Origin: Halobacillus kuroshimensis DSM 18393 | GTDB taxonomy: Bacteria; Bacillota; Bacilli; Bacillales; Halobacillaceae | Direction of reading: 5' to 3' | Length of the DNA: 64,000 nucleotides | NCBI RefSeq assembly: GCF_000425705.1 | Contig: NZ_AUDY01000010.1 | Location: 124,001 to 188,000 of the forward strand | Part shown: in pieces, positions 1-64,000 of the stretch | Layout of the letters: each line of letters starts with the position of its first letter | How positions within the stretch are numbered: position 1 is the stretch's first letter | The notes under the pieces: model-generated | The model's database searches: none | What the model was told of the DNA's origin: nothing | The model's input: the letters and a program-made list of their open reading frames with translations, nothing else | Translations under genes and position numbers: made by a program

Positions 1-36
1 GTTCTGTAAATAGACAAAGGGAAAGGAGAATGGGTT

Positions 37-1017
37 ATGAGCAAAAAAGTATTGGTCATTGGTGAATCGAGAGAGGGATCTCTTCGTAACGTAACTTTTG
101 AAGCAATTGCTGCAGCGAATCTCGTCAGTGATGGCGGCGAAGTAGTCGGTGTCCTCTGCGGAGATGGGGATTTGAAGGGAATGGCACAGGAAATGGTCTA
201 CTACGGCGCCGCACGTGTCATCACTGTTTCAAACCCGGAATTGAAAACGTATACATCTGATGGATATGCCCAGGCGGTCCAGCAGGTCATTGACGATGAG
301 TCTCCGGAAGGGATCATCATGGGGCATACCGCCATCGGGAAGGACTTGACGCCGAAGCTTGCCAGCAGGCTGGAGTCCGGGCTGATTTCAGATGCAACGG
401 AAGTTGTAGTCGAAGGCGGAGATATCGTCTTCACCCGTCCGATTTATTCTGGTAAAGCTTTTGAAAAGAAAAAGATTACAGACGGATTGATTTTTGCTAC
501 CATTCGTCCAAACAACATTCCGTCCCTGAATCGTGATGATTCCTTGACCGGTGCGGTGTCAGAGAAAGAGGTTCAAATCTCCAACATCCGCACAATCATT
601 AAAGAAGTCCTGAAAAAATCCTCCGATGGTGTGGATTTATCCGAAGCCAAAGTCATTGTAGCCGGAGGACGCGGTGTGAAAAGTGCAGAAGGGTTCGAGC
701 CGCTTGAAAAGCTGGCCGAAGCGCTCGGCGGAACCGTAGGGGCCTCCCGCGGTGCGTGCGATGCCGGTTACTGCGACTACTCCCTGCAGATCGGTCAGAC
801 AGGGAAGGTTGTTACACCAGACCTCTACATTGCCTGCGGGATTTCCGGTGCGATTCAGCACTTAGCGGGAATGTCCAATTCCAAAGTCATTGTAGCCGTC
901 AATAAAGATCCGGAAGCGAATATTTTCAATGTAGCTGATTACGGCATCGTCGGTGACTTGTTCGATGTCATCCCGAAACTGACCGAAGAAATCAAGCAGA
1001 TGAAAGTAAACGCATAG
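37..1017 (+). CDS. etfA: Electron transfer flavoprotein alpha subunit
   Basis: This is the FAD-binding subunit of the soluble ETF heterodimer, which takes electrons from acyl-CoA dehydrogenases during fatty-acid oxidation. At 326 residues it is normal for the family. The N-terminal half is the alpha/beta ETF domain. The C-terminal FAD domain starts at VIVAGGRG (about residues 206-213) and holds the signature GQTGKVV...ACGISGAIQHL (about 253-276). The ATG follows AAGGAGA by about 9 bases. etfB would be expected just upstream, outside the window. The gene ends at its own terminator, in the usual Bacillus place before trxA. Confidence 0.97.
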   Translation: MSKKVLVIGESREGSLRNVTFEAIAAANLVSDGGEVVGVLCGDGDLKGMAQEMVYYGAARVITVSNPELKTYTSDGYAQAVQQVIDDESPEGIIMGHTAIGKDLTPKLASRLESGLISDATEVVVEGGDIVFTRPIYSGKAFEKKKITDGLIFATIRPNNIPSLNRDDSLTGAVSEKEVQISNIRTIIKEVLKKSSDGVDLSEAKVIVAGGRGVKSAEGFEPLEKLAEALGGTVGASRGACDAGYCDYSLQIGQTGKVVTPDLYIACGISGAIQHLAGMSNSKVIVAVNKDPEANIFNVADYGIVGDLFDVIPKLTEEIKQMKVNA

Positions 1018-1018
1018 G

Positions 1019-1053
1019 AAAAAGCCGGAGCCGATCATTTGGCTTCGGCTTTA
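1019..1053 (+). terminator. Terminator of the etf operon
   Basis: A 12-bp GC-rich stem (AAAGCCGGAGCC with GGCTTCGGCTTT) begins one base after the etfA stop region and ends in TTTATT, so it looks like a rho-independent terminator. Confidence 0.85.
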
Positions 1054-1084
1054 TTCCATGTTTAAATAAGGTATAAACAAAATA

Positions 1085-1114
1085 TTAGTCACTAACAATA
1101 GATAGTGATATACT
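1085..1114 (+). promoter_or_regulatory. Promoter of trxA (extended -10)
   Basis: The -10 box TATACT (1109-1114) is preceded by TG one base upstream, giving an extended -10. A weak -35 (TTAGTC, 1085-1090) lies 18 bases away. It is placed for a start site about 30 bases before the trxA ATG. Inferred by eye only. Confidence 0.5.
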
Positions 1115-1149
1115 CTTTACAGACTAAAAGGTCGAGGAGGAATTATAGT

Positions 1150-1464
1150 ATGGCAATTGTAAAAGCTACTGATCAAACATTTACAGAAGAAACAGGCCAG
1201 GGACTTGTCCTTGCAGATTTCTGGGCACCTTGGTGCGGACCTTGTAAAATGATCGCTCCTGTATTGGAAGAAATCGATGCGGAAATGAGCGACCAAGTGA
1301 AAATCGTGAAACTCGATGTTGATGAAAACCAGGAAACAGCTGGTAAGTTCGGCGTTATGAGTATCCCGACACTGCTTCTTTTCAAAGACGGCCAGGTTGT
1401 TGACCAGGTTATCGGCTTCCAGCCTAAAGAAGCGCTAACTGAAATCATTACGAAACATGCCTGA
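1150..1464 (+). CDS. trxA: Thioredoxin
   Basis: A 104-residue cytosolic thioredoxin that reduces protein disulfides and supplies electrons to ribonucleotide reductase and similar enzymes. The active site WCGPC lies at residues 28-32 and the cis-proline loop SIPT at 71-74. The ATG at 1150 was chosen because GAGGAGG sits 7-8 bases upstream and the protein then starts MAIVKATD, as in Bacillus TrxA; a longer GTG reading would begin inside the promoter. It is monocistronic, with its own promoter and terminator, in the conserved place between etfA and uvrC. Confidence 0.97.
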
Positions 1465-1482
1465 GTAAAAAGGTGATCGTAG

Positions 1483-1512
1483 AAAGCCGCGCTGTATGCA
1501 GCGCGGCTTTTA
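1483..1512 (+). terminator. Terminator after trxA
   Basis: The perfect hairpin AAAGCCGCGCTG/CAGCGCGGCTTT with a short loop, followed by TTAT, lies 18 bases after the trxA stop. Confidence 0.9.
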
Positions 1513-1581
1513 TCATGCATAAATGTACCGGTCGTGTGGTATTTTCATTATATATCCTTCTGACAGTATGGAGTGAAAACA

Positions 1582-3396
1582 ATGAATTCAACGATTAAGG
1601 AGAAACTGGCCGTTTTACCAGACCAGCCCGGCTGTTATTTAATGAAAGATAAGCATGGGACAATTATTTATGTGGGGAAATCCAAAGTATTGAAGAACCG
1701 CGTGCGCTCCTACTTTACCGGAGCCCATGACGGGAAGACCCAGCGTCTTGTGCGGGAGATCGTCAATTTTGAATACATTGTCACCACCTCTGAAATAGAG
1801 GCTCTAATTCTTGAGATGAACCTGATCAAAAAGTATGACCCGAAATACAATGTTCTATTGAAAGATGATAAGACTTATCCTTATTTGAAGGTGACCGGTG
1901 AACGTCATCCCCGACTGATTGTAACGAGGAATGTGAAGAAAGATAAGGGGAAATACTTCGGTCCCTATCCGAACGTCATTGCGGCAAGGGAAACGAAGAA
2001 ACTGCTTGACCGGCTGTACCCTCTAAGAAAATGCAACACGATGCCGGACCGCGTCTGTCTGTACTATCATATGCACCAGTGCCTTGGCCCCTGTGAGTAC
2101 AAGGTTACAAAACAGACGAATGATGAAATCGTCCAGCAGATTACTTCCTTCCTGAACGGTGGACATAAGGAAATCAAAAAAGATTTGAAGCAGAAAATGC
2201 TCGATGCGTCTGAGGAACTCGATTTTGAGCGGGCCAAGGAACTCAGGGATCAGATCGAACACATTGAATCGGTCATGGAGCAGCAGAAGATGACCATGAA
2301 CGATCAAGTGGACCGGGATATTTTTGGATACAGCTATGATAAAGGGTGGATGTGCGTGCAGGTCTTTTTCATCCGCCAGGGCAAGCTGATCGAACGCGAC
2401 GTCTCGCTGTTCCCGTTCTTTGATGATCCGGAAGAAACCTTCCTCAGCTACATCGCCAGGTTTTACCTGCATCAAAACCACCCGTATCCAAAGCAGGTGC
2501 TCGTGCCTGTGGCGACGAACGTAGATGTTCTGGAAGGTGCCATCGATACGAAGGTTATGATTCCGATGCGCGGGCGCAAGAAGGAACTGGTGGAACTGGC
2601 AATGAAAAACGCCAAGATTTCCCTTGAAGAGAAGTTCGCCTTGATTGAGCGGGATGAAGAGCGGACGATTAAAGCGGTTGAATCGCTGGGAGAGAAGCTT
2701 CATATTGAAACCCCGCACCGGATTGAGGCGTTTGATAACTCCAATATCCAGGGAGCGGATCCGGTTTCAGCGATGGTCGTCTTTACGGACGGCCGTGCCG
2801 ATAAAAAAGAGTACAGAAAATACAAAGTCCGGGATGTTAAAGGCCCGGATGACTATGAAACGATGCGCGAAGTGGTTCGAAGGCGCTACCAGCGTGTCTT
2901 AAAAGAAGACCTTCCGCTCCCGGATCTGATTGTCGTTGATGGAGGAAAAGGACAGATGTCAGCGGCCTTGGATGTATTGGAGAATGAGCTGGGGATAGAT
3001 GTTCCGCTCTGCGGCCTAGCCAAGGACGATAAGCACAAGACGAGCGAACTCCTGTATGGAGATCCTCCTTCGCCGGTGGATCTGGATAGGAAATCGCAGG
3101 AATTTTACCTCGTCCAGCGGATTCAGGACGAAGTCCACCGATTCGCCATCTCCTTCCACAGGCAGCTGCGCGGAAAGGGAGCCATCCAGTCTGAGCTGGA
3201 TGAAATTCCTGGTGTCGGTCAAAAGCGGAGACGCCTTCTGCTTCGTCATTTTAAGTCCGTGACAGAAATCAAGGAAGCGGATATTCAGTCAATTACGAAG
3301 CTCGGAATTCCGGAACCCGTAGCCAACACGATCCTCATTCATTTGAATGATAACCAGGACGACCCTGATGAACAAGAAGAACCAGCTGAGGAATAA
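1582..3396 (+). CDS. uvrC: Excinuclease ABC subunit C
   Basis: UvrC makes the two incisions flanking a DNA lesion in nucleotide excision repair, working with UvrA and UvrB. The N-terminal GIY-YIG nuclease starts with [12 protein letters not shown] and IIYVGK (residues 12-35). The UvrB-binding UVR helix [16 protein letters not shown] is near residue 216. The RNase H-like nuclease holds [10 protein letters not shown], and helix-hairpin-helix motifs ([13 protein letters not shown]) close the protein. Its 604 residues match Bacillus UvrC (about 598). The ATG at 1582 sits 8 bases after GGAG; a GTG three codons upstream is possible but lies within the ribosome site. The stop codon lies in the loop of the terminator. 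Confidence 0.97.
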
Positions 3397-3413
3397 CAGC
3401 TGGTTCTTTTCTT
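3379..3413 (+). terminator. Terminator overlapping the uvrC stop
   Basis: AACCAGCTG and CAGCTGGTT form a stem around the TAA at 3394-3396, followed by CTTTTC. The minus-strand yslB gene ends at 3412, so the hairpin sits between convergent genes and could stop transcription from both sides. Confidence 0.8.
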
Positions 3414-3855
3414 ATGCTTTCATCGCTTTGATTTCCACGACATTTTCTTTTTTATTGACTTCTTCAAAGCACTCATATGTATCATCCGTCATTTGTTTAA
3501 TGGATTCGGAAAGAAATCCGCATTCCATACGAAAATCCACGTCCAGCAGTTTTTGGTGGAGGCGTTTTTCAATCATGTGCCCTTTCAGGTGAAAGGTGTA
3601 TTCGTTTTTCTTTTCTTTTATTTTAACGAGCTCTCCCCAGCCCATGTACTGGAAGAATTCAAAGAGCTCATCGAAGGTTTCAAGACTGGTCTGTCGTGCC
3701 ATGTTTTTCCCCATATAATAAAGGAGATAAGGGGCATCCTTTCCAAGAAAGTCAGGGAGGGCGAAGTAGCGCATTAAATCGAACCCTGCTCCGGTGCCCA
3801 CAAGCGATGAAATGTTGCTTGTTGTTAGTTTCGTAGATTCTTTCAAAACGCTCAT
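3412..3855 (-). CDS. yslB: YslB-like DUF2507 protein
   Basis: A 147-residue cytosolic protein matching Bacillus YslB in content and place, between uvrC and sdhC on the opposite strand. YslB belongs to DUF2507, a small family related to the V4R/haem-NO-binding fold. Recognisable parts are the N-terminal GAGFDLMRYFALPDFLGKD segment (about residues 22-40) and the FFQYMGWGEL helix. No catalytic residues can be pointed to and the function is not known. The ATG is preceded by GAAAGGAATGAG. Its promoter would share the spacer with the sdh promoter. Confidence 0.9.
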   Translation of the reverse strand: MSVLKESTKLTTSNISSLVGTGAGFDLMRYFALPDFLGKDAPYLLYYMGKNMARQTSLETFDELFEFFQYMGWGELVKIKEKKNEYTFHLKGHMIEKRLHQKLLDVDFRMECGFLSESIKQMTDDTYECFEEVNKKENVVEIKAMKA

Positions 3856-3966
3856 TCCTTTCTCCCTTTATTATCACTCGAAATCTTCAGTGGTGCAATA
3901 TGATTTCTCTCATTTTATCAAAAGGAAATAAATGTGTATTTTTGAACATTTTATAATCCCGCTTTC

Positions 3967-3995
3967 TTGACGCTTATTCGGGATAGAAGTACAAT
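3967..3995 (+). promoter_or_regulatory. SigA promoter of sdhCAB
   Basis: TTGACG (3967-3972) and TACAAT (3990-3995) are separated by 17 bases, a near-consensus vegetative promoter. It predicts a start near 4002 and a leader of about 134 bases before sdhC. Confidence 0.75.
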
Positions 3996-4060
3996 AAACA
4001 TGTCACAAATTGTACATTCGTCAGACGAGTTTAGGGAATGGGGCTTTTCCTATAATTTTT

Positions 4061-4083
4061 TTAAGCGGAATTAAAGCGCTTAA
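4061..4083 (+). promoter_or_regulatory. Inverted repeat in the sdhC leader
   Basis: TTAAGCG (4061-4067) and CGCTTAA (4077-4083) form a perfect 7-bp inverted repeat inside the predicted leader. Just upstream, GGAA/TTCC (4034-4050) is followed by TATAATTTTTTT, which resembles a weak attenuator. In B. subtilis the sdhC leader is a target of the iron-sparing small RNA FsrA; whether that holds here cannot be seen. Confidence 0.4.
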
Positions 4084-4135
4084 CTGTCTGAAAAATGTCC
4101 ATATTCAATCTGTTACTATCTTGAGGGGGGTAAAT

Positions 4136-4756
4136 ATGGCGGGAACGCGCGGATACGTCAATCGAAGACTACATTCATTACTGGGAGTTATTCCAATCGG
4201 GATCTTTTTGATTCAGCACTTGACTGTAAACTATTTTGCAACACGTGGTCCACAGGCATTCAATGATGCGGCACACTTCATGGAGAGTCTGCCTTATCGG
4301 TATGTGCTGGAAACATTTATCATTTTCCTACCACTGTTGTTTCACGCAATTTATGGTGTGTATATTGCCTTTACAGCCAAAAGCAACTTGTCTAATTTCG
4401 GATATTTCCGGAACTGGATGTTCATTTTCCAAAGAATCACAGGGATTGTTACGCTGATCTTTATCGCGTGGCACGTCTGGGAGACACGGATCGCCATCGG
4501 TTTTGGATGGGCGGATCTTAACTACCAGTTGATGGAAGGGATTTTAACGGAGCCGTTCTTCTTCTGGTTCTATGTAATCGGTGTAATCTCTACAACCTTC
4601 CACTTTTCCAACGGACTGTGGTCTTTCTTTGTCAGCTGGGGCATCACCGTGTCACCACGCTCTCAGAAGATCATGACCTACGTAAGCATCATCGTTTTCG
4701 TTGCCATTTCCTATGTTGGAGTGCGCACGTTGATTCAGTTTGCCTACGGAATTTAA
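4136..4756 (+). CDS. sdhC: Succinate dehydrogenase cytochrome b558 subunit
   Basis: The di-haem membrane anchor of succinate:menaquinone oxidoreductase, 206 residues with five hydrophobic segments. Conserved histidines are visible in the segments containing LIQHLTVNY (about residue 28), LLFHAIYG (about 70), FIAWHVWE (about 113) and STTFHFSNG (about 155), and are likely haem ligands. The ATG at 4136 follows GAGGGGGG by 6-7 bases and gives the MAGTRGYVNRRLHSL start typical of Bacillus SdhC; upstream in-frame codons lie in the leader. First gene of sdhCAB. Confidence 0.96.
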   Translation: MAGTRGYVNRRLHSLLGVIPIGIFLIQHLTVNYFATRGPQAFNDAAHFMESLPYRYVLETFIIFLPLLFHAIYGVYIAFTAKSNLSNFGYFRNWMFIFQRITGIVTLIFIAWHVWETRIAIGFGWADLNYQLMEGILTEPFFFWFYVIGVISTTFHFSNGLWSFFVSWGITVSPRSQKIMTYVSIIVFVAISYVGVRTLIQFAYGI

Positions 4757-4819
4757 AACTATGAACATAACAATGGCAGTTTTATAGATTTTCAGTACTT
4801 AAGGGAGTGAGCTTCAATC

Positions 4820-6571
4820 ATGACAAATAAAAATATTGTTGTTGTCGGCGGCGGCCTGGCCGGCTTGATGGCAACAATTAAAGCAGCAGAACAAGGGGTT
4901 CACGTAGATCTTCTATCTATTGTGCCCGTTAAACGTTCTCACTCTGTATGTGCCCAGGGCGGAATTAACGGGGCCGTCAATACAAAAGGGGAAGGGGATT
5001 CCCCGTGGGAGCACTTTGATGATACGGTCTACGGCGGCGACTTCCTCGCCAACCAGCCACCGGTGAAAGCGATGTGTGATGCAGCGCCCGGCATCATTCA
5101 CCTTCTGGACCGTATGGGGGTCATGTTCAACCGTACGCCGGAAGGGCTTCTCGATTTCCGACGTTTCGGCGGAACCCAGCACCACCGGACAGCCTATGCG
5201 GGAGCTACGACAGGGCAGCAGCTTCTTTACGCCCTTGATGAACAGGTCCGCCGCCACGAGGTGAACGGTCTTGTAACGAAATACGAAAACTGGGAGTTCC
5301 TTTCCGCGATTATCGGCGACGATGGCGTCGGCCGTGGAGTGATCGGACAGAACTTGAGCACCCATGAAATTAAAGCGTTCCCTTCCGATGCCGTCATTAT
5401 GGCAACCGGAGGTCCCGGGATTATCTTTGGTAAGTCCACCAACTCGGTCATCAATACGGGCTCTGCTGCCGGATCCTTGTATCAGCAGGGTGTGAACTAT
5501 GCCAACGGTGAGTTCATCCAGATCCACCCGACTGCTATTCCCGGTGATGATAAACTGCGCCTGATGAGTGAGTCGGCACGTGGAGAAGGTGGACGTGTCT
5601 GGACATACAAAGACGGGGAGCCATGGTATTTCCTTGAGGAAAAATATCCGGCATACGGAAACCTTGTGCCGCGTGATATCGCAACGAGGGAAATTTTCGA
5701 CGTTTGTGTTAACCAGAAACTGGGAATCAACGGAGAAAACATGGTATACCTTGATCTCTCTCATAAAGATCCTAAGGAACTGGATGTTAAGCTTGGCGGC
5801 ATCATTGAGATATATGAGAAGTTCGTCGGTGAAGATCCGAAGAAGGTTCCGATGAAAATTTTCCCTGCCGTACACTATTCGATGGGCGGCATGTGGGTCG
5901 ACTATGATCAGATGACCAACATTCCTGGTATTTTTGCTGCCGGTGAATGTGATTATACGCAGCACGGAGGCAACCGTCTCGGAGCCAACTCACTTCTTTC
6001 CTCCATTTACGGCGGTATGGAAGCAGGTCCGAATGCTGTGAAATACCTGGATGGTCTTGAAACCCTTGCGGACGATATGAGTTCAGCTCTGTTTGATAAA
6101 GCCGTCAAAGAAGAGCAGGACAAATTCGAGAAAATTATGAGTATGGACGGCGACGAAAACGCCTACCAGATTCATAAAGAGCTTGGGGAATGGATGACGG
6201 ATAACGTGACCGTTGTCCGTGATAATGACAAGCTGTTGGAGACGGATAAAAAGATTGTTGAGCTGATGGAACGTTATGAACGCATCAACATCAACGATAC
6301 ATCCCGCTGGAGTAACCAGGGAGCTATGTTTACCCGCCAGCTTTGGAATATGCTGCAGCTGGCCCGTGTCATCACACAGGGGGCCTATAACCGTAATGAA
6401 AGCCGCGGTGCCCATTATAAGCCTGAATTCCCGGATCGTAACGATGAAGAATGGCTGAAGACAACGGTAGCAAGCTACGACAAAGAAAATAACAAGCCGG
6501 TTTTCCGTTATGACGATGTCGATACATCCTTAATCGAGCCTCGTAAACGTGACTACTCGAAGAGTAAATAA
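4820..6571 (+). CDS. sdhA: Succinate dehydrogenase flavoprotein subunit
   Basis: The flavoprotein subunit oxidises succinate to fumarate in the TCA cycle and passes electrons to SdhB. At 583 residues it matches Bacillus SdhA. The FAD-binding GGGLAGL is at residues 10-16. His41 in HSVCAQGGIN is the expected covalent FAD ligand. RRFGGTQHHRTAYAG, HPTAIPG and the substrate-arginine region SESARGEGGR are intact. GGNRLGANSLL near residue 388 closes the FAD domain. The ATG follows AAGGGAG. The gene sits 63 bases after sdhC and 14 before sdhB, one operon. Confidence 0.98.
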   Translation: MTNKNIVVVGGGLAGLMATIKAAEQGVHVDLLSIVPVKRSHSVCAQGGINGAVNTKGEGDSPWEHFDDTVYGGDFLANQPPVKAMCDAAPGIIHLLDRMGVMFNRTPEGLLDFRRFGGTQHHRTAYAGATTGQQLLYALDEQVRRHEVNGLVTKYENWEFLSAIIGDDGVGRGVIGQNLSTHEIKAFPSDAVIMATGGPGIIFGKSTNSVINTGSAAGSLYQQGVNYANGEFIQIHPTAIPGDDKLRLMSESARGEGGRVWTYKDGEPWYFLEEKYPAYGNLVPRDIATREIFDVCVNQKLGINGENMVYLDLSHKDPKELDVKLGGIIEIYEKFVGEDPKKVPMKIFPAVHYSMGGMWVDYDQMTNIPGIFAAGECDYTQHGGNRLGANSLLSSIYGGMEAGPNAVKYLDGLETLADDMSSALFDKAVKEEQDKFEKIMSMDGDENAYQIHKELGEWMTDNVTVVRDNDKLLETDKKIVELMERYERININDTSRWSNQGAMFTRQLWNMLQLARVITQGAYNRNESRGAHYKPEFPDRNDEEWLKTTVASYDKENNKPVFRYDDVDTSLIEPRKRDYSKSK

Positions 6572-6585
6572 AGGAGGTAACGATC

Positions 6586-7350
6586 ATGAGCGAAAATAAA
6601 ATGATTACGATGATCATCAAACGGCAGGACGATCCTGATCAGTCTCCGTATGAAGAGAAGTTTGAGATTCCGTATCGTGAAAATATGAATGTCATCTCTG
6701 CGCTTATGGAAATCCGCCGTAACCCTGTCAATGCAGATGGCCAGGCGACGACCCCTGTCTATTGGGACATGGGCTGCCTGGAAGAAGTATGTGGGGCCTG
6801 TTCTATGGTGATTAACGGAACACCACGACAATCCTGTACAGCGCTGGTGGATCAGCTGGAACAGCCGATCCGCCTGGAGCCGATGTCCACGTTCCCGATC
6901 AACCGTGACCTTGCTGTTGACCGGAGCCGGATGTTTGATTCCTTGAAAAAGGTCAAAGCCTGGATCCCGATCGATGGAACATACGATCTTGGTCCTGGAC
7001 CACGTATGGCCGAAAGCAAGCGTCAGTGGGCCTATGAGCTTTCCAAATGTATGACATGTGGTGTCTGCCTGGAAGCCTGCCCGAACGTAAACAGCAAGTC
7101 CGACTTTATCGGACCTGCACCGTTGTCCCAGGTGCGCCTGTTCAACTCCCATCCGACAGGGGAAATGAACAAGAGCGAGCGCCTGCAGACGATTATGGAT
7201 GGCGAAGGTCTGATGGGCTGCGGGAACGCACAAAACTGCGTACAGTCCTGTCCGAAAGGCATTCCTTTGACGACATCCATTGCTGCATTGAACCGTGATA
7301 CCGCCGTTGAATCTTTCAAGAGCTTCTTTGGCAGTGATAAGCAGGTATAA
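6586..7350 (+). CDS. sdhB: Succinate dehydrogenase iron-sulfur subunit
   Basis: The electron-transfer subunit of succinate dehydrogenase, 254 residues. The [2Fe-2S] ligands are Cys64, Cys69, Cys72 and Cys84. The ferredoxin-like part has Cys155, Cys158, Cys161 and Cys165 and then Cys212, Cys218 and Cys222, which would hold [4Fe-4S] and [3Fe-4S] clusters. The ATG follows AAAGGAGG by 9 bases. Last gene of sdhCAB, followed by a strong terminator. In Bacillus the next gene is the thioesterase ysmA, which is missing here. Confidence 0.98.
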   Translation: MSENKMITMIIKRQDDPDQSPYEEKFEIPYRENMNVISALMEIRRNPVNADGQATTPVYWDMGCLEEVCGACSMVINGTPRQSCTALVDQLEQPIRLEPMSTFPINRDLAVDRSRMFDSLKKVKAWIPIDGTYDLGPGPRMAESKRQWAYELSKCMTCGVCLEACPNVNSKSDFIGPAPLSQVRLFNSHPTGEMNKSERLQTIMDGEGLMGCGNAQNCVQSCPKGIPLTTSIAALNRDTAVESFKSFFGSDKQV

Positions 7351-7359
7351 GTCTTTACG

Positions 7360-7395
7360 AAGGACCCCGGAACTGACCGGGGTCCTTTTTCTTTT
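7360..7395 (+). terminator. Terminator of sdhCAB
   Basis: The stem AGGACCCCGG/CCGGGGTCCT is followed by TTTTCTTTTT, ten bases after the sdhB stop. Confidence 0.92.
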
Positions 7396-7412
7396 TCCAT
7401 ATGTGAAAGGGG

Positions 7413-7440
7413 TTGTAGGACTTGAGAAGGATAGTATAAT
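7413..7440 (+). promoter_or_regulatory. SigA-type promoter of the comP-like gene
   Basis: TTGTAG (7413-7418) and a perfect TATAAT (7435-7440) are 16 bases apart, downstream of the sdh terminator and 43 bases before the kinase start. The two-component pair therefore looks independently transcribed. Confidence 0.65.
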
Positions 7441-7483
7441 AGATGTGACTGAAATTCGCTCGAGTAAGAAGGTGAGCCGTAGT

Positions 7484-9808
7484 ATGAAAAACTTCAAATG
7501 GTCTCAATGGATTGTTTTGACCTTTTTTATTGTATCAGCGTGCTATTTAATTATCTTATCGGTAACCCAGCCCTATCTTGGGATTGATGCTGAACAGCAG
7601 GAAAGCGGCTGGGTCATTACCGATGTAGAGAGTGGGGGCTGGGCGGACAGGCAGGACGTCCCGCCGGGATCTGTTATTCTCTCTGTGGATGGGGGGAATC
7701 CGGGTCTCCATCATTCTCTTACGATGTTCAACGAACTGGAAAATGCCCAGTCCTTCAGGGTGGAATCTTCCGGAGAAGTGCTCCGTTACAGCGATATCGA
7801 CCAGTTCAGCCGGGTGCACTGGGTGTTTTATATTCTGCTTCCTGCTCTGTTTTTTGTGGCGATTCTAGGAATCTCTTATCTGGTTCATAAACGGGTGCCT
7901 AAACGGTATTCGGCGGAACAGCTGATTTTGTATTTCCTGGCGATTGCTACGGCTTATTTGAGTAACAGTGGAGCTGTAAGAGATGACTTGTATAGTCTTG
8001 TTTTGAATACCAGTTTATTCCTGATTGCTCCTGTTATCCTTCTCCATTTCCTGCACAATTATTTTCAGGAATTGAAGGTCATCTGGTTCTCTAAGAACTT
8101 TCTCTATTTCTTATACGCTGCCATGGCAGGTGTTTCCCTGCTGGATACGTATTATTTAGTGACTCTTCAAAACCCGCCCTACTTTCAACTGGTGCCGCTC
8201 ACGTGTCTGCTTGGGTTGTATATCATTACCTTTGTGATCGTGTACAGGGGCGTATTTATTTACCGGCATGCCGCTGTCGGACCTGTCTTTAAGTATATGG
8301 CGATCGGGATGACCGTCGCGTTTTTCCCTTATATTCTTCTTTACCTGATTCCTTTTCTCGTATCCGGTGTGACCATTGTGTCGTTGGAGTTCGGTGCCGT
8401 GTTTCTAATCGCTATTCCAGCCACCTTCATGTATTTGATTACACGGGAACAGCTGATTGATATCAATTTCATTATGAACCGCCTGCGCTATTACTTTATC
8501 CTTTCTGTTCTGCCGTCTTTTGTTTTGACAGCTGCCATCGGGTGGATCGTATCCGGCTTATCGATGGTGTCCTTCATCCAGCTGTATTTATTGATGCACA
8601 CGGCGCTGATTGCTTTCTTATCATTAAAGGAAGTGCTTGACGTCCGTATGCAGCGGTTTCTCTTTTCAGCACGGTACAGTTACCAGGAAAGTATGCACCG
8701 ACTGGCCAGCGACATGAAGGATCAGTCCAATGCGGTCGATTTGATGAAGGTCGTGAGGGATGAAATTAAAAACGTGATGAGTGTACGCGACATTTACATT
8801 TTCTCCAAACACAATAAGCGGAAGATGTACTGTGTCTACAACGAAATTCCTGAGGGAATTGTCGACCATTTTGACGACCACCTGTTCCATCAACCCTATG
8901 ATATCGGATCCATCATTGAAACGGAAAAAGGATTCGGGGTCGTCGTCGGACTGTCGCTTGAGAAGATGACGATGCTCTGGTGCCGGGGAAAGAAAGACTT
9001 CACGACGTTAAATAGAGATGAAAAAACGTATTTACAAACCATCTCTCATAATGCCAACATTGCAATAGAGAATATGAATTTGATTGAGGACCTGGTCAAG
9101 GAGCTCCGGACATTGAGGAACGATCAGACGCAGAAGTATCCGGCATGGCTGTCCCGGCTCTTATTTACGATTGCGGAGAACCAGCGGAAGCAGCTGTCGA
9201 TCGATATCCACGATACGGTGCTTCAGGAACAGCTGTACCTGTATCGTAAAATGGACGACCTGATCCGCAACCGGACCGATTTATCCACGAGTCTTCATGC
9301 AGAGTTGAAGATGTATAAGGAATCTCTTCTGGACAGTATTCACCTCACAAGGGAAACGTGTAACGAGCTGCGGCCGGCCTTCATCGAAGAACTCGGCCTC
9401 GTGCAGTCATTGAAGAATTTGATCCATCAGTATCAGCTTCGTTCCAATTTCACCGTCTACTTTTCTCATGAACGGTTTGAATCAGAGCTGGATCAAGAAA
9501 GGATTCTCGGAATTTTCCGGATTGTCCAGGAGCTTTTAACGAATGCGATGAAGCATTCCGGTGCGAAGATCGTCAAACTCTCTCTTTTCAATGAGAAGGA
9601 CCAGGTGGTTCTCTACTATTCAGATAATGGAAAAGGAATGGATTATTCCATGAAGCGCGACTTGTTTTCCCATATCGGACTTTCTGGAATCGAGCAGAGG
9701 GTCAACGGTTTAAATGGAAGTCTGGAAATCACCACAGCACCAGGGGAAGGATTCAGGACGACCATCACTTTCCCCTATCCGTCACACAAGGAGGTCCAGC
9801 ACGTATGA
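7484..9808 (+). CDS. ComP-like membrane sensor histidine kinase
   Basis: A 774-residue kinase with the architecture of B. subtilis ComP (about 769). A first membrane helix (about residues 8-27) leads into an extracytoplasmic PDZ-like domain (VITDVESGGWADRQDVPPGS, about 47-66). Seven or so further helices follow to about residue 380, then a GAF-like segment and a HisKA_3 dimerisation domain with IDIHDTVLQEQL (phospho-acceptor His576). The ATPase has the N box ELLTNAMKH and G box DNGKGMD. The ATG at 7484 follows AAGGTGAG. The stop overlaps the regulator by four bases (ATGA). There is no comQ or comX beside it, so the signal is unknown. It could equally be called an orphan NarL-partner kinase. 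Confidence 0.85.
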   Translation: MKNFKWSQWIVLTFFIVSACYLIILSVTQPYLGIDAEQQESGWVITDVESGGWADRQDVPPGSVILSVDGGNPGLHHSLTMFNELENAQSFRVESSGEVLRYSDIDQFSRVHWVFYILLPALFFVAILGISYLVHKRVPKRYSAEQLILYFLAIATAYLSNSGAVRDDLYSLVLNTSLFLIAPVILLHFLHNYFQELKVIWFSKNFLYFLYAAMAGVSLLDTYYLVTLQNPPYFQLVPLTCLLGLYIITFVIVYRGVFIYRHAAVGPVFKYMAIGMTVAFFPYILLYLIPFLVSGVTIVSLEFGAVFLIAIPATFMYLITREQLIDINFIMNRLRYYFILSVLPSFVLTAAIGWIVSGLSMVSFIQLYLLMHTALIAFLSLKEVLDVRMQRFLFSARYSYQESMHRLASDMKDQSNAVDLMKVVRDEIKNVMSVRDIYIFSKHNKRKMYCVYNEIPEGIVDHFDDHLFHQPYDIGSIIETEKGFGVVVGLSLEKMTMLWCRGKKDFTTLNRDEKTYLQTISHNANIAIENMNLIEDLVKELRTLRNDQTQKYPAWLSRLLFTIAENQRKQLSIDIHDTVLQEQLYLYRKMDDLIRNRTDLSTSLHAELKMYKESLLDSIHLTRETCNELRPAFIEELGLVQSLKNLIHQYQLRSNFTVYFSHERFESELDQERILGIFRIVQELLTNAMKHSGAKIVKLSLFNEKDQVVLYYSDNGKGMDYSMKRDLFSHIGLSGIEQRVNGLNGSLEITTAPGEGFRTTITFPYPSHKEVQHV

Positions 9809-10455
9809 TTCACGTATTAATTGTCGACGACCACCCCGCGGTTGGAGCAGGCACGAAAGCGATGCTCGAGCAGGAGGGGGATATGCAGGTGGATGTCATC
9901 CACGAAACCGACCATCTGGAAAGCTGCCTCGAAAAGAAAGCCTACGATGTGCTGCTTCTGGATTTGTATATGCCAGGCCTGAACGGCATTGAACTGGCCA
10001 AACGCCTCAGAAAAACGTTCCCGGATATTAAAATGCTGATCTATACCGGATTTGATTTGAGCACGCATTTCAATATGATTGTGGAAGCGGATATCAACGG
10101 CTTTGTCAGCAAGACTGCAGCAAGTGAACAGCTGGTTACAGCGATCAAAGCCGCTCTAAGAGACGAAGTGATTATTCCGCTCCACCTTTTCAAGCAGCTG
10201 CGCCGGACAGAAGCCTGCACGGCGGAAACGATTGAGTCGGCTGAAAACAAAGGAATCTCCTTGAATGAAAAAGAGCAGTCGATTTTAAAGGAAGTCGCTT
10301 CCGGTTTCACCAACAGGGAAATCGCCCAGACGCTCCATATGTCCCAGCGGAGCGTGGAATACACGCTCACGGGCATCTTCAACAAGCTGAACGTCCGTTC
10401 GAGGACGGAAGCCCTTTTCAAAGCCCAGGAACTCGGGCTTGTGTCTAAATCATGA
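9805..10455 (+). CDS. ComA-like NarL-family response regulator
   Basis: A 216-residue response regulator translationally coupled to the upstream kinase through an ATGA overlap. The receiver domain has the acidic pair in VDDH (residues 8-10) and phospho-acceptor Asp53 in LLLDLYMPGLNG. The C-terminal LuxR-type helix-turn-helix runs from LNEKEQSILKEVASGFTNRE to about residue 210, with HMSQRSVEYTLTGIFNKLN as recognition region. It resembles B. subtilis ComA in length and layout, but assignment as a competence regulator is only an inference because the pheromone genes are absent. It lies directly before gerE, which encodes the same DNA-binding fold. Confidence 0.85.
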   Translation: MIHVLIVDDHPAVGAGTKAMLEQEGDMQVDVIHETDHLESCLEKKAYDVLLLDLYMPGLNGIELAKRLRKTFPDIKMLIYTGFDLSTHFNMIVEADINGFVSKTAASEQLVTAIKAALRDEVIIPLHLFKQLRRTEACTAETIESAENKGISLNEKEQSILKEVASGFTNREIAQTLHMSQRSVEYTLTGIFNKLNVRSRTEALFKAQELGLVSKS

Positions 10456-10464
10456 AAGCGTAGC

Positions 10465-10492
10465 ACACGGGGGCTAATCCCCTCATACGATA
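10465..10492 (+). promoter_or_regulatory. SigK-type promoter of gerE
   Basis: CATACGATA (10484-10492) matches the sigma-K -10 consensus CATAnnnTA exactly, and an AC dinucleotide at 10465-10466 lies 17 bases upstream, as the mother-cell -35 requires. gerE is a known SigK target in B. subtilis. The spacer between them can form a small GGGG/CCCC hairpin that might end the comA transcript. Confidence 0.65.
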
Positions 10493-10550
10493 CAAAGACT
10501 AAATAATTCCCCTCAAGAAAAGCTCAGGAACAACAAGGAGGGGTACGCTT

Positions 10551-10775
10551 GTGAAGGAGGACGGCTATCGGCCAACACAAATTCTTACCAAGCGGGAGCG
10601 AGAAGTCTTCGAGCTTCTAGTACAGGATAAGACGACAAGGGAGATCGCAAAAGAGCTCTTCATTTCGGAGAAAACTGTGCGGAACCACATTTCAAATGCC
10701 ATGCAGAAGCTAGGAGTGAAAGGCCGTTCCCAGGCAGTGGTTGAACTGCTGCGTATGGGTGAACTGGAGCTTTAA
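10551..10775 (+). CDS. gerE: Sporulation transcription factor GerE
   Basis: A 74-residue stand-alone LuxR/NarL-type helix-turn-helix protein that works in the mother cell late in sporulation, switching coat genes together with sigma-K. The core LTKREREVFELLVQDKTTRE and the tail GVKGRSQAVVELLRMGELEL are almost identical to B. subtilis GerE, which has the same length. The start is GTG at 10551, with AAGGAGGGG 7-8 bases upstream. It is followed by a terminator, so it is monocistronic. Confidence 0.97.
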   Translation: MKEDGYRPTQILTKREREVFELLVQDKTTREIAKELFISEKTVRNHISNAMQKLGVKGRSQAVVELLRMGELEL

Positions 10776-10819
10776 TTCCATGAAGCAGCAGAGGCATTGG
10801 CCTGTGGAATGGAGGGAGT

Positions 10820-10873
10820 CCTTTCAGGTAGGGTCTGTCACGTGGTGATGATCATACCTGAAAGGGTTTTTTT
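10820..10873 (+). terminator. Terminator after gerE
   Basis: CCTTTCAGGTA (10820-10830) pairs with TACCTGAAAGG (10855-10865), followed by eight T residues. The 24-base loop is unusually large for an intrinsic terminator. Confidence 0.85.
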
Positions 10874-10959
10874 GTATCGCCGGATACATTCACCTTGAAA
10901 TTTTAGTGAGAAACGACCACAATGATATTTATCAAGTCATTTCGTTAGGAGTGCTGAAT

Positions 10960-11418
10960 GTGGCTGAAACCCAGCAGACATCCATGATCGCTGATGTAGA
11001 GAAGGAACTTCGTTACATATCCGGGATCATTAAACAAAGAGGACGAGTTATCCTGAATCATTACTCGATTACAGCTCCGCAGTTTGTTGCGCTGCAGTGG
11101 CTGATGGAAAAAGGGGACTTAACGATCGGGGAACTCTCCAATCATATACACCTGGCCTGCAGTACGACAACGGACCTTGTCGACCGTATGGAGAAAAACG
11201 AGCTGGTTGAGCGGGTCAGGGATCCGAAGGACCGCCGGGTCGTCAGGATCCATGTACTGAGCAAAGGACAGAAGATCATTCATGAAGTGATCGAAAAACG
11301 ACAGAACTACCTGGAAAACGTGTTGAGAAATGTTCCGGAAGAAGATGTGGAAACGCTGAACCGTCTGCTCCACGTCCTTCACGGGAACATGATTGAAATC
11401 GATAAAGAAGAACATTAA
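10960..11418 (+). CDS. MarR-family transcriptional regulator (YsmB-like)
   Basis: A 152-residue winged-helix regulator equivalent by position to B. subtilis ysmB, between gerE and racE. The DNA-binding part includes ITAPQFVALQWL, LTIGELSNHIHLACSTTTDL and the wing DPKDRRVVRIHVL, all typical of MarR proteins; flanking helices would dimerise. The GTG at 10960 is preferred because TTAGGAG lies 8 bases upstream; the 18 residues before it have no ribosome site. Its targets are unknown. racE starts 21 bases later, so the two are probably cotranscribed. Confidence 0.88.
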   Translation: MAETQQTSMIADVEKELRYISGIIKQRGRVILNHYSITAPQFVALQWLMEKGDLTIGELSNHIHLACSTTTDLVDRMEKNELVERVRDPKDRRVVRIHVLSKGQKIIHEVIEKRQNYLENVLRNVPEEDVETLNRLLHVLHGNMIEIDKEEH

Positions 11419-11439
11419 GGCATAAAAGAGGGATGCAGA

Positions 11440-12258
11440 GTGAAACAGGCAATCGGAGTCATTGATTCTGGCGTCGGGGGACTGACGGTAGCGAGAGAGT
11501 TGATGAGGCAGTTACCAAAGGAAACCTTTATCTATCTTGGGGATACGAAGCGGTGCCCGTACGGTCCGCGTTCAGAGGAAGAAGTGCGGGCGTTCACATG
11601 GCAGATGGTCAATTATCTGCTTGGGAAAAATATTAAAATGCTTGTTGTCGCGTGTAACACAGCGACGGCTTATACGCTGGCTGAGCTGCAGGAAGAACTG
11701 GATATCCCGGTCATCGGAGTCATTGATCCGGGGGCACGTGCCGCCATCAAAGTCAGCCAGAACAAGCGGATCGGCGTTATTGGTACAGAAGGGACCATTG
11801 AAAGTAAAGCCTATCCGCAGGCGCTTGCTTCCATTGATCAGGACATCCGGGTGAACGATTTGGCCTGTCCGCCGTTTGTCCCGATGGTCGAAGAGGGGAT
11901 CTTATCCGGACCGAAAGCGGAAGGAATCGTTTCCCGAACGCTGCAGCCATTGAAGGACATGAATCATATTGATACATTGATTCTCGGCTGCACCCATTAT
12001 CCGCTCATCAAGGATCTAGTCCAGAACGAGATGGGGGATCACATCCAAGTGATCAGCTCCGGTGAGGAAACGGCCCGTGAAGCGAGCCTGATTCTTGCCT
12101 ATCACAAAGCACTGGAAACCGATGACCATACACCAAGGCATGAATTTTACACGACCGGCGATATGGAGAAATTCCGTCTCGTCGCCAACAGCTGGTTTGA
12201 AGAGCCGATTCAGATCCTGAAATCGGTAGAACTGGAACACGTATCAAGCTCCGCCTGA
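11440..12258 (+). CDS. racE: Glutamate racemase
   Basis: This enzyme converts L- to D-glutamate for peptidoglycan, without a cofactor, using two cysteines. Both are present: Cys72 in VVACNTATA and Cys184 in ILGCTHYPLI. The N-terminal IGVIDSGVGGLTVARE and DTKRCPYGPR motifs complete the family signature. The length of 272 fits. The start is GTG at 11440 after GAGGGA. The stop codon lies within the following terminator stem. The neighbours (MarR gene, gerM, rph) match the Bacillus order. Confidence 0.97.
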   Translation: MKQAIGVIDSGVGGLTVARELMRQLPKETFIYLGDTKRCPYGPRSEEEVRAFTWQMVNYLLGKNIKMLVVACNTATAYTLAELQEELDIPVIGVIDPGARAAIKVSQNKRIGVIGTEGTIESKAYPQALASIDQDIRVNDLACPPFVPMVEEGILSGPKAEGIVSRTLQPLKDMNHIDTLILGCTHYPLIKDLVQNEMGDHIQVISSGEETAREASLILAYHKALETDDHTPRHEFYTTGDMEKFRLVANSWFEEPIQILKSVELEHVSSSA

Positions 12259-12276
12259 TTCAGGCGGAGTTTTTTC
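12247..12276 (+). terminator. Terminator overlapping the racE stop
   Basis: CTCCGCCTGA and TCAGGCGGAG form the stem with TTTTTTC after it. The TGA at 12256-12258 is part of the left arm. Confidence 0.9.
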
Positions 12277-12305
12277 ATATGCTTTTCTCCTCCAAATTAC
12301 CCTGG

Positions 12306-12333
12306 TCTATTCCAAACGAGGGCTCGTATACAT
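12306..12333 (+). promoter_or_regulatory. Possible SigE promoter of gerM
   Basis: TCTATT (12306-12311) and GTATACAT (12326-12333) are 14 bases apart and resemble the sigma-E -35 and -10 boxes. gerM is SigE-dependent in B. subtilis, which supports this weak match. Confidence 0.4.
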
Positions 12334-12364
12334 GGTAGTACAATCTATCTCAGGGGGGAAAAGA

Positions 12365-13450
12365 ATGAGAAAATACAGCTATAAATCCTTTTTGACGGCT
12401 CTGGTGCTTCTTATGTGCACAGGGCTGCTTGCCGGATGCCTGTTTGAAGGAGAGCAGTCGCTGGAGAAAATGGATGCTCCGGATGAAGCTGTGACAACAT
12501 CACCGGAAGCGGAAGAGGATGGTTCAGCACCGGAGGAGGATGGAGAGAAAGCAGAGGATTCGACAGAACAGGAATCCACAGCAACCGTCCCTCGTGAGCT
12601 TTATTTAATGGATGCCAATGGAATGATCGCCCCGCAGACGGTGGAACTGCCGGCTTCTCAGGAAGTCGCTTCCCAGGCGTTGGAATACCTTGTGAAGGAT
12701 GGGCCGGTCACGAATCTGCTGCCGAACGGGTTTGAAGCCGTTCTGCCGGCAGGAACAGAAATTCTTGGGTTGAATACGGAGGAAAATGGAACGCTTGTCG
12801 TCGATGTGTCGGAGGACTTTAAAAATTACGAAGCCAAGGATGAAGAGAAAATCCTTCAGGCGATGACCTACACACTCACTCAGTTTGACAACGTGAAGCG
12901 GATTAAGCTGTGGATCAACGGACACGAGCAGGAAGTCATGCCTGTAGACGGCACCCCGATCTCCCAGGGAGTCTCCCGGGCGGACGGGATTAATAACAAC
13001 GTCGGCGTGCAGCGGGATGTGCTGAACAGTAAGGCCGTTACCGTCTACTTCCCTGCCCAGAACGGGGAGCAGGTGTACCATGTTCCTGTCACCACACGTG
13101 TCGCTGAAGACAGTGATGAATATGCGGCAAGAGTGGAAGCCCTTTTTGAAGGGCCTGAGCTCGGCAGCTCATTGACCAACCCCTTCCATGAAGGGGCAGA
13201 AATGGTCAGCTCCCGGCTGGAGAACGGCGTCCTCGCCCTTTCCTTCAATGAAAAAATCCTGACAGGATCAGATCAGCCGGCCCTGTCTGATGCTGCCCTC
13301 GCCAGTCTTGTGTTGAGCATGACGGATCTTGATGATGTGGAATCGGTCGAAGTTCAGGTCGAAGGATCGGAGCAGGTCATCAATGAAGCGGGTGAGCCGC
13401 TCGCCGAACCTGTTTCAAGAACCGACATCAGCGGTGCTGAAGAAATGTAA
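12365..13450 (+). CDS. gerM: Spore germination/sporulation lipoprotein GerM
   Basis: A 361-residue lipoprotein with a signal peptide ending in the lipobox LLAGC (Cys25). A very acidic linker of about 45 residues follows, then two GerMN domains, roughly residues 75-200 and 215-350. Repeated motifs such as NGTLVVDVSEDFKNY and NGVLALSFNEKIL mark each copy. GerM is needed for normal sporulation and cortex formation in B. subtilis. The ATG at 12365 lies 8 bases after GGGGGG. The acid-rich linker fits an exported protein of a salt-adapted cell. Confidence 0.95.
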   Translation: MRKYSYKSFLTALVLLMCTGLLAGCLFEGEQSLEKMDAPDEAVTTSPEAEEDGSAPEEDGEKAEDSTEQESTATVPRELYLMDANGMIAPQTVELPASQEVASQALEYLVKDGPVTNLLPNGFEAVLPAGTEILGLNTEENGTLVVDVSEDFKNYEAKDEEKILQAMTYTLTQFDNVKRIKLWINGHEQEVMPVDGTPISQGVSRADGINNNVGVQRDVLNSKAVTVYFPAQNGEQVYHVPVTTRVAEDSDEYAARVEALFEGPELGSSLTNPFHEGAEMVSSRLENGVLALSFNEKILTGSDQPALSDAALASLVLSMTDLDDVESVEVQVEGSEQVINEAGEPLAEPVSRTDISGAEEM

Positions 13451-13455
13451 AACCC

Positions 13456-13492
13456 GGCGCTTCAGAAGTGAATCACTTTTGAAGCGCTTTTT
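13456..13492 (+). terminator. Terminator after gerM
   Basis: GCGCTTCAGAAGTG pairs with CACTTTTGAAGCGC with one mismatch, followed by TTTTT. Confidence 0.88.
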
Positions 13493-13576
13493 ACGTTCAT
13501 GAATAACTACCCGCACGTATGTAATTTGTGTTAAGATGGGCAAGGATAATGATGAAGAAAAAGGAGGTCATCATTG

Positions 13577-14338
13577 ATGCGAAATGATCAACGCGAAGTC
13601 AATGAATTAAGAACCGTTACAATAGAAACCGATTATGTGAAACACCCAGAGGGATCTGTACTCATCAGCTTTGGAGATACAAAAGTGATCTGTAATGCCA
13701 GCATTGAGGACCGAGTGCCTCCTTTTTTACGTGGTCAGGGCAAAGGCTGGATTACAGCTGAATACGCCATGCTTCCAAGAGCCACCGAATCACGCAACAT
13801 CCGTGAATCTTCCAAAGGGAAGGTATCCGGCCGGACGATGGAAATTCAGCGCCTGATCGGCCGCTCCCTTCGTGCGGTCGTCGATCTTGATAAAATCGGA
13901 GAACGTACCATCTGGGTCGACTGTGACGTCATCCAGGCCGATGGTGGAACGCGGACAGCTTCCATTACAGGTGCCTTTGTAGCTGTCGTGCTTGCCCTTG
14001 GAAAGCTTGTGAACAAAAAATCCATCAAAGAGCTGCCGATCACCGATTACTTGACGGCGATTTCCGTCGGGGTACTGCCGGACGGCAAGGAAGTACTCGA
14101 CCTCTGCTACGAAGAAGACAGCCGTGCTGAAGTAGATATGAACGTTATCATGACCGGCAAAGGCGAATTCGTAGAGCTTCAAGGGACAGGAGAAGAAGCA
14201 ACCTTCTCTATGCAGCAGCTTCAGAAAATGCTTTCTCTTGCCGATGAAGGTGTCCAGGAACTGATCAAGCTTCAGGAAGAAGCGATCGGAGAATGGGCGG
14301 ACGTGATTCGTGCGAAAGCCGGGGCGGCCAAAGCATGA
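13577..14338 (+). CDS. rph: Ribonuclease PH
   Basis: A phosphate-dependent 3'-5' exoribonuclease that trims tRNA 3' ends. The single RNase PH domain has [20 protein letters not shown] near the start, [18 protein letters not shown] around residue 77-94, and the phosphate-binding [20 protein letters not shown] (about 114-133). The 253-residue length fits. The ATG at 13577 is 9 bases after AAGGAGG; a TTG one codon earlier is less likely. The stop overlaps the rdgB start (ATGA), so the two are translationally coupled, as in Bacillus. Confidence 0.97.
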
Positions 14339-14928
14339 AGGAGCTCTTAATCGCCACAAAGAACGAAGGGAAGATCAAAGAGTTCCGCGAGATGTTTTCC
14401 AAATACGGCATCTCCGTCGTTTCTCTTCTCGATCATGATCCTTCCATCGATATTGAAGAAACCGGTACAACGTTTGAGGAGAATGCCGTCATTAAAGCAG
14501 AAGCGATGATGAACGCTTTGAACATTCCTGTTGTAGCCGATGACTCCGGTTTAGAGGTCGATGCCCTGAACGGAGAGCCTGGGGTTTATTCCGCCCGCTA
14601 TGCAGGAATAGAAAAAGATGACGCAAAAAACACAGCTAAACTGCTGAACGAGCTGAACAGAGTGTCCGAAGAAGAACGGACCGCCCGTTTCGTCTGCGCC
14701 GTTGCCGTCGCACGACCGGGAGAAGCGACGTTTACGAAGCGCGGCACGTGTGAAGGCCGGATTGCCGGGGAGCCTCAGGGAGAGCAAGGATTCGGATATG
14801 ATCCCGTGTTCATCCCGGAAGGCTCCAGCCGGACGATGGCTGAGCACACGTCCGACGAAAAGAACGCCATCAGCCACCGTCATCAAGCCATCGTGCAGAT
14901 CGAAGACTGGCTGAAAACTCAATCCTGA
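14335..14928 (+). CDS. rdgB: RdgB/HAM1-type non-canonical purine NTP pyrophosphatase
   Basis: This enzyme hydrolyses dITP and XTP to monophosphates, keeping deaminated purines out of nucleic acids. The signature [16 protein letters not shown] starts the protein, and [22 protein letters not shown] (about residues 67-88) and [11 protein letters not shown] follow. It is 197 residues from the ATG at 14335, which overlaps the rph stop by four bases; no separate ribosome site is needed. The B. subtilis equivalent is ysnA. Confidence 0.96.
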
Positions 14929-14943
14929 AAGTGGGGATGAAGG

Positions 14944-15468
14944 ATGCCGAAAGTACTCATCATCAGTGACACACACGGACTAACCGACGAAGTAATCGAA
15001 GTGAAAGAACGTCACAGTGACGTGGATGCTATGATCCACTGTGGCGACTCCGAGCTCTCCTACGGATCGAAGGAGCTGGAAGGCTTTCATTATGCCAAAG
15101 GAAACTGTGACTTCGAACCCGAAATGGAAAACGATCAGGTTTTCACTGTCGGCGACATCACATTCCTCGTTACGCACGGGCATTTGTTTCAAGTGAAATC
15201 CACCCTCATGCCGCTGTCCTACAGAGCAGAAGAGGCTGGAGCCCAGATCGCCTGCTTCGGACATTCTCACATTGCAGGAGCGGAAAAGGTGAAGGGCACC
15301 CTCTTCATCAATCCGGGAAGCGCAAGACTTCCACGGGACCGCAAAGAACCGACCTACGCCATTTTGGAGTGGGAGGATCTCGATCTCGTCCGCCTGCAGT
15401 ATTACCATGTGAACGGGCAGAAAATCGACGATCTCTACATGGAAACAGCAGTAGCAGCAAAGAATTAA
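14944..15468 (+). CDS. ysnB: YfcE/MJ0936-type metallophosphoesterase (YsnB)
   Basis: A 174-residue calcineurin-like phosphodiesterase. Metal-binding motifs are visible in order: SDTHG (residues 8-12), HCGDSE, YAKGNCD, VTHGHLF and FGHSHIAG, then NPGSARLPRD. The family hydrolyses phosphodiester bonds in vitro; the physiological substrate is not established. The ATG lies after GTGGGGATGAAGG, 15 bases behind rdgB, forming an rph-rdgB-ysnB operon as in B. subtilis. Confidence 0.93.
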   Translation: MPKVLIISDTHGLTDEVIEVKERHSDVDAMIHCGDSELSYGSKELEGFHYAKGNCDFEPEMENDQVFTVGDITFLVTHGHLFQVKSTLMPLSYRAEEAGAQIACFGHSHIAGAEKVKGTLFINPGSARLPRDRKEPTYAILEWEDLDLVRLQYYHVNGQKIDDLYMETAVAAKN

Positions 15469-15481
15469 AATTCTTTGCTGC
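15454..15481 (+). terminator. Hairpin over the ysnB stop codon
   Basis: GCAGCAAAGAA (15454-15464) and TTCTTTGCTGC (15471-15481) form a perfect 11-bp stem whose loop holds the TAA. There is no clear T run after it, so termination may be inefficient or the hairpin may protect the mRNA end. Confidence 0.55.
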
Positions 15482-15487
15482 AATCTG

Positions 15488-15516
15488 TTGACATATGAGC
15501 GAATCCCTAATATAAT
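15488..15516 (+). promoter_or_regulatory. Consensus SigA promoter for the tRNA pair
   Basis: TTGACA (15488-15493) and TATAAT (15511-15516) with a 17-base spacer are a perfect consensus. The predicted 5' leader of about 60 bases contains an inverted repeat, TTCAAAAG (15530-15537) with CTTTTGAA (15553-15560), which is probably removed by processing. Confidence 0.88.
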
Positions 15517-15582
15517 AATTCTTGTCCGCTTCAAAAGGACGTTCGAAAATATCTTTTGAAACACACATACATAGCTTTACAT

Positions 15583-15656
15583 GCGGGTGTAGTTTAGTGG
15601 TAAAACCTCAGCCTTCCAAGCTGATGATGAGGGTTCGATTCCCTTCACCCGCTCCA
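15583..15656 (+). tRNA. tRNA-Gly (TCC)
   Basis: The acceptor arm GCGGGTG/CACCCGC, the T-loop GGTTCGATTCC and the anticodon loop CTTCCAA with TCC give a glycine tRNA. The CCA end is encoded (15654-15656). The D-arm is short, as usual for tRNA-Gly. Confidence 0.95.
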
Positions 15657-15669
15657 TACATATTTATTT

Positions 15670-15743
15670 GTCCCAGTAGCTCAGCTGGATAGAGCAACAG
15701 CCTTCTAAGCTGTGGGTCGGGAGTTCGAATCTCTCCTGGGACG
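15670..15743 (+). tRNA. tRNA-Arg (TCT)
   Basis: The acceptor arm GTCCCAG/CTGGGAC, the D-loop AGCTCAGCTGGAT, the anticodon loop CTTCTAA with TCT and the T-loop AGTTCGAATCT identify an arginine tRNA. No CCA is encoded. It shares the promoter of the preceding tRNA-Gly and is followed by a terminator. Confidence 0.95.
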
Positions 15744-15745
15744 CT

Positions 15746-15789
15746 AAAAAAGACCAACCCTTTGTATTACAAAGGGTTGGTCTTTTTTT
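15746..15789 (+). terminator. Terminator of the tRNA operon
   Basis: AGACCAACCCTTTG pairs with CAAAGGGTTGGTCT over a short loop and is followed by seven T residues. It marks the left edge of the AT-rich sugar block. Confidence 0.93.
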
Positions 15790-15894
15790 GTATTAAGGTA
15801 TTATTAGATGTTTTAGTATAGAGAACTTCTTCTACAAGCTTTGCTATATTTATTGTATATCCTATCTATGTTGGTTTCATATTTGATATGTTCA

Positions 15895-15957
15895 AAAACA
15901 AACAATAACAAAATTATTCAAAACAAAACAAAAATATGTTAAGGTAAAACAAACAAT
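15895..15957 (+). promoter_or_regulatory. Direct repeats upstream of rhaEW, likely DeoR-type operator
   Basis: The 12-mer AAAACAAACAAT occurs at 15895-15906 and 15946-15957, 51 bases apart or about five helical turns, with more AAAACAAAAC sequence between. DeoR-family regulators often bind A/C-rich direct repeats, and a DeoR gene ends this operon. No convincing -35/-10 pair was found around it, so the exact promoter is uncertain. Confidence 0.5.
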
Positions 15958-15974
15958 TAAATGGAGGTTTTACT

Positions 15975-18041
15975 TTGGTTGAAAATTTGTGGGACACTCA
16001 TAATGTGAATTTTGAAAGCGGTTTATCAAGTTTGGTTTATCGTTCTAACCTTTTAGGAAAAGATCGATCGATTGCAAATTGGGGAGGCGGCAATACCTCA
16101 ACTAAGACTTTTGAAAAGAATTTCCGCGGCGAAGATGTAGAGGTCATGTGGGTCAAGGGTAGTGGTTCTGACTTAGCTACGATGGACTCTACTAATTTTA
16201 CTGCATTAAAAATGGATGACATACGTCGGCTTTTAACGGAAGACCATATGACAGACGAGGAAATGGTCCGTTATTTAAGTCATTGTATGATTGATTCAAG
16301 TCACCCGCGTTCATCTATTGAAACTCTCCTGCATGCTTTCTTACCATTCAAACATGTAGATCACACTCATCCTGATGCCATCATCAGTATTGCTTGTGCA
16401 GATAATGGGAAGGATGTAGCCGAAAAAATCTACGGAGACAGGTTTGTTTGGGTGCCCTATATCCGCCCTGGGTTCGATCTTTCTAAGATGATTGCAGAGA
16501 GCGTGAAGAACAATCCGAAAGCGGAATTAGTCATTATGGAGAAGCACGGATTGGTAACTTGGGGGGGAACTTCTGAAGAAAGTTACAATCAAACCATTTC
16601 TGTCATACAAGAAGCTGAAAAATATATACAAGAACAGTCCGGGAATCAAGAAATTTTCGGGGGCGCCCAACACACATCCCTTACAGAAAAAGAACGTAGG
16701 AATACATTAGCTGAAGTACTTCCTGTGATTCGTGGACTCGTCAGTACTGAAAACAAAATGATTGTTACCAATAATGATTCTGAAGAGGTTTTGAAATTTG
16801 TTAACAGTAAAAATGCTCACGACCTTTCACAAGTTGGAGCTGCCTGTCCTGATCACTTAGTACACACGAAAAGGGCTCCATTATTTGTGAGTTGGAATCC
16901 TCAAAAAGAGGATACCCACGAATTGATTGAGAGCATCAAGAACGGTGTCGAGTTTTTTAGAGAAGAATATAAGTCCTATTTTGAAAAAAACCAATCAGGA
17001 AATGAGACGATGTTTGAACCTGTACCTAGAGTCATACTTATTCCTGGTATTGGAATGATCAATACTGGAAAAGACATTAAAGCTGCAAAAGTAAGTGAAT
17101 CCTTATACCATCGGGCTATTTCAGTCATGAAAGGGGCGACGATTCTAGGAAACTTTGTATCCCTGAAAGAAGAAGAGGCTTTTGCTGTAGAATATTGGCC
17201 GCTAGAGTTATATAAACTGAGTTTGGCACCTGCAGAAGCCGATTTTTCACGTCATATCAGTTTTGTTACTGGTGGAGCAGGTGGTATAGGTAGTTCTACT
17301 TGTTATCGTCTAGCATATGAAGGATCGCATATCGTTGTGGCAGATATTAATTGGGAAGGTGCTCAAGAACTTGCTGATAATTTAAACAATCAGTTTGGTA
17401 GTGAACGGGCTATTGCTGTGAAAATGGATGTGACGAAGGAAGAAGAAGTGGAAGAGGCTATCAAGAAAGCCACACTTACTTATGGTGGCCTGGATATTCT
17501 CGTCAATAATGCTGGTCTTGCCAGCTCTAGTCCATTTGAAGAGACTACATTAGACAAATGGAATTTAAATGTCAATGTGCTTGTGACAGGATATTTCCTT
17601 GTAGCTAGAGAAGCGTTCAAGTTGATGAAGAATCAATCATTAGGTGGAAACATGGTCTTTGTCGGTTCAAAGAACTCCATCTATGCAGGGAAAAATGCAG
17701 CTGCTTATAGTACGGCAAAAGCTGCGGAAGTCCATCTAGCAAGGACCATTGCGGCGGATGGAGGCCAATATGGGATCAGGGTTAATTCTGTACTTCCGGA
17801 TGCGGTCATACGAGGATCAAAAATTTGGGATTCTGAATGGAAAGAAGAAAGAGCTTCCTCTTATGGTATCCAGGCTGATGAGTTAGAAGAGCACTATCGT
17901 AAGAGAACAATTTTGAATGAGAATGTACTTCCGGAAGACATCGCTGAATCTATCGCCTTCCTAGCATCTTCGAAATCAGCTAAGACCACTGGATGTATGA
18001 TTACAGTCGATGGTGGAGTACCGGCAGCGTTTTCTAGATAA
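15975..18041 (+). CDS. rhaEW: Bifunctional rhamnulose-1-phosphate aldolase / lactaldehyde dehydrogenase
   Basis: A 688-residue fusion like B. subtilis YuxG. The N-terminal class II aldolase (to about residue 430) splits L-rhamnulose-1-phosphate into dihydroxyacetone phosphate and L-lactaldehyde; NWGGGNTSTK, SSHPRSSIETLLHAFLPF, VDHTHPD and MEKHGLVTWG carry the metal-binding and substrate residues. The C-terminal short-chain dehydrogenase has TGGAGGIG (about 433-440), NNAG and YSTAK catalytic residues, and oxidises or reduces lactaldehyde. The start is TTG at 15975, 7 bases after GGAGG. First gene of a four-gene rhamnose operon. The DNA is AT-richer than the flanks. Confidence 0.93.
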   Translation: MVENLWDTHNVNFESGLSSLVYRSNLLGKDRSIANWGGGNTSTKTFEKNFRGEDVEVMWVKGSGSDLATMDSTNFTALKMDDIRRLLTEDHMTDEEMVRYLSHCMIDSSHPRSSIETLLHAFLPFKHVDHTHPDAIISIACADNGKDVAEKIYGDRFVWVPYIRPGFDLSKMIAESVKNNPKAELVIMEKHGLVTWGGTSEESYNQTISVIQEAEKYIQEQSGNQEIFGGAQHTSLTEKERRNTLAEVLPVIRGLVSTENKMIVTNNDSEEVLKFVNSKNAHDLSQVGAACPDHLVHTKRAPLFVSWNPQKEDTHELIESIKNGVEFFREEYKSYFEKNQSGNETMFEPVPRVILIPGIGMINTGKDIKAAKVSESLYHRAISVMKGATILGNFVSLKEEEAFAVEYWPLELYKLSLAPAEADFSRHISFVTGGAGGIGSSTCYRLAYEGSHIVVADINWEGAQELADNLNNQFGSERAIAVKMDVTKEEEVEEAIKKATLTYGGLDILVNNAGLASSSPFEETTLDKWNLNVNVLVTGYFLVAREAFKLMKNQSLGGNMVFVGSKNSIYAGKNAAAYSTAKAAEVHLARTIAADGGQYGIRVNSVLPDAVIRGSKIWDSEWKEERASSYGIQADELEEHYRKRTILNENVLPEDIAESIAFLASSKSAKTTGCMITVDGGVPAAFSR

Positions 18042-18077
18042 CCTTATTATATGGGATATAAAGGAGGAGTGTTTTGT

Positions 18078-19298
18078 ATGACTGATCAATTCTATCAGAT
18101 TTTTGAGCAACAGCAGGGAGATCGAGGTATTCAACTGGAAGTCGTCAAAGAAAAACTCAAAGCTCTCAATATAGAGACACCCTCATGGGGATATGGTGAT
18201 TCCGGCACTAGGTTTAAAGTATTCCGACAAAAAGGAATACCTAGAGACCCTTTTGAAAAAATTGAGGATGCAGCTCAGGTTCATAAACATACAGGGATCA
18301 GTCCTGGTGTTGCCATCCACATTCCCTGGGATAAGGTAGATGATTATAACCAACTCCAAGCCCATGCGCATGAACACCAAGTTAAAATTGGGGCTGTAAA
18401 CCCGAATTTATTCCAAGATGACGACTATAAATTCGGTAGTGTAACAAACTCTGATCCTTCGATTAGACGAAAAGCCACAGACCATTTACTTGAGTGTGTG
18501 GAAATAGCTAGACAAGTGGGGTCAAAAGATTTAAGTCTATGGTTCGCTGATGGTACTAATTACCCTGGACAAGCAGATCTGCGAAAGAGAAAGCAGTGGA
18601 TGTACGAATGCTTAAAAGAGATGTATGAGGATTTGGATGAAGATATGAGGATGTTGATCGAGTACAAGTTCTTTGAGCCTGCTTTCTATCATACAGACTT
18701 GGCAGATTGGGGCATGTCATTTAATATGGCTCAAAAATTAGGTGGAAAAGCAGATGTCTTAGTGGATACTGGCCACCATGCTCAAGGTACGAATATAGAA
18801 CATATAGTCGCTTACCTCTTGGATGAAGAAAGGTTAGGAGGTTTCCATTTTAATAGTCGAAAATATGCGGATGATGATTTGATTGCCGGGTCACAAAATC
18901 CTTATGAACTATTTTTAACATTTTTCCAGATTATCTCTGCTCAATTTGATGTAAACCCTTCAATCAGATCAAAAGCAGACAAAATTTCTTATATGCTGGA
19001 TCAATGTCATAACATCGAACCTAAGATACCAGCTATGATAAGGTCCATTACAAATGTGCAAACTCTATATGCTAAATCCTTGTTGATCAACCTTGATGAA
19101 GTGGCTGAAGCGCAAGAAAAACAGGATGTATTAGCTGCAGAAAATGCGGTTCGAAAAGCGTTTGAGTTTGATGTATCGCCTCTATTACAAGCAGTAAGAG
19201 AAGAATTGGGAGTACCTGTGGATCCTATGAGTGCTTATCTTACAAGCGGTTATCAAGAAAAAATCCTCTCAAGAGGTAAAGGCGGGTCTAGTTGGTGA
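18078..19298 (+). CDS. rhaI: L-rhamnose isomerase, Pseudomonas stutzeri type
   Basis: A 406-residue TIM-barrel isomerase that interconverts L-rhamnose and L-rhamnulose. Segments such as WGYGDSGTRF, FEKIEDAAQVHK, VAIHIPWDK, MLIEYKFFEPAFYHT, VDTGHHAQGTNIE and GGFHFNSRKYADDDL match the P. stutzeri enzyme rather than E. coli RhaA. That type is known for broad specificity, including L-lyxose/L-xylulose and D-allose/D-allulose. Metal ligands appear in EYKF, VDTGHHA and FHFNSRKYADDD. The ATG at 18078 follows AAGGAGGAGT; an ATG nine codons earlier lacks a site. It sits between rhaEW and the kinase gene, which it overlaps. Confidence 0.92.
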   Translation: MTDQFYQIFEQQQGDRGIQLEVVKEKLKALNIETPSWGYGDSGTRFKVFRQKGIPRDPFEKIEDAAQVHKHTGISPGVAIHIPWDKVDDYNQLQAHAHEHQVKIGAVNPNLFQDDDYKFGSVTNSDPSIRRKATDHLLECVEIARQVGSKDLSLWFADGTNYPGQADLRKRKQWMYECLKEMYEDLDEDMRMLIEYKFFEPAFYHTDLADWGMSFNMAQKLGGKADVLVDTGHHAQGTNIEHIVAYLLDEERLGGFHFNSRKYADDDLIAGSQNPYELFLTFFQIISAQFDVNPSIRSKADKISYMLDQCHNIEPKIPAMIRSITNVQTLYAKSLLINLDEVAEAQEKQDVLAAENAVRKAFEFDVSPLLQAVREELGVPVDPMSAYLTSGYQEKILSRGKGGSSW

Positions 19299-20770
19299 AT
19301 GTTCTCGCTTTTGATTTAGGAGCTAGCAGTGGCAGGGCTGTAATAGGTCACCTAGAACAGGGTGAATTACAGATTAAAGAAATCCATAGGTTCTCTAATG
19401 ATCCAGTGCAAGTGGGGCCGCACTTGCACTGGGATATCCTTCGCTTGTTTTTTGAAATTAAGCAAGGGATTTTAAAGGCTGTACAGCTAGGATATAATGA
19501 TATTGAAAGCTTAGCTATTGATACGTGGGCGGTGGATTTTGGGTTATTGGATAAGAATGGAGAGTTATTAGCTAACCCTTATCACTATCGTAATGATCAT
19601 ACTAATGGATTAGTAGAAGAGGTAAATCACCTCCTTTCATCCGAGGAGATTTTCTCTAAAACAGGCATTCAATTTATGCCTATTAATACCATTTATCATT
19701 TATATGCAATGAAAAAAGCTGATAATGTAGCTCTACATCAAGCGGAAGATTTTATGATGATTCCTGATTTGTTACGGTATTTTTTAACTGGAGTAAAATC
19801 CAACGAGGTGACGAACGCGACTTCCACTCAACTGTTTAATACGGATTCAATGGACTGGGATGATTCCTTGATAAAAACATTAGGATTACCAGAACATATC
19901 TTTAAAGCACCTGTTAAGCCAGGAACGGTTGTAGGGAAAGTTACACAAAGGATTTGTAAAGAATTGAAACTTGAAGAAGCGATTCCGGTTGTGACCGTGG
20001 GAGAACATGATACAGCTTCTGCTGTTGTAGCTGTCCCTCATGTCGGTGAAGAAAGCTTTGCCTATTTAAGTTGTGGAACCTGGTCGTTATTAGGAACGGA
20101 AGTATCACAACCTATCAAAACCAAACAAGCGTTGGAATGGAATATGACAAATGAAGGTGGTGTTGACGATACATTCCGTTTGTTGAAAAATATCATGGGC
20201 TTATGGTTACAGCAGGAGTGCATGCGCGTATGGGAAAAGGAAGGTGAGAGTGTAACCTATCAACAACTAAATGAAGCTATAGAAAAATCCCCTCCTTTTA
20301 AAGCATTGATCGATCCTGATGATCAAAGGTTTATAAAACCAGAGAACATGCCTGAAGCGATCCAGCAATATTGTTTTGAAACAAATCAAGAAGTTCCTCA
20401 AACAAAAGGGGAGATCTTACGTTGTGTTTTAGAGAGTTTAGCATTAAAATATCGCTTTGTTTTAGAGAGATTAGAAAAACTTACAAATGAAAAGTTCACA
20501 TGTTTATATATGGTTGGTGGTGGAATTCAAAATCGATTATTATCTCAATTTACAGCAAACGCTATTCAAAAGCCCATTTACGCCGGCCCAATAGAAGCGA
20601 CATCGATTGGAAACCTGCTAACTCAATATAAAGGGCTCGGATATATAAAGAACTTACAGGAAAGCAGAAATATCGTGAAGAATTCCTTCCCTATCACCCC
20701 GTACTCTCCCGCAGATAATGAGGAATGGAATCATGCTTACAGAGTGTTTAAAGAGTTGATAGACACTTAG
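19295..20770 (+). CDS. rhaB: Rhamnulokinase
   Basis: A 491-residue FGGY-family kinase that phosphorylates L-rhamnulose at O1. The first ATPase lobe starts with VLAFDLGASSGRAVIG; WAVDFGLLD and DLLRYFLTG follow, with the catalytic region VGEHDTASAVVAVP near residue 230 and the second-lobe signature MVGGGIQNRLLSQFTANA near 410. The start is taken as GTG at 19295, overlapping the rhaI stop (GTGA); a TTG one codon earlier is equally readable. The overlap suggests coupled translation. Confidence 0.92.
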   Translation: MNVLAFDLGASSGRAVIGHLEQGELQIKEIHRFSNDPVQVGPHLHWDILRLFFEIKQGILKAVQLGYNDIESLAIDTWAVDFGLLDKNGELLANPYHYRNDHTNGLVEEVNHLLSSEEIFSKTGIQFMPINTIYHLYAMKKADNVALHQAEDFMMIPDLLRYFLTGVKSNEVTNATSTQLFNTDSMDWDDSLIKTLGLPEHIFKAPVKPGTVVGKVTQRICKELKLEEAIPVVTVGEHDTASAVVAVPHVGEESFAYLSCGTWSLLGTEVSQPIKTKQALEWNMTNEGGVDDTFRLLKNIMGLWLQQECMRVWEKEGESVTYQQLNEAIEKSPPFKALIDPDDQRFIKPENMPEAIQQYCFETNQEVPQTKGEILRCVLESLALKYRFVLERLEKLTNEKFTCLYMVGGGIQNRLLSQFTANAIQKPIYAGPIEATSIGNLLTQYKGLGYIKNLQESRNIVKNSFPITPYSPADNEEWNHAYRVFKELIDT

Positions 20771-20787
20771 AAGGAGAGAAAGAAGAG

Positions 20788-21558
20788 ATGATGGTTGCTG
20801 AGCGAAGGCAGCAGATAGTAGATATAGTGAATGAAAAAAACAGTGTTCGCGTAACAGAATTAAGCCAGATCTTTTCTGTTACGGAAGAAACAATTCGAAG
20901 AGATTTAGAAAAACTGGAAAGCGACGGCAGAATTGCTAGGAGTCATGGTGGGGCTGTTAAAGCACCACAGCATAAAGCCCTCAATGAAATTCCATATTTC
21001 GAGAGGGAAATCATTAACGTCAAAGAAAAGAAGGAAATAGCTGAGGAAGCTGTTAAACAGGTGGATCCTGGAGATAAAATCTTATTAGATGCTAGTAGCA
21101 CGGCCTGGTATATGGCCAAAAGCCTTAGTGATATACCAATAACCGTGTTGACTAACTCGATAAAAGTCGCCATTGAATTAAGCAATAAAAAACAAATCAC
21201 TGTCATTTCCACTGGTGGACAGTTGCTACAGAAATCTCTTTCGTATGTAGGGCCCCTCGCAGAGTCCTCACTGAATTCCTATCATGTTGAAAAAGCTTTT
21301 ATTTCTTGCAAAGGTTTTGATTTAGAACACGGAATGAGTGAATCCAATGAATTGCAATCCATTATCAAAAATAAAATGATGGATATTGCTGACCTTGTTT
21401 ATATAATGGTTGACCATAACAAATTTGGGCTTCGCGCATTTTCACAAATCAATAACAAAGAAAAGGTCGATTGTGTCATTACGGATCGAGAAACTAATGA
21501 GAGCATGACTGAAGCTCTTCGCAAAAATGGTATTAGAGTTATTAAAGTTGAAATGTAA
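20788..21558 (+). CDS. rhaR: DeoR-family regulator of the rhamnose operon
   Basis: A 256-residue DeoR regulator. The N-terminal helix-turn-helix has RQQIVDIVNEKNSVRVTELS and the hallmark VTEETIRRDLEKLE (about residues 32-45), then SHGGAV. The C-terminal sugar-phosphate sensor domain holds DASSTAWYMAK, VLTNSIKVAIEL and STGGQL. It closes the rhaEW-rhaI-rhaB operon, which suggests autoregulated control of rhamnose use through the repeats at 15895-15957, as for YulB/RhaR of B. subtilis. The ATG follows AAGGAGAG. Confidence 0.87.
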   Translation: MMVAERRQQIVDIVNEKNSVRVTELSQIFSVTEETIRRDLEKLESDGRIARSHGGAVKAPQHKALNEIPYFEREIINVKEKKEIAEEAVKQVDPGDKILLDASSTAWYMAKSLSDIPITVLTNSIKVAIELSNKKQITVISTGGQLLQKSLSYVGPLAESSLNSYHVEKAFISCKGFDLEHGMSESNELQSIIKNKMMDIADLVYIMVDHNKFGLRAFSQINNKEKVDCVITDRETNESMTEALRKNGIRVIKVEM

Positions 21559-21563
21559 TCTGT

Positions 21564-21611
21564 ACCACCCTGCAGCTGAATTCAGAATGAAGCTGCGGGG
21601 TGTTTTTTTGT
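21564..21611 (+). terminator. Terminator of the rhamnose operon
   Basis: CACCCTGCAGCT pairs with AGCTGCGGGGTG (one G-T), followed by seven T residues, six bases after the rhaR stop. Confidence 0.9.
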
Positions 21612-21716
21612 TTCCCAAGCCATGCATTGATTAATTACCCTTAAATTAGTTACTATAGATATGTAGATATTTTAAAGTAACAATTCATTTTTTATTACTC
21701 ACAATAAAACACAAGT

Positions 21717-21761
21717 AATTCAACATTAAAACAAAATTAATTGTGGTTTTAATGTTGAATT
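21717..21761 (+). repeat. 16-bp perfect inverted repeat upstream of the second DeoR gene
   Basis: AATTCAACATTAAAAC (21717-21732) is exactly complementary to the sequence at 21746-21761, with a 13-base centre. It lies 56 bases before the regulator start, a typical place for autoregulation. The T-rich sequence after it means it could also act as a second terminator. The CAACAWT motif recurs at 22716 and 22764. Confidence 0.6.
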
Positions 21762-21816
21762 TTTGTTGTTTTGGTGTAGTGTAGAAAATAATAAAAATAA
21801 AGGCGTGAGGGTATTT

Positions 21817-22617
21817 ATGGTGGGTAAAACTAATGGAAACAATGAAGCATTATTTCATTTAAATGATCGTCAAAGGAACATATCCGATTTAGTAGATAAA
21901 AATGGTTCGGTACGAGTAGCGGATTTAAGCAAACAGTTTAATGTGAGTGAAGAGACAATCCGACGTGATTTCGAAAGACTTGAAAAACAAGGATTATTAA
22001 GAAAAATTCATGGTGGTGCGATTCGAGTAGAAATGAGCACAGAAATTCCAGTACCAAAAAGACAATCCAAACATATGGAAGAAAAAGAAATGATCGCACG
22101 TACAGCGGCTACCTATGTGGAAGACGGGGACATTATTGCGATTGATGCTAGTACAACAAGTTTATTGATGACGAGGCATATCAAAGGAAAAAACCTAACA
22201 GTAATAACAAACTCCATTGGAGTAACCTTAGAATTAGCAAGTGAGCAGAGTATCCGTGTCATTTTAATTGGTGGCTACTTATCTGAAGGGTCCATGTCTT
22301 TAGTCGGGAACTTTGCTGAAAGAGTAGTCCAGGATTACCATGTAGATAAATTCTTCTTTTCTTGTTTAGGCGTAGATTTTAAAAGAGGAATAAGTGAAAT
22401 TCATGAAGATCAAGCGTCGGTCAAAAAACAACTATTATCTATATCCGAAAAATTAATTTTACTTGTAGATCATAGCAAGTTCGGCCAGAAATCATTGATT
22501 CGCTTATGTGATTTAACAGCTGTTGATTATTTGATTACAGATAATAGGGTCTCTATCAACACGATTAAAGAGTTGAATGTTCAGGGAATCCGGGCGATTA
22601 TCGGAGAGCAGTCATAG
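21817..22617 (+). CDS. DeoR-family regulator of the second sugar operon
   Basis: A 266-residue DeoR regulator, paralogous to but distinct from the upstream one. The helix-turn-helix has NISDLVDKNGSVRVADLSKQ and VSEETIRRDFERLE (about residues 46-59), then IHGGAI. The effector domain has DASTTSLLMTRH, VITNSIGVTLELA and LIGGYLSEGSMS. The ATG at 21817 follows GTGAGGG; in-frame codons upstream have no ribosome site and overlap the inverted repeat. It is monocistronic, with a terminator, and faces the ABC/kinase operon that starts 219 bases downstream, its likely target. Confidence 0.87.
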   Translation: MVGKTNGNNEALFHLNDRQRNISDLVDKNGSVRVADLSKQFNVSEETIRRDFERLEKQGLLRKIHGGAIRVEMSTEIPVPKRQSKHMEEKEMIARTAATYVEDGDIIAIDASTTSLLMTRHIKGKNLTVITNSIGVTLELASEQSIRVILIGGYLSEGSMSLVGNFAERVVQDYHVDKFFFSCLGVDFKRGISEIHEDQASVKKQLLSISEKLILLVDHSKFGQKSLIRLCDLTAVDYLITDNRVSINTIKELNVQGIRAIIGEQS

Positions 22618-22635
22618 TATTGACTGCTTTTTTTT
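22606..22635 (+). terminator. Terminator after the second DeoR gene
   Basis: GCAGTCA (22608-22614) pairs with TGACTGC (22621-22627), followed by a run of eight T residues; the stop codon lies in the loop. Confidence 0.85.
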
Positions 22636-22714
22636 GGCTTTTCAAGGTAGGAAATTGTAAAACTCAATAAACAAACTCGATAATGTTATTTAAACCAAAT
22701 CAGATTTGATAAAA

Positions 22715-22757
22715 ACAACAATTTTATGTTGTAAACCACAAAATGTGATGCTATAAT
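22715..22757 (+). promoter_or_regulatory. SigA promoter with overlapping operator for the sugar ABC operon
   Basis: TTGTAA (22729-22734) and TATAAT (22752-22757) are 17 bases apart, with TG one base before the -10, so this is a strong extended promoter. A perfect inverted repeat, ACAACA (22715-22720) and TGTTGT (22727-22732), overlaps the -35, and CAACAAT recurs at 22764. That geometry suggests repression by the neighbouring DeoR protein. Confidence 0.75.
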
Positions 22758-22835
22758 AAAAATCAACAATATTCTTATAATTCTAAAATTTACATTGGAT
22801 AAGAAAATATCAATTATTAGTAGGGAGAGAGGGAT

Positions 22836-23525
22836 ATGACATCAATTGGACCATCTTTAATGTGTGCGAATATGGGAGAACTCCGAGACACGATTGTTCG
22901 TCTTGATCAAGCTGAAGCTGATTTTTTTCATTTTGACATAATGGATGGAAAGTTTGTCCCCAATTTTACTATGGGGCCAGACATGATTAGAGAGTTACGA
23001 CATTACACAGACAAGATTTTCGATGCACATTTGATGATTGAAGAACCAGAAAGGTACATAAAAGTTTTTGCAGAGGCAGGCTGTGACATGATTTCTGTCC
23101 ATGCTGAATCGACTATTCATCTACAAAGAACACTCAACCAAATTAAAGAACTCGGTGTAAAAGCAGGTGTTGCATTAAATCCGGCCAGCTCTCTTAATCA
23201 TTTGGATTATGTATGGGACATTGTGGATTATGTGGTTTTAATGACAGTGAACCCTGGCTTTGCTGGTCAAAAGTTCATTCCACTAACTTTAGAAAAAATC
23301 AAGAAGTTGAAAAAATTGATTCAAGAGAATGGAAATTCCATAGAAATTCAAGTAGATGGAAACATCAGTTACGAAATCATCCCTCAAGTATTGAATAAAG
23401 GGGCTGATATGTTGGTGTGCGGAACATCATGTTTATTCAGAAAAGGTGAATCTTTGGAGTACTCTATGGCTAATTTACACAGTTTTTTGGAAGGGCTTTC
23501 AAAAGGGAACGTCGCAAATTCTTAA
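22836..23525 (+). CDS. AlsE/Rpe-family phosphoketose 3-epimerase
   Basis: A 229-residue TIM-barrel epimerase. The start SIGPSLMCANMGEL has the SLMC variant seen in D-allulose-6-phosphate epimerase (AlsE) rather than the SILSAD of housekeeping ribulose-phosphate epimerase. FHFDIMDGKFVPN and DAHLMI supply catalytic Asp and metal-binding His; MTVNPGFAGQKFIP and QVDGNIS form the phosphate and second Asp sites. It probably converts D-allulose-6-phosphate to fructose-6-phosphate, though D-ribulose-5-phosphate is possible. The ATG follows AGGGAGAGAGG. First gene of the operon, 22 bases before the kinase. Confidence 0.82.
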   Translation: MTSIGPSLMCANMGELRDTIVRLDQAEADFFHFDIMDGKFVPNFTMGPDMIRELRHYTDKIFDAHLMIEEPERYIKVFAEAGCDMISVHAESTIHLQRTLNQIKELGVKAGVALNPASSLNHLDYVWDIVDYVVLMTVNPGFAGQKFIPLTLEKIKKLKKLIQENGNSIEIQVDGNISYEIIPQVLNKGADMLVCGTSCLFRKGESLEYSMANLHSFLEGLSKGNVANS

Positions 23526-23546
23526 TATGAAAAGAGATGATTGACT

Positions 23547-24497
23547 ATGACCATTACAGTGGTTGGCAGCATAAACATTGACATCGTGGCATTGACAGAT
23601 GATTATCCCTTGAGAGGAGAAACGATTTTTGGTAAGAAGATCAATTACTTCTCAGGAGGGAAAGGTGCCAATCAAGCGACTGCTGTAGCCAAATTAGGTG
23701 AAGAGGTCCAATTAATTGGTGCAGTAGGAAAGGATTATTACGGGGATCAATTAATCCAAACATTAAGAGATTCTAAAGTAGACACCACGCATATTAAACA
23801 ATCAGAAGATCTAGCGACAGGTACAGCGATCATAACCATTGATAGAACAGCTGAGAACACCATGCTGGTACTGAGGAGTGCCAATGATGACTTGCTTACG
23901 GAAGATGTTGAAAACGCCTTCAATAATTCGAGACAGAGTGATGTTTTGCTCGTTCAAATGGAGGTACCTCAAGATACAGTTATCAGAGCTATGCAATTAG
24001 CCAAGGAAAAAGGAATGTACGTGATCTTGGATCCAGCTCCAGCGGAAGGGATTACTGTCAAAGCGTTAGAGTATGCCGATATCATCACCCCGAATAAACA
24101 AGAAACGAAACATATGCTTGGCATCGATGTGATTGATATTGATTCAGCTATTAAAGCTGCCAAGGCTTTTGAAAGTATGGGAGTAAAGAACTCAATTATT
24201 AAAATGGCGGATAAAGGGTCGATTGTGTATCGAAGCGGTGAATGGACTCATATCAATTCTATTCAAGTACAAGCTCTTGATACAGTTGGAGCAGGAGATG
24301 CATTTGCAGGAGCGTTAGCTTGCCGTCTATCGAATGGAGATGATTTAGTTACAGCTGCTGAATTTGCAACGATCGTAGGGGCTCTCAAGGTAACTAAATT
24401 AGGGGCGCAAGCTGGAATTCCAACTCTAGAGGAAGTTCAAGTCTTCTGTAAGGAAAGAGGATTGACACATCAACTATCTGAAGGAACCACTCTTTAA
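23547..24497 (+). CDS. Ribokinase-family (PfkB) sugar kinase
   Basis: A 316-residue PfkB-fold kinase. The sugar-binding segment VVGSINIDIVALTDDYPLRG opens it, SGGKGANQATAVAKLG follows at about residues 37-52, and the anion hole and catalytic base are in DTVGAGDAFAGALA (about 250). It resembles ribokinase, but next to an AlsE-type epimerase the substrate may be D-allulose as well as D-ribose. The ATG at 23547 follows AAAGAGATGA; a TTG two codons earlier is possible. Downstream, the ABC ATPase begins 14 bases later. Confidence 0.85.
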   Translation: MTITVVGSINIDIVALTDDYPLRGETIFGKKINYFSGGKGANQATAVAKLGEEVQLIGAVGKDYYGDQLIQTLRDSKVDTTHIKQSEDLATGTAIITIDRTAENTMLVLRSANDDLLTEDVENAFNNSRQSDVLLVQMEVPQDTVIRAMQLAKEKGMYVILDPAPAEGITVKALEYADIITPNKQETKHMLGIDVIDIDSAIKAAKAFESMGVKNSIIKMADKGSIVYRSGEWTHINSIQVQALDTVGAGDAFAGALACRLSNGDDLVTAAEFATIVGALKVTKLGAQAGIPTLEEVQVFCKERGLTHQLSEGTTL

Positions 24498-24511
24498 GGA
24501 GGTTACCCATA

Positions 24512-26065
24512 GTGAGTGACTATATTTTACAAATGAAGAACATAAGTAAGACGTTTCCCGGGGTTAAAGCTCTTGATAATGTTCAACTGGAAGTGAAAAA
24601 AGGAGAAGTACATGCCCTGATTGGAGAAAACGGAGCAGGTAAATCTACATTAATCAAAATACTGGCAGGGATTCATCAGCCTGATCCTGGTGCAGAGTTT
24701 TATTTTGAAGGTAAAGACGCTGAGATCAAAAAACCTATTGATGCAACTTTGAAAGGTGTTTCTATCATTTACCAAGATTTAAGCTTATTTCCGAATCTCT
24801 CCGTTGCAGAGAACATCTACATCGGACGAGATAGTGGTAAGAAGGCCTGGAAAAAAGTGAATTGGAAGAATATCAAGCGTATATCTGAAAAAGCATTGAA
24901 AGAATTAGAGGTCGATGTTGATATTAATACAAAAGTAGAGCAACTAAGCATTGCCCAGCAACAATTGATTGAAATAGCGAGAGCTATGGCATTCGAGTCC
25001 AAGCTTATCGTCATGGATGAACCCACTTCTTCTCTTTCGTCAAGTGAAGTTGAAAAACTTTACCGCGTTGTAGATAAGTTAAGTGCACAAGGAATATCAA
25101 TTATTTTCATAAGTCATAAATTGAAAGAGTTGTTCAGGTTATCGGATCGATTCACGGTGCTGAGGGACGGTAAATATGTCGGGTCGTATGATGTGGATAC
25201 TATAGATGAAGCTAAGCTTGTTAATTTGATGGTTGGCCGCGAAGTGACCTATGAAAAAAACCAATCTCAAGTAAAGACTGGTGAAGTCATTTTTGAGGTC
25301 AGAGATTTTTCTAAAAGTGGAAACTTTAAGGATATTTCCTTTCAGCTTAGAGAGGGTGAGGTTCTTGGCATTACTGGTTTAGTCGGTGCAGGACGGACAG
25401 AGTTGGCACAATCGATTTTCGGGATCAACAAAAAGGATCAGGGCAGCCTTGAAATACATGGCGAACCAGTGGATATCCGTTCTTCTGAGGATGCGGTCAA
25501 AAAGGGAGTCGCCTATGTACCGGAAGCCAGGCAGACACAAGGATTAGTACTTGATCAATCAATCATCAACAATATATCTCTACCAGTGATTGATAAACTC
25601 AATAACAAATTCAAGTTCATTGATAGAAAGATAGAAGTAGAAATGGCGCAACAATATATAAAGTCCCTTGATGTTCGTCCATCTTTGCCAGAATTGCCAG
25701 CCTCTAAACTCTCAGGCGGGAACCAGCAAAAAGTCGTCATCGGCAAGTGGTTATCGGCTCAACCGAAAATTCTGATCATTGATGAACCGACGAACGGCAT
25801 TGATATTGGAGCAAAAACAGAAATTCATAAACTTCTCAGAAGACTTGCTAATGAAGGAATCGGAGTCATTATGATTTCCTCAGAGTTACCTGAAGTATTA
25901 GCAGTAAGTGACAGAATTTTAGTCATGCGGAATGGAAAGATTTCAGGAGAGATGGATGTAAATCAAGCAACACAAGAGAAAATCATGAACTACGCTCTTG
26001 GAGGGAATGGGAAACAGCACGAATCTGTTGTGATTGAAAAAGAAAAGGTTAGTCAGGAGGTATAG
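24512..26065 (+). CDS. Sugar ABC transporter ATPase (two ABC domains)
   Basis: A 517-residue RbsA/LsrA/RhaT-type double ATPase that powers import. Domain 1 has Walker A GENGAGKST (about residue 38), the degenerate signature LSIAQQQ and Walker B LIVMDEPTSSL. Domain 2 has the degenerate Walker A GLVGAGRTE (about 289), the full signature LSGGNQQKVVIGKWL and LIIDEPTNGID. This asymmetric pattern is normal for the carbohydrate uptake type 2 family. The GTG at 24512 follows AAGGAGG. The first permease starts four bases after the stop. Confidence 0.92.
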   Translation: MSDYILQMKNISKTFPGVKALDNVQLEVKKGEVHALIGENGAGKSTLIKILAGIHQPDPGAEFYFEGKDAEIKKPIDATLKGVSIIYQDLSLFPNLSVAENIYIGRDSGKKAWKKVNWKNIKRISEKALKELEVDVDINTKVEQLSIAQQQLIEIARAMAFESKLIVMDEPTSSLSSSEVEKLYRVVDKLSAQGISIIFISHKLKELFRLSDRFTVLRDGKYVGSYDVDTIDEAKLVNLMVGREVTYEKNQSQVKTGEVIFEVRDFSKSGNFKDISFQLREGEVLGITGLVGAGRTELAQSIFGINKKDQGSLEIHGEPVDIRSSEDAVKKGVAYVPEARQTQGLVLDQSIINNISLPVIDKLNNKFKFIDRKIEVEMAQQYIKSLDVRPSLPELPASKLSGGNQQKVVIGKWLSAQPKILIIDEPTNGIDIGAKTEIHKLLRRLANEGIGVIMISSELPEVLAVSDRILVMRNGKISGEMDVNQATQEKIMNYALGGNGKQHESVVIEKEKVSQEV

Positions 26066-26068
26066 AGT

Positions 26069-27052
26069 GTGAAATCTTTATTTAAACAAAAGGAATTCAG
26101 TATTCTGGCGATCGTATTACTTATCAGTTCCATATTAACCTTTGTAAGCCCTGTTTTCCTAACGGTCGGAAATTTGTTGGACCTCATAGAAGGCAACGTC
26201 GTTATAGGGATATTAGCAATAGGAATGACTTTAATTATCATCACCAGCGATATTGATGTATCGGTTGCAGCTGTAACAACAGCAGTGGCCGTAAGTATTA
26301 GTTATCTGTTCGGTTTTTTACCTGATAGTTGGATTTCTGTTCTCCTGTTATTTTTATTTGCTCCAGTGATTGGATTAGTGATGGGTCTCTTCAATGGATT
26401 ACTTGTTTCAAAAATTGAGATTCCAGCGATTGTTGTAACGCTTGGAACCTTAAATATCATAGCGGGCCTTGTACTATATATCACTAATGGTAACTACGTC
26501 AATAGTACCAGCTTCCCTCAATCTTTCTTATCTTTCTCGAATATTGAAATTTTAGGCATACCGATCTTGATTTATCTCCTTGCAATTGTCGCTGTTGGTA
26601 CTTGGTTCATTCTTAAACATACTCTGATTGGCCGTTCTGTTCTAGCTATCGGTGGTAATACCCAATCTTCTGTTCGTGTAGGCATTAACTATCAAAGAGT
26701 GAAGCTTTTCGTTTTTGCTTATATGGGTTTTTTAGCAGGTATTGCAGCTATTGCTCAAACAGCTTATACAAAAGCTGTAGACCCTAACGGCATGATAGGT
26801 CTTGAACTAACTGTAATTGCAGCAGTTGTTCTTGGTGGGGCCAATATTCATGGAGGACGTGGAAGTATCCATGGAACATTATTAGGTGTATTGTTACTGG
26901 CTATTATGCAAAATGGAATGATTTTAGCACGTATTGATACGTATTGGCAGAATGTAGTTACAGGCGCCATCATCGTCATCGCTGTTTCTTACGACCAAAT
27001 TAGTTATAAACGTTCTCAGGATAAATTAGCTAACATTGAAGTAGAGGCTTAG
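26069..27052 (+). CDS. Sugar ABC transporter permease 1
   Basis: A 327-residue membrane protein of the RbsC/LsrC/RhaP family with about nine hydrophobic segments. The signature region AAVVLGGANIHGGRGSIHGT (about residues 252-271) is the loop that contacts the ATPase. MTLIIITSDIDVSV is the conserved early segment. The GTG start at 26069 follows CAGGAGG. It pairs with the next gene to form a heterodimeric channel, as in Lsr and Rha importers, rather than the homodimer of the Rbs system. Confidence 0.92.
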   Translation: MKSLFKQKEFSILAIVLLISSILTFVSPVFLTVGNLLDLIEGNVVIGILAIGMTLIIITSDIDVSVAAVTTAVAVSISYLFGFLPDSWISVLLLFLFAPVIGLVMGLFNGLLVSKIEIPAIVVTLGTLNIIAGLVLYITNGNYVNSTSFPQSFLSFSNIEILGIPILIYLLAIVAVGTWFILKHTLIGRSVLAIGGNTQSSVRVGINYQRVKLFVFAYMGFLAGIAAIAQTAYTKAVDPNGMIGLELTVIAAVVLGGANIHGGRGSIHGTLLGVLLLAIMQNGMILARIDTYWQNVVTGAIIVIAVSYDQISYKRSQDKLANIEVEA

Positions 27053-27068
27053 GAGGGAGGGGAATAAT

Positions 27069-28031
27069 ATGAAGCTTTCTAAAGAAAGTATATTAGGACT
27101 GATTGCTCTCGGTACATTTTTATTCATGGCTTTATTGGCACCAGGATTCTTATCTTCGAACAATATTAATAGTATGATGTTCCAAATACCAGAGTTTGGC
27201 TTGCTGGCTATTGCTATGATGGTAGTCATTGTTACAGGTGGAATTGACCTTTCCATCACTTATATAGCAGCCTTAGCTGGTGTAGGGGCTGCGTTGATGC
27301 TGACGAACGGTTTTGGAATTTTCCCTGCGATCATTATGGCCATTTTATTTGCGCTAGCTTGTGGAGCATTTAATGGATTCATTGTATCCAAAATCGGTGT
27401 ATCCCCTATTCTAGTTACCTTAGGAACGATGGTTTTGTTTGAAGGAGTGATATTGGCCATTACCAAAGGGAGTTCCATTTCTGGTTTTCCAGATGCGTAT
27501 AGTTTAATTGGGAATGGTTACTACTTAGGCTTAGTTCCTTTCTCTATCGTAATCTTTGCAATCTTTGCTATCATAACTGGTCTCTTACTTAGCAAAACAA
27601 GCTGGGGGAGAAGAGTCTACATGTATGGGAGTAATGAAGTTGCAACTCTTTATTCTGGAGTGAAAAACAGTAAAGTACTTATGAAGGTCTATCTGTATGC
27701 GGCACTATTAGCAGCCATTTCTGCCATCATCATGACCTCACGTTATAACTCTGTGAAGGTGGATTTAGGGTCTTCATACCTTTTGCAGAGTGTCGCAGCT
27801 GCTGTGTTAGGGGGAACAAATATTCATGGGGGTTATGGAAAAGTAATAGGAACAATTTACGCTGTATTTGTTTTCCAATTTATTAGAAATGGTTTGAATT
27901 TATTAGGATTTCACTCTTCATTAGTAGACGTAGTAATTGGCAGTATTCTAATCCTCGTTCTGACCATGAATTTCTTTTCTGATAAATTCAAGAAAAAACA
28001 AGAACAAAAGAATGCTAGTCAAGCAGCCTGA
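27069..28031 (+). CDS. Sugar ABC transporter permease 2
   Basis: A 320-residue second permease of the same family (LsrD/RhaQ-like). It has about nine hydrophobic segments, the early motif MMVVIVTGGIDLSI and the ATPase-contact loop AAAVLGGTNIHGGYGKVIGT (about residues 240-259). The ATG follows GGAGGGAGGGG. Two related permeases in tandem are a hallmark of the autoinducer-2/rhamnose subfamily. Confidence 0.92.
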   Translation: MKLSKESILGLIALGTFLFMALLAPGFLSSNNINSMMFQIPEFGLLAIAMMVVIVTGGIDLSITYIAALAGVGAALMLTNGFGIFPAIIMAILFALACGAFNGFIVSKIGVSPILVTLGTMVLFEGVILAITKGSSISGFPDAYSLIGNGYYLGLVPFSIVIFAIFAIITGLLLSKTSWGRRVYMYGSNEVATLYSGVKNSKVLMKVYLYAALLAAISAIIMTSRYNSVKVDLGSSYLLQSVAAAVLGGTNIHGGYGKVIGTIYAVFVFQFIRNGLNLLGFHSSLVDVVIGSILILVLTMNFFSDKFKKKQEQKNASQAA

Positions 28032-28039
28032 TGCAGGTG

Positions 28040-28065
28040 ATACCCTAGTGGGGTTTTCTAGGTAT
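28040..28065 (+). other. Intercistronic hairpin before the binding-protein gene
   Basis: ATACC-TA (28040-28047, one bulged C) pairs with TAGGTAT (28059-28065) in the 67-base gap between permease 2 and the binding protein. There is no T run after it, so it more likely protects or positions the mRNA 5' end of the binding-protein message than ends transcription. Confidence 0.35.
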
Positions 28066-28098
28066 TATAAATGATTACTATATAGGAGGAGTAAAACA

Positions 28099-29148
28099 TT
28101 GAAAAAATTAGTCTTCAGTTTGTTGATGTTGATGTTTTTGGTTGGGATTTTGGCCGGTTGTGTTTCGGAAAATACGAGTGGGAGTTCTGAAGAAGGTTCT
28201 AATGACAGTGGTGGTGAAGAGAGTTCAGACGATGGTGAAATGAATATTGCAGTAGTACCTAAGCTTGTCGGTATTCCTTATTTTAACGCTTCTGAAACAG
28301 GTGCTGTACAAGCTGGTGAAGAGCTAGGAGTGAATGTAGAGTACACAGGTCCAACCCAGGCTGATGCCTCAGCTCAAGTTAAAGTTATTGAAGACTTGGT
28401 TTCAAAGAATTCAGACGTTATCGCAGTTGCTCCAAATGACCCTGCTTCTGTAGAGCCTGTGTTGAAGAAAGCTAAAGACCAGGGCATCAAGGTTATGGAC
28501 TGGGATACACCAGCTGATAAAGAATTAGTCGACCTTTCAGTGAAGCAAGTAGATGATGAAGAATTTGGGAGACATATGGCTGGAAAACTTGTAGAAGCAA
28601 TGGGAACAGAGGAAGGGAAGATTGCTATCCTTACCGGAGGGCTGTCTGCAGCAAACTTAAATCTTTGGATCGACGCAGCTAAGAAAGAGTTCGATGAAAA
28701 TTATCCTGATATTGAAATTGTTTCTGAAAAAATTCCCACGGATGAAAAACAGCAAGTGGCATACCAAAAAACACTTGACCTACTTAAATCCTATCCTGAT
28801 TTGAAAGGTGTTCTAGCTGTATCTACTCCTGCACCTCTTGGAGCAGCTCAAGCTGTACAAGAAAAAGGACTACAAGATGAAGTGTCTGTGGTAGGATCGG
28901 CTTTGCCTAATGACTCAGAACCTTTTCTGGAAGATGGTTCTTTAGATACTGCTGTTCTTTGGAATCCTAAAAAGCTCGGTTATTTGACAGCTGCTCTTGG
29001 AAAAATGCTCGCAGGAGGGGAAATGCCTGAAGATGGTCAGGAAATTGAAAATGTCGGTGAAATCTCAGTTAAAGATGATGGTAAAACAGTCATCATGGGA
29101 CCACCTGCAGATTTTACAAAGGAAAACGCAGGAGATTTTGACTTCTAA
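28099..29148 (+). CDS. LsrB/RhaS-like sugar-binding lipoprotein
   Basis: A 349-residue solute receptor of the importer. The signal peptide ends in the lipobox ILAGC (Cys21), and an acidic Ser/Glu/Asp/Gly linker follows to about residue 47. The body, NIAVVPKLVGIPYFNASETG to the end FTKENAGDFDF, aligns by eye with LsrB along its length. Lys55 and Asp136 correspond to LsrB K35 and D116, but D166, Q167, P220 and A222 of LsrB correspond to Asn186, Leu187, Val241 and Thr243. The ligand is thus probably a sugar, not autoinducer-2. The start is TTG at 28099 after GGAGGAG. Confidence 0.88.
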   Translation: MKKLVFSLLMLMFLVGILAGCVSENTSGSSEEGSNDSGGEESSDDGEMNIAVVPKLVGIPYFNASETGAVQAGEELGVNVEYTGPTQADASAQVKVIEDLVSKNSDVIAVAPNDPASVEPVLKKAKDQGIKVMDWDTPADKELVDLSVKQVDDEEFGRHMAGKLVEAMGTEEGKIAILTGGLSAANLNLWIDAAKKEFDENYPDIEIVSEKIPTDEKQQVAYQKTLDLLKSYPDLKGVLAVSTPAPLGAAQAVQEKGLQDEVSVVGSALPNDSEPFLEDGSLDTAVLWNPKKLGYLTAALGKMLAGGEMPEDGQEIENVGEISVKDDGKTVIMGPPADFTKENAGDFDF

Positions 29149-29166
29149 GGTTTGTTGATATTAAGA

Positions 29167-29214
29167 AAGGGCCGACCAAACCTGTATATATTTCCTTTGG
29201 TCGTGCCTTTTTTT
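29167..29214 (+). terminator. Terminator after the binding-protein gene
   Basis: GGCCGACCAAA pairs with TTTGGTCGTGCC (one bulge), followed by seven T residues. The three downstream genes probably depend on read-through, as no good promoter was seen in the gap of about 40 bases. Confidence 0.82.
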
Positions 29215-29255
29215 GATGAAGGATCATTTATTTTTCATTAGTTGGAGTGGATAGT

Positions 29256-30200
29256 ATGAACCAGAACTATCAAATCAAGAGTGAAGAGATAAAGAAGAAA
29301 TTCTTGGCCTTGAAAAAAAAGAGCCCTGAATTATTTGAAAAAAGATTGAATCTTTCTTGGAGTAACTGGGGGTTCGGGTTTGAATCCCTGGAAGATTCTG
29401 TTGTCCGTTTGAAGAATGCAGGAATTAACTATGTTGAACTGCACGGAAACCATTATGGTGAGGATCTTGGTTATGAAATTGACCGAACATTAACGGTTCT
29501 GAATAAGCATGATATGAAAGTTTCAGGTGTTTGTGGAATGTTTTCATCTGAGAATGATTTATCTAGTAATAACCCAAGAAACAGGCAGAATGCCATTGGT
29601 TATATAAAAAGGGAAGTACAATTCACTAATATTGTTGGAGGACATTATTTACTGGTGGTTCCAGGGGCTGTTGGTCGTCCTGAAGCGTACGATGAGATGG
29701 AATTTGAAAGAAGTGTTGCAACGCTTGAAAATTTGGGGGATCTTTTCTTGCAAAATCAAATCAAAGCTGCTATCGAGCCGGTCCGAGCTGCGGAAGTAAG
29801 CTTTGTTCATACGGTTAAAGATGCACAATATTATATTGAAGCTGTTGGACATGAGGGGATCCAACATATCAATGGAGATATCTATCATATGCAAACCGAA
29901 GAGACTCACATAGGAGAAGCAATTATACAAGCAGGCCCCCAATTAACTAACCTGCATTTAGCGGATAGTAATAGAGGTGCACTCGGTGATGGAATGATAG
30001 ATTTAGATACTATCATTATGTCGTTATACTTAATAGGTTTCAACCAAGAAGGAAAGTTCGTAACTCCTGAACCTTTAGGCCCTGGAGCTGACCCTTATCC
30101 TGCAATGAATATGAAACCGAATCATGAAAAGTTAGAATACCTGGTCACTCAGACAGCCTCTTATTTCAGAGGAAGGGAAGCGCATGTTCTAGGGTTATGA
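29256..30200 (+). CDS. Metal-dependent ketose 3-epimerase (tagatose/allulose/L-ribulose type)
   Basis: A 314-residue TIM-barrel of the AP-endonuclease-2 superfamily. The metal quartet of D-tagatose and L-ribulose 3-epimerases is intact: Glu174 in AAIEPVRAAE, Asp208 in HINGDIYHM, His234 in TNLHLADSNR and Glu272 in VTPEPLGPG. Such enzymes act on free ketoses (D-allulose/D-fructose, L-xylulose/L-ribulose). A phosphorylated substrate, as for UlaE/SgbU, cannot be excluded. The ATG at 29256 follows GTTGGAGTGG; a GTG three codons earlier overlaps that site. It leads the epimerase-AraD-AraB group. Confidence 0.78.
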   Translation: MNQNYQIKSEEIKKKFLALKKKSPELFEKRLNLSWSNWGFGFESLEDSVVRLKNAGINYVELHGNHYGEDLGYEIDRTLTVLNKHDMKVSGVCGMFSSENDLSSNNPRNRQNAIGYIKREVQFTNIVGGHYLLVVPGAVGRPEAYDEMEFERSVATLENLGDLFLQNQIKAAIEPVRAAEVSFVHTVKDAQYYIEAVGHEGIQHINGDIYHMQTEETHIGEAIIQAGPQLTNLHLADSNRGALGDGMIDLDTIIMSLYLIGFNQEGKFVTPEPLGPGADPYPAMNMKPNHEKLEYLVTQTASYFRGREAHVLGL

Positions 30201-30233
30201 TGAAAAATTCACAGAAACAGGAAGGTGTTTGTC

Positions 30234-30923
30234 TTGCTCGATCAATTAAAACAAGAGGTATTAGAAGCAAACCTTTCTTTAGAAAAATATAAGTTAGTCA
30301 CTTTTACATGGGGAAACGCGAGTGGGATTGACAGAGACTCTGGACTTATCGTCATTAAACCGAGCGGTATCCCATATCCCGAATTATCTTCAGAAGACTT
30401 GGCAGTTATTGATTTAGATGGAAATCTGGTAGAGGGAAAGTGGAAACCTTCTTCAGATGCGCCGACTCATCAGGTCCTTTACGATACATTTCCCAATATA
30501 GGAGGGGTTGTTCATACTCACTCTTTATGGGGAACGTGCTGGGCACAGTCAGGTAAATCCATTCCTGTTTTAGGTACTACTCATGCTGACTATTTTTATG
30601 GAAAGATTCCTTGTACAAGACCTATGGAAAGTGCAGAAATACTGGGCGACTACGAAAAAGAAACGGGTAAGGTGATTACGGAAACTTTCCGGGATTTGGA
30701 TCCAGACGCAATACCAGGCGTCCTAGTTAATAACCATGCGCCTTTTACATGGGGCAAAGATCCCATGGAAGCCTTTCACAATTCAGTAGTTCTTGAAGAA
30801 GTTGCAAAAATGGCGTTGTACACCTATCAATTGGATCATCAAATCAATTCTATAGATGAGAATCTATTAGACAAACATTATTTAAGAAAACATGGATCAA
30901 AAGCCTACTATGGCCAATCGTAG
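30234..30923 (+). CDS. araD: L-ribulose-5-phosphate 4-epimerase
   Basis: A 229-residue class II aldolase-fold epimerase that turns L-ribulose-5-phosphate into D-xylulose-5-phosphate. [57 protein letters not shown] (zinc histidines), [10 protein letters not shown] and [12 protein letters not shown] match Bacillus AraD throughout, as does the tail [13 protein letters not shown]. The start is taken as TTG at 30234, giving a beginning collinear with B. subtilis MLETLKKEV; a GTG three codons upstream overlaps the ribosome site GGAAGG. Confidence 0.95.
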
Positions 30924-30940
30924 TTAAGGGAGGAAGAACA

Positions 30941-32656
30941 TTGAAAAATGGAAAATACACCATTGGTATAGACTTTGGAACAGAGTCAGGAAGGGCTGTA
31001 ATCGTTTCATTATCAACAGGGGAAGAAATTGCAGAAGATGTTACTTCCTATCCACACGGAGTGATAGATGATACATTACCACAATCTAATATTAAATTAG
31101 ATTTTGAGTGGGCCCTTCAACATCCAGGAGATTATATGGAAGTTTTAAAATCCTCTGTACCCGCCGTGATTAAAAAAGCGAATGTGGATCCAACTTCTAT
31201 TATCGGAATAGGTATAGATTTTACCTCCTGTACGATATTACCGATTGATGAAGTTGGTGAGCCGTTGTCTTTTAAAGAAAAATTCACTCATGACCCACAT
31301 AGTTGGGTGAAGCTTTGGAAACATCATGCAGCTCAAGATGAGGCTAATAAAATCAACGAAATCGCTGCAAGCCGTGGTGAAAAGTTTTTATCTAGATATG
31401 GAGGAAAGATATCCTCCGAGTGGATGATTGCGAAAATTTGGGAAATACTTAATGAAGCTCCTGATGTTTATGAAGCCACCGATCAATTCATGGAAGCTAC
31501 GGACTGGGTAGTATCCAAGTTGACGAATAATCTAATAAAGAATAGTTGTACTGCTGGCTATAAAGCAATCTGGCATAAACAAGAAGGTTATCCAAGCAAA
31601 GAATTTTTCAAAGCATTGGATCCACGGATGGAGAATTTGACGGAAACTAAATTACGTGGAGAAGTGGTTCCACTTGGTACAAAGGCAGGAGAACTGACCG
31701 AAGAAATGGCCTCCCTCATGGGTCTGTCCCCGGGGATTTCAGTAGCTGTTGGAAATGTTGATGCTCACGCATCTGTTCCCGGAATGGGAGTAGTGACACC
31801 TGGTAAAATGGTGATGGCGATGGGGACGTCGACTTGCCATATGATACTTGGAACGGAAGAAGTAGAGATTGAAGGAATGTGCGGCGTTGTCGAAGATGGT
31901 ATCATCCCAGGTTACTATGGATATGAAGCTGGACAATCAGCGGTTGGTGATATATTCGGCTGGTATGTGAATGAAGCCGTTCCTTCTTATATAAAGGAAA
32001 AGGCAGAGCAAGATAAGATGAATACTCATCAGTGGTTAGAAACTCAAGCCAGCAAATACCAACCAGGTGAAACCGGATTGATTGCATTGGATTGGTGGAA
32101 CGGTAATCGCTCCGTATTAGTGGATGCGGAATTGAGTGGTCTATTAGTAGGGGCTACTTTACAAACCAAGCCAGAGGAAGTTTATCGTACTTTAATTGAA
32201 GCTACTGCTTTTGGTACTCGAAAAATAATTGATTCATTTCATGAAAATGGTGTACAGGTAGATGAGCTATATGTGTGTGGTGGCTTGCCGCAAAAAAACA
32301 AACTTCTTCTTCAAATCTACGCAGATGTAACGAATCGAACGATTACCATTGCAGACTCTATTCAAACCCCTGCCTTGGGTGCAGCTATGTTTGGTGCTGT
32401 AGCGGCTGGGTCGGACGAAGGCGGTTACGATAATATCGTGGAAGCGGCTCAGTATATGGCCAGGTTAAAAGAGGACAAAATAAAACCGATTCCTCATCAT
32501 GTAGAGATATACGATGAACTTTATCGAGAATATAGTAAATTGCATGATTATTTTGGCAGAGGAGAAAATGATGTCATGAAACGTTTGAAAGAGATTCGCT
32601 CAAACACAAACCTTAATCATAAGGTGGGAAGTTCAGCTGAATTCTTATCTCTGTAA
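30941..32656 (+). CDS. araB: Ribulokinase
   Basis: A 571-residue FGGY kinase phosphorylating L-ribulose (and related ketopentoses) at O5. [86 protein letters not shown] and YADVTNRTI are shared with B. subtilis AraB (about 560 residues). The start is TTG at 30941 after GGGAGG. It closes the operon. No araA (L-arabinose isomerase) is present, so L-ribulose must be made another way, plausibly by the ketose epimerase or the broad isomerase. Confidence 0.95.
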
Positions 32657-32748
32657 GGTTAGTGAAGGTTTTTTAATATATACCAAAAAGCAGTTATACT
32701 CTAACTTTGGTTACCAGTTATTTGTAACATCCTTAATACTAATTAAGC

Positions 32749-32784
32749 TTAATGGGGCAGTATCATATTATTGCCCTATTTTAG
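32749..32784 (+). terminator. Terminator of the sugar operon
   Basis: AATGGGGCA (32751-32759) pairs with TGCCCTATT (32772-32780) with one G-T, then TTTAG. It lies 95 bases after araB and marks the right side of the AT-rich block. Confidence 0.65.
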
Positions 32785-32990
32785 ATTCAACGATAGATCG
32801 ATGTGTTTTATATAGTTTTGAAAATGACTGTAATTTAAGGGCAATATAAACTTGTAGTTGTACTTTACTTAATTAAGAGTAAAATAAAGGTCCTATATAT
32901 ACTTTAATAGTAATGGTGGATGCGCACCATAAAGAATTGAATTTTCAGACTAATTAACCTATACTTACAAATATAAACCCTGTATTTTTT
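32785..32990. other. AT-rich spacer between the sugar block and the acyl-CoA genes
   Basis: This stretch is very AT-rich, with no open reading frame, tRNA fragment or transposase remnant that could be recognised. TTAATTAAG-type palindromes are frequent, but no paired att repeat with the tRNA genes at 15583-15743 was seen. Confidence 0.6.
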
Positions 32991-33019
32991 TTGACCACTA
33001 CATACCAACCGGTCAGTAT
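32991..33019 (+). promoter_or_regulatory. TetR-type operator upstream of the acyl-CoA carboxylase gene
   Basis: ATACCAACCGGTCAGTAT (33002-33019) is palindromic except at two central positions per arm (ATACnnACCGGTnnGTAT). It follows TTGACC (32991-32996), a likely -35, and ends 4 bases before the AAGGAGG ribosome site, so a bound repressor would cover the promoter. The -10 is poor. The layout is typical of TetR/AcrR control of fatty-acid genes; no TetR gene is in the window. Confidence 0.65.
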
Positions 33020-33034
33020 CTAAAGGAGGCTCTT

Positions 33035-34519
33035 ATGAAAACAAACGAAAAACAAACCGATTCCTCTACAGAACAAAAGGCTATCAAGCTTACTGCTCAT
33101 GAAAGAATTCACCTGCTTGCTGATTACGGAACCTTTCTTGAACTCGGAAAATCTGCCCATTCATCTGTCCCGGGAATGGAAGAACGGACGCCTGCCGATG
33201 GGCTGATCGGCGGTTTGATCCGTGTCGATGGCCGGGAAGCGGTCGTTCAGGCGATGGATGTGAGTGTGTTATCTGGAACGGAAGGGGAGGTTCATCTCCG
33301 TAAAAGTGAGTATTTTCATCAGTACGCGAAAAAGAGGAAGCTGCCGCTTTTTAATTTATGTGAAGGCGGAGGGCTGCGGATGCCGGACGGGATGGGTTCA
33401 GACGGAATCAGTGACAAGCTTTTTCCGAACTGTCTGCTGGATCACTCCAGAGAAACACCGATCCTTACCGCCATTCTTGGGGACAGCTTCGGCGGTCCGA
33501 CGTGGATGGCCGTGACATCGGATTTTGTCACACAGGTGCGCGGAACGGGAATGGCCGTAGCCGGGCCGAGGATGTTGGAGATGGCGAGTGGAGAAGAGAT
33601 TACAGCCGAAGAACTTGGGGGGGCTGACATGCATGCGGCATATACAGGACAGATTGATCACGTCGCTGACACAGAGGAAGAAGCGATAACGGCTATGAAG
33701 CGGTTTTTCAGCTATCTGCCTTCTTCATATGAAGACACGCCTCCTTTTAAAGTATCTGTGCCTTCGCCCTCATCTTCAGGGGAAAACGCAACGGCTGTTG
33801 TTCCTTCGAACATGAGACGTCCGTATGACATGAATAAACTCATTCGTGAGATTGTCGATCCGGAATCCTTTATGGCTTACCGACCTTTTTACGGAAAAGC
33901 AATCCTGACAGGTCTTGCGCGTATGGACGGGCGAGTAACAGGAGTGGTGGCGAGTCAGCCGCTTCATATGGCGGGAGCTCCAGGGCCGGAGGAGTGTGAT
34001 AAGGCGGTGGATTTCATCTGCCTCTGTGATTCCTATCATATTCCATTGATTTTTCTTCACGATACTCCCGGGTTCAGGATCAGCAGTCAGGCAGAAAAGC
34101 GGAAAATGCCTTCAAAGATTATGAATTGGAATACGGCGCTTGCTAAATCCACTGTTCCCAAGTACTCCATCGTCATTCGCAAAAGCATTGGAGCGGCTTA
34201 TGGAAACATGGGTGGTCCAGGCATGGGGGCGGACCTGGTGGCTGCCTGGCCGGAGGCTGAAATTAACTTTACCGGCCCCGACGTCGGTGTGAATGTTGTT
34301 TATGGAAGGCAGATCAAGCAGGCGGACAATCCTTCTGAAGCCCGTGCGGCTTATTTGGAACAGTGGAGCTTCGACAGCTCACCAGCGAAAGCCGCGGGTA
34401 AGTTCTTGATTCAGGAAATCATCGAGCCGGAACAGACCCGGGATTTTCTGCTTCGGTTTTTACGAACGGCGTCGGATAAAAGTGAAAGACGGCTGGCAGA
34501 CTGGCCGATGTCCACATAA
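33035..34519 (+). CDS. Acyl-CoA carboxylase carboxyltransferase subunit
   Basis: A 494-residue biotin-dependent carboxyltransferase of the propionyl/methylcrotonyl-CoA carboxylase beta family, with two crotonase-like halves. The first half has ERIHLLADYGTFLELG and FNLCEGGGLRMPDG; the second has IPLIFLHDTPGFRISSQAEK and GAAYGNMGGPGMGADLVAAW, which line the carboxybiotin and acyl-CoA oxyanion sites. The ATG follows AAGGAGG. No biotin carboxylase or biotin carrier gene is adjacent, so partners must lie elsewhere. It forms an operon with the acyl-CoA ligase 12 bases downstream. The exact acyl substrate is unknown. Confidence 0.85.
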   Translation: MKTNEKQTDSSTEQKAIKLTAHERIHLLADYGTFLELGKSAHSSVPGMEERTPADGLIGGLIRVDGREAVVQAMDVSVLSGTEGEVHLRKSEYFHQYAKKRKLPLFNLCEGGGLRMPDGMGSDGISDKLFPNCLLDHSRETPILTAILGDSFGGPTWMAVTSDFVTQVRGTGMAVAGPRMLEMASGEEITAEELGGADMHAAYTGQIDHVADTEEEAITAMKRFFSYLPSSYEDTPPFKVSVPSPSSSGENATAVVPSNMRRPYDMNKLIREIVDPESFMAYRPFYGKAILTGLARMDGRVTGVVASQPLHMAGAPGPEECDKAVDFICLCDSYHIPLIFLHDTPGFRISSQAEKRKMPSKIMNWNTALAKSTVPKYSIVIRKSIGAAYGNMGGPGMGADLVAAWPEAEINFTGPDVGVNVVYGRQIKQADNPSEARAAYLEQWSFDSSPAKAAGKFLIQEIIEPEQTRDFLLRFLRTASDKSERRLADWPMST

Positions 34520-34530
34520 GGAGGATTCGA

Positions 34531-36159
34531 ATGAAAAGCGAAATGAAACGGCATCAAATAGAGAACATGTACCCTCTTGGAAAACACCCGCTTCTCGTAT
34601 ACGTCCAGCACCACGCAGAGGAGCGCCCGCATGAGGCGGCTTACTTTTATTATGGATCCACACTGACGTGGGCGGAGCTTTTGAATGATATTGAAAAGAT
34701 GGCTGGATTTTTGTCACAGAAGGGCTTTGAAAAAGGGGATCGGGTCGGGCTTTATATGCAGAACAGCCCGCAGTATATCATTGCCCACTATGCCATCCAG
34801 TCAATTGGTGGGATTGTCTGTCCGTTGAACCCGATGTACAAAGCGAGCGAGTTAACCTATTTAATGAAGGAAGTCGGCATGAAAGGACTATTTACCGGCG
34901 GGGAACTGTTAAGTGAGGTGAGAAAAACAGACAGCGATCTTCATGCGGTTCTTGTCGTTTCTTACGAAGATTATATCCCTGAGCATACCGAATGGGAAGT
35001 GCCGGGTGACTTGAGGGTTCCGGATTTGAAACTAGAGAATAAGGAAACCCACTGGAGCGATGCTGTAAACGAATCGGAACCACAAAAAGCGTCTGAAAAT
35101 GTCGATTTGAATGATACGGCACTGCTTGCTTTCACATCAGGAACGACCGGAAGACCGAAAGCGGCGATGCTCACATATGAGAATGCGCTTTACAAAACGG
35201 CAGCGGCTGTGGAAGCGAATGGGGTGGAAGAGGAAGAGACGTGGCTTGCGGTGATGCCGCTCTGTCATATCGCGGGAATGGTGATGGGCGTGAACATCCC
35301 AGCATTTACCGGTTCCCCCTGTGTGTTGTTTGCAAGGTTTGATCCCCGGCAGGTGGTCAAAGCACTGACTGCTTACGATGTGTCGGTGTGGTACAGCATC
35401 GCCCCGATGAATGAGGCTGTGTTATCCGTGGCGGACGGGGAAAAAGCGGATGCTCTGAGGCTCAATTTGTGTACGAGCTTCGGTATGCCTGTGACAGAAG
35501 ATCTGGCAGAACGCTGGCGCTCTTTTGCGCCGGACAGTTCGTTGTATGAAGCGGCTTACGGTCTGAGCGAGACGCATACCGTGGACACCTATATGCCCGG
35601 TGAGGGTGTGAAATTCGGATCTGTCGGCCTTCCTGTTCCTGGGTCATTACTGGCTGTCCGCGATCCATTAACAAAAGAACAGCTGCCCCTCGGTGAGTCA
35701 GGGGAAATCGCTGTGAAAAGTCCCGGTGTTTTCAAAGGCTACTGGGGGAGGCCTGATGCGACAGCGGAAGTGCTGGTGGACGGATGGATGCATACGGGTG
35801 ATATCGGTTATTTCGACGAAGACGGCTATTTATATTTCCAGGGGCGTCTGAAGGAAATGATCAAATCGTCAGGATTCAGCATTTTCCCTGAAGATGTCGA
35901 AGCATTACTGAAGGAACATCCTGCCATCTCCCAGGCGGCTGTCATCGGTGTGCCGGATGAATCAAAGGGGGAGGTCGTCAAAGCGTTCATTGTTCTAAAA
36001 GAGGAAGCAGCACTGGAGAAAGAAGCATTGATCCAATGGGCAAAAGCCCATATGGCCCGTTATAAAGTTCCGGCGTTTGTCGAATTCCGCACATCCCTCC
36101 CTCAGACCGGCGCGGGTAAAATCCTAAGGCGCGTGCTGAAAGAAGAATCCCGAGACTGA
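34531..36159 (+). CDS. AMP-forming acyl-CoA ligase
   Basis: A 542-residue member of the ANL superfamily that activates a carboxylic acid with ATP and joins it to CoA. Motifs in order: LLAFTSGTTGRPKAAMLTYE (P-loop, about residues 195-214), AAYGLSETH, GWMHTGDIGYFDEDGYLYFQGRLKEMIKSSG, and the C-terminal lysine region PQTGAGKILRRVL. It resembles medium/long-chain fatty-acid CoA ligases; the chain length cannot be read. The ATG follows AAGGAGG. With the carboxyltransferase it would form and then carboxylate an acyl-CoA, perhaps in branched-chain or odd-chain acid use. Confidence 0.88.
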   Translation: MKSEMKRHQIENMYPLGKHPLLVYVQHHAEERPHEAAYFYYGSTLTWAELLNDIEKMAGFLSQKGFEKGDRVGLYMQNSPQYIIAHYAIQSIGGIVCPLNPMYKASELTYLMKEVGMKGLFTGGELLSEVRKTDSDLHAVLVVSYEDYIPEHTEWEVPGDLRVPDLKLENKETHWSDAVNESEPQKASENVDLNDTALLAFTSGTTGRPKAAMLTYENALYKTAAAVEANGVEEEETWLAVMPLCHIAGMVMGVNIPAFTGSPCVLFARFDPRQVVKALTAYDVSVWYSIAPMNEAVLSVADGEKADALRLNLCTSFGMPVTEDLAERWRSFAPDSSLYEAAYGLSETHTVDTYMPGEGVKFGSVGLPVPGSLLAVRDPLTKEQLPLGESGEIAVKSPGVFKGYWGRPDATAEVLVDGWMHTGDIGYFDEDGYLYFQGRLKEMIKSSGFSIFPEDVEALLKEHPAISQAAVIGVPDESKGEVVKAFIVLKEEAALEKEALIQWAKAHMARYKVPAFVEFRTSLPQTGAGKILRRVLKEESRD

Positions 36160-36270
36160 AAAAGAAGTACACAGGGGTGAGGAAAAGCGCTCGTTCCGAG
36201 TGAGGCCGTGCCCGCAACAGACATCTACGGATGAGCGGCACGTAACCATCCATACGAAAGAGACATCCAT

Positions 36271-36304
36271 AGAAAAGAGGCGCAGTGAAAAGCGCCTCTT
36301 TTTA
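36271..36304 (+). terminator. Bidirectional terminator between acyl-CoA ligase and yitT-like genes
   Basis: AAAAGAGGCGC pairs perfectly with GCGCCTCTTTT, giving A and T tracts on both sides. It lies between convergent genes and would serve both. Confidence 0.9.
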
Positions 36305-37192
36305 GTGAATTTCTTTTTTCTTAAAACGGCCGCCCCGCACTTCGGCGATATCTCCGATCGCCATGAAGGCTTGTTCATCGTGCTCTTGGACGAGCGCTTT
36401 CAGCTTCGCTTCCTCCAACCGGTTGATGACGCAGAAGATCACTTTTTTCTCGTCATTGGAGAAGGCTCCTTCTCCTTTCAAAAAGGTGACGCCGCGGCCG
36501 AGGCGCTGGATGATGGCTTCACTGATGCTCTCGTATTCATCGCTGATGATATGTACAGCCTTTGATTCATCCAGTCCTTTAATCGTAATGTCGATCATTT
36601 TATAAGCAACAAAATAGGCGAGCAGGGAATACATTGCCCGGTCCCATCCGAAGACGAAGCCCGCGCTTCCAAGGATGAACAGGTTGATGAACATAATGAT
36701 TTCCCCGACAGAAAAGGGGATTTTGCTGCTGATCAGAATTGCAGAGATTTCTGTCCCGTCAAGACATCCTCCGTAGCGGATGACCATTCCTACACCGATC
36801 CCGAGGATAAATCCCCCGAATAATGTCGCAAGCAGAATATCATCGGTAAAGGCGGGGACCGGATGAAGTACAGTTGTGGCCGTTGAAAGGATGGCAATGC
36901 CGTACACCGTTGACCAGGCAAATGTTTTTCCAATCAAGTTATATCCAAGAAAGAAAAATGGGATATTCAATAGGAAGATGAACAGCCCGAGTTTCCATTC
37001 CGTCAAATGCGACAGGATAATGGAGATTCCGACGATTCCACCATCAATGACCTGATTAGGAACGAGGAAAATTTCCAGTCCTACCGCCATAATGATGGCA
37101 CCGAGCGTGATGAAAACCGCGCGTTTTGTAAACTCCTTGGACGTAATTTTCAGATGCTGGACTTGTTGACCGCTGATGGCAGGTCCCTCCAT
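36302..37192 (-). CDS. YitT-family membrane protein
   Basis: A 296-residue protein with about five to six membrane segments (roughly residues 20-215) and a cytosolic DUF2179 domain at the C terminus (about 220-285). GLEIFLVPNQVIDGGIVGIS, GIGVGMVIRYGGCLDGTEI and the ending KAVHIISDEYESISEAIIQ are characteristic of the YitT/YpjC group, whose function is unknown. The ATG at 37192 has no good ribosome site and follows the upstream gene by 12 bases, so it may depend on coupling, or begin slightly downstream. Confidence 0.88.
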   Translation of the reverse strand: MEGPAISGQQVQHLKITSKEFTKRAVFITLGAIIMAVGLEIFLVPNQVIDGGIVGISIILSHLTEWKLGLFIFLLNIPFFFLGYNLIGKTFAWSTVYGIAILSTATTVLHPVPAFTDDILLATLFGGFILGIGVGMVIRYGGCLDGTEISAILISSKIPFSVGEIIMFINLFILGSAGFVFGWDRAMYSLLAYFVAYKMIDITIKGLDESKAVHIISDEYESISEAIIQRLGRGVTFLKGEGAFSNDEKKVIFCVINRLEEAKLKALVQEHDEQAFMAIGDIAEVRGGRFKKKEIH

Positions 37193-37204
37193 TTATATCA
37201 ATTT

Positions 37205-37597
37205 TTATAAAAATCGTTTACGAACATCCGGCGATGGTATAGGACAAGTAACGTCTTTTTTTCCGAACCATTTGTAACGATTGGATGCAAACCACCGGTA
37301 AAAAGCGTTGCGCAGCGGTCTTGGGATCAGAATCAAAAAGTACGCAAGCTTCCAGAATCCTTTCAACTGCCGGCTGATCGTTAAAGCGGCGGTGAATTCC
37401 AGACGGGCTTTTCCGTTCTGGATTAACACAAGACTGTCGGTGTCGTCAGGAATGTTATACTGCAAAAGCAGTTCTCGTCCCTTGTCACTTTGAAGCGATG
37501 CAAATTGAAACCGGCTGCGTGGATCTCTTTGAATGATAAACTGGACACTTTTGTCGCAGAAATGGCAGTCCCCGTCGAATAATATGATGGCACTCAT
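37205..37597 (-). CDS. DCC-family thiol-disulfide oxidoreductase-like protein
   Basis: A 130-residue thioredoxin-fold protein of the DCC family (DUF393). The name-giving DGDCHFCDKSVQFI lies at about residues 8-21 and provides a CxxC pair. RFQFASLQSDKGRELL and a C-terminal hydrophobic part (KLAYFLILIPRPLRNAFYRW) follow. The ATG at 37597 is 6 bases after GAGGTG; a GTG three codons upstream overlaps that site. It is the first gene of a two-gene unit with the yitT-like gene. The cellular substrate is unknown. Confidence 0.88.
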   Translation of the reverse strand: MSAIILFDGDCHFCDKSVQFIIQRDPRSRFQFASLQSDKGRELLLQYNIPDDTDSLVLIQNGKARLEFTAALTISRQLKGFWKLAYFLILIPRPLRNAFYRWFASNRYKWFGKKDVTCPIPSPDVRKRFL

Positions 37598-37729
37598 ACG
37601 TATCACCTCATGTATGATTATACCATTTTATGCAGGGATCCTCTAAGGAATTTCAAGAAAACGTCTGCTTTGGAAAAGCGTCACAGCGTCTCTTTTTCTC
37701 ATACGCTATGAAGGGAAGGAGTGGTGGAT

Positions 37730-37894
37730 GTGCTGCTTTTCACATATCTGTTCATCGGCGTGTTTTTCTGCTTTTTTAAAAAAGAACCGGTGCTGAAGGA
37801 CAAACAGGAGCAGGCGGTATATATGTTTTATCTGCTTGGATGGATTGTTCTATGGCCGGTGTTTCTTATACGAAGACTCATGCGAGGGATTTAA
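37730..37894 (+). CDS. Small membrane protein, 54 residues
   Basis: A short reading frame starting at GTG 37730, 8 bases after the strong site GGAAGGAG. The product has two hydrophobic segments (LLFTYLFIGVFFCFF, about 2-16, and VYMFYLLGWIVLWPVFLI, about 30-47) separated by a charged loop KKEPVLKDKQEQ, and ends in an Arg-rich tail. I do not recognise a family. The ribosome site and the membrane-protein pattern argue it is real. Another GTG two codons upstream is too close to the site. Confidence 0.6.
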   Translation: MLLFTYLFIGVFFCFFKKEPVLKDKQEQAVYMFYLLGWIVLWPVFLIRRLMRGI

Positions 37895-37987
37895 AGGCAG
37901 AAACGCAAAAGATTGCCGGTCATAGTCGGAGGGTGGGTGCAGACAATAAGAGAGGCTTTAAGCCAACCGATTTGAGGAGTGATCAGG

Positions 37988-38146
37988 ATGGAAAAGAAAA
38001 ATGTGCAGTGGCTGCCGGTTATCGCTTCGGTCGGTATCGGTGCGGCCACATACAGCATGATGACTGGTCAGGCCGGACAATTGCAGAATGTCATCCCGAG
38101 TTTAGCGAAGATGTCCGGGAAACAAGGAACAGCCTCTAATCAGTAA
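37988..38146 (+). CDS. Small hypothetical protein, 52 residues
   Basis: A short reading frame beginning at ATG 37988, with GAGGAGTGATC as ribosome site and a strong terminator right after the stop. The product has a short hydrophobic stretch (WLPVIASVGIGAATYSMM, about residues 8-25) and a Gln/Ser-rich end. It recalls the small DUF3918-type proteins of Bacillaceae, but that is a guess. It probably shares a transcript with the small gene at 37730. Confidence 0.6.
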   Translation: MEKKNVQWLPVIASVGIGAATYSMMTGQAGQLQNVIPSLAKMSGKQGTASNQ

Positions 38147-38148
38147 AT

Positions 38149-38182
38149 GAAAAAGGCATGCAGATGACTGCATGCCTTTTTC
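38149..38182. terminator. Bidirectional terminator between the small gene and sda
   Basis: AAAAGGCATGCAG and CTGCATGCCTTTT form a perfect 13-bp stem with a four-base loop. It lies 2 bases after the stop at 38146 and 10 bases past the end of the minus-strand sda-like gene. Confidence 0.92.
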
Positions 38183-38191
38183 CACGTCCAT

Positions 38192-38341
38192 TTATATAAG
38201 ATGTGTGGAATTCTCGGTTGGTAGTTGGATGGATCGTTTATCAATTTCTTGCGTGACTAAGTGAACAAATTCGTCGTCCAGCTGAAGCTTTACAGACTCC
38301 AGATAGGTTTCCAGCAAGGTTTGATCATCAAGCAGTGACAA
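38192..38341 (-). CDS. sda: Sda-like sporulation checkpoint inhibitor
   Basis: A 49-residue protein read from a TTG start at 38341, with AAGGAG 10 bases upstream. The core LLDDQTLLETYLESVKLQL followed by DDEFVHLVTQEIDKRS lines up with B. subtilis Sda (LSDELLIESYFKATEMNL...DFIELIENEIKRRS), a helical hairpin that binds the sporulation kinase KinA and blocks sporulation when replication is disturbed. Length and helix pattern agree. In B. subtilis the gene is controlled by DnaA; no DnaA box could be defended upstream here. The gene is easily missed because it is so short. Confidence 0.75.
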   Translation of the reverse strand: MSLLDDQTLLETYLESVKLQLDDEFVHLVTQEIDKRSIQLPTENSTHLI

Positions 38342-38394
38342 AACGATACAACTCCTTAGCGTATGATTCGTTATTATTTTATTGACATTTACTT

Positions 38395-38403
38395 ATTCTA
38401 GCA
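38395..38403 (-). promoter_or_regulatory. Possible extended -10 promoter of sda
   Basis: On the minus strand TGCTAGAAT is an extended -10 box located about 54 bases before the sda start. No matching -35 was found. Confidence 0.35.
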
Positions 38404-38683
38404 AAAAAATCTGTTTCATCATGAGTAGAAAGACCTGTTTTGCACAATTGATTGAGGATTAAGAAATTATTCTTCTATACGATTGATGCGGACGTGTACA
38501 TTCCTGTTTGTTCGTGTCTAAACAACAGGAATAGCGGAAAGTGGGGAGGGGACACTGGATTTCAATTGTATTTCTTTTGTATTTGCTTTAGTATAGCGTA
38601 ATAAGCTGAGGAACGATGGTTTGAACGGAGCAGCGATAGGATAGAATAAGGAAATAAGGACGTTTTTTAGGGAAGGGTGTCTT
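38404..38683. other. Intergenic region upstream of ysoA
   Basis: No open reading frame or stable RNA was recognised in this stretch. A weak promoter for ysoA may be TTGAAC (38621-38626) with TAGAAT (38642-38647), at a short spacing of 15. Confidence 0.4.
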
Positions 38684-39664
38684 ATGGAGAATAAAAGAGG
38701 AAACCTTGTGATGTTTCCTGGATGGAAATCGAGACTGGAGCAGTCGGGACTGGAGGCTTTGAAGGAAAAGCGCTACAAGGAAGCGGCTGAAGCCTTCGAA
38801 CCACTTGTTGAGTATAATCAGGCCGGCCATGATGTCATTACAGGGCTCCTGATGAGCTGGATTGAGCTCGGTCATTTTGATCAGGCTGAGGAATTGTGTC
38901 AGGAGCAGATGAAGGAAACGATCGACCAGTATTACCATTACTTACATATCTATATTACGATCCTTTTCCAAAGCAGCCGTTACAGCGATATTATTGACCT
39001 GCTCGATGAAGTTTTTGAATCCGAGGACATCCCCCATCAGAGCCGTACACAGCTGTGGCAGATGTATGAAGTGAGCAGAAAGCTTTTGGAAGACAGCCGC
39101 AGGGAGCAGGGGAAGGAATTGTCTCTCGCCTTCAAGGAAGCCTTGGAATCAGATCACATACATAAGCAGTGGCAGACCCTCGATCAACTAAAGAAACAGG
39201 ACCCCCATGATTATCTGGAGGAGTTTATCGTCTACCTTCAGGAACCAGTCGTACACCCCATGGTAAAATCCTCGATTTTGGAATGGTTTAGAGATGGACG
39301 TGTGGATAGAGAAGTGGCCCTGACTAAATTCGGGGTCGAGATGACTATTGTCCCCGGCCATTTATCGATGCTTCAGCATGATTACATTATGAAGCAGATC
39401 CAGATGAGGCTCGGCCAGGTGGAACAGAAAAACCCGACCATGTACGAGATGGTGAATAACCTGCTGTTTCACTACTGTTATGTTCGTTACCCGCTGTTCC
39501 CTGATGAAGAGGAAGTGCCGCTGCTCGTCGAGGCGCTGAAACAGCTCGGACATGAATACCTGCAGCTTCCATATAAACCGGATCCCCATTTAGAAGAAGT
39601 GGACCGGTATAAATCAGAAATTGAACTGTGTGAGCAGCATTATGTTTTCGTGACCGGTTCCTAG
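38684..39664 (+). CDS. ysoA: TPR-like protein YsoA
   Basis: A 326-residue cytosolic protein built of tetratricopeptide-like helical pairs in the first part (SGLEALKEKRYKEAAEAFEPL, about 21-41, and SWIELGHFDQAEELCQEQM, about 58-76). The rest is a longer helical region ending in a short conserved tail. It corresponds in content and position to B. subtilis YsoA, just upstream of tig. The function is unknown; TPR proteins usually mediate protein contacts. The ATG follows GGAAGGGTG. Confidence 0.88.
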   Translation: MENKRGNLVMFPGWKSRLEQSGLEALKEKRYKEAAEAFEPLVEYNQAGHDVITGLLMSWIELGHFDQAEELCQEQMKETIDQYYHYLHIYITILFQSSRYSDIIDLLDEVFESEDIPHQSRTQLWQMYEVSRKLLEDSRREQGKELSLAFKEALESDHIHKQWQTLDQLKKQDPHDYLEEFIVYLQEPVVHPMVKSSILEWFRDGRVDREVALTKFGVEMTIVPGHLSMLQHDYIMKQIQMRLGQVEQKNPTMYEMVNNLLFHYCYVRYPLFPDEEEVPLLVEALKQLGHEYLQLPYKPDPHLEEVDRYKSEIELCEQHYVFVTGS

Positions 39665-39686
39665 AAAAACCAATGAGGGTCACGCC

Positions 39687-39714
39687 TTGAAAGCAGCGGG
39701 GATTATGTTATAAT
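39687..39714 (+). promoter_or_regulatory. SigA promoter of tig
   Basis: TTGAAA (39687-39692) and TATAAT (39709-39714) are 16 bases apart, with TG one base before the -10. The predicted leader is about 95 bases. Confidence 0.75.
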
Positions 39715-39814
39715 GTAATGGTTGCAAAAGAGATTCGTATGTAATCAGAGTCATAGAATCAGTAAACCATCGTCTCCGGACGAAAATGTGAATAGATGTT
39801 GGAGGGAATTTTTT

Positions 39815-41101
39815 ATGTCAGCAAAATGGGAAAAGCAAGAAGGCAATGTAGGTACATTAACAGTTGAAGTACCTGCAGGCGAGTTCGACAAAGCGCTTGA
39901 TTCTGCCTTTAAAAAAGTAGTTAAACAGGTACAGGTACCTGGATTCCGTAAAGGGAAGGTACCTCGTAAATTATTCGAACAGCGTTTCGGAGTAGAATCT
40001 CTGTATCAGGATGCTCTTGATATCATCCTTCCGGAAGCTTACTCTAACGCAGTGGACGAAGCGGGCATCGAGCCGGTTGACCGTCCCGAAGTTGACGTGA
40101 AGCAGATCGAAAAAGGCCAGGACTTGATTTTCACTGCTGAAGTAACGGTGAAGCCTGAAGTGAAACTTGGCGAATACAAAGGTCTTACTTTTGAAGAAGA
40201 AAGTACAGAAGTTACAGACGAAGATGTAGACAGCGAACTGAAGCAGATGCAGGAGCGTCAGGCTGAGCTTGTTGTTAAAGAAGAAGGTTCCATTGAGAAC
40301 GGCGATACAGTCGTTATGGACTTCGAAGGTTTCGTTGATGGGGAAGCCTTCGAAGGCGGCCAGGCGGATAACTACTCTCTTGAAGTAGGTTCCGGTTCTT
40401 TCATCCCTGGTTTCGAAGAGCAGCTTGTTGGTAAGCAGGCCGGCGAAGAAACAGAAGTGGAAGTCACATTCCCTGAAGAATATCACGCAGAAGAGCTTGC
40501 TGGTAAAGCAGCTACTTTCAATGTGAAAGTTCACGAAATCAAAGGCAAAGAGCTTCCAGAACTTGATGATGAATTCGCGAAAGATGTCGACGAAGAAGTC
40601 GAATCCCTGGAAGAACTTAAAACGAAAACACGCACGCGTCTGGAAGACCAGAAGAAAACCGATGCAGACAACCAGAAGCGTGAAACTCTTGTAAACAAAG
40701 CTTCTGACAATGCAGAGGTTGAAATTCCGGATGCCATGGTCGACACAGAGCTTGACCGTATGGTTCAGGAATTCGAACAGCGTCTTCAGATGCAGGGCAT
40801 GACGAAAGACATGTACTTCCAGTTCACTGGTCAGGACGAAGACGCCCTTCGCGAGCAGATGAAAGAAGATGCTTCGAAGCGTGTGAAAACGAACTTGACT
40901 CTTGAAGCTATTTCCGAGGCGGAAAATGTCGGCGTAACCGACGAAGATGTCAATGCTGAACTAGAAAACATGGCTGGCATGTACCAGACAGATGTTGCTC
41001 AGCTGACGCAGATGCTTGGCGGTAACACGGACATGATCAAAGAAGATCTGAAAGTCCGCAAAGCCATCGACGTTCTTGTCGAAAACAGCAAAGCTGAATA
41101 A
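39815..41101 (+). CDS. tig: Trigger factor
   Basis: A ribosome-associated chaperone and peptidyl-prolyl isomerase that receives nascent chains, 428 residues. The N-terminal ribosome-binding loop has the signature [19 protein letters not shown] (about residues 36-54). The FKBP-type isomerase domain begins at [21 protein letters not shown] (about 162-182) and the rest is the C-terminal helical chaperone arm. The ATG at 39815 follows TTGGAGGGA by 8 bases; in-frame codons upstream overlap the promoter region. Confidence 0.97.
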
Positions 41102-41109
41102 TACTGGTG

Positions 41110-41149
41110 GAAGACAAGGTGCCCGGGTACCTTGTCTTCTCATATATTT
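41110..41149 (+). terminator. Terminator after tig
   Basis: GAAGACAAGGT (41110-41120) and ACCTTGTCTTC (41129-41139) form a perfect 11-bp stem. The tail (TCATATATTTTCTT) is only moderately T-rich. Confidence 0.7.
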
Positions 41150-41335
41150 TCTTCGGAAACACCGTTTAGGCGGGGTGGTTTGTGGGGAAAATAATGATAC
41201 TTCCAAGCGTTTTTACATATACTATTTAAGATGCTCAAAGGTTTGACTTATGCGTTTTATATCTACATAATGAGGGTGTCGCAGGAATTGACGGCACACC
41301 TCTAAAAGGTATTGCTTTTGTGTTTGGAGTTTATT

Positions 41336-41344
41336 TGGTATGAT
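41336..41344 (+). promoter_or_regulatory. Extended -10 promoter of clpX
   Basis: TGGTATGAT is an extended -10 box, 81 bases before the clpX ATG. The rest of the 324-base gap between tig and clpX shows no gene. TTGACT (41243) and a short CGCAA/TTGCG hairpin (41388-41400) are also present. Confidence 0.5.
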
Positions 41345-41425
41345 GGGCAAAAGAAGCGAAACGTTGGCGTCGTATCAGTAACTTCAGTCGCAACGATTGC
41401 GTCATTTTATTAAGGGGTGAAACGT

Positions 41426-42703
41426 ATGTTTAAATTTAACGATGAAAAAGGACAATTGAAATGTTCTTTCTGCGGAAAGAGTCAGGAACAAGTCCGAAAA
41501 CTCGTTGCAGGACCTGGCGTATATATATGTGATGAATGCATTGAATTGTGCACAGAAATCGTGGAAGAGGAGCTTGGCAACGAAGAAGAGGTGGAGTTCA
41601 AGGAAGTTCCGAAACCTCAGGAAATCCGTGACATTCTGAATGATTATGTCATCGGACAGGATCAGGCGAAAAAGAACCTCTCCGTCGCTGTTTACAACCA
41701 CTACAAGCGTATTAACGCCGGAGTGAAAAATGATGAGGTGGAGCTTGCGAAGAGTAACATTCTGATGCTTGGACCTACCGGAAGCGGTAAAACACTGCTT
41801 GCCCAGACCCTTGCACGTATCTTGAATGTTCCGTTCGCTATTGCAGATGCCACGTCTCTTACAGAAGCCGGTTATGTCGGTGAAGATGTGGAGAACATTC
41901 TTCTTAAACTGATCCAGGCTGCTGATTATGATGTAGAGAAAGCAGAAAAAGGAATCATCTATATTGATGAAATCGATAAAGTAGCACGTAAATCCGAAAA
42001 CCCTTCCATTACACGTGATGTGTCCGGTGAAGGTGTTCAGCAGGCGCTTCTTAAGATCCTTGAAGGAACGCAGGCGAGTGTTCCTCCACAAGGTGGACGG
42101 AAGCATCCTCATCAAGAATTCATCCAGATTGACACGACGAATGTCCTGTTTATCGTGGGTGGGGCCTTCGATGGGATCGACCAGATTATCAAACGCCGCC
42201 TGGGCAGAAAAGTGATCGGATTCGGCTCCGAGCAGGTGACGGACGAAGCAGAGAAAAAGGACCTTCTGACGAAAGTGCTGCCTGAAGACCTTCTAAGCTA
42301 CGGTCTTATTCCGGAATTCATCGGACGTCTGCCGGTTATCGGCAGTCTTGAGCAGTTGGATGAGGAAGCGTTGGTTGAAATTCTTACAAAACCGAAAAAC
42401 GCTCTTGTCAAACAGTATCAGAAGCTGCTTCAAATCGACCATGTTGAGCTGGAAATGGAAGAGGAAGCGCTTCGTGAAATTTCCCGTCTTGCCATTGAAC
42501 GGAAGACAGGGGCACGCGGCCTCCGCTCCATTATCGAAGGCATCATGCTTGATGTGATGTATGAACTTCCTTCCCGCGATGATATTGAGAAGTGTATTAT
42601 CACGAAAGATACAGTCAAAGCGGAAAACGGCCGTCCAAAGCTTGTGCTTACAGATGGAACCGTAGAGGATGACAACAAACAGTCACCGAAAGAAAGTGCG
42701 TAA
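41426..42703 (+). CDS. clpX: ClpX ATPase subunit
   Basis: A 425-residue AAA+ unfoldase that feeds substrates to ClpP. The N-terminal zinc-binding domain has CSFCGKSQ and [10 protein letters not shown] (four cysteines, residues 12-39). The AAA+ domain has Walker A GPTGSGKT (about residue 115), the pore loop GYVGED, Walker [12 protein letters not shown] and the [23 protein letters not shown] box. The ClpP-docking IGF motif is in RKVIGFGS (about 268). The ATG at 41426 follows TAAGGGGTG; a GTG three codons earlier overlaps it. In Bacillus lonB comes next; here it is absent. Confidence 0.97.
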
Positions 42704-42724
42704 CGCCTGAGGGGGTTCCCCTTG

Positions 42725-42765
42725 AAAAAGCCGTGCTACGAATAACTGTAGCACGGCTTTTTTAT
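42725..42765 (+). terminator. Terminator after clpX
   Basis: AAAAGCCGTGCTAC and GTAGCACGGCTTTT form a 14-bp perfect stem followed by more T residues. Confidence 0.93.
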
Positions 42766-42818
42766 AGGGGCTTTGCAGGCTCGACCCAAGCATGAAACCG
42801 TGGTTTCTGCTTATAATA

Positions 42819-42890
42819 GGGATACCATAAGGAAAGCTCCCCTGCCTGACTCGAGGCCGGGGCTATGCGTGTTGGCACCATCTGGTATCG
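42819..42890 (+). ncRNA. Candidate structured leader of lonA (three-way junction)
   Basis: Three stems nest without conflict. P1 pairs GATACCA (42821-42827) with TGGTATC (42883-42889). P2 pairs CCCC-GCCT (42839-42847) with AGGC-GGGG (42854-42862) across a 1x1 mismatch. P3 pairs ATG-GTG (42865-42871, one bulged C) with CAC-CAT (42876-42881). The unpaired strand UAAGGAA joins P1 to P2. A TATAAT (42812-42817) lies just upstream, without a good -35, and a hairpin at 42790-42810 precedes it. I know of no riboswitch class with this pattern. The folding was judged by eye. Confidence 0.45.
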
Positions 42891-42961
42891 TTTCGTTTAC
42901 TTTCCACTTACATTTCTATATGATTAAACTACGTATCCGCATTTATCGGAGGTGCAAATAG

Positions 42962-45292
42962 ATGACAGACAAACAAAGAAACAATATACCTCTACTTCCT
43001 CTCAGAGGACTGCTTGTCTACCCGTCCATGGTGTTACACCTGGATGTCGGCCGGGAGAAATCTGTCCAGGCCCTGGAGCAGTCCATGATGGATGATAATG
43101 AAATTTTTCTTGTTTCTCAAAAAGAAGTGAACATTGATGAACCAGCGTATGAAGACCTTTATTCCGTAGGGACTGTAGCCCGCGTCAAGCAGATGGTGAA
43201 GCTTCCGAACGGAACCAACCGTGTGCTCGTCGAGGGGCTGCACCGGGCAGGTATGGATGAATTCAGTGAGGATGGCGACTTTTACCGGGCCTCTATTAAA
43301 ATCATTGAAGATGAACATGAAGATAAAAACGAAGAAGAAGCATTGATGCGCATGCTGCTCGAACAATTCGAGAAGTTTGTGAAAGTTTCGAAAAAAGTCA
43401 CACAGGAAACGTACAACACTGTAGCGGACACGGATGATCCAAGCCACCTGGCTGATATCGTCTCCTCCCACCTGCCGATTAAATTGAAGGACAAGCAGGA
43501 TGTGTTGGAAACCCGTAATGTGAAAGAGCGCTTGAATAAGCTGATTGAACTGATCGGCAATGAACGAGAAGTGCTGCAGATCGAACAGAAGATCGGTCGT
43601 CAGGTGAAAAAATCGATGGAGAAAACGCAGAAGGAATACTATCTCCGCGAACAGATGAAAGCGATCCAGAATGAACTCGGTGATAAAGACGGGAAAACTG
43701 GAGAAGTCGCTCAGCTGAAAGAGAAAATCGACAAGGCTTCCATGCCGGAACGGGTGGAACAGGTTGCTCTTAAAGAGCTTGGCCGTTATGAGAAGGTGCC
43801 TCAGAGTTCTGCAGAAAGCTCTGTCATCCGCAACTACATCGAATGGCTCGTTTCTCTGCCTTGGTCTGAGGAAACGGAAGACAACCTGGATGTAAACCGT
43901 GCGGAAGGTATTTTGGATGAAGATCACTACGGACTTGAGAAAGTGAAGGAACGGGTACTGGAGTATCTGGCTGTCCAGAAGCTCACCCAGACGATTAAAG
44001 GGCCGATTTTATGCCTTGCCGGACCTCCAGGGGTTGGGAAAACATCTCTGGCCAAGTCTATCGCACGTTCCATCAATCGTAAATTCGTCCGAGTATCTCT
44101 TGGTGGTGTGAGGGACGAAGCTGAAATCCGTGGTCACCGCCGGACCTATATCGGAGCGATGCCGGGTCGGATCATTCAGGGAATGAAGCGGGCGGAAACC
44201 GTCAACCCTGTTTTCCTTCTGGATGAAATCGACAAAATGGCAAGCGATTTTCGGGGGGATCCTTCTTCTGCGATGCTTGAAGTGCTCGATCCAGAGCAGA
44301 ACGGGACATTCAGTGATCATTTCATTGAAGAAAACTATGACTTATCGAAAGTTATGTTCATAGCTACGGCGAACAACGTAGCCAACATCCCCGGACCGTT
44401 GCGCGACCGGATGGAAATGATTACGATCGCCGGTTATACAGAAGTGGAGAAACAGCAGATTGCCAAAGAGCATCTGCTTCCCAAACAGATTAAGGAAAAC
44501 GGACTGAAGAAAAGCCAGCTGCAGGTGAGAGAAGAAGCCCTTCTCAAACTGATCCGCCGCTATACCCGTGAAGCGGGTGTCCGGGGATTGGAAAGAGAAC
44601 TGGCCGGATTGTGCCGGAAAGCGGCTAAAATTATCGTAGCCGGTGACAAGCAGCGCGTCGTCGTCACCGAAAAAATGCTTGAGGAACTTCTCGGCCGTCC
44701 AAAATTCCGTTATGGACGGGCAGAGCTTGAAGATCAAATTGGTGCAGCCACCGGTCTTGCCTATACGACAGCGGGCGGGGATACACTTTCTATTGAAGTG
44801 TCCATCTATCCAGGAAAAGGCAACTTGACGTTGACGGGTAAACTGGGAGATGTCATGAAAGAATCCGCTCAGGCTGCATTCAGCTATATCCGTTCACGCG
44901 CGGCTGAGCTTGATATTGATCCGGAATTTGTGGAGAAGAATGACATCCACATTCACGTGCCTGAAGGAGCGACACCGAAAGACGGGCCTTCAGCGGGTAT
45001 CACGATGGCCACCGCTCTTGTTTCCGCTCTTACCGGACGTCCTGTCCGCAAGGAAGTCGGGATGACTGGTGAAATCACACTCCGCGGCCGTGTGCTTCCG
45101 ATCGGCGGCTTGAAGGAGAAATCCTTGAGTGCGCACCGGGCGGGCTTGACGAAAATCATTATTCCTGATGAAAATAAGAAAGACCTGGAAGATATTCCAG
45201 ACAGTATTAAAGAAGGCTTGACCTTCGTCCCTGTGAAACACTTGGATGAAGTATTGGATCAGGCATTGGCGGAGGGTGCACATGAAGGTTAA
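42962..45292 (+). CDS. lonA: ATP-dependent protease La (LonA)
   Basis: A 776-residue cytosolic AAA+ serine protease that degrades damaged and regulatory proteins. The N-terminal LON substrate-binding domain starts at [20 protein letters not shown]. The AAA+ domain has Walker [14 protein letters not shown] (about residue 354) and Walker [12 protein letters not shown]. The protease domain has the catalytic dyad Ser677 in DGPSAGIT and Lys720 in [10 protein letters not shown], matching B. subtilis numbering. The ATG follows CGGAGGTG. It overlaps engB by 11 bases. A structured leader may control it. Confidence 0.98.
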
Positions 45293-45869
45293 TACCGCAG
45301 ATATCGTCATTAGTGCGGCGAGCAGGAAACAGTATCCCAACCAACCGATTCCGGAGATCGCCCTTGCCGGGCGGTCCAACGTCGGTAAGTCATCGTTTAT
45401 TAACAAGATGATTCAACGAAAGAACCTGGCCCGGACATCTTCCAAGCCGGGAAAAACGCAGACGCTTAATTTTTATATCATTAATGATAAATTCCATTTC
45501 GTTGATGTGCCCGGCTATGGGTATGCGAAAGTTTCCAAAAAGGAACGGGCCAAATGGGGAGAAATGATGGAGGAATATTTTGCCGAGCGTGAACAGCTGA
45601 AAGCGACAGCGCTTATCATTGACGTCCGTCATAAGCCTTCCGAGGATGACCAGGCGATGTATGACTATTTGAAGCATTTTGACGTGCCGGTGATGGTCAT
45701 TGCAACAAAGCTGGATAAAATTAAAAAAGGGCAGCGCCATAAGCAGCTGAAAATGATTCAGGAGGTGCTGGAAATGGAAGAAGAGGATACCCTTATTCCA
45801 TTTTCATCCGAAACAGGTGAAGGAAAAGATAAAGCCTGGAAAGCGATGCTCTCTCATCTGCAGGTATAA
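45282..45869 (+). CDS. engB: Ribosome biogenesis GTPase EngB/YsxC
   Basis: A 195-residue essential GTPase for assembly of the 50S ribosomal subunit. G1 is [10 protein letters not shown] (about residues 30-39), G2/G3 are [11 protein letters not shown] and [15 protein letters not shown]4 is ATKLDKI and G5 FSSETGEG. The ATG at 45282 lies inside the end of lonA, 6 bases after GGAGGG, so translation is likely coupled. The same lonA-engB pairing occurs in B. subtilis. Confidence 0.96.
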
Positions 45870-45874
45870 AATCA

Positions 45875-45908
45875 GACCGTTCTCCCTATGGGAGAGCGGT
45901 TTTTTTAT
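45875..45908 (+). terminator. Terminator of lonA-engB
   Basis: ACCGTTCTCCC and GGGAGAGCGGT pair (one G-T) with a TAT loop and are followed by six T residues. Confidence 0.92.
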
Positions 45909-46020
45909 GTATTTTTCTATTAAAGAGGAGGAATATAGAGTATTTATAAGGCATATGTAGTATTTATGCATTATATCCGCTGTACCCTTCTATATACCCA
46001 TTTTTAGAATCTCACTAATT

Positions 46021-46049
46021 TTGGGAAATATTTGATAAATCGATATACT
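46021..46049 (+). promoter_or_regulatory. SigA promoter of the amino-acid ABC operon
   Basis: TTGGGA (46021-46026) and TATACT (46044-46049) are 17 bases apart, 50 bases before the receptor gene. The upstream spacer carries AGTATTTAT twice (about 45940 and 45959), of unknown meaning. Confidence 0.6.
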
Positions 46050-46098
46050 TTTAATATTACAGAACGATGACAAACAGAGAAGGGATGATACAGGGCTG

Positions 46099-46926
46099 AT
46101 GAAGAAAATGAATGGAATGCTGCTGTTATTCATGACTCTGGTGCTTTTCCTTGCTGCTTGTGGAAGCAGTGAAGAAGGAGCTTCCGGAGATGAAGGAGAC
46201 AGTGGTTCAGAGGATACATCAGAAAATAATACGGATTACGAGCTGGTGGAGGAAGGGACATTTACCTTTGCGGCTTCCGGAGAGTTCCGTCCTTTCAGTA
46301 TGACAGGGGCCGATGGAGAGATGGAGGGCTTCGATATTGATGTAGCCAACGCCATTGCAGAGGAACTGGGACTTGAACCAAGTCCTCAGAAACAGAAGTT
46401 CGCAAGTATTGTAGAAGGGGTGAAAACCGGTCGTTTTGACGCAGCGGTCGCCAGCCATACGATTACAGACGAGCGTAAGCAGGAGGTGGACTTCTCGACA
46501 CCTTATTATTACTCAGGTGCACAGATTTTCACCCGTGCAGACAGTGACATTGAAACCCTTGAGGATCTGGAAGGCAAAGAAATAGCTCTTTCTAAGGGAT
46601 CCACATACAGTCAGTATGCAGAAGAAGTGACGGAGAATATAAAGACCTACGACAGTGATGTTGTGGCCCTGCAATCCTTGTCCAAGGGCCGTCACGATGC
46701 TGTCATTACCGATTTTCTGACCGGAAAGGAAGCTTCCGGTGAAGGACTGGATATCGAGGCGAAGGAAATGATTGAACGCAGCGAGCAGGCCGTCGCTGTA
46801 TCGAAGGAAAACACAGAATTACTAGATGAGATCAATACAGCGCTGGAAACACTTCGAGAAAATGGAACCCTTTCTGAAATCAGTGAGGAATATTTTGGAG
46901 ATGACATCACAACGGCTCCTGAATAA
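46099..46926 (+). CDS. Polar amino-acid ABC transporter binding lipoprotein
   Basis: A 275-residue receptor of the family 3 solute-binding proteins. The signal peptide ends in the lipobox FLAAC (Cys21), then a strongly acidic linker to about residue 50. The body has FTFAASGEFRPFSM, GFDIDVANAIAEELG, KFASIVEGVKTGRFDAAVAS, the hinge TITDERKQEVDFSTPYY and ALSKGSTYSQYAEE, typical of the cystine/glutamine group. The precise substrate cannot be read; cystine or arginine-like amino acids are plausible. It forms an operon with the following permease and ATPase, after a weak terminator. Confidence 0.9.
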   Translation: MKKMNGMLLLFMTLVLFLAACGSSEEGASGDEGDSGSEDTSENNTDYELVEEGTFTFAASGEFRPFSMTGADGEMEGFDIDVANAIAEELGLEPSPQKQKFASIVEGVKTGRFDAAVASHTITDERKQEVDFSTPYYYSGAQIFTRADSDIETLEDLEGKEIALSKGSTYSQYAEEVTENIKTYDSDVVALQSLSKGRHDAVITDFLTGKEASGEGLDIEAKEMIERSEQAVAVSKENTELLDEINTALETLRENGTLSEISEEYFGDDITTAPE

Positions 46927-46954
46927 ACCGTGATGTTAGACAGAAACGAAGGTG

Positions 46955-46983
46955 AAGAGTGCGCAGTCGCGTACTCTTTTTCA
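46955..46983 (+). terminator. Intercistronic terminator behind the receptor gene
   Basis: GAGTGCGC and GCGTACTC (one G-T) form a stem with the loop AGTC, followed by five T residues. It probably lowers permease and ATPase expression relative to the receptor. Confidence 0.7.
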
Positions 46984-47005
46984 TATGACAGAGGAGTTGG
47001 TGCAG

Positions 47006-47671
47006 ATGTATTTGAATGTTGTTCATTTCTGGGATTCATTGATCAGCAGCCGGGGGATGTTCTTTGAAGCGGCTCAACTGACGCTCGCCTTAACGGCTGT
47101 ATCCATCTTTATTGCGATTTTCATCGGACTTATGTTTGCTTTTATGAAGATTTCCGATATCAAAGTGTTGGAATGGATAGCGAATATCTACATTTATGTA
47201 GTCAGAGGAACACCGTTGATCGTCCAGATTTTTGTTTTCTACTACGGGCTGACCGAAATCTGGATGATCAGTGGGTTCTGGTCGGTAGCGCTCGGTCTTG
47301 CCTTCCATAATGGAGCCTATATTGCTGAGATATTCAGAGGTTCGATTCAGTCGATTGGAAAAGGGCAGACGGAAGCAGGGCGCTCCCTCGGAATGAGTCA
47401 GGCGCTTACGATGCGCCGGATCATTCTGCCTCAGGCGTTCAGGCGTGCATTGCCACCGCTGGGGAATCAGTTTATTATTGGGTTGAAAGATTCATCCCTG
47501 GCTGCATTTATCGGGGTATCGGAGATTTTCGCTGTCGCCACCACTCAGGGGGCGAATACCTTTGATTACATGACCTGGCTGCTCGTCAGTGCGGTATGGT
47601 ATTTGATTCTGGTCTTCCTGCTGACCCTTGTTGTCGGGGCTGTTGAGAAGAAACTGGCGGCCAGCGATTAA
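47006..47671 (+). CDS. Polar amino-acid ABC transporter permease
   Basis: A 221-residue membrane protein with about five segments and the HisM-type signature. The ATPase-contact loop [33 protein letters not shown] (about residues 125-157) is complete, and [19 protein letters not shown] is the usual early motif. The ATG at 47006 is 9 bases after GAGGAG; in-frame codons upstream lie in the terminator. The ATPase gene begins 16 bases after the stop. Confidence 0.93.
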
Positions 47672-47687
47672 TGGAGGAGGAAATCGA

Positions 47688-48422
47688 TTGTCTGATTATA
47701 TGATTGAAGCGAATCAATTAAATAAATATTTTGGGGACCTGCACGTCTTGAAGGATATTGACTTTCAAGTAAAGGAAAGTGAAGTCGTCGTATTGATCGG
47801 GGCCAGTGGTTCTGGGAAAAGTACGATGCTTCGCTGCCTCAATTTCCTGGAAATGAAAAATGGCGGAGAGCTTTACATTCAGGGGAAAGAAATCAATCCG
47901 AAGAAGGATAACCTGAACGAAGTGCGCCAGCGGGTCGGAATGGTATTCCAGCACTTCAATCTGTTTCCGCATAAAACGGTGCTCGGGAATGTAATGGAAG
48001 CTCCGCTGCAGGTGAAAAAGCTCTCCAAGGCGCAGGCGGGAGAGGAAGGGAAGCAGCTGCTTGAAAAAGTCGGGCTCGGCGATAAGGCGGATGTATTCCC
48101 GTCCCGCTTGTCCGGCGGGCAGAAGCAGCGTGTAGCCATCGCCCGCGCCCTGGCCATGAAGCCTGAAATCATGCTGTTTGATGAGCCCACCTCAGCGCTT
48201 GATCCGGAGCTTGTCGGAGAAGTGCTTCAAACGATGAAGACCCTTGCTCAGGAAGGGATGACGATGGTCGTCGTTACGCACGAAATGGGCTTTGCCCGTG
48301 AAGTGGCCGACAGAGTCGTGTATATGCACGATGGAAAGATCGTCGAGAGCGGGACCCCACAGGAGATTTTTGAAAATCCGAAAGAAGAGCGGACACAAGC
48401 CTTCTTAAGTTCCATCCTGTAA
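47688..48422 (+). CDS. Polar amino-acid ABC transporter ATPase
   Basis: A 244-residue GlnQ/HisP-type ATPase. Walker A is GASGSGKST (about residue 36), the Q-loop [17 protein letters not shown], the signature [16 protein letters not shown] (about 135-150), Walker [15 protein letters not shown] and the H-loop [12 protein letters not shown]. The start is TTG at 47688, 7 bases after GGAGGAGG; an ATG four codons later is less well placed. Last gene of the importer operon. Confidence 0.95.
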
Positions 48423-48426
48423 AATA

Positions 48427-48467
48427 AAAACAAGGCTGTCGATGACATTCATCGACAGCCTTGTTTT
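48427..48467. terminator. Bidirectional terminator between the ABC operon and ysxD
   Basis: A perfect 19-bp stem (48427-48445 with 48449-48467, core AAGGCTGTCGATGA) has A and T tracts on both sides and lies between convergent genes. Confidence 0.95.
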
Positions 48468-48477
48468 TCTGCTTCCC

Positions 48478-48969
48478 TTATGGTTTCTTTTTAAGAAGAT
48501 ACAGACCGAAGGCAATCAAGGCCAGAGGCCAGAACCTTTCGAGTAAAAGGAAGAATTGGTTGATCCACTGCATCCAGGCAGGCATTGTAGGTGAAAAAAG
48601 GACGAAAGCTCCTGTTCCGAGCAGGACAAGGGCTGGAATGAGTCCTTTTTTTGTTTTTCTATACTGAAGCAGAAAGGCTGCGCCGACAATACAGAGATAA
48701 ACGCCCCAGTGATCGCGCCAGAAAGCCAGTTGATCAACAGCTAGAAAATGAATCCCGAAACCAGTAACGATCGTTCCTGTAAACAGACTGGAAGTATCTT
48801 TACTCACATAGCTGTGAAATAAAAAGGCTGCGCCGACCAGAACGAGCAGGAACGGCCACGAGTAAAACGGCTGCAAGTGGGGAATATTGAGATGACGAAG
48901 AAAAAAATACGCACCCAGTCCAATGAAGAGAAACCCAAGCAGGGTATGGTTTTTATTCAATGTGCTCAC
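48478..48969 (-). CDS. ysxD: YsxD-like integral membrane protein
   Basis: A 163-residue protein made of about six short hydrophobic segments in alternating positions (LLGFLFIGLGAYFFL, PFLLVLVGAAFLF, GTIVTGFGIHFLAV, VYLCIVGAAFLLQ, LIPALVLLGTGAFVLF, PLALIAFGLYLL), a pattern seen in LiaI/LiaF-like membrane regions. It lies between engB and hemA, where B. subtilis has ysxD, a protein of similar size and unknown function; the symbol rests on position and type. The GTG at 48969 is poorly placed for a ribosome site; the TTG three codons later, after GGATGTGA, is an alternative. Confidence 0.7.
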   Translation of the reverse strand: MSTLNKNHTLLGFLFIGLGAYFFLRHLNIPHLQPFYSWPFLLVLVGAAFLFHSYVSKDTSSLFTGTIVTGFGIHFLAVDQLAFWRDHWGVYLCIVGAAFLLQYRKTKKGLIPALVLLGTGAFVLFSPTMPAWMQWINQFFLLLERFWPLALIAFGLYLLKKKP

Positions 48970-49040
48970 ATCCAGTCATTATGTAATGATAATGTTTGTT
49001 CCTTGATATTCTCCTGTAGATTTGGTATATTACAAACGAA

Positions 49041-49076
49041 TTATAAATTAGATTCGTTCTAATCTAATAATTATAA
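49041..49076 (+). promoter_or_regulatory. PerR-box-like dyad upstream of hemA
   Basis: TTATAAATTAGATT (49041-49054) faces AATCTAATAATTATAA (49061-49076) in a long dyad with a two-base asymmetry. Within it, ATCTAATAATTATAA (49062-49076) matches the PerR consensus TTATAATnATTATAA at 12 of 14 informative positions. PerR represses hemAXCDBL in B. subtilis. The box lies about 90 bases before the best -10, so another promoter nearer to it, or the divergent ysxD promoter, may be the target. Confidence 0.55.
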
Positions 49077-49162
49077 GTATTTGATTGAATAACTCTATTT
49101 CATCCTATCATAACAGATTCAAGATCTGTTCATAATTGGGACAAAAAATCTTCCGTTATTTA

Positions 49163-49171
49163 TGTTATAAT
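49163..49171 (+). promoter_or_regulatory. Extended -10 promoter of the hem operon
   Basis: TGTTATAAT is an extended -10 with a perfect TATAAT (49166-49171), 45 bases before hemA. The nearest -35-like element, TTGGGA (49136-49141), is 24 bases away, too far. Confidence 0.6.
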
Positions 49172-49216
49172 CTACACTACAGGAGAAAATCTGCACGTGT
49201 AATGGGGGTATACGAA

Positions 49217-50590
49217 ATGCACATTATAGCCGTCGGTCTTAATTACAAAACAGCCCCTGTGGAAATTCGAGAGAGGCTCACATTTTCTGAAGAGAAGCTT
49301 GAGGAAGCTATGGCTCAGTTGAACGGGCGTAAAAGTGTCCTGGAGAATGTGATTATTTCTACATGCAACCGTACGGAAATCTTCGCCGTTGTGGACCAGA
49401 TCCATACAGGGCGGTATTATATTAAACAGTTTTTAGCTGACTGGTTTCAAGTGGATAAAGAGGCGTTCACCTCTTACCTTGCGATATATGAAACAGATGG
49501 AGCTGTCGAGCATCTGCTGCGCGTCACTTCCGGCCTTGATTCCATGGTCCTCGGAGAGACGCAGATCCTTGGACAGATGAAGCAGGCCTTCCTGCGTGCA
49601 CAGAATGCAGGCACGACCGGAACCATTTTCAATCAGCTGTTCCGACAGGCCGTCACCATGGCGAAAAAAGCACATAGTGACACGGAAATCGGTGAAAACG
49701 CTGTCTCGGTCAGTTATGCAGCTGTTGAACTGGCTCGGAAAATATTCGGTGACCTCGTTCATAAGCACATTGTGATTCTGGGCGCCGGAAAAATGGGCGA
49801 ACTGGCCGCCAAAAACCTTCACGGCTCCGGTGTCCGTAAAGTGACCGTCATCAACCGCACGCTGGAAAAAGCACGGACTGTTGCCGGTCAATTTAACGGG
49901 TATGCCAGGACGATGGATGAACTGGAAACGGTACTCGCTGATGCCGATATCGTCATCAGTTCTACAGGTGCGTCCGAATATGTGATTACGAAGGAAATGA
50001 TGGAGCCTGTCCATAAGAAACGGAAGGGCAGGCCGCTGTTCTTCGTCGATATTGCTGTGCCTAGAGACCTGGATCCAGCGATGGAATCCTTGGAAAGTGT
50101 CTTCCTCTATGATATTGATGACCTTCAGGGAATCGTAGATGCCAACCTGGAAATGCGCAGGCAGGCCGCAGAGGAAATCGAGATTATGATGGAAGCGGAA
50201 ATCGTGGAGTTCAAGCAGTGGCTCCAGACAATCGGTGTAGTTCCGGTGATTTCTGCGCTTCGTTCCAAAGCCCTCGACATCCAGTCGGAAACGATGAAAA
50301 GCATTGAACGGAAAATGCCTGACTTATCCGATCGTGAACGGAAAGTGTTGAACAAGCATACGAAGAGTATCGTCAACCAAATGTTAAAAGAACCGATTTC
50401 ACAGGCCAAGGAACTGGCGGCCCAGCCGGATTCTGAAGAAACCCTGAAGCTGTTCACCCAGATCTTCGGTATTGAAGAGCAGGTGGAAAAAGAGGTCCAG
50501 CAGCAGGAAAAAAAGAACAGCTCAGCGAATGAGCGTCATATAGAGGCCGATCACTCTGTTTCCATCATCAGCCCTATGATTCATTCCTGA
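49217..50590 (+). CDS. hemA: Glutamyl-tRNA reductase
   Basis: The first enzyme of C5 haem synthesis reduces glutamyl-tRNA to glutamate-1-semialdehyde with NADPH. Catalytic Cys50 is in [24 protein letters not shown] (about residues 107-121), [15 protein letters not shown] and the NADPH site [15 protein letters not shown] (about 186-200) follow, and a long helical dimerisation tail ends it. The 457 residues match Bacillus. The ATG at 49217 follows GGGGGTATACGA; in-frame codons upstream would include the promoter. First gene of hemAXCDBL. Confidence 0.97.
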
Positions 50591-50603
50591 GGGGGGCGGC
50601 TCC

Positions 50604-51422
50604 ATGTTTGAGTTGAAATGGGTGTACGAGCTGATCCTATTCCTATATGGACTCAGCCTGATCGGGTATTTTATTGATTTTGTCCAGACAAACCGGAAGG
50701 CCAACCGTGCGGCCTTCTGGTTGCTTAGTATGGTCTGGGTTCTGCAAAGCGTTTTTCTGTTGTCCCAGTTTTTTATGAACGACAACTTTCCAATCATGAC
50801 GGTGTATGACGGCTTATATTTTTATACGTGGATTCTGGTCACGTTTTCCCTATTAATCAACCGGCTGTTCAAGATGGATTTTCTCGTATTCTTTACGAAT
50901 GTTGTCGGTTTTTTGATTATGATTATTCATATTTTCACAAGGGCTCAAAATGTAATGGAGAAGGAAGGGGTGGCGCTGGTCAATGAGCTTCTCGTCATCC
51001 ACATCAGCCTGGCGATTATCTCCTATGGCTTTTTCACGCTTTCCTTTATTTTCTCCATCATGTATTTACTGCAGTACCGGCTGTTAAAAAAGAAAAAATG
51101 GAATGCCAAATTGTTCCGGCTCGGGGATTTAACTAAGCTGGACCATTTTTCTTATGTTGCGGTCATTTTAGGCGTGCCCCTCCTCCTCATCGCTATCATT
51201 CTCGGGGTTGTCTGGGGCTATGTTTCAACAGATGTGTTCTACTGGTATGATTTTAAGACGCTCGGCTCTTTCCTCGTGTTAATCGGTTATATGATTTATC
51301 TCATTCTGCGGGTGGTTAAAGGGTATCAGGGACGGACCATTTCCATATTTAACGCCGCCGCCTTTTTATTTCTGCTTATCAATTTCTTTTTATTCAGCTC
51401 TCTATCCAACTTTCACTTTTAA
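50604..51422 (+). CDS. hemX: HemX membrane protein, CcsA-like
   Basis: A 272-residue membrane protein with eight hydrophobic segments and the cytochrome-c-assembly (CcsA/ResC) fold; VWGYVSTDVFYWYDFKTLGS near residue 200 corresponds to the WWD-like region. In B. subtilis HemX lowers the cellular amount of HemA. The ATG lies after GAGGGGGGCGG, 13 bases behind hemA. Conserved histidines occur in IIHIFTRAQN and VIHISLAI. Confidence 0.93.
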   Translation: MFELKWVYELILFLYGLSLIGYFIDFVQTNRKANRAAFWLLSMVWVLQSVFLLSQFFMNDNFPIMTVYDGLYFYTWILVTFSLLINRLFKMDFLVFFTNVVGFLIMIIHIFTRAQNVMEKEGVALVNELLVIHISLAIISYGFFTLSFIFSIMYLLQYRLLKKKKWNAKLFRLGDLTKLDHFSYVAVILGVPLLLIAIILGVVWGYVSTDVFYWYDFKTLGSFLVLIGYMIYLILRVVKGYQGRTISIFNAAAFLFLLINFFLFSSLSNFHF

Positions 51423-51437
51423 AGAGGAGGAACAAGC

Positions 51438-52367
51438 ATGAGGAAAATCATTATCGGCTCTAGAAAGAGTAATCTGGCCATCACTCAGACGGAATGGGTG
51501 ATCGATCAGCTGAAACAGATTGATCCATCCTACGATTTCGAAATCAAGCGCATCACGACAAAAGGTGATCAGATTCTTGATGTGACGTTATCTAAAGTCG
51601 GAGGCAAAGGCTTGTTCATCAAAGAGATCGAACAGGCGATGTACGACGGTACCATTGATATGGCTGTCCATAGTATGAAGGATATGCCGGCTGTAGTGGC
51701 CGAAGGGTTGACAGTCGCTTCCGTGCCGATCCGTGAAGATCACCGCGATGCGTTCGTTTCCAATAATCACGTTGCCTTGAAGGATCTTCCGGAAGGCGCC
51801 ATTGTAGGGACAAGCAGTCTCCGCCGTGGGTCTCAGATCAAAGCGGTCCGTCCGGATCTTGAAATTAAATGGATCCGCGGGAATATTGACACACGCCTTA
51901 GGAAATTGAAAGAGGAAGATTATGACGCTATCGTTCTGGCCGCTGCCGGTTTGAAGCGGATGGGCTGGGATGACAACCTCGTCACAGAGTATTTGGAGCC
52001 GGAGGTTTGTGTACCTGCTGTCGGTCAAGGAGCGCTCGCCATCCAGTGCCGTGAAGAGGATAAAGAACTGCGTGATTTTCTTATGAAACTGAATCATGAA
52101 TACACGCAGACGACAGTGGCGGCCGAACGGAAATTCCTCCACGATTTGAATGGCGGCTGCCAGGTTCCTATTGGTGGATACGCGTACCGGAAAGGCGATG
52201 ACATCGTCCTTACCGCTTTAGTGGGAACGCCGGATGGCAACACAATCCTTCATGAAACCGTAACCGGACAGGATCCAATTGAAGTCGGCAGACAAGCGGC
52301 TGATCTTTTAAGAGACCAGGGGGCACAGGAAATCGTTGATCGTGCCAAAGAGGAGTATGGTCAGTAA
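51438..52367 (+). CDS. hemC: Porphobilinogen deaminase (hydroxymethylbilane synthase)
   Basis: A 309-residue enzyme joining four porphobilinogens into hydroxymethylbilane on a dipyrromethane cofactor. The cofactor cysteine is in [13 protein letters not shown] (about residue 240). [15 protein letters not shown] opens the protein, and [11 protein letters not shown] and [10 protein letters not shown] carry the conserved substrate-binding Asp and Arg residues. The ATG follows AGAGGAGG. The stop and the hemD start share one base (TAATG). Confidence 0.97.
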
Positions 52368-53143
52368 TGGACGCGCCACTGCAGGGGAAGAACATCCTCA
52401 TTACTAGAGGCAGATCCCAGGCGGCGCCGTTGAAAGAGCGGATCGAGGAAGCGGGCGGTGTTCCAAGACACACCCCGCTTCTCGCTTTTCAATTGAACGA
52501 TCAACAGAAAAACGAACACATAGAAGATGAACTTCACGAATTTTCCTGGATTTTTTTAACCAGTTCCAATGCCGTGAAGTTTTTTTTCAAATGGCTGCAT
52601 AGATATGGCTTGGTTCTTCCTGATCAGGTCCGTATGGCTGTCATCGGCACAAAAACAGATCGGGCGCTGCAGAGGTATGGAAGAAAAGCGGATTTTTTGC
52701 CTGCATCCTTTCAAGCGGCTAAAATGGAAGAGGAATTTTTTCAAATGTACCCGGATCCGGGAAAGCTTTTATACATACGGGGAAACCGTTCCCGGGACGT
52801 TCTTCCGGAAGCTTTTCGTAAACGTGGCGTGTTTTTCAAATCGCTGACCGTTTATGATACGCTGTTATTGACGAGTAATCAGAAAAATATTACCAGCTGG
52901 CTGGAGAACGGGGACCTGGATGCCTTAACGTTTACAAGCCCGTCCACCATACAGGCTTTTAGAGCGGTGACGAAGGGCAGCCGGGAAAGTGGGTTGTCCC
53001 TGCCCTGCTTCTGTATAGGACCGACGACGGCCCGGAAAGCGGAGGCGGAAGGGTTTACCTGCGTGTTTACTCCGCCGCAGTATACCATAGAACACATGGT
53101 GGAACAGATGGTTTTCTATTTTAAGAACGAAAGGAATCGATAG
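52367..53143 (+). CDS. hemD: Uroporphyrinogen-III synthase
   Basis: A 258-residue two-lobed enzyme that closes hydroxymethylbilane to uroporphyrinogen III with ring D inversion. Sequence conservation in this family is low; recognisable parts are [42 protein letters not shown]-like residues, [20 protein letters not shown] and [14 protein letters not shown]. Its place between hemC and hemB settles the assignment. The ATG overlaps the hemC stop. Confidence 0.93.
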
Positions 53144-53145
53144 GA

Positions 53146-54132
53146 ATGAAAGATCTGCAATTTAAACGGCACCGTCGACTGCGCCGTACGGAATCCATGA
53201 GGGCCCTCGTAAGAGAAACACATCTGCGCACAGATGATTTGATCTATCCGATTTTTGTCGTTGAAGGCCGGGATATTAAAAATCCAGTAGCTTCTATGCC
53301 GGGAGTCCATCAAGTGTCTCTTGACCACTTGACGTCCGAAATGGAGGAGCTTGTGACGCGAGGCATCCGTTCAGTGATCGTCTTCGGAGTTCCTGGACAT
53401 AAGGATGACGTCGGGAGTGAAGCTTATAATGAAGAAGGCATCGTCCAGCGTGCGATCCGCCAGATTAAAGAAGAGGTGCCTTCCTTGACCGTCATTGCTG
53501 ATACGTGCCTGTGCCAGTATACCGATCACGGCCACTGCGGCATCGTTCGTGACGGGGACATCGATAACGATGAATCCTTAACCTACATTACCCAGACAGC
53601 TGTCACCCAGGCACAGGCCGGTGCGGATATTATTGCTCCGTCCAATATGATGGACGGCTTTGTTGCAGCCATCCGCCGGGGACTTGATGAAGCCGGCTTC
53701 AGCCATATTCCAGTGATGTCCTATGCCGTGAAGTTTGCGTCCGCCTTTTACGGACCATTCCGCGATGCTGCTCACAGCTCTCCTCAGTTTGGAGACCGCC
53801 GTGCCTATCAAATGGATCCATCCAACCGACTGGAAGCTCTTAGAGAAGCAGAGTCTGACGTCGAGGAAGGCGCTGACTTCCTTATCGTCAAACCGGCACT
53901 GGCTTATCTCGATATTATGCGCGAAGTGAAAGACCGTTACAACCTGCCTGTCGTCGCCTACAACGTCAGCGGCGAATATTCCATGATCAAGGCTGCTGCC
54001 CAGAACGGCTGGGTCAATGAAAAAGAAATCGTCCTTGAAAAGCTGACCGCTATGAAGCGGGCCGGTGCGGATTTGATCATTACGTATTTTGCTAAAGATG
54101 CGGCAGACTGGCTGAAGGAAGACCAATCATAA
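53146..54132 (+). CDS. hemB: Delta-aminolevulinic acid dehydratase (porphobilinogen synthase)
   Basis: A 328-residue TIM-barrel enzyme condensing two aminolevulinates to porphobilinogen. The zinc cysteines Cys121, Cys123 and Cys131 are in [14 protein letters not shown]. The two Schiff-base lysines are in [15 protein letters not shown] and [10 protein letters not shown], and PSNMMDG is conserved. The three-cysteine site marks the zinc-dependent type. The ATG follows AAAGGAAT just two bases after the hemD stop. Confidence 0.97.
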
Positions 54133-54149
54133 GAAGGAAGGTGCTGACG

Positions 54150-55436
54150 ATGAAAAACTTTGATCGTTCCAAACAAGCGTATCAGGAAGCTGTAGAATTG
54201 ATGCCCGGGGGAGTCAACTCTCCAGTTCGTGCATTCAAATCCGTAGGCATGGATCCCATTTTTATGGAAAAAGGAGAAGGCTCCAGGCTCTTTGATGTCG
54301 ACGGCAACGAGTATATCGATTATGTCCTGAGTTATGGCCCGTTGATCCTCGGCCATGCCGATGAAAGGGTGACCGATGCTTTAACAAAAGTGACGGCCCA
54401 TGGAACAAGTTTCGGAGCGCCGACAGAGATTGAGAATCAACTGGCTGATCTCGTTCGCGAGCGCGTTCCTTCTATTGAAATGCTGCGTATGGTCAACTCC
54501 GGGACAGAAGCTACGATGAGTGCCTTGAGAGTGGCACGCGGCTATACCGGCCGGGATAAAATCCTTAAATTTGAAGGGAACTATCATGGTCATGGAGACT
54601 CTCTGCTGATTAAGGCTGGATCCGGGGTGGCGACACTCGGACTTCCTGATTCGCCTGGTGTTCCAGCTTCCATAGCCCAAAACACGATTACGGTCCCATA
54701 CAACGATCTGAAAAGTGTCCAATATGTCTTTGAAGAGTACGGGGATGACCTGGCGGCGGTCATTATTGAGCCGGTTTCCGGAAACATGGGTGTAGTCCCT
54801 CCGAAGGAAAGCTTTCTCCAGGAGCTTCGCCAGCTGACAGAAGACAATGGCACGGTTCTGATCTTTGATGAAGTTATGACGGGCTTCCGTGTCGGCTATC
54901 ACAGTGCTCAGGGCCATTACGGTGTCACACCGGATATGACCTGCCTCGGTAAGGTAATCGGCGGCGGACTTCCTGTCGGTGCCTATGGTGGGAAGCGTGA
55001 AATCATGGAACGTGTCGCGCCGGTTGGTGATATCTACCAGGCAGGGACGTTATCAGGAAATCCGCTTGCCATGACGGCCGGGTACCAGACGATATCGGCG
55101 ATGACAGAGGAAGCCTATGCTTCCATCAGTGAACGTGTGGATCAGCTGATTGAAGGTTATAAAAAGGCGGCCGAAACCTACGACATTCCACTTACTGTTA
55201 ACCGCGCAGGTTCCATGGTCGGTTTCTTCTTTACCAACGAACCTGTCTATAACTTTGAAACGGCCAATCAATCTGACCTGGACATGTTCAAGAGATACTA
55301 TCAGGGCATGATTCAGGAAGGTGTCTATCTTCCACCTTCCCAATTTGAAGGGATGTTCCTTTCCGTGAAGCACACGGAAGCAGACATTGAACAAACGATT
55401 GAGGCGGTCAACAAAGTATTTTCAACACTTAAATAA
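54150..55436 (+). CDS. hemL: Glutamate-1-semialdehyde 2,1-aminomutase
   Basis: A 428-residue PLP enzyme that makes 5-aminolevulinate. [17 protein letters not shown] opens the protein; [45 protein letters not shown] and the PLP-lysine region [17 protein letters not shown] (about residues 257-273) follow. The ATG at 54150 lies 8 bases after GGAAGGTG; a GTG three codons upstream overlaps this site. Last gene of the haem operon. Confidence 0.97.
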
Positions 55437-55446
55437 ACACCCCTTT

Positions 55447-55489
55447 TAGAAAACAGGCAGCCGTTATCATCGGCTGCCTGTTTTCTTTT
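55447..55489 (+). terminator. Terminator of hemAXCDBL
   Basis: GAAAACAGGCAGCCG (55449-55463) pairs perfectly with CGGCTGCCTGTTTTC (55471-55485), followed by TTTT. Confidence 0.94.
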
Positions 55490-55543
55490 GAAAGAAGACC
55501 GGTGGGCAGCAGGATGTTTTACGGCGATTCCTCCCATTCATGT

Positions 55544-55569
55544 ATATAACGATATCTTCCGCATAAGGT
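55544..55569 (+). promoter_or_regulatory. Possible SigE promoter of spoVID
   Basis: An ATA element (55544-55546) lies 15 bases before CATAAGGT (55562-55569), resembling the sigma-E -35 and -10. spoVID is SigE-dependent in B. subtilis. The match is partial. Confidence 0.4.
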
Positions 55570-55609
55570 GTTAGTAGAGAACAGGAATACCTTAGGGAGG
55601 GACTCTGGA

Positions 55610-56569
55610 TTGCCGAATAAACAAAATGTATTTTCCTTTTATCTGGATGAATCGATATGGTTTCAGGAAGGACAGGGTGTAAGAGAGCTGATTGGTATTT
55701 CTTTGGAGCCGGATATTACGATTGAAGACCGCGGAGATGAAGTCTGCCTGAAGGGGACCGTTGATCTCGGCGGTGAATATATTCCGACGGGTCCTCAATC
55801 CGAAGCGGAGCCATCGGGAGCTTCGGGAGCAAGGGTGATGGACTGTGTCGAGGCGCAGGAGGATGGTGTCTACGTCTTTTCCCACGCTTTTCCAGTAGAA
55901 ATACGGGTCCCGTTGGAGCGTGTTTCCAATTTGGATGATGTGCTGATTGATATTGAGACGTTTGATTATGAACTGCCGGCTGACCGTCAGCTCCGCCTTC
56001 ACGCACAAATCACGATTAACGGAGTCGAGGAAGCCCGGAATGAAGCGGCCAATGATGATGCGTTCGATGAGCCTGTCCAGGCGGGACCTGTCAACTTCAA
56101 GGAGGAAACGCCGGAAGCAGAGCGGGCGGTCCCCGAAAAAGAAGCCCCTGTATTCCGGATGAACGGACAGGAACAGGAAGAACAGGAGCAAGAGGATGAC
56201 GGACGCTGGTTTTACAAGAAATCACAAAGCTTTCCTGAATTTTTCGGAACAGAGCAGGAAGCTGTCCATGACATCCAGCCTTCCTCCGATAGTACGTCAG
56301 ACTGGGGAGAGGTCAGTGTGGAGGAATCCTCAGAGTCCAGTGAATCTGAGGCGGCCCCTGGTGGGATGGATGGCATCAAACAAATTTTCAAGCACTTGTT
56401 CCCGAACCGTGAGGATACGTATACTCGGATGAAAATGTATATTGCCCAGGGGGAGGAGACCTTGACATCCATTGCTGAGAAGTATGATGTTCCGGTCAGA
56501 CAGCTGGAGCGTGTGAACAGCTGTGATGAGGATGTAGCCCCTGGACAGATTGTGTATATTCCTGATTAA
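55610..56569 (+). CDS. spoVID: Short SpoVID-like spore coat morphogenesis protein
   Basis: A 319-residue protein with the N-terminal SpoVID domain (FSFYLDESIWFQEGQGVREL to about residue 150, including ISLEPDITI and VPLERV), a Glu/Ser-rich linker and a C-terminal LysM domain (YIAQGEETLTSIAEKYDVPV, about 276-295, ending IVYIPD). SpoVID drives encasement of the forespore by the coat and binds SafA. B. subtilis SpoVID has about 575 residues, so the middle is much shorter here. The start is TTG at 55610, 9 bases after GGGAGG. The usual neighbour ysxE is missing. Confidence 0.9.
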   Translation: MPNKQNVFSFYLDESIWFQEGQGVRELIGISLEPDITIEDRGDEVCLKGTVDLGGEYIPTGPQSEAEPSGASGARVMDCVEAQEDGVYVFSHAFPVEIRVPLERVSNLDDVLIDIETFDYELPADRQLRLHAQITINGVEEARNEAANDDAFDEPVQAGPVNFKEETPEAERAVPEKEAPVFRMNGQEQEEQEQEDDGRWFYKKSQSFPEFFGTEQEAVHDIQPSSDSTSDWGEVSVEESSESSESEAAPGGMDGIKQIFKHLFPNREDTYTRMKMYIAQGEETLTSIAEKYDVPVRQLERVNSCDEDVAPGQIVYIPD

Positions 56570-56754
56570 ATCCATTTGTATTTAAAAGCCAGCCACAGAC
56601 CGATGACGAGTCCGAGAAGGAAAATATCGAAGGTCGTCGGCCAGAAAATGGTACGTAAAGCCTGGAAAATCACAATCGGAAGCAGAGAGGTTTCAATGAC
56701 AATCAACCACGTCTTACACCATGGAGGCAGCCGGTAGCGGTACATTCGGCTCAT
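56566..56754 (-). CDS. Small two-helix membrane protein
   Basis: A 62-residue protein with two hydrophobic helices (TWLIVIETSLLPIVIFQAL, about 15-33, and FDIFLLGLVIGLWLAF, about 42-57) and a basic N terminus. GAGGTGAACAG precedes the ATG, a good ribosome site. It converges with spoVID, overlapping its stop by a few bases, and lies inside the spoVID read-through region because the forward terminator comes after it. I do not recognise the family. Confidence 0.7.
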   Translation of the reverse strand: MSRMYRYRLPPWCKTWLIVIETSLLPIVIFQALRTIFWPTTFDIFLLGLVIGLWLAFKYKWI

Positions 56755-56776
56755 CTGTTCACCTCGTTTCTTAAAT

Positions 56777-56820
56777 CCAGAAGCCCGCAGGCCCTGTCTG
56801 CGGGCTTCTGCATATTTTTT
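56777..56820 (+). terminator. Terminator for the spoVID transcript
   Basis: AGAAGCCCGCAG (56779-56790) and CTGCGGGCTTCT (56798-56809) form a perfect stem followed by GCATATTTTTT. Because it lies beyond the minus-strand small gene, the spoVID transcript would run antisense to that gene. Confidence 0.85.
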
Positions 56821-56829
56821 GTCAGACAG

Positions 56830-56859
56830 TTGACTAAAGACGTATGTTCTATATACAAT
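56830..56859 (+). promoter_or_regulatory. SigA promoter of the valS leader
   Basis: TTGACT (56830-56835) and TACAAT (56854-56859) are 18 bases apart (or TATACA at 16). It predicts a start near 56866, just before the T-box leader. Confidence 0.65.
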
Positions 56860-56879
56860 ATGTAATATAGTCTTTATAC

Positions 56880-57125
56880 GTGAAATGCTTAGATAGGGAG
56901 TAGTACGTAATCATTTCTTTCAGAGAGGAAAACAAATGGTGGAAGTTTTCCATGAACCCTGATTATGAAAGTCGCCCTTGATGCAGCTTCTTTGAACATC
57001 AGTAGGAGAAGCCGGTTCGAAGCCGTTATGATTGTGAGTGTGCAGGAGTCTCTCCTGTGAAATAAGGTGGTACCACGGAAATCAAACCCTTTCGTCCTTT
57101 TACTGGATGAAAGGGTTTTTTTATT
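56880..57125 (+). promoter_or_regulatory. T-box riboswitch of valS
   Basis: The leader has the T-box core AAGGTGGTACCACGG (about 57064-57078) followed by the terminator stem AAACCCTTTC/GAAAGGGTTT (57084-57118) and a T run. Stem I starts with AGGGAGTAGTACGTAATC and closes with GATTATGAAAGTCGCCCT; the specifier loop places GTC (valine) at 56971-56973. Uncharged tRNA-Val would stabilise the antiterminator and allow valS expression. Confidence 0.93.
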
Positions 57126-57189
57126 TTCTCGTCTGGTAAACCCCTTGCAGAGTGTAATGACTGATATCAATTAAAGGAGGAAGATCAGA

Positions 57190-59832
57190 ATGAGTGAACA
57201 GGATCTTTCAATGCCAACCAAATATGATCCGGCCGCTGTCGAAAAGGACCGGTACCAGTACTGGGTGGATGGGAAATTTTTTGAAGCGGAAGGTGATACG
57301 GACAAAGAACCGTATACCATCGTTATTCCCCCGCCGAACGTTACAGGAAAGCTTCACCTCGGCCACGCATGGGATACGACCCTGCAGGATATTTTATCCC
57401 GTGTGAAGCGGATGCAGGGCTATGATGTCCTGTGGCTGCCCGGGATGGACCATGCCGGTATCGCTACACAGGCGAAGGTGGATGCCAAACTTCGTGAACA
57501 GGGGGTTTCCCGTCACGACCTCGGCCGTGAGAAATTCCTTGATAAAGCATGGGAATGGAAGCATGAATATGCGAAGTTCATCCGCGCGCAGTGGGAAAAG
57601 CTCGGCCTCGGCCTTGATTATTCCCGCGAACGGTTTACGCTTGATGAAGGTCTTTCAGATGCTGTTAAGGAAGTATTCGTTACTTTATATGAAAAAGGCT
57701 TGATTTACCGAGGGGAATACATCATCAACTGGGATCCGGCTACACAGACGGCTTTATCGGACATTGAAGTGGAGTACAAGGATGTCCAGGGAGCGTTTTA
57801 TCATATGCGCTACCCGCTGAAGGATGAAGAAGGATCCATAGAAATTGCTACGACCCGTCCAGAGACGATGCTTGGGGATACCGCCATTGCGGTTCACCCG
57901 GAAGATGAGCGCTACAAGCATCTGATCGGTAAAAAAGCGGTTCTTCCTATTGTGGGAAGAGAAATTGAAATTGTTGCTGATGACTACGTCGACATGGAAT
58001 TTGGTTCAGGTGCTGTGAAGATTACGCCGGCTCACGATCCGAATGACTTTGAAATCGGGAACCGCCACAGCCTTGAGCGTGTGCTCGTCATGAATGAAGA
58101 CGGTACGATGAATGAAAATGCCGGGACGTACAAAGGTATGGATCGTTTTGAATGCCGCAAGCAGATTGTCAAAGATCTTCAGGAGCAGGGCGTCCTGTTT
58201 GAAATAGAAGATCATATGCATTCCGTCGGTCACTCCGAAAGAAGCGGCGCTGTAGTCGAGCCCTATCTTTCCACACAGTGGTTTGTTGATATGAAGCCGC
58301 TGGCGGATGCCTCCGTTGACCTTCAAAAAGGAGAGGAAGCCGTTCAGTTTGTTCCGGACCGTTTTGAAAAACCATATCTGCATTGGATGGAGAACACCCG
58401 TGACTGGTGTATTTCCAGACAGTTGTGGTGGGGCCATCGCATTCCGGCCTGGTACCATAAAGAGACCGGTGAAATCCATGTAGGCAAGGAAGCGCCGAAG
58501 GACCCGGAGAACTGGAAGCAGGATGATGATGTCCTGGATACGTGGTTCTCTTCCGCCCTCTGGCCGTTTTCAACGATGGGCTGGCCGGATGAAGACAGCA
58601 GTGACTACCAGCGCTACTTCCCGACCAACGTTCTCGTAACCGGCTATGACATCATCGGTTTCTGGGTGAGCCGAATGATTTTCCAATCGCTTGAATTCAC
58701 TGGTGAACGTCCGTTTAACGACGTTCTCATCCACGGGCTTGTCCGTGATGCTGACGGCCGTAAAATGAGTAAATCCTTAGGAAACGGTGTCGATCCTATG
58801 GATGTCATAGAGAAATACGGCGCGGACTCACTCCGTTACTTCCTGTCCACCGGCTCATCACCAGGCCAGGACCTGCGATTCCACTGGGAAAAGGTGGAAT
58901 CGACATGGAACTTCGCAAACAAGATCTGGAATGCCTCCCGTTTTGCTCTGATGAACATGGGCGGGTTGAAATTTGAGGATATCGATCTATCCGGAGAAAA
59001 ATCCGTTGCGGATCAATGGATTCTCACACGACTCAACCAGACGATCGAGCAGGTGACGACCAACATTGATAAATACGAATTCGGGGAAGCCGGACGTCAC
59101 TTGTATAACTTCATCTGGGATGATTTCTGTGACTGGTATATTGAAATGGCCAAACTTCCATTGTACGGAGAAGATGAGCAGCGCATTCATACTACGCGTT
59201 CGATTCTGGCTTATACACTGGATCAGACCATGAGAATGCTTCATCCATTCATGCCGTTCATTACAGAGGAAATCTGGCAGCACCTTCCTCATGAAGGGGA
59301 ATCCATTACCCAGGCATCATGGCCTGTCGTAAGAGAAGATTTCCATAATGAACAGGCGGTTGCGGAAATGGATCGTCTTGTTTCCATCATCCGTTCCGTT
59401 CGTAACATCCGTGCGGAAGTGGATACACCAATGTCCAAGCAGATCCAGCTGCTCATTCAGGCGAAGGATGAGGATGTTGTTCAGGAGCTTGAGAAGAACC
59501 GCTCCTATGTAGAGAGGTTCTGCAACCCGAGTGAACTGACGATCGCCACCGATTTGCAGGCCCCTGAAAAAGCGATGTCCGCCGTTGTTACAGGCGCTGA
59601 ACTTTATCTGCCGCTGGCAGGCCTGATCAATATCGAAGACGAAATCAAGCGTCTGGAGAACGAATGGAAGAAATGGGATCAGGAAGTGACTCGTGTGCAG
59701 AAGAAGCTTTCCAATGAAGGCTTTGTAAGTAAAGCCCCTGAGCACGTGGTTGAGGAAGAGCGGAAGAAAGAAACCGATTATCTCGATAAACGTACGAAAG
59801 TGGAAGCACGTATTAAAGAACTGAAAGCATAA
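57190..59832 (+). CDS. valS: Valyl-tRNA synthetase
   Basis: An 880-residue class I synthetase, the same length as in B. subtilis. The HIGH-type motif is [19 protein letters not shown] (about residues 46-64), the editing domain has [17 protein letters not shown], and KMSKS appears as [17 protein letters not shown] (about 519-535). The anticodon-binding domain and the C-terminal coiled coil (about 810-880) that clamps tRNA-Val are present. The ATG follows AAAGGAGGAAG. Controlled by the T-box upstream; folC follows after a terminator. Confidence 0.98.
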
Positions 59833-59837
59833 GAGGA

Positions 59838-59873
59838 GAAGGAGGGTATTCTACGGAATACTCTCCTCTTTTT
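59838..59873 (+). terminator. Terminator after valS
   Basis: GAGGGTATTC and GAATACTCTC pair over a TACG loop, with further GA/TC pairing and CTTTTT after it. Only about 15 bases separate it from folC, so partial read-through is likely. Confidence 0.8.
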
Positions 59874-59890
59874 AAAGAGAGGGAAGACCT

Positions 59891-61171
59891 ATGAATTACG
59901 AAGAAGCGGTTCAATGGATACACGCAAGGGAAAAATTCAAAATCAAACCGGGCTTGAAACGGATGGAATGGATGATGAAGCGTCTGGATCATCCAGAACA
60001 GAAGATAACCGCCGTTCATATAGCAGGCACGAACGGCAAGGGATCCACGGTTTCGTTTTTAAGGCATATCTTGCAGGGGCAGGGTCAATCGGTAGGTACT
60101 TTTACTTCTCCGTATATTGAAACGTTCAATGAGCGGATCAGTGTGAATGGCCGTCCGATTTCGGACCTCGAGCTTGCAGAGACTGTCGGGCAGATTCGTC
60201 CATTGTCGGAGGAACTGAAACAGACCTCGCTCGGAGAACCGACGGAATTTGAAGTGATTACGGCTGCGGCTCTTTTGCACTTTTCACAGTTGGACCTGGA
60301 TTTTGTCCTGATGGAAACAGGGCTTGGCGGTACGTATGACTCTACAAATATCATTCATCCTGTGTTGAGTGTTATCACGAACGTCGGTCATGATCATATG
60401 AACATCCTCGGCTCTACAATCAGTGAGATCGCCGGCGAAAAAGCCGGGATCATCAAGCAGGGAGTCCCCCTTGTCACCGGTGCCTCCCAGCAGGCAGCGG
60501 TTGATGTCATTGCTGCAAAAGCGGAAGAGTGTGGAGCCCGTATGTACGGATACGGGAAGGAATTTCACGCGGATCATTTGGCAAGTGGAGAAGGCAGGGA
60601 AACCTTCCGTTTCATCAGTCCAACCTTCACCTCTCCTGTTTGGAAAAGCTCGCTGCTCGGGCCCCATCAGGTGACCAATGCTTCGCTTGCGATCCAGGCA
60701 GCGGAGGTGCTAAGAGAGCAGGGCGTGCCTTTGGAAACAGAACAGTATGGAAAAGCCATTGAGAAAACGTTCTGGCCGGCAAGATTTGAAACGCTCCGTC
60801 GCCGGCCGTTGACGATCGTGGACGGGGCGCATAATGAAGAAGGCACCGATGCTCTTGTGGAAACAGTGAAGCGCCACTACTCAGACCGTCGCATTCTGTT
60901 GGTTTATGCAGCTTTGGAAGATAAACCGGTGGAAAAAATGTTGGGGAAGCTGAAGGAAGTGTCAGATCACCTCTATGTCACCACCTTTGATTTTCCAAGA
61001 GCATTATCTTCAGAGGCTTTGAAGGAACTTTCCCCTGTGCCCCATACCGAAGCTTTTGCTGATTATAAGCAGGCGGTCCGTGAAGCAATGACAGAAGCGG
61101 GTGGGGAGGACGTTATTGTCGTCTCCGGTTCACTTTATTTTATCTCTATAGTCCGGTCATTTCTTAAGTAA
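59891..61171 (+). CDS. folC: Folylpolyglutamate synthase / dihydrofolate synthase
   Basis: A 426-residue Mur-ligase-like enzyme that adds glutamates to folates. The ATP P-loop is VHIAGTNGKGSTVSFLRHIL (about residues 39-58). TSPYIETFNERISVNG, LMETGLGGTYDSTN (carbamylated-Lys region) and WPARFETLRRRPLTIVDGAHNEEG follow, the last marking the C-terminal domain. The ATG follows AGAGAGGGAAG. The order valS-folC-comC is conserved in Bacillus, with a signalling gene inserted here. Confidence 0.96.
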   Translation: MNYEEAVQWIHAREKFKIKPGLKRMEWMMKRLDHPEQKITAVHIAGTNGKGSTVSFLRHILQGQGQSVGTFTSPYIETFNERISVNGRPISDLELAETVGQIRPLSEELKQTSLGEPTEFEVITAAALLHFSQLDLDFVLMETGLGGTYDSTNIIHPVLSVITNVGHDHMNILGSTISEIAGEKAGIIKQGVPLVTGASQQAAVDVIAAKAEECGARMYGYGKEFHADHLASGEGRETFRFISPTFTSPVWKSSLLGPHQVTNASLAIQAAEVLREQGVPLETEQYGKAIEKTFWPARFETLRRRPLTIVDGAHNEEGTDALVETVKRHYSDRRILLVYAALEDKPVEKMLGKLKEVSDHLYVTTFDFPRALSSEALKELSPVPHTEAFADYKQAVREAMTEAGGEDVIVVSGSLYFISIVRSFLK

Positions 61172-61263
61172 TGCTTGTAAAAGTGGGAATTTATAGAAAA
61201 TTTTTCAATGTTTTATGGTAAAATATACTATAATGAACGGCGTTTACAGGCAGAGGTGATACG

Positions 61264-62994
61264 ATGTCCAAAGAAAAAATTATTGGTGTCTGGCTGGTCT
61301 GGGCGGTCATCTGGCCCCTGGGTCTTGTACTGATTTACAACTTGGAAACGCCGGCGATTTCCGGAAGCTTGATCAACCTGGTGATATTTGCGCTGCTTAC
61401 GGTCATTGTAGCCCTGTTTCCACTGCGGATCGGAGACCACCCGGTGTTTTTTTCACAGGGAGTGGCTTTCGCCGTATTTCTCCATTACGGGCTGTTTGCA
61501 GAAATAGTCATTTCTCAAATTGCCTTAGGTGCCCTGCTCATCAAAGTAAGGTTGAGCAGGCATACGATGTACAGAATCCCCATCAACCAGCTTATGTTTC
61601 TGATGATCTCTGTTTTTTCCGCGCTCCTTTATGAAGGACTCGGGGGCGGACATGGTCCTGAGGCTGTGGATGAATTTCGTGATCTTTTTCCTATCGTTTC
61701 CTATGCTGTCTCCCAGATTGTGTTGAACCAGCTTTTTCTATCGGCCATCTCCAAATGGCTGTATAAACGGCCGTTCAAATGGCTGGATCAAGGTTTGTTA
61801 TGGGATGTGATGACAGCGGGGCTGGTGCTGCCGATCGGTTTTGTCCTGTTCGTCGTCTTTCTCCCATTTGGAATCAGTGGGATTTTCTTTGTTGGTATTC
61901 CTTTTGTGTTCATATCAGGCATGATGATGATGTACCATAACAGCAGTCAGGTGAATGAGTATTTGAAGCGGGCGAGCCGGATCGGCCATGAATTGACAGG
62001 CGAGCTAAGCGTGACAGAGGTGCTGAACATATTCGTCGATCACATGTCGGACCTTCTTCCGCTGGATCATTTGTATGTGTTTGATGTGAAGGAAAGCGGC
62101 CGTTTGAAACTGATCCGTTTTTTCGACCGGTCGGGAACGTTGGAGTTTCCGCCGATTACCTTGCAAAAAGGGGAGAGTGTGAGTGGTCATACGCTCCAGG
62201 CTGGAAAAGGGGCCTACTACAAAAAACGGACAGAATGGAGAACGTTGGAAAGTCCTTATATACCGGACGCTTCGGAAAGTGTCTTATCCGTCCCGGTCGT
62301 CCGGAATAACGAGACGGTTGGTGTGATTACGGTATACTCGAACCAAAAACGGGCGTTTTTGCAGTTTCAGCTCCTCATATTGTCCATTTTGGCCAACTAT
62401 CTCGGTGTAGCCATTGAAAATGCGCGTCACTATGAGAAAACGAAAGAGGAAAGTGAGCGCTGTGCGCTGACAGGCGTTTACAATTACCGGTATTTCGATG
62501 ATTTTATAAAGCAGTCGTTCCTAAAGCATGAGGAAGATGAACGGGAACCGGTTTCGCTGATCCTCCTGGATATTGATCACTTCAAAAAGGTGAACGACAC
62601 GTATGGGCACGAAAGCGGAAACGAAATTTTGATTGAACTCGCCGGTCGTTTAAAGGAAGCAGCCGGGGAGGACATGACACTGGCCCGTTACGGAGGAGAA
62701 GAATTTGTTTTTCTTCTGCCGGGATTCGACGAACAAGCGGCTCTTGCTTTCGCCCTTCATATCCAGGGCGTCATTACGGAGGATCCGTTTACCGTAGTTG
62801 AACATATTCTGAAACAAGAGGGGCCTGTTTCCGTGCAAGTCACTGCAAGCATCGGTGCGGCCTCCTATCCTGACCCGTGTGAGGAACCCCTCGACTTGAT
62901 TCGTCAGGCGGACAGGGCGATGTACGTCGGAGCGAAACAAAGAGGGAGAAACAGAGTTGCGGGATATAAAGATTTGATGCAGCCAGTCCAATAA
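61264..62994 (+). CDS. Membrane GAF-GGDEF diguanylate cyclase
   Basis: A 576-residue protein with an N-terminal membrane region of about six helices (residues 8-225), a GAF-like sensor domain (about 240-395) and a GGDEF domain (about 405-565). The active site is RYGGEEFVFLLPG, with DIDHFKKVNDTYGH as metal-binding loop, so it should make cyclic-di-GMP. The inhibitory RxxD site is replaced by GEDM. The ATG at 61264 follows AGAGGTGATACG. The stop lies in the terminator stem. Its signal is unknown. Confidence 0.92.
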   Translation: MSKEKIIGVWLVWAVIWPLGLVLIYNLETPAISGSLINLVIFALLTVIVALFPLRIGDHPVFFSQGVAFAVFLHYGLFAEIVISQIALGALLIKVRLSRHTMYRIPINQLMFLMISVFSALLYEGLGGGHGPEAVDEFRDLFPIVSYAVSQIVLNQLFLSAISKWLYKRPFKWLDQGLLWDVMTAGLVLPIGFVLFVVFLPFGISGIFFVGIPFVFISGMMMMYHNSSQVNEYLKRASRIGHELTGELSVTEVLNIFVDHMSDLLPLDHLYVFDVKESGRLKLIRFFDRSGTLEFPPITLQKGESVSGHTLQAGKGAYYKKRTEWRTLESPYIPDASESVLSVPVVRNNETVGVITVYSNQKRAFLQFQLLILSILANYLGVAIENARHYEKTKEESERCALTGVYNYRYFDDFIKQSFLKHEEDEREPVSLILLDIDHFKKVNDTYGHESGNEILIELAGRLKEAAGEDMTLARYGGEEFVFLLPGFDEQAALAFALHIQGVITEDPFTVVEHILKQEGPVSVQVTASIGAASYPDPCEEPLDLIRQADRAMYVGAKQRGRNRVAGYKDLMQPVQ

Positions 62995-63022
62995 ATTTTT
63001 ATTGGACTGGCTTTTTATTTTT
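62980..63022 (+). terminator. Terminator overlapping the cyclase stop
   Basis: AGCCAGTCCAATAAA (62981-62995) pairs perfectly with TTTATTGGACTGGCT (62998-63012), then TTTTATTTT. The TAA stop is at the top of the left arm. Confidence 0.93.
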
Positions 63023-63148
63023 TTTGAGACAAAACCGGAGATGTGGGCTATAATTTTTATGATCCTCTGCTTTTGAACCCACCGCCTGATCAAACTCCCT
63101 TCTCTCCTTTTACACCGGCTATTCATTTCTGAAAAAGGAGATCCGCGT

Positions 63149-63904
63149 ATGTATATCCTTTTCTCTTTCTACTTTTTCCTCACTGGAACCATATTAGGTT
63201 CTTTCTTTCATGTGGTTGGGGTGAGACTGCCTCAAAACGCTCCATTTATCACATCAAGATCTGCCTGCCCGGTTTGTTCGACGACGCTGCAGGCCAGAGA
63301 TTTGATTCCTCTCGCTTCCTACACGCTCGCCAAAGGGAAGTGCCGCCATTGTCAAACGCACATTTCTCTGGTTTACCCTGCTGTAGAGCTGATCACAGGA
63401 GGCATGTTTCTGTTTTCCTATTGTCAATTCGGGTGGTCGGTGGACGTATTGGAGGCTGTCCTCCTCCTTTCATTGGCGGTCATCGTGACCGTCAGCGACG
63501 TGAAGTATATGATCATTCCCAACCGGCTTCTGATGTTTTTTGCCTTTGCGTTTGTCGTTCTGCGTTTGTTTTTTCCTCTTAGTCCATGGTATGCCTCGCT
63601 GCTTGGTGCCTGTACCGGCTTTGCAATCGTGCTTTTAATCATTGTTCTGAGCCGTGGAGGGATGGGGGGAGGTGATATGAAACTGCTGGCCGTGCTCGGT
63701 TTGTTTTTCGGGGGCCCGTTGACTCTCTTGACGTTCTTTCTGGCTGTGACAGCAGGAACTCTGATCAGCACATTTCTGCTGGCTGCCAAGGTGATCAGCC
63801 GCCGTCAGCCTTTCCCTTTCGGCCCGTTTATCATGGCCGGGGCCGTTATCAGTTTTTATTATGGTGACGCTATACTGGCGTTCTACGTCCAAAGCTTTCA
63901 ATAA
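63149..63904 (+). CDS. comC: Prepilin peptidase ComC
   Basis: A 251-residue membrane aspartyl protease that cleaves and methylates the type IV pilin-like ComG proteins for DNA uptake. The N-terminal methylase part has GTILGSFFHVVGVRLP and two CxxC pairs (Cys40/Cys43 and Cys65/Cys68). The catalytic aspartates are Asp117 in TVSDVKYMIIPN and Asp176 in GMGGGDMKLLA. About seven hydrophobic segments are seen. The ATG follows AAAAGGAGATCCGCGT. A complete comC supports a competence system in this organism. Confidence 0.94.
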   Translation: MYILFSFYFFLTGTILGSFFHVVGVRLPQNAPFITSRSACPVCSTTLQARDLIPLASYTLAKGKCRHCQTHISLVYPAVELITGGMFLFSYCQFGWSVDVLEAVLLLSLAVIVTVSDVKYMIIPNRLLMFFAFAFVVLRLFFPLSPWYASLLGACTGFAIVLLIIVLSRGGMGGGDMKLLAVLGLFFGGPLTLLTFFLAVTAGTLISTFLLAAKVISRRQPFPFGPFIMAGAVISFYYGDAILAFYVQSFQ

Positions 63905-64000
63905 CAAGGAACTGCAGGGGAAAAGGAGAGAAGAGGAGCTTATGAATAAGCCGAAATTGTCGAAGCGGCCCCGACAAAATTAAGCATGGTTTTTATTTCT
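63905..64000. other. Window end after comC
   Basis: A 13-codon frame (63942-63983) follows AGAGGAG but is too short to defend. TTGTCG and CGACAA form a short hairpin (63957-63978). No other gene is visible before the window ends. Confidence 0.4.

Follow-up and report, generated by a model that had tools for sequence, protein, structure and literature searches.

Comparative analysis of the lonA leader of Halobacillus: a conserved hairpin between two putative promoters

In Bacillus subtilis, lonA codes for a stress protease and has a sigma-A promoter, and the sigma-F-dependent gene lonB is placed between clpX and lonA. The forespore-specific transcription of B. subtilis lonB was reportedly described by Serrano et al. 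in 2001.

According to one study (PMC3174212), the LonA of B. subtilis restrains sigma-G outside sporulation, disturbs sporulation when forced into the forespore, and during sporulation may be active in no cell but the mother cell, so that a forespore promoter of lonA would be a real difference. The Halobacillus locus resembles B. subtilis lonB in having a Lon gene near clpX with a promoter of forespore type in its layout; however, this promoter block precedes lonA itself, and lonB was not found above the cut-off in any genome of the family. Compared with B. subtilis lonA, the gene is the same, and a second conserved block of sporulation-type layout is added in Halobacillus. Between the two blocks a hairpin, designated H1, is located. 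The hairpin in the B. subtilis sigG leader covers the ribosome binding site (PMC5942855), whereas H1 lies ~85 nt upstream of that of lonA. H1 shares a G+C-rich stem of similar sequence with intrinsic terminators and attenuators but, unlike them, is followed by a conserved linker instead of a U-run.

The clpX-lonA region and the genomes compared

The window, which is the whole stretch of 64,000 nucleotides analysed, originates from a 3.85 Mb genome of the genus Halobacillus. The gene order was found to be clpX (41417-42703), a 258-nt gap, lonA and then ysxC, each identity being backed by NCBIfam equivalogs. The first 200 residues of LonA were 97% identical to those of Halobacillus litoralis 22508_20_Filter. 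The features of the region are listed in Table 1.

Table 1. Features of the clpX-lonA region of the window
Feature	Coordinates	Strand	Evidence or detail
clpX intrinsic terminator, inverted repeat 42718-42739/42748-42769 and T-run	42718-42769	+	repeat search
Upstream promoter block (putative), GCATG (42790-42794), 17-nt spacer, TATAATA (42812-42818)	42790-42818	+	family-wide pattern
Predicted start of the upstream transcript, ~7 nt past the -10	42824-42826	+	inferred from promoter spacing
Closing stem, GATACCA (42821-42827)/TGGTATC (42883-42889)	42821-42889	+	7/7 pairs here
Hairpin H1 (middle arm), conserved core, 42839-42842/42859-42862 and 42844-42847/42854-42857	42839-42862	+	RNAalifold consensus; covariance model; compensatory changes
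Linker after H1, mostly TTTCsGTGTTGG in congeners, CTATGCGTGTT here	42863-42873	+	g1 alignment
Third arm, 42865-42867/42879-42881 and 42869-42871/42876-42878, C42868 bulged	42865-42881	+	6/6 pairs here
Alternative local hairpin H2, one C-A mismatch here	42874-42889	+	excludes closing stem
Sigma-A-type promoter (putative), TTTACT-17-TATGAT	42896-42924	+	9/12 consensus matches
Shine-Dalgarno sequence, GGAGGTG	42948-42954	+	identity 0.99 over 42947-42955
lonA, endopeptidase La, 776 aa	42962-45292	+	TIGR00763, 1024.9 bits

The clpX-lonA regions were collected from 44 genomes of the family. These comprised 22 of Halobacillus, the genus of the window (g1), 11 of a sister genus group that includes H. 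andaensis and H. hunanensis (g3), four of Salimicrobium (g5), one and five of Thalassobacillus (g2 and g6) and one further genome (g4). The clpX gene was located upstream of lonA in 44/44, at a gap of about 131-529 nt.

The stem of the clpX terminator was also present in 13 aligned leaders, one of them cut. In the regions L040-L051 this stem (around GTAGCRCGGC) was well kept and the T-tract behind it was often broken up (CTTCTGTTTTAT, CTTCTATATTA); as such interruptions are frequent, terminators here may function with imperfect U-runs.

The three-way fold and the hairpin H1

The initial annotation had proposed a possible new structured RNA, folding into a three-way junction, which started just after a TATAAT and ended about 70 bases before lonA. 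The fold was present in the sequence as described. All three helices were found, the middle arm (H1) having 8 pairs and one T-C mismatch, the TATAAT was located at 42812-42817, and 72 bases were counted between the fold and lonA. The stability of the segment was weakly beyond chance: for 42820-42892 (73 nt) an MFE of -27.2 was obtained (z -1.74, 11 of 200 shuffles equally stable), and a slightly different cut of the segment yielded a z of -1.13 (p 0.14). When the fold was taken together with the remaining leader, the z was -0.37 and 64/200 shuffles were equally stable. The ViennaRNA MFE structure paired the middle and the third arms differently from the proposed drawing.

Further, the leaders of relatives were compared, and the covariation check suggested along with the fold gave compensatory changes in H1 across the 22 Halobacillus leaders. 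RNAalifold predicted H1 alone, with 8 consensus pairs. The cells of H1 were 96.0% paired in these leaders, the value falling to 35-65% in slid registers, and double-sided changes were recorded at 3 pairs (14 cells), including U-A to C-G and G-U to C-G; the loop was variable. The observed cells paired, double-change cells and covariation score were reached in 0/500 shuffles each, and the count of pairs with double changes alone in 42/500. Compensatory changes that keep the pairing, the mark of a conserved structured RNA, were thus found for H1 only, and this substitution pattern suggests that H1 is under selection for its pairing. The linker after H1 had a mean identity of 0.81 over 42863-42872.

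The other helices of the junction fared differently. The closing stem was complete (7/7) in 2/22 g1 leaders, namely in this genome and in its sister L026, and had 2-6 of the 7 pairs in the others. Its covariation was no better than the column make-up would give (246-257 of 500 shuffles equally high). It was 72.8% paired, compared with 33-58% in slid registers, and its register ranked 3 of 319 for pairing, or 7 of 338 without the two complete genomes (L025/L026). As a conserved helix, judged on these alignments, the closing stem is unproven, though not disproved. The third arm was likewise complete in 2/22, the two genomes being those with a full closing stem; 55.7% of its cells were paired (4/500 shuffles equally high), and one pair had a double change. 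No junction base was invariant or nearly invariant across the 22 g1 leaders.

The alternative hairpin H2 showed 73.3% of cells paired (183/500 shuffles equally high), with covariation (135/500) and double-change cells (38/500) within chance. When H1 and H2 were scored jointly, all shuffles were beaten on cells paired, double-change cells and covariation, a result carried by H1. The whole junction derived from the MFE structure, which includes the H1 region, was equalled by 2/500 shuffles on cells paired and 3/500 on covariation, and by 260/500 on double-change pairs and 413/500 on pair types. Hence, the proposal of a new structured RNA in front of lonA was upheld as regards a conserved H1 and found no support as regards a three-way junction forming a compact aptamer.

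The inter-promoter segment was also folded leader by leader. In 16 of 23 leaders, picked as representatives, it gave a mean z of -1.95, whereas the adjacent promoter/5'UTR stretch averaged +0.49; the stretch after H1 averaged -1.04 over 16 leaders. The corresponding segment of the 11 g3 genomes had a mean z of -0.02, one of them (L051) reaching -2.20; both flanking promoters were kept there and no overall structure was seen in the segment between. From these comparisons we conclude that a leader structure exists, that H1 is its well-supported part, and that it appears as a trait of Halobacillus (g1).

A covariance model built from the g1 leaders matched the lonA leader in 22/22 g1 genomes, which were its own training set. 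No lonA match was obtained in the 22 g2-g6 genomes with filters whose stricter settings can lose weak matches, and the g4 genome (L048) showed by eye an H1 look-alike (CCCCTT...AAGGGG) that the model missed. Six further matches were obtained at E<=1. The best of these (L251, G014 C7, ~2567-2646, - strand, E 1.3e-4) resembled a bidirectional intrinsic terminator (CCCCTTCACACAGCTGTGTGAAGGGG), and two weaker ones (G008, G028) were hairpins of a similar kind. Since these three are terminator-like, H1 looks like a terminator stem without a U-run. The leader had no match in the plasmid collection.

Promoter blocks on both sides of the fold

The downstream sigma-A-type site, of which 0.5 would be expected in shuffles, was matched by one regular expression in 35/44 genomes and had a mean identity of 0.92 in g1. 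Judged by its sequence, it is likely the vegetative lonA promoter, with a predicted start near 42931, 3' of the whole fold. Because of this position, the vegetative lonA mRNA would probably lack the fold, which would be confined to transcripts starting upstream.

The upstream block was defined by the strict pattern GNATGA-N(10-15)-G-NNN-ATAATA, which was found in 35/44 genomes (22/22 g1, 11/11 g3, 1/1 g4, 1/1 g2, 0/5 g6 and 0/4 g5) and was expected 0.0003 times per mononucleotide-shuffled region (g1, g3, g4). A looser -10 added 3/5 g6 genomes, giving 38/44, and the block was absent in 4/4 g5. The mean identity of the block was 0.83 versus 0.52 in its upstream flank. Counting the pattern in this genome alone was uninformative (6 matches in the whole genome, and 2 when the pattern was reversed), and of three other genome-wide matches examined with their reading frames two overlapped open reading frames. 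The transcript would start near 42824, so the first ~3 nt of the closing stem would fall outside it.

The sigma-G consensus consists of gnATR, a spacing of 17-18 nt and CATnnTA. The -10 of the block was CATAATA in 19/22 g1 genomes; in this genome the -35 and the spacing fitted, and the -10, TATAATA, was one base off. One Halobacillus group of SASP genes and SpoVT carried NCATA/GTATA-17/18-CATACTA, a layout like that of the upstream lonA block. A second SASP group of eight loci (L167-L174), plus L157, did not match the -10 regular expression, a third SASP-like gene (L078) had CATACTA with no fitting -35, and no promoter sites of gpr and spoIVB could be placed by eye. A sigma-G matrix, built from the SASP and SpoVT groups only, ranked the lonA block as the top match within its own intergenic region in 27/35 block-bearing genomes. 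The site of this genome was equalled by 74/200 shuffles and by 159 of the 255,882 scored window positions, an unremarkable score owing to its TATAATA, and most congener sites scored modestly against shuffles as well. What carries the sigma assignment is therefore the conservation and the layout of the block, not the site of this genome.

In C. difficile, according to PMC3789822, a G upstream of the -10 marks sigma-F and an A at the end of the -10 marks sigma-G, and the consensus closely resembles the B. subtilis one. The upstream block has both marks, the G belonging to the pattern kept in 35/44 genomes. The layout of the block appears sigma-G/sigma-F-like, i.e. of forespore type, with a sigma assignment that is weak in this genome.

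Upstream of lonA in Thalassobacillus (L061, L062, L064-L066), three of five loci carried GGATGAAAT...GGTAACAMTA where Halobacillus has CATAATA; GGTAACAMTA we take to be a close sigma-F-type -10. By eye, the remaining two loci had a -35 with a one-base variant.

LonB was found in 0/44 family genomes above the TIGR02902 cut-off, which was passed by 1 of 14 control genomes. The spore protease GPR was absent in 3/44 genomes, all of Salimicrobium; these three also had no upstream block and are presumably asporogenous. However, Salimicrobium halophilum (G037) has GPR and no block, so the link between losing the block and losing sporulation is not a clean one. The pattern of GPR and block is consistent with a role in sporulation, though ancestry confounds it.

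A relic of lonB between clpX and lonA is a candidate origin of the upstream promoter. In the 24 outgroup loci with a clpX match, of 28 non-Halobacillus loci within L116-L145, the clpX-lonA gap was ~143-229 nt; the loci read for this question included no lonB-bearing genome. The sigma-G matrix applied to 19 outgroup regions was equalled by 3/200 shuffles in L127, 5/200 in L126, 6/200 in L116 and at least 27/200 in the others, and the L126 site had a -10, CTGACTC, that is not promoter-like.

Possible roles of the inter-promoter segment

We proposed, with a probability of about 0.5, that the segment lies between tandem lonA promoters and that H1 stands close to the start of a longer transcript that is probably specific to sporulation. 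In growing cells, lonA would be transcribed from the downstream promoter into an mRNA without the fold. The upstream promoter would yield the longer transcript, in which H1 would be situated ~15-40 nt from the 5' end, most likely tuning that transcript as a stabilising 5' hairpin or a leaky attenuator with no sensing of a ligand. As none of the family genomes had LonB above the cut-off, this promoter would provide a Lon protease in the sporangium. It counts against this proposal that the H1 model had no lonA match in g3 even though both promoters are kept there.

The initial annotation had pointed to a riboswitch aptamer or, for a heat-shock protease, an RNA thermometer, and neither was borne out. 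A ligand-sensing riboswitch with a three-way-junction aptamer is now very improbable. The sequences of this genome and its sister allow the complete junction, the register of the closing stem ranks third of 319, and the MFE-derived junction outscores most shuffles in cells paired and covariation, but this last version includes H1, and both other helices are incomplete in 20 of the 22 leaders, the closing stem moreover showing no covariation. No conserved junction base was found, several helices were not jointly supported, and no expression platform reached the Shine-Dalgarno sequence, while the fold is followed further downstream by a conserved vegetative-type promoter. Rfam at the gathering threshold gave 3 matches in the window, none at the lonA leader, and 0 at 8 leader loci; permissive matches (three miRNAs, Thr_leader and Esr41) all fell over the clpX terminator, far below the threshold, and were discarded. 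The folded segment is probably not a riboswitch, because only one of the three stems is clearly kept in related Halobacillus and the segment lies between two promoters. Slightly less credible still is a thermometer that would govern lonA translation in heat. The product is a stress protease, and in the long fold the leader of this genome pairs its Shine-Dalgarno sequence weakly. However, that sequence lies outside the three-way fold, which leaves no structural basis for a thermometer that works through ribosome access; the whole-leader z, Shine-Dalgarno sequence included, was the -0.37 given above, the bases pairing with it (CACUU) are by inspection lost in most congeners, and the vegetative transcript would not contain the fold.

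The three remaining readings carry more weight. It is conceivable, though unlikely, that H1 acts as a leaky intrinsic terminator or attenuator at which most upstream transcripts stop before lonA, leaving a short RNA. The resemblance to the terminator-like hairpins of G014, G008 and G028 speaks for it; in the aligned g1 leaders, however, H1 is followed by TTTCsGTGTTGG and not by the U-run of an intrinsic terminator, and a terminator scan called none in 42600-43000, although the clpX terminator in that interval escaped the scan too. With similar reserve we regard H1 and the linker as a possible DNA operator for a regulator of the downstream sigma-A promoter, at about -58 to -92. Dyad symmetry and a conserved linker (identity 0.81) upstream of the -35 would suit an operator, but the arms change with compensation, as is expected of RNA pairing rather than of fixed half-sites, the loop varies, and the model finds no lonA match in g3 despite the kept promoter. 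A somewhat stronger, still doubtful candidate is the reading of the upstream block by another factor, which could be sigma-E of the mother cell or sigma-A acting on a weak -35. The -10 of sigma-E is expected to have a T at position 8, which is not conserved here, and the -35 position reads AGCATG/GGATGA, far from the TTGACA of sigma-A; the 17-18 nt spacing and the upstream G also suit forespore factors better. In favour of another factor are the TATAATA of this genome, L028 and 5/11 g3 genomes, and the statement in PMC3174212 that LonA is possibly confined to the mother cell during sporulation. The weights given to these readings do not add to one because some of them, such as the attenuator, partly overlap the preferred reading of tandem promoters with H1 on the upstream transcript.

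Tentatively, the forespore Lon supply may have moved to lonA by way of a sigma-F/sigma-G-type promoter, and the genus-specific hairpin may limit LonA as a feedback brake on sigma-G. If the preferred reading is right, it shows a way for bacteria lacking LonB to supply the spore-forming cell with a Lon protease by means of a second lonA promoter, and a testable prediction on sigma-G control outside B. subtilis follows. The analysis also calls for caution, as a three-way junction that looked tidy in a single genome shrank to one well-supported hairpin after its relatives were compared. Among the matches listed in a search of titles and abstract starts of open-licence literature, no structured lonA leader and no Halobacillus lonA promoters were described; a sporulation promoter for lonA may have been described earlier in the primary lonA/lonB literature.

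Additionally, two observations were made elsewhere in the window. Directly after tRNA-Gly and tRNA-Arg, the GC content was down to 0.37-0.41 between ~16 and 32 kb of the window (15975-32656), and nine co-directional ORFs tested in this stretch look like a sugar-use island, with an aldolase/short-chain dehydrogenase, a xylose-isomerase-like protein, two FGGY kinases, a DeoR regulator, a PfkB kinase and parts of a sugar-type ABC transporter. A T-box leader was located at 56881-57102 with 118.1 bits.
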